A DNA stretch of 24,468 nt from a virus: positions 1-24,468 of the IMG/VR virus record IMGVR_UViG_3300042327_000512; one strand, given 5' to 3'. The notes beneath the pieces were generated by a model. The model ran no database searches, was not told where the DNA came from, and was given only the letters and a program-made list of their open reading frames with translations. Positions within the stretch are counted from its first letter, which is position 1. Every line of letters starts with the position of its first letter. Shown one piece after another: positions 1-24,468 of the stretch. The translations under genes were made by a program, and so were the position numbers.

Positions 1-406
1 TAAAGGTTCGTTGGTCGAAGTGTGGCGCGGTTTCTTTGATTCAAACAACCAAATCATTACAACGCCATCAACGCAATTTTTTAAACGCTACCAAGGCATT
101 ATCAGTAGCGTATCAATTACAGAAGATTTTAATTCTGAAATGCGAACACGCATTGCGACTTGCTCTATTGCCTGTTCATCGATGCGCCGAATATTAGAAA
201 ACAGATTGTCGGGCGTTAAAACTAACACAAACAATTGGCAATTTATTTATCCCGCTGATACATCAATGAATCGAGTTAGTGAAATTTCAAACCAATATTT
301 TGATTTTGGCAAACCCCCTATGACGCAAACACAAGCAAGCGAAACAACCGTGACAATGGATGGCGGCGGCGGTGATGGCGGCGGCGATGGCGGTGCGCCG
401 GATTAA
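1..406 (+). CDS. Tail-tip assembly protein, C-terminal part (5' truncated)
   Basis: The reading frame is open from the left edge (first full codon at base 2), so the true start lies outside the window. The visible 135 residues begin in a VEVWRGFFD segment and include a run ending ILENRLSG followed by FIYPADTSMNR. This style is seen in siphophage tail-tip proteins of the DUF2163 or lambda gpL kind that sit just before the J-like protein. The last 15 or so residues are a Gly/Asp-rich tail (GGGGDGGGDGG), probably a flexible acidic linker. It is the first of three tail-tip genes, with 4 bases to the next start. Position before a J-like gene is the main support; the exact family is uncertain. Confidence 0.6.
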   Translation, partial: KGSLVEVWRGFFDSNNQIITTPSTQFFKRYQGIISSVSITEDFNSEMRTRIATCSIACSSMRRILENRLSGVKTNTNNWQFIYPADTSMNRVSEISNQYFDFGKPPMTQTQASETTVTMDGGGGDGGGDGGAPD

Positions 407-410
407 AAAT

Positions 411-857
411 ATGATAAGACAAGCAACAAGATATGACATACCAAGATTGTTAGAAATTGTGGAGGCTTACGCTTATGAAAACCCTATTAAAAAACTTGGT
501 CAATCGTGTAACCACTTTCCCCGTTATGTTGAAGAACTATTGTTCAGCATTATTCAAGGGCGTGGGTTTATTTATATCGACTCGAATATGCGCGGCGCGA
601 TTGTGGCTTACAAAACTTCTAACATTTGGTCGCCCAAAGTGAAAGAGTTAAACGAACTGTTGTGGTGGGTAGAACCTGAACATCGCAACGGCACGGTTGG
701 CGGTAGGTTGTGGAAAGCGTTTGATAACCACGCACAAGCAATGCTAAAGGCCGGTGACGTAGATTTTGTTTGCACATCGATTTCAGCCAATGGGCCGCTA
801 ATTAATTACTCGCGCCGCGGATACAAACCGCTTGGCGCAACTTTTGTTAGGGAATAG
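411..857 (+). CDS. GNAT-like acyltransferase within the tail module
   Basis: 148 residues when started at ATG 411, which is preferred over an in-frame upstream ATG because it follows the previous stop by 4 bases and begins in the usual GNAT strand (MIRQATRYDIPRL). The acetyl-CoA pyrophosphate loop appears at about 91-99 (HRNGTVGGR), and a late motif YSRRGYKPLG (about 133-142) fits the last GNAT strand-helix pair. The family transfers an acyl group from CoA to an amine. In phages such genes sometimes sit among tail genes, and the substrate (virion or host protein) is unknown. The ribosome site is weak, so translation may be coupled to the preceding gene. Confidence 0.75.
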   Translation: MIRQATRYDIPRLLEIVEAYAYENPIKKLGQSCNHFPRYVEELLFSIIQGRGFIYIDSNMRGAIVAYKTSNIWSPKVKELNELLWWVEPEHRNGTVGGRLWKAFDNHAQAMLKAGDVDFVCTSISANGPLINYSRRGYKPLGATFVRE

Positions 858-859
858 AA

Positions 860-3800
860 ATGGTTGCAACACTAATTGCTTATGTCGGTACGGCTTTAAT
901 GGTTAGCCCTGCCGTTGCAACTTTCATTGTTAACTTTGCTTTATCGTTAATTGTTACCCGCGTCTTTGCTGACAACCCTGAAAAACAACAGGACATGGGC
1001 GTTCGGCAACAAGTACCGCCAAGCGCGGTCAATGCCATTCCTATTGTGTACGGCGATGCCTACATGGGCGGCACGTTTGTTGACGCGGTGCTAACCGTTG
1101 ACCAACGCAAAATGTATTATGTATTGGCAATCTCAAGCATAAGCCCTAACGGTCAGTTTACGTTTGACCAAACCGATATGTATTTCGGTGATAGAAAAAT
1201 TGGCTTTGACCCAACAGAACAAGGCAAGGTTATTACGCTAACCGATGAAGCAAGCCCGCCAAACGTAGATGACAAGATAAGCGGCAACCTATTCATTTAC
1301 TTGTTTACATCGACACAAGCCGGAGTTATTACAGCAATCAATAGCACAGGCACATTGCCTAACGTCATCATGGGCGGCTCTGACATTGCCGCCGCACAGC
1401 GTTGGCCCGCGTCCAATCGCCAAATGAACGGTTTGGCATTTGCAATTGTTGTACTAAATTACAACCGTGATGCCGGTACTACTCAACTGTCGCCAATAAC
1501 ATTTAAAGTTAAGCACGCATTGAATGGCACGGGCGTAGCAAAGGCCGGTGACGTTTGGTATGACTACATGACCAACGATGTTTACGGCGGTGCTGTAGGT
1601 GCGTCATTTGTAGATGCGGCAAGCGGTACGGCCTTAAATGTTTACGGCGACCAAACAATAACATTTACCAACAGTAGCGGTTCACCATCTACGCAAGCAC
1701 GTTACCGAATCAATGGCGTATTGGATGCAGGGCAATCGGTTCTGTCTAATGTTGACCGTATCATGTCAGCTTGCGATTCGTGGATGACATATAACGCCGC
1801 CTTGGGTCAGTGGTCGGTTGTCATTAACAAAGCCGAATCTGCATCTTATGCGTTTAACGATAACAACATCATTGGTGAAATTCGCGTTAGTGCAAGTGAC
1901 TTAACAAGTTCAATCAATCAAGTTGAAGCACGATTCCCGTTTAAGGGCAACCGCGACCAAGCTAATTTTGTCAACATTGAAACGCCTGTTGGCTTGCTGT
2001 ACCCCAACGAACCGGTCAACAAGTATTCAATAACCTATGACATGGTTAACGACTCAGTGCAAACGCATTACCTTGCTAACCGTTTGCTTGAACAAGCCCG
2101 CGAAGATTTAATTGTTGGATTTAACACAACCTATTACGGCATACAAGTTGACGCGGGTAATGTGGTCAGCGTAACCAATAGCGATTACGGTTGGAACGCA
2201 AAGCTATTCCGCGTAATGAAAGTAAACGAAGCCTCGCTACCCGATGGCAGTTTAGGCGCACGGTTAGAGCTTAGCGAGTACAACGCGCAAGTTTATGACG
2301 ATCAACCTATAACGCAATTTGCACCCGTGCCAAATTCGGGTTTGCCATCGGTTAGTTATTTTTCGCCTTTAGCCGCGCCTACCGTTACAGGTTTCCCAAG
2401 CGCAACAATTCCCTACATTGACGTACAAGTGTATGTACCGGCAACAGGGCGCGTAACTTTTGGAAATCTATTTTGGACATCTAGCGCAACGCCTACCGCC
2501 GCCGATTGGAAGTTAGTAACAAGCGCCGCAACAGTTAACGGTCAAGCGGTAATAAATAACACTTACTACACGTTTGCAAACATTACCTTAAATACTGGCA
2601 CATATTACTTTGCCTACAATGTTGGTAACGAAGTAACAACTTCAACTTTAAGCCCCATTAGCGCGGCATTTGTTTGGAATCCAACAGCATCCGCGGGCGT
2701 TAACGGTACACGCACGGCAATCCTAGATGTTTACCAATGGTCGGTTAATGCGCCGACTGTATTTCCTGTTGGTACTTCTGTTTACACATGGGCCACAGGA
2801 CAATTTACCGCCCCTGCTACGTTAAACGGTTGGTCGCTAACACCGCCCGCAACCGTGCTAGGTCAGAACCTTTGGATTGCACGAACGATTTATGCCGACA
2901 CTTTGACAACAGCAACGTCAACCGTTACTTGGGCGGCAACAGCGGCTTATTCTGTAGGCGGTGCGGGAACAAATGGAACACGAACAGCGTTTCTTGAAGT
3001 TTACCAATGGGCCGCATCAACTCCTACCACGTTTCCATCAGGCACTTCTACCTATACATGGGCCACAGGCGCGTTTACAGCCCCGTCAACAGCTAACGGT
3101 TGGTTGCTGACACCGGCGGCCTCAATTGCAGGTTACACGCTTTACGCTTGTTCTGTTCAATATGCGGATACCTTAACAACTGCAACATCTACAGTATCTT
3201 GGACAACATCAACAGCGTATGCAATAGGTGCGGCGGGAACTAATGGAAGCGCCGGTAGTGCGGGTAATAGCTTTCGTATTGCGTATTACACTCAATCGCA
3301 GTCATTAGCCGCACCAAGCGTTTCGCCTAACCCAACAACCGGCAATTCATCATTCCCGTCAAGCGTTGCATGGGCGGGAACTATTACAGCGCCTACAGGC
3401 GGTCAGTCACTTTGGGCAATTGACGGTACTTATGTCGCGTCAACAAATCAAACAACGTGGTCAACGCCTTATTTAACACAAGGCATACCAACCACGGTTC
3501 AATCTGACAACTACGTTTTAAATACTTCCGGTTGGCAAATTCAGCGTGATACAGGAAACGCATTTTTTAACAATGGAACATTCCGCGGAAATATTAGCGG
3601 CGGCGCAAATATTGAAATTACCGGTTCTGCTAAATTTAACGGTGCGGTCACTACAACTGCGGGAACAAGCGCAATTACGGCTAACGTAACTTTTGCTCAG
3701 CGTTATGGACTTATTGCTTATGCTGACAATAGTCCTTACAGCCCTGTAGTACAAACTGCGGCAGTTTATGGCGTTGGTTCAGGAATGGCTTTTGGTATTC

Positions 3801-4642
3801 GTGGAGAATCTTACGGTACTGGCGGTGTCGGAGTTGTTGGGTTTGGAGATCAACATGGCGTAGAAGGTAATTCTAGTGCTACAAGTGGAGTTGGTGTTCG
3901 TGGTTATGGTTACGCCGCAAACGGCACGGGGGTTAGCGGTGTTTCCTACGGAACTGGCCCTGCGGTTTACGGCAATTCATTAGGCGGTGGCCCTGCCGTT
4001 TGGTGTGATGGAATATTTAAATGGAGTACATATTCTATTGCCGTGCCTACCGGAAGTTCAAGCGATGTTTTGCGCGGTAATGGCACATGGGGCGCAGTTA
4101 GTTTTGCCACAAACGCAACAAACGCAACCAATGCAACATACGCGGATTACTTAGGCGGTGTCATTGCAAGTTCATGGGCAAGGATTTTTCCAACCAATGC
4201 GGGCATAGCAAACGCCGGTGGTTCGGGCTTAAATATTCTAGGTAGCGGCTCAACAGGAATTGTTGGTGCGTATGTAAAAACATTTGGCTCAAGCAACATC
4301 GTAACAATTGAAGTTGTAACAACAAGCCCGTCTGATATACGTTTAAAAGAAGAAATAGCAGATAGCGATTTAGGCTTGGCCTTTGTCAAACAATTGCGCC
4401 CCGTTTCTTACAAACTAAAAGCCGACCCAAAGCACCAAAAAGGCTACGGGTTTATTGCTGACGAAGTAGATCAAATTATCGAATCCGGTTCATCGCTTGT
4501 ATATCACGAAGCCGATTGGAAAGTTGGCGATGAAACAGGATTTAAAACAATTCACTACCCCTCGTATATCGCTGTACTGACAAAAGCTATACAAGAGTTA
4601 ACCGCCAAAGTTGAGGCGTTAGAAGCCAAATTAAAAGTGTAA
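860..4642 (+). CDS. J-like host-specificity/tail-tip protein with C-terminal S74 chaperone
   Basis: 1260 residues. The N-terminus has hydrophobic stretches (about 8-40), followed by a J-like region (about 45-500) containing PIVYGDAYMGG and VWYDYMTNDVYGG, typical of siphophage central-tail-fibre hubs. Residues 615-704 and 705-794 are two 90-residue tandem repeats starting NGTRTA(I/F)L(D/E)VYQW. About 988-1043 is glycine-rich with recurrent GVxG steps, probably a beta-helical shaft. The end is a peptidase S74 intramolecular chaperone: SDIRLKEEI places Ser1158 and Lys1163 five apart, as in endosialidase-type chaperones, predicting cleavage between Ser1158 and Asp1159 and release of a 102-residue fragment after trimer folding. 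An AGGGAA ribosome site precedes ATG 860. It probably sits at the tail tip and contacts the receptor. Confidence 0.88.
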   Translation: MVATLIAYVGTALMVSPAVATFIVNFALSLIVTRVFADNPEKQQDMGVRQQVPPSAVNAIPIVYGDAYMGGTFVDAVLTVDQRKMYYVLAISSISPNGQFTFDQTDMYFGDRKIGFDPTEQGKVITLTDEASPPNVDDKISGNLFIYLFTSTQAGVITAINSTGTLPNVIMGGSDIAAAQRWPASNRQMNGLAFAIVVLNYNRDAGTTQLSPITFKVKHALNGTGVAKAGDVWYDYMTNDVYGGAVGASFVDAASGTALNVYGDQTITFTNSSGSPSTQARYRINGVLDAGQSVLSNVDRIMSACDSWMTYNAALGQWSVVINKAESASYAFNDNNIIGEIRVSASDLTSSINQVEARFPFKGNRDQANFVNIETPVGLLYPNEPVNKYSITYDMVNDSVQTHYLANRLLEQAREDLIVGFNTTYYGIQVDAGNVVSVTNSDYGWNAKLFRVMKVNEASLPDGSLGARLELSEYNAQVYDDQPITQFAPVPNSGLPSVSYFSPLAAPTVTGFPSATIPYIDVQVYVPATGRVTFGNLFWTSSATPTAADWKLVTSAATVNGQAVINNTYYTFANITLNTGTYYFAYNVGNEVTTSTLSPISAAFVWNPTASAGVNGTRTAILDVYQWSVNAPTVFPVGTSVYTWATGQFTAPATLNGWSLTPPATVLGQNLWIARTIYADTLTTATSTVTWAATAAYSVGGAGTNGTRTAFLEVYQWAASTPTTFPSGTSTYTWATGAFTAPSTANGWLLTPAASIAGYTLYACSVQYADTLTTATSTVSWTTSTAYAIGAAGTNGSAGSAGNSFRIAYYTQSQSLAAPSVSPNPTTGNSSFPSSVAWAGTITAPTGGQSLWAIDGTYVASTNQTTWSTPYLTQGIPTTVQSDNYVLNTSGWQIQRDTGNAFFNNGTFRGNISGGANIEITGSAKFNGAVTTTAGTSAITANVTFAQRYGLIAYADNSPYSPVVQTAAVYGVGSGMAFGIRGESYGTGGVGVVGFGDQHGVEGNSSATSGVGVRGYGYAANGTGVSGVSYGTGPAVYGNSLGGGPAVWCDGIFKWSTYSIAVPTGSSSDVLRGNGTWGAVSFATNATNATNATYADYLGGVIASSWARIFPTNAGIANAGGSGLNILGSGSTGIVGAYVKTFGSSNIVTIEVVTTSPSDIRLKEEIADSDLGLAFVKQLRPVSYKLKADPKHQKGYGFIADEVDQIIESGSSLVYHEADWKVGDETGFKTIHYPSYIAVLTKAIQELTAKVEALEAKLKV
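2702..3241 (+). repeat. Two tandem 270-bp in-frame repeats in the J-like gene
   Basis: Two consecutive 270-base units encode residues 615-704 and 705-794. Shared landmarks are NGTRTA at the start, VYQW, YTWATG, FTAP, NGW, YADTLTTATSTV and an AY(S/A)(V/I)G end. A third unit starts with NG at 3242 but diverges at once. The nucleotide copies differ at many third positions, so the duplication is not recent. Confidence 0.85.
4109..4144 (+). repeat. 9-nt tandem repeat (ACAAACGCA) inside the J-like gene
   Basis: Four in-frame 9-base units (ACAAACGCA twice, then ACCAATGCA and ACATACGCG) encode a TNA/TYA run upstream of the S74 domain. Gain or loss of a unit would keep the frame. Confidence 0.7.
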
Positions 4643-4649
4643 AAGTTTA

Positions 4650-4678
4650 TTGATGTAATTAAACAAGATTGATAGAAT
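4650..4678 (+). promoter_or_regulatory. Candidate sigma70 promoter for the tail-fibre block
   Basis: TTGATG (4650-4655), a 17-base spacer and TAGAAT (4673-4678) match a sigma70 promoter at 5/6 and 5/6 positions. It lies in the 108-base gap after the J-like gene, 72 bases before ATG 4751. Such gaps are rare in this window. The match and spacing are seen directly; activity is inferred. Confidence 0.6.
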
Positions 4679-4750
4679 AACCGCACTACAAGACAACATT
4701 CGTACCCTGCGAGAACGCGGGGCGCGTCACTACCTGAGTTCGGGGAAAAC

Positions 4751-5239
4751 ATGGCTGTCTTTAGTAAAAATTCAATTACGCAAGTAAGCGGGTTTAACAA
4801 CCCTTGCATTACTGGTGAACTTGTCTATCAGCAAAAAACATATTGGAACTTAGTTCTAACTGCTGAAGATGGCGTAACGCCTGTTAGCTTGGTTGGCGCA
4901 ACAATCAACGCACAAATTATTCGCCGCGAATTAACCAATGTTCAAGATACACGCTACGGCCTGTCGTTTGACATTAGCAATTACAGCCCGCCCCCAACAG
5001 CAATTGTATTGACCATCAGCAACCGCGTTGATGCGTCCGGCGCTTTTACTTTAATCATTGACGATACATCTTGGAGTTTGGTTGACTCTGACACCCAACT
5101 TGCAATCAATTCTGTCAATGGCGCAGGGTTTTCAGGACGCATCAAAATTACTTTCCCTGTAGTTGGCACAACGCCATCTGAGGACAACATTATTTTTCTG
5201 CTGTTCATCGTGCGTTCTGATGGCATCGTGAAAATATAA
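4751..5239 (+). CDS. Putative fibre/baseplate-associated protein, 162 aa
   Basis: Starts at ATG 4751 behind a clear CGGGGA ribosome site. The sequence is rich in beta-prone residues: an early NPCITGELVYQQKTYW segment, a middle SLVGATINAQI and a late GFSGRIKITFP. No catalytic motif, signal peptide or membrane segment is evident. It is the first gene after the candidate promoter and before collagen-like and fibre genes, so an adaptor or baseplate-upper-type structural role is likely. The family is not recognised with confidence. Confidence 0.6.
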   Translation: MAVFSKNSITQVSGFNNPCITGELVYQQKTYWNLVLTAEDGVTPVSLVGATINAQIIRRELTNVQDTRYGLSFDISNYSPPPTAIVLTISNRVDASGAFTLIIDDTSWSLVDSDTQLAINSVNGAGFSGRIKITFPVVGTTPSEDNIIFLLFIVRSDGIVKI

Positions 5240-5249
5240 GGGAAGTTAA

Positions 5250-5495
5250 ATGGCAAACATAAATGTCAGTACAACTTCAGGCAATACAGTACAAGTTAAG
5301 GTCACGCCCGTTCCGAACCAAGTGGTTCAAATTAACCGCGGCGTGGAAGGGCCGCAAGGCCCTGCGGGTGGTGCAACTATTGGCGGTTATCCAACGGTCA
5401 TTACAAACCCGCAAAACCTTGATGCGTTAATGTTTCAAAGTAATACATGGGTCAACATTGCCCAAACTGAAATCGCCGATGGCGGCAACTTTTAA
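5250..5495 (+). CDS. Short collagen-like adaptor protein, 81 aa
   Basis: ATG 5250 follows an AGGGAAG ribosome site. Residues about 31-40 form a minimal Gly-X-Y stretch (GVEGPQGPAG), the typical trimerising piece of phage fibre proteins. The end (ITNPQNLDALMFQSNTWVNI) resembles the short linkers that repeat in phage fibre genes. It is probably a small trimeric linker or fibre subunit. Lying 14 bases ahead of a larger fibre gene suggests they are co-assembled. Confidence 0.6.
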   Translation: MANINVSTTSGNTVQVKVTPVPNQVVQINRGVEGPQGPAGGATIGGYPTVITNPQNLDALMFQSNTWVNIAQTEIADGGNF

Positions 5496-5509
5496 CAGGA
5501 GTTTTAATC

Positions 5510-6607
5510 ATGGCAAATACAATTCGAATTAAACGCCGCGCTAATGGCGGCGGTGCGGGCGCACCGGCAACCCTTGCTAACGCTGAGTTAGCATTTAACG
5601 AACAAACGAATATTTTGTACTACGGTACAGGAACAGGCGGTGCGGGCGGTAGTGCAACTGCAATCATTCCTATTGCGGGAACTGGTGCTTTTGTCGATAC
5701 ATCTACCAACCAAACAATTGCCGGTGTAAAAACTTTCAGTAGCACAATTGACGGTTCTGTCAACGGTAACGCGGCAACAGCTACCGCGCTTGCTACAGGC
5801 CGCACAATCGCCATTACAGGCGACTTAGCTTATACGTCAACATCGTTTGATGGAACAGCTAACGTAACCGCCGCGGGTACTTTGTCAACGGTCAATAGCA
5901 ACATTGGCGCGTTTACCAAAATCACCATTAACGGCAAAGGTTTGGCTACAGCCGGTTCACAAGCAAGCCTGTCAGACTTATCTAGCCCAACAGCATCGTT
6001 CAGCATGGGCAGTCAATTGCTGACCAACTTGCTTGACCCCGTTTCATTGCAAGATGCGGCAACTAAAAATTACGTTGATAACGTGGCGCAAGGTTTGGAT
6101 ACAAAAGGTTCTTGCGTAGCCGGTACAACGGGAAACATTACGTTGTCAGGCACACAAACAATTGATGGCATTGCCATCGTTGCCGGTGATCGCGTATTAG
6201 TTAAAAACCAAACTGCACCCGCTGATAACGGTATTTATGTTGCATCTGCAAGTGCGTGGGCAAGATCATCTGACATGGATGTTTGGGCAGAAGTGCCAAG
6301 TGCTTACACGTTTGTTGAATCAGGAACAGCGCAAGCCGATACCGGTTGGGTGTGTACATCTAATGCGGGCGGCACATTAGGGACAACTGCAATCACTTGG
6401 ACGCAATTTAGTTCTGCCGGTGCTTTTACAGCGGGTACAGGATTAACTTTAACTTCAAATCAATTCAGCATTACCAATACTGCTGTAACTGCCGGTTCAT
6501 ACGGCAACATTAACGGTACGCAAACCGCTGTTTACACGGTTAACGCACAAGGCCAATTAACAGCATCGGCAACATACGACATTAATGTGGATGGCGGCAC
6601 GTTTTAA
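5510..6607 (+). CDS. Tail fibre protein, 365 aa
   Basis: An AGGAG ribosome site precedes ATG 5510. The N-terminal 40 residues (NTIRIKRR, LANAELAFNE, ILYYGTG) match the small head module found at the start of many phage fibre or tropism-determinant proteins, also visible in the 6650 gene. The middle carries a common fibre domain (TIDGIAIVAGDRVLVKNQT, then DNGIYV and a TTAITWTQF ending). The C-terminus has the same NTAVTAGSYG / VNAQGQLTA phrases as the 7070 gene. The composition is low-complexity and Ala/Thr/Gly-rich, as expected of a trimeric shaft. No enzyme motif is seen. Confidence 0.78.
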   Translation: MANTIRIKRRANGGGAGAPATLANAELAFNEQTNILYYGTGTGGAGGSATAIIPIAGTGAFVDTSTNQTIAGVKTFSSTIDGSVNGNAATATALATGRTIAITGDLAYTSTSFDGTANVTAAGTLSTVNSNIGAFTKITINGKGLATAGSQASLSDLSSPTASFSMGSQLLTNLLDPVSLQDAATKNYVDNVAQGLDTKGSCVAGTTGNITLSGTQTIDGIAIVAGDRVLVKNQTAPADNGIYVASASAWARSSDMDVWAEVPSAYTFVESGTAQADTGWVCTSNAGGTLGTTAITWTQFSSAGAFTAGTGLTLTSNQFSITNTAVTAGSYGNINGTQTAVYTVNAQGQLTASATYDINVDGGTF

Positions 6608-6621
6608 TATTTTTTTCACCC

Positions 6622-6633
6622 TGCTATATAGCA
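6622..6633. other. 12-bp perfect palindrome between fibre genes
   Basis: TGCTATATAGCA is a perfect palindrome in the 42-base gap between the 5510 and 6650 genes, preceded by a T-run at 6611-6616. It may be an operator or a weak processing or termination site; nothing decides between these. Confidence 0.3.
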
Positions 6634-6649
6634 ATTAAAGGGATGGCAA

Positions 6650-7060
6650 ATGCCTAACATTATTAAGCCCAAGCGCACAAGCACCGCGGGCAATACGCCA
6701 ACTACAGCCAATCTTGCATCGGGCGAATTGGGTGTAAACATGGCAGATCAAAAGACGTACATAAACAATGGTACGTCTGTTGTTCAAATTGGCGCGGGCA
6801 ATCTTACTGGCCTTGGTGACGTTGTAATAACAAGCCCAACAGATTCACAAGCGTTAATTTATAACGCCGCTTTAGGCAAATGGGTTAACGGTACTGGCGG
6901 CGCAACAACAGGCGTAATTGTTCCAAACCTAACAACAGCAATAGCAAATGAAACATTGCCTAATGGCTCAAACGGTCAATCAATAGGGCCAATTGCTATT
7001 AACACAGGCGCATCAATCACTATCGGCGATAACGCTCAATGGTTCATCTTTAATTACTAA
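6650..7060 (+). CDS. Short tail fibre/adaptor protein, 136 aa
   Basis: ATG 6650 follows an AAAGGGATGG purine-rich ribosome site. Its first 47 residues repeat the head module of the 5510 product: a KPKR basic patch, LASGELGVN, and a KTYINNG-SVVQIG hairpin. Then comes the fibre connector phrase LTGLGDVVITSPTDSQALIYN and a short beta-rich tail ending in WFIFNY. A head module with almost no shaft suggests an adaptor or a shortened fibre. It is probably co-transcribed with its neighbours. Confidence 0.7.
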   Translation: MPNIIKPKRTSTAGNTPTTANLASGELGVNMADQKTYINNGTSVVQIGAGNLTGLGDVVITSPTDSQALIYNAALGKWVNGTGGATTGVIVPNLTTAIANETLPNGSNGQSIGPIAINTGASITIGDNAQWFIFNY

Positions 7061-7069
7061 GGTTAAAAA

Positions 7070-9226
7070 ATGACAATTATTATCAATGGAAGCAATACAC
7101 CTACAGCCGGTGCTGTCGCAGTAGGTGACGGTACGACTTTAAAATTTACTGCGGCAGGACTAAGCGGGCAAGTTTTGCAAAGCAATGGGGCAAATATGCC
7201 TACATGGGTTGCTAATGATTTGGGTTCAGTCACTTCTGTAGCTATGACCGTACCGACCGGATTGTCGGTCACTGGCTCGCCAATTACATCATCGGGAACT
7301 TTGGCAGTTTCTTTGCAAAGTGGCTATTCAATTCCAACAACAGCAAGTCAAACAAATTGGGATTCTGCTTATACGCAAAGGCTTCAATGGGATGGTAGCG
7401 CGACAAATTTGGTTGCGGCAACGGGTCGCACATCTTTGGCACTTGGAACAATAGCAACGCAAGATGCGTCAAGCGTTGCAATTACAGGCGGTAGCGTTAC
7501 GGGAATTACTGACCTAGCTGTTGTCGATGGCGGCACAGGCGCAAGCAATATATCTGATGCTAGAACTAATCTTGGCGCGGCTTCATCTGCAACAACAATT
7601 AGCACGGGCACAGGCTTGTCGGGCGGCGGCGACTTAACAGCTAACCGAACTTTATCTATTGCAAATACTGCCGTTACTGCCGGTGCGTTTGGTTCTGCAT
7701 CTGACGCACTTACAGCAACCGTTAATGCTCAAGGTCAACTTACCGCTTTGGCGGCAATACCAATCGCAATTGCAAATACTCAGGTCAGCGGCTTGGGTAC
7801 GATGTCAACGCAAACGTCAAGTGGCGTAACAATTACGGGCGGCTCAATCACAGGCATTACTGACCTTGCAATTGCCGATGGCGGCACGGGCGCATCCGAT
7901 GCCCCAACTGCTAGAAGTAATCTTGGTTTAGGTACTGCCGCGGTGTTAACCGCCGGTTCTGCTAATGGCGTTGCAACGCTTGATGCGGGCGGCACAGTAC
8001 CACTTGCACAATTACCGGCTTCAATTCAAGGCGGTGTTTCGTATCAAGGTTCATGGAACGCGGCAACAAACATTCCCGCATTAACATCTAGCGTTGGAAC
8101 AAAAGGTTTTTACTACGTTGTTGCAACATCAGGCACAACTAATCTGAACGGTATTACTGATTGGTTGGTAGGCGATTGGGCAATTTTTAATGGCTCAGTT
8201 TGGGAGAAAATAGATAACACCGACAATGTGGCAAGCGTTAACGGCTACACAGGCGTTGTTGTTCTTGCCGCAAGTGACGTTGGCGCGCCGCCAACAAGCC
8301 GCGCAGTTAGCGCAGGGACGGGATTAAGTGGCGGCGGCGACCTAACTACCAATCGCACAATTTCAATTGCAAATACAGCGGTTACAGCCGCTTCATACGG
8401 TACAGCAAGTGCAGTACCAAGTTTTACCGTCAATGGTCAAGGTCAATTAACTGCGGCCTCTGATGTAACTATTGCAATTGCAAATACACAAGTTTCGGGT
8501 TTGGGTACGATGTCAACCCAAGCGGCTTCAAATGTTTTAATTACAGGCGGTTCAATTTCAGGCATTACCGATTTAGCGATTACTGATGGTGGAACAGGCG
8601 CAAGCACAGCGCAAGGCGCAATGAATTCATTTGCGGGTGCAGTTACAAGCGGTTCATATTTACGCGGCAACGGCACAAATGTAGTAATGAATACTATTCA
8701 AGTGGCAGATGTACCTACCCTTAACCAAAACACAACAGGCACGGCGGCTAACGTCACAGGCACGGTTGCGCTTTTAAATGGTGGAACTGGTGCAACAACT
8801 GCACCGGCGGCTAGAACGGCACTTGGTGCAACAACATTAGGTTCAAACCTTTTCACAATCACAAATCCTAGCGCAATAACTTTTCCACGCTTAAACGCTG
8901 ATAACACGGTTTCTGCTTTAGATGCGCCAACATTCAGGGGTGCAATTGGTGCGGGTACGGGTAACGGTTCGGTCACAAGCATTACTGTTACAGCGGGTAC
9001 AGGAATGTCGGGTGGCGGCACAGTATCTACAAGCGGCACAGTCACTTTGACTAACGCGGGCGTTACAAGTATTGGTGCGGGTACGGGTATATCTGTAAAC
9101 GCATCAACAGGCGGCGTAACAGTAACAAATAGCGGCGTTACTTCTGTTAACGGTGCTACCGGTGCGGTAACAGTGGCGGCGGGTTCACAAGCGTTTGTTG
9201 CTTTCGGTTCTACCGGCGGCTATTAA
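7070..9226 (+). CDS. Long repetitive tail fibre protein, 718 aa
   Basis: A highly repetitive fibre shaft. A 22-residue phrase beginning ITGGS(V/I) and ending DGGTGAS occurs at residues 138, 255 and 491. GTGLSGGGDL-TNRT, IAIANTQVSGLGTMSTQ and LNGGTGAT/DGGTGAS-type phrases recur between them. Phage fibres use such repeats to build trimeric beta shafts. Near residues 335-385 a non-repeat island (YQGSWNAATNIPALTSSVGTKG and following, NGITDWLVGDWAIFN) is a common fibre insert. The end (SGTVTLTNAGV, AFVAFGSTGGY) leads straight into the cassette array. Antisense ORFs across this gene are by-products of its composition. Confidence 0.82.
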   Translation: MTIIINGSNTPTAGAVAVGDGTTLKFTAAGLSGQVLQSNGANMPTWVANDLGSVTSVAMTVPTGLSVTGSPITSSGTLAVSLQSGYSIPTTASQTNWDSAYTQRLQWDGSATNLVAATGRTSLALGTIATQDASSVAITGGSVTGITDLAVVDGGTGASNISDARTNLGAASSATTISTGTGLSGGGDLTANRTLSIANTAVTAGAFGSASDALTATVNAQGQLTALAAIPIAIANTQVSGLGTMSTQTSSGVTITGGSITGITDLAIADGGTGASDAPTARSNLGLGTAAVLTAGSANGVATLDAGGTVPLAQLPASIQGGVSYQGSWNAATNIPALTSSVGTKGFYYVVATSGTTNLNGITDWLVGDWAIFNGSVWEKIDNTDNVASVNGYTGVVVLAASDVGAPPTSRAVSAGTGLSGGGDLTTNRTISIANTAVTAASYGTASAVPSFTVNGQGQLTAASDVTIAIANTQVSGLGTMSTQAASNVLITGGSISGITDLAITDGGTGASTAQGAMNSFAGAVTSGSYLRGNGTNVVMNTIQVADVPTLNQNTTGTAANVTGTVALLNGGTGATTAPAARTALGATTLGSNLFTITNPSAITFPRLNADNTVSALDAPTFRGAIGAGTGNGSVTSITVTAGTGMSGGGTVSTSGTVTLTNAGVTSIGAGTGISVNASTGGVTVTNSGVTSVNGATGAVTVAAGSQAFVAFGSTGGY

Positions 9227-9235
9227 GGATAAAAC

Positions 9236-9760
9236 ATGGCACAAACAATTGCAATGCAACGTGGAACAGTATCAACTAATTGGACTGTAAATGCAACTAG
9301 TGCGTCAACAACAACACTATTTACGCAATCAGGAGGAATTGCTACAAGGGTGATTTGTAACTCTTTAGCAGTTAATACAAATTACAATGGTTCAGGTAAT
9401 ATTATTTTTTACTTAACCAATGCGTCAGGTGTATCTGTTCCAATTGGTGCGTGTAGACAAGGTAGTTCTTGGTTTAATGTTGCTATATTGCCATCAGAAG
9501 TTCAAGGCGTTGGTGTTGGCTCTGCATATTTTCAAGGCTCTGCTTTTTTTCAACAACAAAACGCGTCAGTTACGTCTTTTGGTCTAGCAAATCCAAATCA
9601 AACTATTGGCGGGTCAGTAAGTGACCCAACTCATATGGTGTATTTTCCTAAAAATATATGGATGGGAAATGGAGATTCAATAACTGTTAGAGGTTTTGTT
9701 CATTCAACAGCGACTACAACTTCTGTTGATTTTAATTTTACTACTATCACAGAATCTTAA
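9236..9760 (+). CDS. Cassette protein A1, putative receptor-binding tip, 174 aa
   Basis: First of three paralogues with A2 (10060) and A3 (10899). All share the N-terminus M(A/P)QT(I/V)AMQRG, an early QSGG-ATRVI-N-L block, a late PKN-W-G-GDS block and the C-terminus FTTITE(S/T), while the central part differs strongly. This pattern of constant ends and a variable core fits a beta-sandwich receptor-binding or virion-surface domain under diversifying selection. AAGGA precedes ATG 9236, and the B1 partner follows after 8 bases. The DNA looks more AT-rich than the fibre genes upstream. The function is inferred from position after the long fibre and from this pattern. Confidence 0.7.
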   Translation: MAQTIAMQRGTVSTNWTVNATSASTTTLFTQSGGIATRVICNSLAVNTNYNGSGNIIFYLTNASGVSVPIGACRQGSSWFNVAILPSEVQGVGVGSAYFQGSAFFQQQNASVTSFGLANPNQTIGGSVSDPTHMVYFPKNIWMGNGDSITVRGFVHSTATTTSVDFNFTTITES

Positions 9761-9768
9761 GGAATAAA

Positions 9769-10050
9769 ATGTTTTCTATTGCTTACAACAAACAAACTAA
9801 ATTTATTCTGTACTGGCGTTACGATGATGTCGTAAATGTAGAAAAGCTAACAGCGCAACAACATTTGAGCGTTTATTGCAACAACAATAATTTAGACGCA
9901 AACAATTACACGGCAATTGAATTGCCTTGGAATCCTAAAGCGCAATATGTCATTGGACGCGACAAGTTTGATGAATCAGAAAATCGCATTTATGCTGACA
10001 CTGATTGGGTTGCGCCTGTTGAAGCGCTCTTACCTACACCTACAGAATAA
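9769..10050 (+). CDS. Cassette protein B1, small partner of A1, 93 aa
   Basis: First of three paralogues (B2 10617, B3 11420). Shared features are a start MF(S/T/V)I-Y-KQ, a charged middle, a (K/R)-F/LY---NRI/GLI--D-DY/W segment near residues 65-80 and a Pro/Glu-rich end. The protein is small, soluble and acidic, with no signal peptide or membrane segment. Each B gene follows its A gene by 8-11 bases with its own SD, as tail-fibre-assembly chaperones follow their fibre genes. A cognate chaperone or tip-associated role is inferred. An overlapping out-of-frame ORF from 9917 is judged spurious. Confidence 0.68.
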   Translation: MFSIAYNKQTKFILYWRYDDVVNVEKLTAQQHLSVYCNNNNLDANNYTAIELPWNPKAQYVIGRDKFDESENRIYADTDWVAPVEALLPTPTE

Positions 10051-10059
10051 GGAATCGTT

Positions 10060-10605
10060 ATGCCACAAACAATTGCAATGCAAAGAGGGTCTATGGCGGG
10101 TACTTTTAACGGCACAACAGAACACCTTATATTTCAACAATCAGGCGGAAATGCAACTCGCGTTATTTTTAACGCTTTGTCCTGTTGGTCGGGTAGCAGT
10201 TCAGGTGGTTTTTTTAATCTTATGTTGTCAGTTACAAATAGTGGAACATCTGTAATTTTGCCTGTTGCAATAAAAATGAGTTCTGCGGCTATTGGTTCTG
10301 GCGGGATGTTTTTTTTGCCTGACACCTCAGGGATTGTTAGTGGGGCAACTAAAATGAGTTCAGAAGCCACTGCGAGCGCTCAAACTATTGTTGTTGCGTC
10401 AGGTAGTAATTGGCCCGCACCTAATGATCTTTTTATTACGGGAGGTGGAGTCTCACAAAATTCAAGTAACTCAAATTCAGCGTTTGAATTTTGTCCAAAA
10501 AACTTTTGGATAGGTTCAGGTGATTCTGTTATTTTGCGAGCTAAAACTACAAGCAATATATCAGGAACAATTGGTTGGAGTTTTACTACTATTACAGAAA
10601 CTTAA
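10060..10605 (+). CDS. Cassette protein A2, putative receptor-binding tip, 181 aa
   Basis: Paralogue of A1 and A3. The N-terminus MPQTIAMQRG, QSGGNATRVIFNAL, FCPKNFWIGSGDS and the final SFTTITET align with them, while residues about 45-145 are unrelated in detail (Ser/Gly-rich, with SGGMFFLPDTSG). The AAGGAATCGTT ribosome region precedes ATG 10060, 9 bases after the B1 stop. As for A1, a surface or receptor-binding beta domain is the most economical reading; no enzymatic motif is visible. Confidence 0.7.
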   Translation: MPQTIAMQRGSMAGTFNGTTEHLIFQQSGGNATRVIFNALSCWSGSSSGGFFNLMLSVTNSGTSVILPVAIKMSSAAIGSGGMFFLPDTSGIVSGATKMSSEATASAQTIVVASGSNWPAPNDLFITGGGVSQNSSNSNSAFEFCPKNFWIGSGDSVILRAKTTSNISGTIGWSFTTITET

Positions 10606-10616
10606 CAGGATAATTT

Positions 10617-10889
10617 ATGTTTACTATTGCTTATTCAAAACAATCAAAAAAAATTGTATTTGCTCGTTACGACCAAGGGCCAACTGTAGCTGTAGATTTT
10701 TATTTTAATCAACATTGTGAAATCAATAATCTAGACAAGCATGAATACATTGTTCTTGAATATGCTTACGACAAAACGCTACTTGTTGAAATTGGCAAGC
10801 ACATTTTTAACCCCGTAACCGGTCTAATTGAAGTTGACCCGCTTTACATTGCCCCCGCACCGGTTGAACCAACTGTTGCTACAGAATAA
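10617..10889 (+). CDS. Cassette protein B2, small partner of A2, 90 aa
   Basis: Paralogue of B1 and B3: MFTIAYSKQSKKIVFARYD at the start, then a helix-prone middle (FNQHCEINNLDKHEY) and IGKHIFNPVTGLIEVDPLYI near the end, followed by a Pro/Val-rich tail. An AGGATAA site lies before ATG 10617. The start and the DPLYI-type end are the parts conserved among copies. This suggests one face docks to the constant ends of A while another varies, which is inference. Confidence 0.68.
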   Translation: MFTIAYSKQSKKIVFARYDQGPTVAVDFYFNQHCEINNLDKHEYIVLEYAYDKTLLVEIGKHIFNPVTGLIEVDPLYIAPAPVEPTVATE

Positions 10890-10898
10890 GGATTCATC

Positions 10899-11408
10899 AT
10901 GGCACAAACAGTAGCAATGCAACGTGGAACAGGCTCAATTGCGAACAATACATTTGCGACATTGTTTACACAATCCGGCGGTATAGCAACGCGAGTAATT
11001 CTTAATCAATTGACATGGTATTTTGGTACTGGAAATCTTGACTATCCACAAGTAAACCTTGTCCATTTGTCATCTACTGGCGCATCAAGCGTTATTGGTT
11101 ATTGGCAATGGTTTACGCTTACTGGCGCAAGACAAGGGCAAATTATGCCAACTCCAAATTCTTCGCCTCTTGAAAGGCTTAGTAATGGTTGGTCAAGCGT
11201 TTCAGGAACAAGCGGAAGTAACTCTAATCAATGGATAGGTGCAACATCAGGACTTAATACTGGTGTAGCCGATGGCACAATTAGGTCATATATGCCACAA
11301 AACTGTTGGATTGGGCCGAGTGATTCGCTAAGACTCGTATTTACTGAGGGTTCGGGTTCTTTTACTATGACGTATGGTTATAGCTTTACAACTATTACAG
11401 AAACTTGA
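10899..11408 (+). CDS. Cassette protein A3, putative receptor-binding tip, 169 aa
   Basis: Third A paralogue: MAQTVAMQRGT, LFTQSGGIATRVILNQL, MPQNCWIGPSDS and SFTTITET. It shares LFTQSGGIATRVI with A1 more closely than with A2. The core contains several aromatic residues (WYFGTGNLDYP, WQWFTLTG), unlike A1 and A2. AAGGATTCATC precedes ATG 10899, 9 bases after B2. The end-conserved, core-variable pattern is clearest between A1 and A3. Confidence 0.7.
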   Translation: MAQTVAMQRGTGSIANNTFATLFTQSGGIATRVILNQLTWYFGTGNLDYPQVNLVHLSSTGASSVIGYWQWFTLTGARQGQIMPTPNSSPLERLSNGWSSVSGTSGSNSNQWIGATSGLNTGVADGTIRSYMPQNCWIGPSDSLRLVFTEGSGSFTMTYGYSFTTITET

Positions 11409-11419
11409 TGGGATAAATT

Positions 11420-11683
11420 ATGTTTGTAATTTTTTACGATAAACAATCTTCAGAAGTTTTGGGGTTTCGTCATGATCTCTCTACAAATCCTTTAACAGCA
11501 ATTGAAGTTTTTGCACGATATTTAAATGATGAAAACAAAAGCCAAGCTAACACTAGCCATGCTGAAATTACATTTCAAAATTTACAATTTGATAAAAGTA
11601 AATACTTATACAACAAAGTGAATAACATAATTAATTTGAACCCTGACTATATTGAACCGATACCACAAGAAAGTACACCATGA
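11420..11683 (+). CDS. Cassette protein B3, small partner of A3, 87 aa
   Basis: Third and most diverged B paralogue: MFVIFYDKQSSEVLGFRHD at the start and KSKYLYNKVNNIINLNPDYI near the end, keeping the hydrophobic-x-KQ start and the (D/N)PDYI/DPLYI/DTDWV position. A GGGATAA ribosome site lies before ATG 11420. Its stop overlaps the ATG of the next small gene (ATGA at 11680), so the array is translationally tied to the 49-aa gene downstream. Confidence 0.65.
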   Translation: MFVIFYDKQSSEVLGFRHDLSTNPLTAIEVFARYLNDENKSQANTSHAEITFQNLQFDKSKYLYNKVNNIINLNPDYIEPIPQESTP

Positions 11684-11829
11684 ATTTACAACTGCCAATT
11701 GAAACAGCAAACCAAATTTTGGCTTATTTAGCTACGCGACCTTATCAAGAAGTTTTCCAATTTATTCATGCGATGCAAAATGCGGCAACATCAAAGCCAA
11801 CATTGCCAATTGAAAAAACAGTTGAATAG
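11680..11829 (+). CDS. Small protein of unknown function, 49 aa
   Basis: ATG 11680 overlaps the stop of B3 in an ATGA, so translation is probably coupled. The product begins MNLQLPIETANQILAYLATR, continues YQEVFQFIHAMQ and ends in a Thr/Glu-rich tail, TLPIEKTVE. Two short amphipathic helices are likely, with no membrane segment. I do not recognise a function. Its place between the fibre cassettes and the lysis region fits a small late-expressed phage protein. Confidence 0.6.
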   Translation: MNLQLPIETANQILAYLATRPYQEVFQFIHAMQNAATSKPTLPIEKTVE

Positions 11830-11866
11830 ATTTTGTACATTTATCAAAACTACCTTTTAGGCGTTT

Positions 11867-12037
11867 ATGAACGAAGTAGAAGCAAGGCTAAACAGCCACG
11901 AAGAAATTTGCACCCTACGGTATGAAATGCTTTGTGCGCGTATCAAACGCTTAGAAGGTATTTTGATTAAGGCTTGCGGCGCAATGTTGCTTGGCATGAC
12001 CGGCGTTATCTATTCATCGCTAACGCTTTTAAAGTAA
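11867..12037 (+). CDS. Small single-pass membrane protein, candidate holin/lysis accessory, 56 aa
   Basis: Starts at ATG 11867. Residues about 1-33 are charged and helical (MNEVEARLNSHEEICTLRYE), and about 34-54 form one hydrophobic segment (ACGAMLLGMTGVIYSSLTLL). This XhlA-like plan of an N-terminal amphipathic helix plus a C-terminal membrane helix is typical of small lysis accessory proteins. It opens the lysis region. A clearer holin lies at 13824, so this may be a helper, an antiholin-like protein or an unrelated membrane peptide. Confidence 0.6.
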   Translation: MNEVEARLNSHEEICTLRYEMLCARIKRLEGILIKACGAMLLGMTGVIYSSLTLLK

Positions 12038-12051
12038 AAGTGAGGCTAGGA

Positions 12052-12801
12052 ATGGTCACGGCTAAAAAGACAGCACCAAAGGCCATTAAAGCCCCTGCAA
12101 AGGTAGCGCCGGTTAAACGTGCTACTGCCAAAACGCAAGTCAATGTAACGGTAGCGCCGCCGGTTGCCGCATCCCCTGCCCCATCAGCGCCTAAGAAAGA
12201 CGATTCAGCATTGGGCAAAGTAATCGGCCTTATCGAATGGGTAGATAACCCGTTTAAGTTATTTACGGTCATTTTGTTGTCGGCCCTGTTCTTTGCCGGT
12301 TACTTTGCTTGGGATAGCCGCCAAGTAATCTTGCACGCAATCACCACGCAAGACAAAATGCCGCAACTTGCAAAGCAAGAAGATTTAATACCGCCCGCCA
12401 AGTCATTGCTAAAAGATGTTGACGGTTTAGTGCTACTGGTTCACAAAGCAAACTTAGCAAGCAATTCGCGCACGACTGTATTGGCATTAAATGCTGACGG
12501 TACGCGAGAAAAGGCAATAGAAGGCACGGTTACATCCCTGTTTAACGCATCTGCTGACCGTAATTCTGCAATGGTTGCAATGCTTAACGGCGAAATACTT
12601 TGCGAAGAATTTAACCCGTCAAGCAAAGTTGGCGAATGGGGCGTTAAGCAAGGCGTAAAGTTTATGTGCCGCGGTAGCATCCCGCCGGACATGGGCAAGT
12701 TTGCCGGATACGTTGCCATCGGTTTTAAAGACAAAGTAGAAGATATTGCCGCGCTTAAAACACGCATCAACCTAGCCGCTACGGACATGGCCGATGAATG
12801 A
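12052..12801 (+). CDS. Membrane-anchored protein with basic N-terminal tail, 249 aa
   Basis: ATG 12052 is chosen over an upstream in-frame start because it follows AGGCTAGGA and the previous gene's stop by 14 bases. Residues 1-50 are Lys/Ala/Pro-rich, like histone tails. About 69-87 is one membrane segment (LFTVILLSALFFAGYFAW), followed by a soluble domain of about 160 residues with two cysteines (FNGEILCEEF region and FMCRG). The topology suggests an inner-membrane protein with a nucleic-acid- or envelope-facing tail. The family is not recognised. Its place in the lysis region suggests a role in lysis control or membrane attachment. The stop overlaps the next start (ATGA at 12798). Confidence 0.7.
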   Translation: MVTAKKTAPKAIKAPAKVAPVKRATAKTQVNVTVAPPVAASPAPSAPKKDDSALGKVIGLIEWVDNPFKLFTVILLSALFFAGYFAWDSRQVILHAITTQDKMPQLAKQEDLIPPAKSLLKDVDGLVLLVHKANLASNSRTTVLALNADGTREKAIEGTVTSLFNASADRNSAMVAMLNGEILCEEFNPSSKVGEWGVKQGVKFMCRGSIPPDMGKFAGYVAIGFKDKVEDIAALKTRINLAATDMADE

Positions 12802-13073
12802 AGTGGCTCATACTTTTATTTGTATTGGTGATTGCCGGTGCGGTCGCCAAAGATGGATGTCATGTGCGCGAGTTTTACGGCATCGGCTACACGGTACATG
12901 ACCCAACAGAACGCTATTTAAAAATGATGGCGTGGTTAAAGACAAACGCGCCGTACTGCAAGCAAGCTGATTATGTATTGATGTTTAACAATTTGGCGCA
13001 TTGGGCGGGTACTGCCGACAACTTAACTTTGCGCGAGGCAATTATCAAAGGATATTCGAAGGCCAAGCAATGA
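12798..13073 (+). CDS. Small exported protein, 91 aa
   Basis: ATG 12798 overlaps the upstream stop. The first 17 residues (MKWLILLFVLVIAGAVA) form a signal peptide with likely cleavage after AVA. The mature part begins KDGCHVREFYG and has two cysteines (21 and 54), which could form a disulfide in the periplasm. No lipobox is present at the right place, so it is not an obvious Rz1-like lipoprotein. It may be a periplasmic lysis or exclusion factor; the function is unknown. The stop again overlaps the following ATG. Confidence 0.65.
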   Translation: MKWLILLFVLVIAGAVAKDGCHVREFYGIGYTVHDPTERYLKMMAWLKTNAPYCKQADYVLMFNNLAHWAGTADNLTLREAIIKGYSKAKQ

Positions 13074-13306
13074 TTATTTTAGACAAATGGTATCCCGTTG
13101 TGATGCCTAAAAATGAAATCAGAAGTATTGCCTTTGAAAAAGCCGTGGAAAAAGCGCAAGAACAATACAGGCAAGCACTTAACGCGCACAAAGTGTCGTT
13201 AGAGAAATACGAATATGACGTTGAACTTTATAACAAACGCGCACGGGTAAACACAATCGAATTAGAAATGTTTAGCGACCGTAGGCGATTTCAAATCTTT
13301 GTATAA
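13070..13306 (+). CDS. Small charged coiled-coil protein, 78 aa
   Basis: Start ATG 13070 (ATGA overlap with the previous stop) is preferred to an upstream in-frame start inside the neighbouring gene. After MIILDKWYPVVMPKNEIR, most of the protein is one long charged helix (FEKAVEKAQEQYRQALNAHK, then EKYEYDVELYNKRA) with coiled-coil character. There is no membrane segment. It lies just before the endolysin. The function is unknown; a structural or lysis-accessory role is possible. Confidence 0.6.
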   Translation: MIILDKWYPVVMPKNEIRSIAFEKAVEKAQEQYRQALNAHKVSLEKYEYDVELYNKRARVNTIELEMFSDRRRFQIFV

Positions 13307-13314
13307 GGATAATC

Positions 13315-13827
13315 ATGGCAGATTTTTTACCCGCATTTGAATTGATGTTGAAAGATGAAGGCGGCTACAAATTGCACGATGTAGAGGGCGATACCGGCGG
13401 CATGACCTACGCGGGCATTGCACGCAATAAAAACCCGCACTGGAAAGGTTGGCCCTACATTGACAGCAAAGAAACAGGCGGGCCGTTAACAGGCTTAGTG
13501 CGCGACTTCTACAAGCAAGAATTTTGGGACAAGATGCGCGGCGATGAAATACGCGAACAGGACATTGCTAACAGCATATTTAACTTTGGCGTAAACGCGG
13601 GCATGGGCATGGCAGTTAAGTTAGCCCAACTGGTTGTTAACGCTACACCCGATGGCGGCATTGGCCCTAAAACTGTTGAACTGCTAAACCAACAAAACGC
13701 AAGCGATTTCCGCAAATCCTACGCGCTAACAAAGATTGCTAGGTACGCTGAAATCTGCAACAAGAACCGCACCCAATCAAAGTTTTTATTGGGTTGGATT
13801 AACCGAACAATGGCGGGGTTGAAATGA
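13315..13827 (+). CDS. Endolysin, GH108-type N-acetylmuramidase
   Basis: 170 residues behind an AAGGA ribosome site. The N-terminal GH108 domain has the active-site pattern EGGY at 15-18, with Glu15 the expected catalytic acid, followed by D-GG-T-AGI (about 25-36). FKQEFW-type and NFGVNAG segments follow. The C-terminal half (about 95-170, TPDGGIGPKT and a helical end) matches the peptidoglycan-binding part usual in this family. It hydrolyses the glycan strands of the cell wall at lysis. No signal peptide is present, so release depends on a holin, here the adjacent overlapping gene. Confidence 0.9.
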   Translation: MADFLPAFELMLKDEGGYKLHDVEGDTGGMTYAGIARNKNPHWKGWPYIDSKETGGPLTGLVRDFYKQEFWDKMRGDEIREQDIANSIFNFGVNAGMGMAVKLAQLVVNATPDGGIGPKTVELLNQQNASDFRKSYALTKIARYAEICNKNRTQSKFLLGWINRTMAGLK

Positions 13828-14261
13828 ATTTACTAAACATAGGTAGCATCATCGAATCGGTCGGCAAGGTTGCGGGCGACTTAATCACAACCGACAAAGA
13901 ACGGTTGGAGATGGAAATAGAAAACCGCAAGCTAGATTTAGAAGAAAAGCGATTAGACCAAGCGGGCGACATGGCGCAGATTAGCGTCAACAAAGAAGAA
14001 GCTAAGAACCAAAACTTGTTTGTAAGTGGTTGGCGACCCGCGGTAGGTTGGATTGGTGCAACCGCCCTAGCCTATCAATTTCTTGCCTACCCTTTGCTTG
14101 GTTGGTTTTGGAAATGGGGTCAGGCAACCGGTTTAGTGCCGCCTGAACTATCGCCCCCGCCTTTACTTGATGCCGAACAACTTTGGGTTATGTTGTCGGG
14201 CATCTTGGGCATTGCGGGTATGCGTAGCTTTGAAAAGTCAAAAGGGGTTGCTACTAAGTAG
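13824..14261 (+). CDS. Holin of the gene-transfer-agent type (GTA_holin-like)
   Basis: 145 residues, starting at ATG 13824 which overlaps the endolysin stop. The N-terminal half (about 20-65) is a charged coiled coil (KERLEMEIENRKLDLEEKR). The C-terminal half holds membrane segments at about 72-97 (VGWIGATALAYQFLAYPLLG) and 118-134 (EQLWVMLSGILGIAGM). FVSGWRPAVGWIG and the GMRSFEK end are hallmarks of the 3TM GTA-release holin family. It would permeabilise the inner membrane to let the endolysin through. Its last bases overlap the convergent RecT gene tail to tail. Confidence 0.85.
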   Translation: MNLLNIGSIIESVGKVAGDLITTDKERLEMEIENRKLDLEEKRLDQAGDMAQISVNKEEAKNQNLFVSGWRPAVGWIGATALAYQFLAYPLLGWFWKWGQATGLVPPELSPPPLLDAEQLWVMLSGILGIAGMRSFEKSKGVATK

Positions 14262-15213
14262 CCGCGCCAAGCGCACGAATACGCTGTTGGTATGCTTGTG
14301 TATGCCTAGCCCTAACAACGGTGTCAATGGCCTTTAACATAGGTTCGTTGGCCTCTTTAAGTTCACGCAACAATGTCATGCGTTCCCGTGCCGGACGCGC
14401 ACCGGCTTGCGCTGTCTTTTCGGCAATGTTTTCGTAACCATCTTGCCAAGCCTCTAACGACTCAAAGTATGCGTGCGGCGTATCTTTGTTTGGCACGAAC
14501 AAGGGAAATTGCGTGGCAACTATTTCGGGTTGACTTTCTACAACGTCCGGTTCTACAACTTCATCATCTTGCCGGAACGCTTCTTCTATGACCATCGGGT
14601 CAATTGTTTGTTCGGGTATGACAACCTTGCTAGGCGCAACCAAATCAAGCGGGTTAGCGGGTTTGGCAACTGGTGCGGGTAATTGACTTTCTACGAAATC
14701 TTGCGCTTCTTCACTTGTAATTAAGCCGCGCAGAACATCGGGAAACGCATCGCGCAAAGCAAAGCCACGCGCACGCATTTGCATCATGCGCTTGGGGTAC
14801 ATCGACCACGGGCCTTGTTTGCCCCACAAGCCCGCCCGCCTTGCGTCATCGATGCCAAACTTAACCGTCACGGCCTTGCGCCCTTTGCGCCGCGCTACGC
14901 AAACAGCTACAGGGTTTGGCGTTCCCTCGGCCTCGAAATATTCTTCTACATCTTCACAAACGCTAGAGGCTTGCACAAGGGCCATTGCCGCATCGCCGTA
15001 GATGCTAGGTTTACCATTGATGACCGCTATGTTTTGCAAGGCTTGCAAGGGCGCTAAACCGATTTCACAACCCCATTGCACGCAAACTAAAACATCTTCA
15101 GGCTTGCCTTGAAACTGTTTAGGAATCATTGACGAACTTGCCAACATTTCGCTAAAGGAAATGGCCTCTGACAGCGTGGTGGGGGCAAAGGATTTGTTAG
15201 TGCTTAACTGCAT
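14254..15213 (-). CDS. recT: RecT-family single-strand annealing protein
   Basis: The annealing core (about 20-175) is clear: MIPKQFQGKPEDVLVCVQWG, then EIGLAPLQALQNIAVINGKP, and the family signature DDARRAGLWGKQGPWSMYPK followed by RMMQMRARGFALRDAFPDVL. Residues about 180-240 are an acidic, Pro-rich linker, and the rest is a helical tail. Start ATG 15213 is preferred because GAGG lies 6 bases upstream; an in-frame ATG at 15225 has no good site. With the YqaJ-type exonuclease two genes upstream it forms a phage exonuclease/annealase recombination pair. It overlaps the 59-aa gene before it and, convergently, the holin gene. Confidence 0.92.
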   Translation of the reverse strand: MQLSTNKSFAPTTLSEAISFSEMLASSSMIPKQFQGKPEDVLVCVQWGCEIGLAPLQALQNIAVINGKPSIYGDAAMALVQASSVCEDVEEYFEAEGTPNPVAVCVARRKGRKAVTVKFGIDDARRAGLWGKQGPWSMYPKRMMQMRARGFALRDAFPDVLRGLITSEEAQDFVESQLPAPVAKPANPLDLVAPSKVVIPEQTIDPMVIEEAFRQDDEVVEPDVVESQPEIVATQFPLFVPNKDTPHAYFESLEAWQDGYENIAEKTAQAGARPARERMTLLRELKEANEPMLKAIDTVVRARHTQAYQQRIRALGAAT

Positions 15214-15376
15214 TGTCGGCCTCATCGTTATCTAATTCTTCTGAAATGGTTGCAATAACTAAAGTGGCGATGGCCTCGACCGCGGCTTCAGCTACTTCAC
15301 GCGGCATTTCAGGCGATGCTTGCATCATTGTTTGAACCGCCATTTGGTAAGCGGCTTGAATTCTTGTTTGATTCAT
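15197..15376 (-). CDS. Small acidic helical protein, 59 aa, between exonuclease and annealase
   Basis: An ORF of 59 residues whose ATG (15376) overlaps the exonuclease stop in an ATGA and whose 3' end overlaps the RecT start by 17 bases. Sequence: MNQTRIQAAYQMAVQTMMQA, PEMPREVAEAAVEAIATLVI, then an acidic tail (EELDNDEADNAVKH). It is mainly alpha-helical. The tight coupling on both sides suggests a partner of the recombinase pair, but no known family is recognised. Confidence 0.65.
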   Translation of the reverse strand: MNQTRIQAAYQMAVQTMMQASPEMPREVAEAAVEAIATLVIATISEELDNDEADNAVKH

Positions 15377-16329
15377 GCTGATAATTCCTTAATACTTATG
15401 TTTGATTGGCGTACTGAATATGCTTTGCGTGCGGGCATTAGTTTTTCCGGCGCATCTTTGTAATTTCGCATGGGCCAAGCAATAATCATTTGCCCTGCCC
15501 TTGCTTTTTCAGCATCACCAAGCATTTGCTTTAGCTTCATTTCTGCATCGTCAATCGCCGACTCGCAAGCCGCAATCACTAACTTTTTGTCTAAAATTGT
15601 TTGTGCCAATTCAATAGCTTTGCCATTTAGTTCTATTTCTTCTTTGTGCGCCGTTGGAAACAGGCGGTTTACTTCTGCGCTTGTTGTCGGTGCGTACCAA
15701 TCTAGTTCGCCCGTTGCGCTGTACTTGTCTAACTTGCTTTGAAATTCAAGCACGGCCTTAGTAATGGCTTTTTGGGTTTCGTAATGAACCGCAAACAGGA
15801 ACACGCGCAATTGCATACCCGAATACAGTACGCAAACAGCGCCCCATTGATGGCCTGTCACAAGCATTTGCCCTTGCAATTGAATTGGGCCGCGGGCAAG
15901 GTCGGGCGTATCTTCAGGGTAGGCTTTAGTTAGCTTGGCCTCTAAAACCCCCGTGCCGCGCAAAACAATGCTTTCTTGACCAACGACATAAATGCCCTTG
16001 GCAGGGTCGCTAACAATGGTTTGGCCCTCGCCCTCGCCTATCCCGTCCAATGAGCATTGAAGGGGCAAGCAAGCGTGCGTATAGGCTTGCCGTATGTCGG
16101 TGTCAAACATTTTGATGCCCAACCTTTTTGCTGACTCAGCCAAAATGACCGGCTCAAGGGTATTCCCCCACGACATCGCTTCATTGCCAATGTCGGGGCG
16201 TTCTAAACCATCAATGGCATTAAAGCTGTATTGAAGTTCATCATTGGGGCTTGAATATTTCGAGTAGCCCATCAAAGCGGGTAAGCGGCTTGCGCTCATC
16301 GACTTATCGTTTGTTAATTTTCCCGCCAT
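15373..16329 (-). CDS. YqaJ-type recombination exonuclease
   Basis: 318 residues. The N-terminal SASRLPALMGYSKYSSPNDE and MSWGNTLEP motif (Glu59) start the YqaJ/lambda-exo fold. SLDG (Asp95), LEAKLT (Glu130-x-Lys132) and QLQGQM (Gln152) supply the rest of the PD-(D/E)XK active site, and GHQWGAVCVLYSG follows as in the family. The C-terminal 100 residues are helical and charged. It degrades double-stranded ends to give 3' tails for the RecT partner downstream. The order YqaJ, 59-aa protein, RecT makes a recombination operon. Confidence 0.88.
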   Translation of the reverse strand: MAGKLTNDKSMSASRLPALMGYSKYSSPNDELQYSFNAIDGLERPDIGNEAMSWGNTLEPVILAESAKRLGIKMFDTDIRQAYTHACLPLQCSLDGIGEGEGQTIVSDPAKGIYVVGQESIVLRGTGVLEAKLTKAYPEDTPDLARGPIQLQGQMLVTGHQWGAVCVLYSGMQLRVFLFAVHYETQKAITKAVLEFQSKLDKYSATGELDWYAPTTSAEVNRLFPTAHKEEIELNGKAIELAQTILDKKLVIAACESAIDDAEMKLKQMLGDAEKARAGQMIIAWPMRNYKDAPEKLMPARKAYSVRQSNISIKELSA

Positions 16330-16341
16330 TTTTAGGTGTCC

Positions 16342-16635
16342 TTAATCTGTGAGGGCGTAAACGCGAACAATGCGTGCGTGGGCTTCTTTGTGATTGGCCT
16401 CGCACATCCCAATTTTTTTAAATGCCTTAGTTCTGAACACCGCGCCAAGCACGCTAGGGTTTACCCCTGCCGGTACTTGTAGGTGTTTACGAACATCATT
16501 GATTGAAACTTCACCATTGCGTTTGGCTATCTGCATGGCAAGGGAACGGCAACTATTGAGAAAGTCAGCGTCCCTAACTTCAAACATATCTAGCTGTTGA
16601 TCGCGTAATTGTTGGCCTAAAGTTGGGTTAAGCAT
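16342..16635 (-). CDS. Small winged-helix-like protein, 97 aa
   Basis: ATG 16635 is preferred over a TTG start 70 codons upstream, because AAGAGG lies 6-7 bases before it and it overlaps the preceding stop by 8 bases. Residues about 35-95 (AKRNGEVSINDVRKHLQVP, SVLGAVFRTKAFKKIG, HARIVRVYAL) have the helix-turn-helix-wing pattern of small phage DNA-associated proteins. It sits directly upstream of the exonuclease by 12 bases. A DNA-binding or recombination accessory role is likely, though no name is certain. Confidence 0.65.
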   Translation of the reverse strand: MLNPTLGQQLRDQQLDMFEVRDADFLNSCRSLAMQIAKRNGEVSINDVRKHLQVPAGVNPSVLGAVFRTKAFKKIGMCEANHKEAHARIVRVYALTD

Positions 16636-16816
16636 GGGTAGCCTCTTTAGGTGTTTTAGCCCGCTTGACGGTGCTTTTGGCTTCTTCATTGGCAATAACT
16701 TCAGCCAAGGGCATCCAACCAAACTTGCGCCAAGTGCATTGAATGTCAGTAAGTGCCGCGGGTTTGTACTCGCATCCCTGCGCGAGTGATTTTGTCGGGA
16801 ATGTGATTTTCTGCAT
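16628..16816 (-). CDS. Small basic protein, 62 aa
   Basis: Starts at ATG 16816, one base after the preceding stop (TAA-A-ATG), which argues for coupled translation; a TTG 11 codons upstream is less likely. The sequence MQKITFPTKSLAQGCEYKP, then W-KFGWMPLAEV and a Lys/Ala/Thr-rich end (KSTVKRAKTPKEATHA). No known family is recognised. It is part of the recombination operon, and its stop lies inside the next gene's start region. Confidence 0.5.
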   Translation of the reverse strand: MQKITFPTKSLAQGCEYKPAALTDIQCTWRKFGWMPLAEVIANEEAKSTVKRAKTPKEATHA

Positions 16817-16817
16817 T

Positions 16818-17192
16818 TTAGGAAAACAGAAAAACAGACAAACAAACAATCAGAATTGATGCCCCGAAGCCAAAAGCTACCCCTAGTTTTTCGACCCTAG
16901 TTTCGCTGTCTGACCGATGGTGCAAATTGGCTTGGCAATCTGCAAATACATCGTAAGATGTAATGCCTTGATATTGAAGCGTTTTAGGCTTTTCACGCCC
17001 TATTTGGGGACGCATTAAAGCTATGTTTTCTAGCTTTTTTTGTACATTTCCCAAACACCATTGGTAGTGTTTTTCGGTTTGATAAACACTATATACATCG
17101 TATAAAGTAGGAATTCTATAATCCTGTTTTGCAGATTTTCTAAAGCTAGAACCCGCTTTAACAAACCCCGACTGCATTATGTTTTTAAACAC
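16818..17192 (-). CDS. Tail-anchored membrane protein, 124 aa
   Basis: GTG 17192 is chosen because AAGGGG lies 6 bases upstream; the in-frame ATG at 17177 lacks a site. Residues 1-100 are soluble (YRIPTLYDVYSVYQTEKHY, a helical middle, then SYDVFADCQANLHH). About 103-124 is one hydrophobic C-terminal segment (LGVAFGFGASILIVCLSVFL), predicting a tail anchor. The stop is one base before the next ATG. No family is recognised. A membrane-anchored member heading a recombination operon is unusual. Confidence 0.65.
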   Translation of the reverse strand: MFKNIMQSGFVKAGSSFRKSAKQDYRIPTLYDVYSVYQTEKHYQWCLGNVQKKLENIALMRPQIGREKPKTLQYQGITSYDVFADCQANLHHRSDSETRVEKLGVAFGFGASILIVCLSVFLFS

Positions 17193-17283
17193 TTTTTGCC
17201 CCTTTTAGTTAAAAATACAAGTTAACGTGAATACTTAGTACAAAACCCCAACCCCAACTGACCCGAAAACGCTACCTATAGTG

Positions 17284-17300
17284 ATGGCACATCATGCCAT
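17284..17300. repeat. Inverted repeat ATGGCA-5-TGCCAT
   Basis: A perfect 6-bp stem with a 5-base loop lies in the 132-base gap between the 17325 gene and the GTG at 17192, followed on the plus strand by TTTT. Since the flanking genes run on the minus strand, it is more likely an operator or mRNA hairpin than their terminator. Confidence 0.4.
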
Positions 17301-17324
17301 TTTTACCCCTGTAAAGGTCATTAT

Positions 17325-17909
17325 TTACCTATAACCAATCGCTGTTTTCTTGACCGCAAAATTCACTACCTTTGCATCCTTTTTGGCTTCAGAAAGCGAC
17401 CCTAACGACACATCGCTAAAGTCAATAACGGGCTTAGATTTAGCCGCCTTTCTATCCTGTTTCGCCCGTGCATCTGAAATATCTTTAGCCCGTTTGGTGC
17501 TAATACCTTTCATGGCATTTTCTAGGTCTAACTTCAATTGCTTTTGCATTAACTTTTCAGACCTTGCGTGTAGTGCTTCGGCGGCTAGCTTTTCTTTGGC
17601 CCTTAGTAAGAACGATTTGCTACTAACATATTTAAGTTGAAATTGCGAATCGGCAAACAACTGCCTAGCCAACATGACACGAATAATGGGGTCGCCCTCG
17701 ACTTCATAGGCAAAATGCTGAACTTTCTGATTTAACTCAGAAATGATGACCGCGCACTTTTTTAGTTCTTCCAAACTGGTAATTCTGAAATCCAACCGGC
17801 AACCTACAGGCCGACCCGACTTCACCAAATACTCGCCCAACTTGTTTTCATCGCTTGGGAAAATCTGCGCCCAATTGACGATTTCTTTATAGTCCGGTTC
17901 ATTTTTCAT
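17325..17909 (-). CDS. Unknown charged, coiled-coil protein, 194 aa
   Basis: ATG 17909 has TTTGGAG about 10 bases upstream. The N-terminal part (about 1-85) is mixed alpha/beta (IVNWAQIFPSDENKLGEYLV, GCRLDFRITSLEELKK). Residues about 95-150 are a Lys/Glu/Ala-rich helix (RAKEKLAAEALHARSEKLMQ), and the tail is basic. There is no membrane segment or catalytic motif. It is the first gene after a palindrome-rich regulatory gap and may be co-transcribed with the recombination operon, although a 132-base gap follows it. The function is not recognised. Confidence 0.6.
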   Translation of the reverse strand: MKNEPDYKEIVNWAQIFPSDENKLGEYLVKSGRPVGCRLDFRITSLEELKKCAVIISELNQKVQHFAYEVEGDPIIRVMLARQLFADSQFQLKYVSSKSFLLRAKEKLAAEALHARSEKLMQKQLKLDLENAMKGISTKRAKDISDARAKQDRKAAKSKPVIDFSDVSLGSLSEAKKDAKVVNFAVKKTAIGYR

Positions 17910-18001
17910 TGTTTTTCGTCTCCAAATACACTGTCAACTTTGGTACTACTCCATCAATAAATTCTCGAAAATAAAATTTATATTGAATTGACGTTTTACA
18001 C

Positions 18002-18080
18002 ACATTTGACACATTGATATACATACCGTTAAAAATCCCCATGTTGGTGCAGGGTTTTGTAATCAACATTTGACACAATG
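18002..18080. repeat. Two 15-bp direct repeats ACATTTGACACA(T/A)TG
   Basis: Copies at 18002-18016 and 18066-18080 differ at one base and lie 64 bases apart. The second copy sits inside a perfect inverted repeat (AACATT-6-AATGTT, 18065-18082). They occupy the gap between the recombinase-like gene and the 17909 gene, where that gene's promoter should be. Confidence 0.65.
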
Positions 18081-18082
18081 TT

Positions 18083-18133
18083 TGTTCCTATATAGGGAAC
18101 ATTTATAAGAACACTGTTCTTGTATAAAGAACA
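18083..18133. promoter_or_regulatory. GTTC/GAAC palindrome cluster, candidate operator array
   Basis: Two 19-bp imperfect palindromes, TGTTCCTATATAGGGAACA (18083-18101) and TGTTCTTGTATAAAGAACA (18115-18133), lie 32 bases apart, about three helical turns. Between them AAGAAC-ACT-GTTCTT (18107-18121) makes a third perfect inverted repeat. The array starts directly after another palindrome (18065-18082) and ends one base before the recombinase-like gene's stop codon. It lies upstream of the minus-strand gene at 17909. An operator array or a resolution-type site is inferred. Confidence 0.6.
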
Positions 18134-18134
18134 T

Positions 18135-18800
18135 TTATTTAATCCGTTTCAGCAAATTTTTAACTTGCGTAGGCGACCAAGTATCAAAGCCGCGTGGTGT
18201 CAGTAGGCCATCTTTGGCAAAGGCCGCGGCAATATCACGCAAGGTACTGGCCTTAGATTTCTTAATGATTTGGCGCACCATTGGGGCAACCCTTTCGGCG
18301 AACGCATCGGCCTTGGCTACGTTGACCACGTTACCCGCCGCTGAACCGATTTCCGGTGTTCCTGACCCTAACTTAACGCCCTGCTTCTTTAGCTTGGCTA
18401 ACGCGGCTTTAGTGCGTTCCCCAATGCGTTCTGCTTCCCAATGTGCGAACACTTGACGCATCTTTAACATTTCCCGCGTGGCTACCGGTAAGTCAACGCA
18501 AATGAAATTGACTTTTGGGTCATCTAGCAACAAATCACTAAAAGCCATGTCGCGGTTTAGCTTGTCTAAAGATGCAATCAACAACTTTGCTTTTTGCTTC
18601 TTACAAACACCGATAGCCGAAACCAATGCCGGTCGGGTTTTCTTGTGCCTTACTTCATTCTCTATGAAGTCAGCTATGACTTTGCCGTTGTGTTTCTCAA
18701 TAAACTCAATGACTTTTGTTTTTTGAGTGCCAAGTGAATTAGCAGTTTTATTTTTTTCAAATTGCCGGTAGTAAGCAACAAATGTTTTGTTAGTAAACAT
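18135..18800 (-). CDS. Serine-recombinase family protein lacking the catalytic serine
   Basis: 221 residues with the resolvase fold order: a start strand FVAYYRQ, SLGTQ (about 22-26), KTRPAL (retaining an arginine of the active site), LDKLNRD (normally LDRLxRD) and AERIGERTKAALAKLKKQGVKLG (the long E helix). A C-terminal helix-turn-helix follows (about 183-220: STLRDIAAAFAKDG, WSPTQVKNLLKR). The usual Y-x-R-V-S-T is YYRQFE: Arg12 is kept, but the nucleophile position is Phe14. One arginine of LDRL is lysine. It should therefore not cleave DNA by the normal route and may act as a DNA-binding regulator. It lies beside a palindrome cluster. The 29 bases before it hold AGAG 6 bases from ATG 18800. 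Confidence 0.85.
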   Translation of the reverse strand: MFTNKTFVAYYRQFEKNKTANSLGTQKTKVIEFIEKHNGKVIADFIENEVRHKKTRPALVSAIGVCKKQKAKLLIASLDKLNRDMAFSDLLLDDPKVNFICVDLPVATREMLKMRQVFAHWEAERIGERTKAALAKLKKQGVKLGSGTPEIGSAAGNVVNVAKADAFAERVAPMVRQIIKKSKASTLRDIAAAFAKDGLLTPRGFDTWSPTQVKNLLKRIK

Positions 18801-18829
18801 GGTGTTCTCTTATCTTGTATTGGTAGTGT

Positions 18830-19036
18830 TTAAACATTCAAAAAAGTATTGTCACGAACGGCATAAAAAACATCTTGCAATGCTATGTATTCGCCGTAAG
18901 CAACAACGCGGTCAAAATCGGTTCTGTCTTTAATTTGGTTTGTACCGTTGTCAGATACAAAGCCCCAAATCTTTTCCATCTTTGCAATTTGCGATTGCAA
19001 TTCGTTTAGTAGGTTTTCTTTGCTAAAGCGAATCAT
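18830..19036 (-). CDS. Small protein of unknown function, 68 aa
   Basis: The last of three coupled small genes; its ATG (19036) overlaps the previous stop (ATGA). The sequence MIRFSKENLLNELQSQIAKM suggests a helical start. FDRVVAYGEYIALQDVFYAV follows, with no membrane segment or known motif. It ends 29 bases before the recombinase-like gene, so both are probably on one transcript. Confidence 0.6.
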   Translation of the reverse strand: MIRFSKENLLNELQSQIAKMEKIWGFVSDNGTNQIKDRTDFDRVVAYGEYIALQDVFYAVRDNTFLNV

Positions 19037-19245
19037 GATGTTGTTACCCCTTTAGGTAGTTCTGAAAATTCAGCCAAAGTGACAATACGCATCACGCCTT
19101 TGTCAACCAAGTGCGTGTAGTTTTTTCTGACAACCCAACGAATTGCTTGCAATGATGTGCAGGGAATCGTTACGTCTTTCCATGTGTTATTGAATTCATC
19201 AAGATGCACAACAACGTGATCTTTTTTGCTAGATGATCTTTTCAT
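19033..19245 (-). CDS. Small protein of unknown function, 70 aa
   Basis: The middle gene of the coupled trio, with ATGA overlaps on both sides. It begins MKRSSSKKDHVVVHLDEFNN (basic, then a short beta stretch), continues TSLQAIRWVVRKNYTHLVDKG and ends LAEFSELPKGVTTS. The composition suggests a compact alpha/beta fold. No family is recognised. Confidence 0.6.
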   Translation of the reverse strand: MKRSSSKKDHVVVHLDEFNNTWKDVTIPCTSLQAIRWVVRKNYTHLVDKGVMRIVTLAEFSELPKGVTTS

Positions 19246-19451
19246 TTGTTGCCTAAATTGATTGCTTGTGTACCGGCTTTTTCAGCTTCTTCACGGCTAT
19301 TAAAAACTGCGCTAATAACAATGTTCTTTGGGCCACGGGCGTAAACCCAACCGCCAAGTTTTTTGTTTTCAACAATGCGAATTAACCATTCGCTTTGGCT
19401 TGCTTTACGGGGCTTTTTGTTTCTATGCAAGATTTCGGGGCTAGGTATCAT
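19242..19451 (-). CDS. Small protein of unknown function, 69 aa
   Basis: The first gene of the trio behind leader module L1, with ATG 19451 and AAAGGA 7 bases upstream. The N-terminus is basic (HRNKKPRKASQSEW), then LIRIVENKKLGGWVYARG and ISAVFNSREEAEKAGTQ suggest a small beta-beta-alpha domain. It couples by ATGA to the next gene. No family is recognised. Control by the shared promoter/leader suggests early expression together with the genes at 19953 and 20516. Confidence 0.62.
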   Translation of the reverse strand: MIPSPEILHRNKKPRKASQSEWLIRIVENKKLGGWVYARGPKNIVISAVFNSREEAEKAGTQAINLGNK

Positions 19452-19459
19452 TTAAAAAT

Positions 19460-19529
19460 CCTTTGGCATAAACAGCCGGTTGTTTTGTACACAGCCCAAT
19501 TGTATATCAGGTGTATATCGTTTGTACAA
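19460..19529 (-). promoter_or_regulatory. Promoter/leader module copy L1
   Basis: Read on the minus strand: a TTGTACAA box (19522-19529), TGATATACAATTGGG (19495-19509), which fits an extended -10 (TG-A-TATACA), a GTGTACAAAA stretch, then GGCTGTTTATGCCAAAGG (19460-19477) carrying the SD for ATG 19451. L2 and L3 share the same order. Confidence 0.65.
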
Positions 19530-19554
19530 TCTTTTTTAAATATATTTTTGCAGG

Positions 19555-19566
19555 GCCTAATTAGGC
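19555..19566 (-). terminator. Possible weak terminator hairpin after the 19953 gene
   Basis: GCCTAATTAGGC is a perfect palindrome overlapping the stop codon of the Cys/His gene, followed on the minus strand by GCAAAAATATATTT. The hairpin is short and lacks an immediate T-run, so termination is uncertain. Confidence 0.3.
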
Positions 19567-19953
19567 TTTCGCCCAATAGCCGTAAACCATCCGATGCGTG
19601 CAATCAAAGATGTCATTGGCAACCCCATCAATGACCGCCACAAAGTGATGCGCCTGATGCGCTATGACCACGCCCCTAGGCATATCAGAACAACGCGCCT
19701 TGCGCCCGTCAAACTTAGGTGCTGACTTCCAAACCCAACCGTGTTTTTTAAGAACGTCTGTATAGATGTCTTTGCCGATGCCGTTACGCGCTGACTTTGC
19801 TTTGCCAACATTTGCATTGGCTTGCGCTAATTCTTTATAAACAGCTTGGTAGTCAAGGCCCAACGCAATAGCCATTGCCCTAGCACCACAATCACCGGCA
19901 GTACCTTTGTACCCTGCCGCTTTGCGACCGCCATCATTAAATAAGTATTTCAT
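19561..19953 (-). CDS. Papain-like (Cys/His) fold protein, 130 aa
   Basis: ATG 19953 is used because AAAGGG lies 5 bases upstream; an in-frame upstream start would run back through the leader. The protein starts with a Gly-rich segment then AGDCGARAMAIALGLDYQAVY, placing Cys22 at the N-cap of a helix as in papain-like peptidases. HHFVAVIDGVANDIFDC follows, with His102/103 and a late Asp/Asn. This arrangement is common in small phage proteins with a C39/papain-like fold. Activity as a peptidase, transglutaminase-like enzyme or binding-only protein is not decided. It stands alone under leader L2, with L1 starting 32 bases after its stop. Confidence 0.72.
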   Translation of the reverse strand: MKYLFNDGGRKAAGYKGTAGDCGARAMAIALGLDYQAVYKELAQANANVGKAKSARNGIGKDIYTDVLKKHGWVWKSAPKFDGRKARCSDMPRGVVIAHQAHHFVAVIDGVANDIFDCTHRMVYGYWAKA

Positions 19954-19959
19954 AAAAAC

Positions 19960-20028
19960 CCTTTCGGCATAAACAGCCTTTGTTTGTACAAGACCCAATT
20001 GTATATCACTTATTTGGGATTTGTACAG
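19960..20028 (-). promoter_or_regulatory. Promoter/leader module copy L2
   Basis: On the minus strand: CTGTACAA (20021-20028), TGATATACAATTGGG (19994-20008), TTGTACAA (19984-19991), then GGCTGTTTATGCCGAAAGG (19960-19978) and ATG 19953. An AT-rich run (AAAATATATTTTTAAA) lies just upstream, as it does in L1. Confidence 0.65.
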
Positions 20029-20047
20029 TAATTTAAAAATATATTTT

Positions 20048-20064
20048 GGGGGGTCTAAGCCCCC
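20048..20064 (-). terminator. GC hairpin after the 20516 gene, probable terminator
   Basis: On the minus strand GGGGG-CTTAGA-CCCCCC forms a 5-bp all-GC stem, six bases after the stop of the preceding gene, followed by AAAATATATTTTT. The delayed T-run makes it a weaker intrinsic terminator. It would separate the 20516 gene from the L2 promoter. Confidence 0.5.
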
Positions 20065-20069
20065 TACCC

Positions 20070-20516
20070 TTATTTACTGACTTTGACTAATGGTTGACCG
20101 TGATATTTGTCTGCAATTTCGGTCATTGTCTTAATAAAATCTTGACCCATTTTTGCGCGGTTGCGGCAAGCCCATTCCATGCGGGTGCGGGCTTCATATT
20201 GAAGGCGCAAAGAAGCTTGCTCAAATGGGATTTCTTCACGTTTGTGTGTCAATGCAAATTTAGGTGTAATTTCTTCTGACTTGTATTTGTCTGCGGTCGC
20301 AAGCAATTCAGGAATTTCTGCGCTAATTTCAGCAATGATTTTGTCAGTTTGAACACGGCTAACTTGCACAGGCAAATAGTTTCTGCCGGAACAAACACCG
20401 GAGAACCAACCTTGCTTGACCGTGTAACCGTGCTTGGACATCATGCCGTTAACAACAGCTTGTTCACGACCGCAACATTGGCAGTTACCGCGGGTTTGTG
20501 TTTGAGTAGCTTTCAT
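20070..20516 (-). CDS. Small cysteine-cluster (zinc-binding type) protein, 148 aa
   Basis: ATG 20516 has AAAAGGA 5 bases upstream, so the in-frame upstream start is rejected. The N-terminal 50 residues (NCQCCGREQAVVNG, SKHGYTVKQGWFSGVCSGRN) hold Cys12, 14, 15, 42 and His29 in a zinc-finger-like layout. The rest is helical and charged (SLRLQYEARTRMEWACRNRA, then a Lys-rich end). It is the first minus-strand gene, transcribed from L3 and divergent from the RHH gene at 20708. An early host-takeover or DNA/RNA-binding role is possible; the function is unknown. Confidence 0.7.
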   Translation of the reverse strand: MKATQTQTRGNCQCCGREQAVVNGMMSKHGYTVKQGWFSGVCSGRNYLPVQVSRVQTDKIIAEISAEIPELLATADKYKSEEITPKFALTHKREEIPFEQASLRLQYEARTRMEWACRNRAKMGQDFIKTMTEIADKYHGQPLVKVSK

Positions 20517-20522
20517 ATATTT

Positions 20523-20580
20523 CCTTTTGGCGTTAACAGCCTGTCTGTGTATATGTCCCAATTGTATATCACTTTGTACG
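20523..20580 (-). promoter_or_regulatory. Promoter/leader module copy L3
   Basis: On the minus strand: CGTACAA (20574-20580), TGATATACAATTGGG (20557-20571), then GGCTGTTAACGCCAAAAGG (20523-20541) and ATG 20516. The box spacing (15 bases) equals L2. Unlike L1 and L2, the leader has AAC where they have TAT, so the internal ATG is absent. Confidence 0.65.
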
Positions 20581-20655
20581 TTTGTATATAGCCCAAAGGG
20601 TTCATTTGACTAGGATATACCCTTGGTTTTAAAAATAATTTTCACATTGTTGTAT

Positions 20656-20663
20656 TTGTACAA
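20656..20663. promoter_or_regulatory. TTGTACAA palindrome upstream of the RHH gene
   Basis: A perfect 8-bp palindrome lies 45 bases before ATG 20708, in the divergent control region. Identical 8-mers lie at 19522-19529 and 19984-19991, and near copies at 20021-20028 and 19485-19492. These are candidate binding sites for a regulator such as the adjacent RHH protein. Confidence 0.45.
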
Positions 20664-20707
20664 TCCCCAAATGCTACATTTGTTCTATATCTTTTTGAAA
20701 TACACCA

Positions 20708-20899
20708 ATGAAACAAGCTAAAACCAAACCGTTCCTTATGCGCCTTAAACCTGAGACAAAGCATTTGCTTGTAAGGGCTAAAGAAGACCAAAGGCGGTCA
20801 ATTTCAAGCCTGATTGACGAATCAGTACGGGTGCAATTGGGCTACCGTTACAGCGGCCTAGAGGCCATTAAAACTGATGAAAAAGTGGTCGAAGCATGA
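20708..20899 (+). CDS. Ribbon-helix-helix DNA-binding protein (Arc/CopG-like), 63 aa
   Basis: Residues 8-17 (PFLMRLKPE) form the DNA-contacting strand, about 18-28 helix A (TKHLLVRAKEDQ) and 32-45 helix B (SISSLIDESVRVQL), the usual RHH layout. A short charged C-terminal tail follows. RHH dimers repress or activate at short palindromes. The gene is the first of the rightward early train and is divergent from L3, so it is well placed to control both directions. The ribosome site is weak (only GAAA upstream). The stop overlaps the next ATG. Confidence 0.8.
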   Translation: MKQAKTKPFLMRLKPETKHLLVRAKEDQRRSISSLIDESVRVQLGYRYSGLEAIKTDEKVVEA

Positions 20900-20988
20900 G
20901 CAACAAAGTAGTGTTTGTTTTGCTTGTCATTTTTAACTTTGCTTGTTGGGCAATGGTCATTTACTTTATTAGTTTAGGCATGAAATGA
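20896..20988 (+). CDS. 30-aa single-pass membrane peptide
   Basis: An ORF with ATGA overlaps on both sides (20896 and 20985). MSNKVVFVLLVIFNFACWAM then VIYFISLGMK: nearly the whole peptide is one membrane helix, with basic residues at both ends. It sits between the RHH gene and a Cys-rich protein. It may act in superinfection exclusion, as a membrane toxin or as a scaffold; none is shown. Confidence 0.6.
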   Translation: MSNKVVFVLLVIFNFACWAMVIYFISLGMK

Positions 20989-21257
20989 ACACTACGCCGC
21001 CCTGCCCTGTTGGGCTTTACGAATACAACTGCACGCTATGCGATGTTGCTTTAGTTTGCTATTTAGAATACTTCCCGCCTGAACGCGGCTCTAGCGATTC
21101 GATGGGTGCGCCCTACGAAGATGACCGCGATGAATCGGTTGATTTAATTAACGTCTATGTTGATGGCACAGATGTTGACATTGTGGCAATCATGGCGGCG
21201 GTGTTCATGGACGATATAGAACGCATGGCCCTTGCTGATTTTAAGGCGTACAAATGA
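20985..21257 (+). CDS. Small Cys-rich acidic protein, 90 aa
   Basis: ATGA-coupled on both sides. Four cysteines cluster early (7, 16, 19 and 25: PPCPVGLYEYNCTLCDVALV, C), suggesting a metal site. The second half is strongly acidic (EDDRDESVDLINVYVDGTDV, then DDIERMALADFKAYK). No family is recognised. The composition could suit binding of a basic host protein, which is speculation. Confidence 0.6.
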   Translation: MNTTPPCPVGLYEYNCTLCDVALVCYLEYFPPERGSSDSMGAPYEDDRDESVDLINVYVDGTDVDIVAIMAAVFMDDIERMALADFKAYK

Positions 21258-21436
21258 CGCATACACAAGCTACACGGTTGCTTGACTTAGTGCGGTTGAA
21301 TAAGGGTGCTGACTTGCCTGATGACGTTATTAGCGAAGCCTTGTACATGACGGGTGACGGGCCTTTAATAACTGAACTGCCAAACCCTGCAATGGAAGCG
21401 TTCATACAAGCAATGCGTGAGGCGGGCCAACTGTGA
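21254..21436 (+). CDS. Small helical protein of unknown function, 60 aa
   Basis: ATG 21254 overlaps the preceding stop. MTHTQATRLLDLVRLNKGAD, then LPDDVISEALYMTGDGP and a helical end (NPAMEAFIQAMREAGQL). It is soluble, acidic and without cysteines. The stop overlaps the GTG of the nuclease gene after it (GTGA). The function is unknown. Confidence 0.55.
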   Translation: MTHTQATRLLDLVRLNKGADLPDDVISEALYMTGDGPLITELPNPAMEAFIQAMREAGQL

Positions 21437-21699
21437 GGTACGCCGCACGGGTAGATGCAAATCAAGATGCCATCGTATCGGCATTACGCGCCGCGGGCGC
21501 ATACGTTTGGATTGTTGGTTTGCCTGTTGACCTTTTGGTCGGCTACAGGAATCACACTTACTTAGTAGAAATTAAAACAGATGCCAAACAGCGTTTGACA
21601 GCGTTACAGGCCGACTTTTTCGACAACTGGAAAGGCGGCACGTTAGCGCGAGTTGATAGCCCCGAATCAGCCTTGCGAATGTTAAAGGTAATCGCATGA
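21433..21699 (+). CDS. PD-(D/E)XK-type nuclease (VRR-NUC-like), 88 aa
   Basis: Starts with GTG 21433 overlapping the previous stop. RYAARVDANQDAIVSALRAA is the first helix, PVDLLVG places Asp33, LVEIKTD gives Glu46-x-Lys48, and Gln59 (LTALQADFFDNWKGG) completes the minimal nuclease site. It ends with a DSPESALRMLKVI strand-helix typical of small phage VRR-NUC-like enzymes. It probably cleaves branched or phage DNA intermediates. It is one of two such nucleases in the train. Confidence 0.72.
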   Translation: MRYAARVDANQDAIVSALRAAGAYVWIVGLPVDLLVGYRNHTYLVEIKTDAKQRLTALQADFFDNWKGGTLARVDSPESALRMLKVIA

Positions 21700-21875
21700 G
21701 TTTTGCATCACATCAGATTGCGTTAAAGGGTAGCGCAATAAACACTAACGCATACAAGCTATGCCATTTTTGCGAAGAAAAGAAGCCCCCTGAAGGCGGC
21801 GTACAACTTAGCCCGCGCCGGTGGCTATGCGCCGTTTGTTGGGTCGATAAAACAAGAAAACAACCTAAAAAATGA
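21696..21875 (+). CDS. Small zinc-ribbon protein, 59 aa
   Basis: An ATGA overlap occurs at both ends. Cys23-x-x-Cys26 (KLCHFCEEKK) and Cys45-x-x-Cys48 (WLCAVCW) form a classic zinc ribbon, with a basic tail KTRKQPKK. It probably binds nucleic acid. Its place directly after the small nuclease suggests cooperation, which is inference. Confidence 0.65.
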   Translation: MSFASHQIALKGSAINTNAYKLCHFCEEKKPPEGGVQLSPRRWLCAVCWVDKTRKQPKK

Positions 21876-22096
21876 TTGCCCATCACAAAAAGATACGCGA
21901 ATTGCTGACCGGTAGCGATGGATACACGGTTAAAGAAATCATGCTTGTTTTAGGCGTTGACAGGCGCGTGCTAATACGCTCTATGCAATCAATGCCTGAT
22001 GTGTACATCGATAGATGGCGCGGGCCTGTACGCGGTCAATACGCCGCGGTTTGGTGCGTAGCCGCTGTACCTAACGATTGTCCTAAACCCAAGTGA
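21872..22096 (+). CDS. Small helix-turn-helix protein, 74 aa
   Basis: ATGA overlap at 21872. DGYTVKEIMLVLGVDRRVLI, RSMQSMPDVYIDRW makes a helix-turn-helix with a recognition helix near 29-38 and a wing-like end (GQYAAVWCVAAVP). It is probably DNA-binding. The stop overlaps the GTG of the next gene. Confidence 0.58.
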   Translation: MIAHHKKIRELLTGSDGYTVKEIMLVLGVDRRVLIRSMQSMPDVYIDRWRGPVRGQYAAVWCVAAVPNDCPKPK

Positions 22097-22320
22097 TTAA
22101 AAAGCAATGGAAACCGCACTATCACAAGCATTTAGGGACGCTACCCGAAAGGCGAACGCTAGAAATGGCGGTAGCACGGGAACTGCTGACAACGTGGGAA
22201 ATCACAAAGAACCGCGAGTTGATAGAGAAACATCTAGGCGCACTCGACAAACTTTATGGCGCAAACGCGCATTTGAGGGTGCGAGAGTACATGAAGGAAA
22301 TAAAGCGAAATGAACGATAA
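22093..22320 (+). CDS. Small helical protein, 75 aa (GTG start)
   Basis: GTG 22093 overlaps the preceding stop, in keeping with the train. The product is helical and charged: KQWKPHYHKHLGTLPERRTL, EMAVARELLTTWEITKNREL, then EKHLGALDKLYGANAHLRVR. A competing frame starting at ATG 22107 gives a less natural, Arg/Thr/Gly-rich product and is rejected. Its 3' end overlaps the next gene by 11 bases. The function is unknown. Confidence 0.5.
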   Translation: MIKKQWKPHYHKHLGTLPERRTLEMAVARELLTTWEITKNRELIEKHLGALDKLYGANAHLRVREYMKEIKRNER

Positions 22321-22753
22321 GCGGCTTATGTACGAAACGCCTGAAAGCCTTGCTAAAGAACTTGCTACAGCTAACAAGGTTGCAAGCCTTTGGAACTGTA
22401 CGCCGTTTAAATTGCCTATCAAGTACGGGCTAGATTTTGCGTTTATCAAAGCTAACAACATCGTTGCATTTATTGAATTAAAGAGTATCGGATTCACGAT
22501 GCAATCCATTAAAAACTTTGGTGGTTACAAACTTAGCTTGCACAAATGGAATGCGGCAAAAGCAATATGTGAAACAACTGGCAAACCCTTTTGCTTAATT
22601 GTTGAAACATCTGACAGCAAGATTTGGTACAACGAACATACAAGTTTTGGAATAATGCCCGTGGAAATTGGCGGTAGAGGTGATAGAGATGATTGGCAAG
22701 ATTTTGAACCTTGGGTAATTTTAAGCGTGTATAACTTTAATCAAATAATATAA
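22310..22753 (+). CDS. PD-(D/E)XK-type nuclease-like protein, 147 aa
   Basis: LPIKYGLDFAFIKANNIVAF and IELKSI supply Asp42, Glu56 and Lys58 of a PD-(D/E)XK core, with a strand between them. KWNAAKAICETTGKPFCLIV and SKIWYNEHTSFG follow, the usual alpha-beta pair after the catalytic strands. It is larger than the 21433 nuclease, and the N-terminal helix is longer. It is likely a phage DNA-processing nuclease near the replication genes. The start ATG is inside the previous gene, and the stop overlaps the next ATG (TAATG). Confidence 0.68.
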   Translation: MNDKRLMYETPESLAKELATANKVASLWNCTPFKLPIKYGLDFAFIKANNIVAFIELKSIGFTMQSIKNFGGYKLSLHKWNAAKAICETTGKPFCLIVETSDSKIWYNEHTSFGIMPVEIGGRGDRDDWQDFEPWVILSVYNFNQII

Positions 22754-23232
22754 TGACAAAATATAAGAAGACAAATTTTATTATGTTGCCTACACGGGCG
22801 GCTAAAGATAATAATTTAAGTAATGGTGCATTAAGCGTGCTTGTATTACTTTGCAGTTATTGCGATAAAGATAGCACAACATGGGTTAGTCAAAAGACAT
22901 TAGCCGAAGACATGGACGTTACACGCCAAGCCATTACTAAACAGATTATGCAATTGCGTAAACTTGGTTATGTGCAAACAATTAAAAAAGGCCATCGCAA
23001 TGTTCACAGCAATACCTTGCAAGTTATCTTTGATACCGTTGAACAACCTACTGTTAATGAACTAGATGTAAGCGGCATTGATGTAGATGCCCAAAGCAAG
23101 GTCATGGCAATGGTAAACACGGCGTTTAACAGGCCGACATTACTGCATAGCGTGCCAATTGCGCGAAGCGAAAGCCCGACAGTAAAAGCCATGAAAGAAC
23201 AAATCAAAATGAAGCAATTTAAGAGTTCATAG
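22753..23232 (+). CDS. Winged-helix replication-type DNA-binding protein, 159 aa
   Basis: ATG 22753 overlaps the preceding stop. Residues about 20-95 form a HTH_36-like domain: LSNGALSVLVLLCSYCDKDS, TTWVSQKTLAEDMDVTRQAI and QIMQLRKLGYVQTIKKG, a scaffold of helices, recognition helix and wing. Phage O- or RepA-type initiators begin this way. The second half is linker-like (VNELDVSGIDVDAQSK, then a basic end MKEQIKMKQFKSS). Its stop codon lies inside the first iteron-like repeat, so this is a natural candidate for the protein that binds them. Confidence 0.75.
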   Translation: MTKYKKTNFIMLPTRAAKDNNLSNGALSVLVLLCSYCDKDSTTWVSQKTLAEDMDVTRQAITKQIMQLRKLGYVQTIKKGHRNVHSNTLQVIFDTVEQPTVNELDVSGIDVDAQSKVMAMVNTAFNRPTLLHSVPIARSESPTVKAMKEQIKMKQFKSS

Positions 23233-23366
23233 GCAACCCACAGGTTGCCAACTAACGCAAGTCATAGGCAACCGCATAGGCAACCCACAGGTTGCCCTAA
23301 ACTAGAAGGGAACTATATAAGGTTAACTCTTTAATCACTTTTTAATTACTATAAGGTTAACCTTAT
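23228..23366. other. Iteron-like repeats and palindromes, candidate replication origin
   Basis: CATAGGCAACC occurs three times (23228, 23263, 23275). The first and third extend into perfect inverted repeats GGCAACC-caca-GGTTGCC (23232-23249 and 23279-23296), 47 bases apart. ATAAGGTTAAC then occurs at 23317-23327 and again in a perfect 16-bp palindrome ATAAGGTTAACCTTAT (23351-23366), with an AT-rich stretch between. Part of the 389-base stretch (23233-23621) without a convincing gene. This resembles phage and plasmid origins; function is inferred. Confidence 0.6.
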
Positions 23367-23445
23367 GTTTACTACGCAAAACCCAAAATCACAGAAATTG
23401 CCGCAATGGGTTTCGCAGAACTAGAAATTTAGAAATAATTTAAAC

Positions 23446-23586
23446 ATGAACAGCCGACCAACCGTCAAAACAAGCAATGCCGCAACAAGCCCTGCAAAGC
23501 CGCCTACAGGCGTTTTAAATTTAGGGGTAGCCACAGGGGTAGCTTGTACAGTTCCCAAAAGGTTCTACAGCGTTTTAAACGATTGA
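23446..23586 (+). CDS. Possible 46-aa ORF in the origin region
   Basis: ATG 23446 opens a 46-codon frame (MNSRPTVKTSNAATSPAKPP, then TGVLNLGVATGVACTVPKRF, ending YSVLND) with no clear ribosome site. It runs through two pairs of short repeats, so it may be accidental. Kept as a low-confidence small gene. Confidence 0.25.
   Translation: MNSRPTVKTSNAATSPAKPPTGVLNLGVATGVACTVPKRFYSVLND
23504..23579. repeat. Short direct repeats 5' of the SSB-like gene
   Basis: CTACAG(G)CGTTTTAAA occurs at 23504-23519 and 23565-23579; GGGGTAGC occurs at 23524-23531 and 23536-23543. They extend the repeat-rich stretch up to 42 bases before the SSB-like gene. Confidence 0.55.
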
Positions 23587-23621
23587 TACACAAACAAGTT
23601 TTTTAACCAAAGGAGATAGCA

Positions 23622-23915
23622 ATGGCATACGAAGTAAGGGCCGGTCAAGGGTCAGCATTTGTGAACCGCAACAAAACAGAAGCATGGCACGCCGACTACC
23701 AAGGCGAAATCATGTTGCCTGATGGCACGCTACATTATCTTGATGTTAAGCACGGTTTAACTAAGGCCGGTGATAATTGGTTTGCTGTCAAAATAGGTAA
23801 AGAGAAAATAGCTAAAGCACAGGCAGATAATCCTTATGTACAGGATAATAAGCCTACATTAAAGGCCGTTGCTAAACCATCGTTTGCTAATAATGATGAC
23901 GATGTACCGTTTTAA
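23622..23915 (+). CDS. SSB-like protein with acidic C-terminal tip, 97 aa
   Basis: A strong AAAGGAG ribosome site precedes ATG 23622. The first 60 residues (MAYEVRAGQGSAFVNRNKTE, then DYQGEIMLPDGTLHYLDV and NWFAVKIGK) give short strands of an OB-like fold as in small phage DNA-binding proteins. The end NNDDDVPF matches the DDDIPF tip by which SSB recruits replication and repair partners. It probably binds single-stranded DNA and cooperates with RecT and the replisome. It is placed between the putative origin and the HNH gene. Confidence 0.68.
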   Translation: MAYEVRAGQGSAFVNRNKTEAWHADYQGEIMLPDGTLHYLDVKHGLTKAGDNWFAVKIGKEKIAKAQADNPYVQDNKPTLKAVAKPSFANNDDDVPF

Positions 23916-23920
23916 TATAT

Positions 23921-24355
23921 ATGCCATCAGTTCCCAATAATGTTAAATGCTCAATGCTTGGGTGTAATAACCCACGCACTAAGCTAAATACATTATGTTT
24001 AAATCATGGTGGTATAGATAATATGCCTACCCGTGAAACAGATAGCGCATATCAAACACCAATGTGGCGAACGATGCGAATGGCTCAGTTAAGTAAACAG
24101 CCATTATGTGCGGGTTGTTTATCTCGCAACATCGTGGCATCTGCCAAGCACGTTGACCATTTGTTTGCGTGGAAACATATAGGCGGTCATGCGTTTGCAC
24201 GCAACATCATGCAAAGCCTTTGCCAATCATGTCATAGCGCCAAGTCAGGGCTTGAGAAACAAGGGGTGTACAGGCACTACACGCAAGATGGCGTAAAGGA
24301 CTACAGCAAGCACGATTACGCTTATCTAATGGCTCAGTACAATGCCCAAACCTAA
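23921..24355 (+). CDS. HNH endonuclease with extra N-terminal zinc site, 144 aa
   Basis: Starts 5 bases after the SSB-like stop. The HNH core is LCAGC (Cys63, Cys66), KHVDHLFAW (His77, Asp79, His80), Asn95 and LCQSCHSAKSG (Cys101, Cys104, His105). A second Cys/His cluster lies near the N-terminus (Cys10, Cys15, Cys26, His29). HNH proteins next to terminase genes often assist DNA packaging cleavage. The window ends soon after, so whether terminase follows is not visible. Confidence 0.82.
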   Translation: MPSVPNNVKCSMLGCNNPRTKLNTLCLNHGGIDNMPTRETDSAYQTPMWRTMRMAQLSKQPLCAGCLSRNIVASAKHVDHLFAWKHIGGHAFARNIMQSLCQSCHSAKSGLEKQGVYRHYTQDGVKDYSKHDYAYLMAQYNAQT

Positions 24356-24367
24356 CGTAATTTCACA

Positions 24368-24468
24368 ATGTGTACACAAATTGAAATAATGGGCAAAATA
24401 GGCCAAAAATGGGGCAAAAACAGCGTTTTTTGGGGTGAAAACTTAAATATTTTGGGTTTGGCTAAAAG
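24368..24468 (+). CDS. Possible start of a new ORF, truncated by the window end
   Basis: From ATG 24368 (second in-frame ATG at 24389) the frame stays open to the edge: MCTQIEIMGKIGQKWGKN then SVFWGENLNILGLAK. There is no good ribosome site, and the DNA contains GG(C)CAAAA-type repeats, so it may be non-coding. Too little is visible for a family call. Confidence 0.25.
   Translation, partial: MCTQIEIMGKIGQKWGKNSVFWGENLNILGLAK

Follow-up and report, generated by a model that had tools for sequence, protein, structure and literature searches.

A 24,468-base virus record, analysed here over its whole length and referred to as the window, carries three tandem copies of a gene pair, A and B, directly behind a single fibre gene. 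The record is a fragment and belongs to a freshwater-type bacterial virus. The best explanation for this arrangement, to which we assign a probability of roughly 0.7, is that A is a plug-in receptor-binding tip and B its dedicated minimal chaperone, with the three cassettes serving one shaft. The fibre gene (7070-9226, + strand) encodes a protein of 718 aa with PHROG tail and tail-fibre matches, the C-terminus of which, SQAFVAFGSTGGY, is the proposed socket for A. The codons of this conserved end (AFVAFGSTGGY and the stop; 9191-9226, + strand) were delineated by the IMG/VR motif scan described below, and among the window ORFs the motif was found in this fibre gene alone.

Six intact ORFs, all on the + strand, follow in the order A1-B1-A2-B2-A3-B3. 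The A genes at 9236-9760 (A1, 174 aa), 10060-10605 (A2, 181 aa) and 10899-11408 (A3, 169 aa) encode predicted tip proteins, and the B genes at 9769-10050 (B1, 93 aa), 10617-10889 (B2, 90 aa) and 11420-11683 (B3, 87 aa) encode predicted minimal tail-fibre chaperones. A1 begins 9 nt past the fibre stop, the gaps between the six genes are 8-11 nt, and a ribosome-site-like sequence precedes each of them. A repeat finder recovered a 52-nt direct repeat comprising this site and the start of A (9224-9275, + strand), with further copies at 10048-10099 (67%) and 10887-10938 (87%) and a start-to-start spacing of 824 and 839. The same spacings had been given in a preliminary description of this DNA, which placed three tandem A/B pairs with constant A ends and variable cores at 9236-11683. 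The six ORFs do lie there, and the pairs are as described, but the fibre gene at 7070-9226 belongs to the array too.

Sequence comparison of A1-A3 gave identities of 50-68% in the first 40 residues, 9-18% in the 88-residue core, which is chance level, and 37-45% in the last 41 residues. The motifs M(A/P)QT-AMQRG, QSGG-ATRVI, P(K/Q)N-W-G and FTTITE(S/T) are all present, although the third, first described as PKN throughout, reads PQN in A3. A degenerate DNA pattern of the C-terminal motif of A matched three times in the window against 0 matches in 100 shuffles. Across 30 A sequences conservation was 0.82 at residues 1-10, about 0.2-0.4 at residues 41-130, and 0.84 at the end. The B proteins begin with starts common to all three, as had also been reported, and are mutually 26-33% identical overall. 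A1 and A3 showed an excess of identical codons at the A borders (9/9 against about 5 expected), a number of codons too small to claim homogenisation of the borders at the DNA level.

Constant ends around variable cores might also arise by programmed diversification through an invertible segment or a diversity-generating retroelement, and the window does encode a resolvase-type N-terminal domain (PF00239, 1.3e-14) in a protein of 221 aa (18135-18800, - strand). We regard this origin as extremely improbable. All the cassettes run in the same direction and no convincing inverted repeats were found flanking them, whereas a Mu/P1-type invertible arrangement has cassettes in opposite orientation, inverted crossover sites and a serine invertase. 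Close to its start, the resolvase-fold protein has YYRQF in place of the usual YxRxS serine motif, and it may be an unusual recombinase or else have a resolvase fold without catalytic activity. The 24.5-kb fragment contains no match to a reverse transcriptase (PF00078), and the cores of A differ through many indels, not scattered substitutions.

A3 and B2 were modelled with AlphaFold. The A3 model (pLDDT 83, pTM 0.78) is a 12-strand sandwich in which the best-predicted strands are the conserved ends, and from this model a jelly-roll fold of the TNF/C1q type is predicted for A. Its structural neighbours were TNF/C1q-type jelly rolls and related sandwiches with Z scores of 7-10. Scores in this range are common among sandwiches, lying at background or close to it, and indicate the type of fold, not the function. 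Trimeric jelly rolls were found among these matches (KHP40 cement and adiponectin, both Z 8.8), as were the short-tail-fibre domain of cyanophage A-1(L) (Z 7.6) and the spike petal of phi812. Glycine makes up 8-14% of A, with at most isolated GGG or GGGG runs and without a poly-glycine lattice. Neither A nor B could be placed in a convincing family in PHROGs, Pfam or sequence profiles of solved structures. A tblastn search of INPHARED phage records with A1, A3, the A of two relatives and the B of one relative gave no relatives, and no relative of A was confirmed among GTDB genome contigs.

The B proteins are 87-106 aa in length, and the B2 model (pLDDT 89) contains one helix (residues 26-36) and no C-terminal helices. 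When B2 was compared with 335 chains aligned in detail, the first two ranks were both taken by tail-fibre chaperone structures, namely Mu Tfa (5yvq_B; Z 4.7, rmsd 1.7 over 54 residues, 20% identity) and a chain of the Pam3 fibre complex (7ypx_a; Z 3.9), each with a modest score. A Foldseek search of B2 against the PDB returned nothing below E 0.8, B1-B3 gave no Pfam Tfa or tail-assembly match and weak, scattered matches in PHROGs, and a profile search of solved structures with B returned no Tfa chain. As the C-terminal alpha-helical trimerisation domain of the Tfa type is absent from B, both at these lengths and in the B2 model, and as no sequence family match was obtained, B cannot be assigned as a member of Tfa. 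The folds predicted for B2 and for A fit well with a chaperone/tip pair, and B is likely to be a fibre chaperone, the client of which would be A. An 86-aa protein behind a different fibre in one relative (L133:7467-7727) weakly matches the B profile at its end (YLYVNGSW-NPAWIDPT-V), which hints that the family of minimal fibre partners extends further.

To place the array among other viruses, IMG/VR was scanned with an A profile, a degenerate DNA pattern of QSGG-ATRVI and a pattern of the fibre end. Leaving aside the population of the window itself, these scans yielded 34 contigs from about 27 lineages. In these lineages A starts 9-21 nt after a fibre gene, and the fibre nearly always ends in a motif like QAFVAFGSTGGF (xFxAFG(S/T)xGG or AFVAFGSTGG type), which is present in L110 and L116, partly changed in L128 and different in L133. 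B lies directly 3' of A in 24 of the 25 lineages whose contig extends past A, the exception being L004, and a single profile covers each family; the homologues of A and of B in other genomes are thus linked, not scattered single genes. An independent search of IMG/VR with the fibre-end pattern found 14 contigs, and A was directly downstream in all 14. This result, together with the linkage of A and B, indicates that the two genes and the fibre end make up a single module. Counting cassettes in relatives, a check suggested in the preliminary description, revealed the array to be rare, since the fibre-A-B unit is nearly always single-copy in the 27 other lineages. The only other array is that of L133, in which a pair of A genes, with 65% likeness across the 113 residues available, adjoin without a B between them at the contig end.

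Related phages offered an opportunity to observe how these modules change. In the pairs L130/L006, L128/L125, L113/L125 and L005/L011, DNA identity is about 70-87% on one or both flanks, while the A core shows 44-49% identity where aligned, the level of unrelated DNA. Whole cores have thus been replaced, and the exchange of cores inside conserved borders that had been proposed from the window is borne out in its relatives. In L130/L006 identity is 79% around the A start and 80% over the last 65 nt of A, the whole of B and the sequence past it, and in L113/L125 it is 81% until about 120 nt into A and 79% again from the last 27 nt of A. Conversely, L120/L122 and L134/L114 have kept the A/B unit but differ in the 3' part of the fibre. 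Taken together, the core-swapped and the fibre-swapped pairs show that the module is a mosaic whose joints lie in three places: the end of the fibre, the borders of A, and B. At the site of the array, phages with 93-97% likeness in the downstream gene at 11974 have quite other fibre modules, some of them with built-in fibre ends, and none of the other 79 relatives of this gene has an A in the DNA examined. The whole site is thus a fibre exchange site.

The earlier proposal that each tip has its own partner was upheld in part. By predicted fold and linkage, A resembles a separate fibre tip and B a fibre chaperone, but a strict one-to-one pairing is not supported. B is still 66-78% identical in L130/L006 and L128/L113 while the A core has been replaced, and its persistence across a change of core suggests that cognate A-B pairing is loose. 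The B of L128 groups firmly with those of L125, L109 and L113, in contrast to its A, which sits on a long branch. B similarity follows the A core over the A start (partial correlation 0.65 versus 0.11), and the link between B and the A core is weak among distant pairs (0.28).

These exchanges also bear on whether A might be a decoration or accessory structural protein, such as a fibre cap that is not receptor-binding, and B an unrelated small virion protein. Jelly rolls are also known in cement proteins and spore fibres, and the score of B to chaperones is low. However, a hypervariable core between constant mounting ends, replaced between close relatives, fits receptor recognition, and the two best structural matches of B are both fibre chaperones; a decoration role is therefore quite unlikely.

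Phylogenetic trees were used to analyse the origin of the array. The window copies formed no clade in either the A tree or the B tree (0/200 bootstrap trees each), and the well-supported branches of the two trees force at least two changes. A2 is sister to the A of phage L010 (100/100), its nearest relative at 59%; the L010 gene comes immediately after a fibre resembling that of the window. B3 groups with the B of L006 and L130 (97/95). As the window copies are not each other's nearest relatives in either tree, the array appears to have been assembled from different phages. Judged from these trees, it was probably built from separate lineages and not by recent duplication. Recent tandem duplication was rejected, as the copies are no closer to one another than to the genes of other phages. 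The simplest reading is that separate lineages contributed the cassettes, and an old duplication followed by later losses is a possible alternative. These ancestries also speak to the idea that the three A proteins are fixed subunits of one hetero-oligomeric tip, for example a heterotrimer, and not alternatives. Three diverged copies with common ends would match the trimeric nature of tail fibres, and the jelly-roll neighbours of A include trimers. Subunits of one complex should co-diverge, however, whereas the copies here have separate ancestries, and other lineages carry one A, or in L133 two or more. We thus consider a hetero-oligomeric tip highly unlikely.

The chief rival to the tip/chaperone explanation is that the array serves as a store, with one cassette used at a time. 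Only the first cassette behind the fibre would be used efficiently, and recombination between the border repeats would promote or delete cassettes. The 52-nt direct repeats at spacings of 824 and 839 would permit this, and in L010 the nearest relative of A2 is the gene that comes first after a similar fibre. The window also has the RecT/YqaJ pair that the preliminary description named as a possible promoter of such exchange (RecT, phrog_561, 4.7e-49; YqaJ exonuclease, PF09588, 6.5e-9), which we located at 14254-16329 on the - strand. In contrast, the ribosome-site-like sequences and tight spacing of all six genes point to joint translation, and no rearranged form was seen, the sole other contig of the same population beginning inside A3. 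On balance, a store is unlikely. The contig in question, L012 (IMGVR_UViG_3300042519_001082, 13226 bases), differed from the window by 1 mismatch in the 9556 nt compared. It corresponds to window positions 11243-24468, starting inside the A3 core and, judging from its length, stopping at the last base of the window. That the two stop together may reflect a genome terminus or the end of an assembly graph.

Under the tip/chaperone explanation, each A would be a polypeptide of its own, a small receptor-binding tip of jelly-roll fold that attaches to the AFVAFGSTGG-type end of the upstream fibre shaft. Its conserved N- and C-terminal strands would provide the mounting and the oligomer core, and its variable middle the exposed surface for recognition of the host. 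B would act as a minimal Tfa-like chaperone, consisting of the fibre-binding beta-sandwich without the helical trimerisation domain, which aids folding and loading of the neighbouring A and then leaves. With one shaft and three cassettes from different lineages, three different tips become possible. If the shaft is able to take any of them and all are loaded, mixed virions or mixed fibres would result, and the host range would be wider or hedged. Recombination in or near the conserved borders would swap both cores and cassettes. As A2 and A3 are preceded by a B and not by a fibre, their docking on the same shaft is assumed. The modest structural scores, the absence of a Pfam tail-assembly match for B, the loose A-B pairing and the adjoining A genes of L133 without a B count against the tip/chaperone reading. 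Tentatively, and at somewhat less than even odds, we envisage a socket fibre whose fixed docking end serves a growing array of tip-plus-chaperone cassettes captured from other phages, so that a single genotype would yield particles of several host specificities at the same time, with neither inversion nor reverse transcription involved.

Several known systems share parts of this arrangement. Phage Mu encodes alternative receptor-binding ends, gpS and S', each with its own chaperone gene (gpU, a Tfa protein, and U') directly downstream, each end being fused to the shaft and inversion switching between them. The best structural match of the B2 model is Mu Tfa (5YVQ, at a modest Z of 4.7), but B is without the helical C-terminal domain, and the predicted tips here, unlike those of Mu, are separate proteins encoded in direct orientation without an inversion apparatus. 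In cyanophage Pam3, the chaperone gp25 grips a TNF-like fibre head through its N-terminal beta-sandwich, a TfaMu-like domain (rmsd 3.0 over 48 residues), and trimerises through a helical domain of about 100 residues at its C-terminus (PMC9608196). The present pair is like Pam3 gp24/gp25 in combining a predicted TNF-like tip with a putative beta-sandwich chaperone, of which B would have the first part only, and unlike it in that A is separate from the shaft, whereas the Pam3 head and shaft form one protein. The T2/S16/PP01-type gp38 of the Straboviridae is a separate adhesin on the fibre tip, encoded after the fibre gene gp37, with constant and hypervariable regions (PMC12892980, PMC13340146). 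A is likewise a separate protein encoded right behind the fibre gene, but in contrast to the poly-glycine sandwich of gp38 it is a predicted jelly roll with 8-14% glycine, has a dedicated partner gene downstream and occurs in a unit present three times. Ackermannviridae carry several receptor-binding proteins per virion, TSP1-4, exchanged via conserved N-terminal domains (PMC11414711); in place of such a branched tail-spike complex, homologous small tips would here share one shaft. In how it would work, the module combines features of T2-type gp38 tips with those of Mu-type fibre ends that have their own chaperone, but by the tests made it belongs to neither group. No precedent for tandem tip/chaperone arrays on one shaft was found in the largely non-subscription literature searched.

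If correct, the tip/chaperone reading would add a third way, besides inversion cassettes and branched spike clusters, to keep several host-recognition specificities. The short docking motif and the small tip family (about 28 lineages including the window) would then flag receptor-binding modules of environmental phages from sequence alone, and the display of several tips at once by one virion population would become directly testable.

Two further proteins were observed downstream of the module in relatives. A conserved cupin-like protein of about 130 aa (HPEIAVSCVSSVYVRQMHFKK-GD-E-GHSHQFDHQTL), not present in the window, lies directly 3' of B in several of them (L005:8870-9253, L006:8874-9263, L007:2209-2610 and L011:8862-9242). 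A protein with a family 2 glycosyltransferase-like start (MKIAVYAISKNEEQFVKRFC...) was found behind the fibre module at L015:4915-6048, L019:6727-7854 and L006:9281-10324, and perhaps modifies the fibres.
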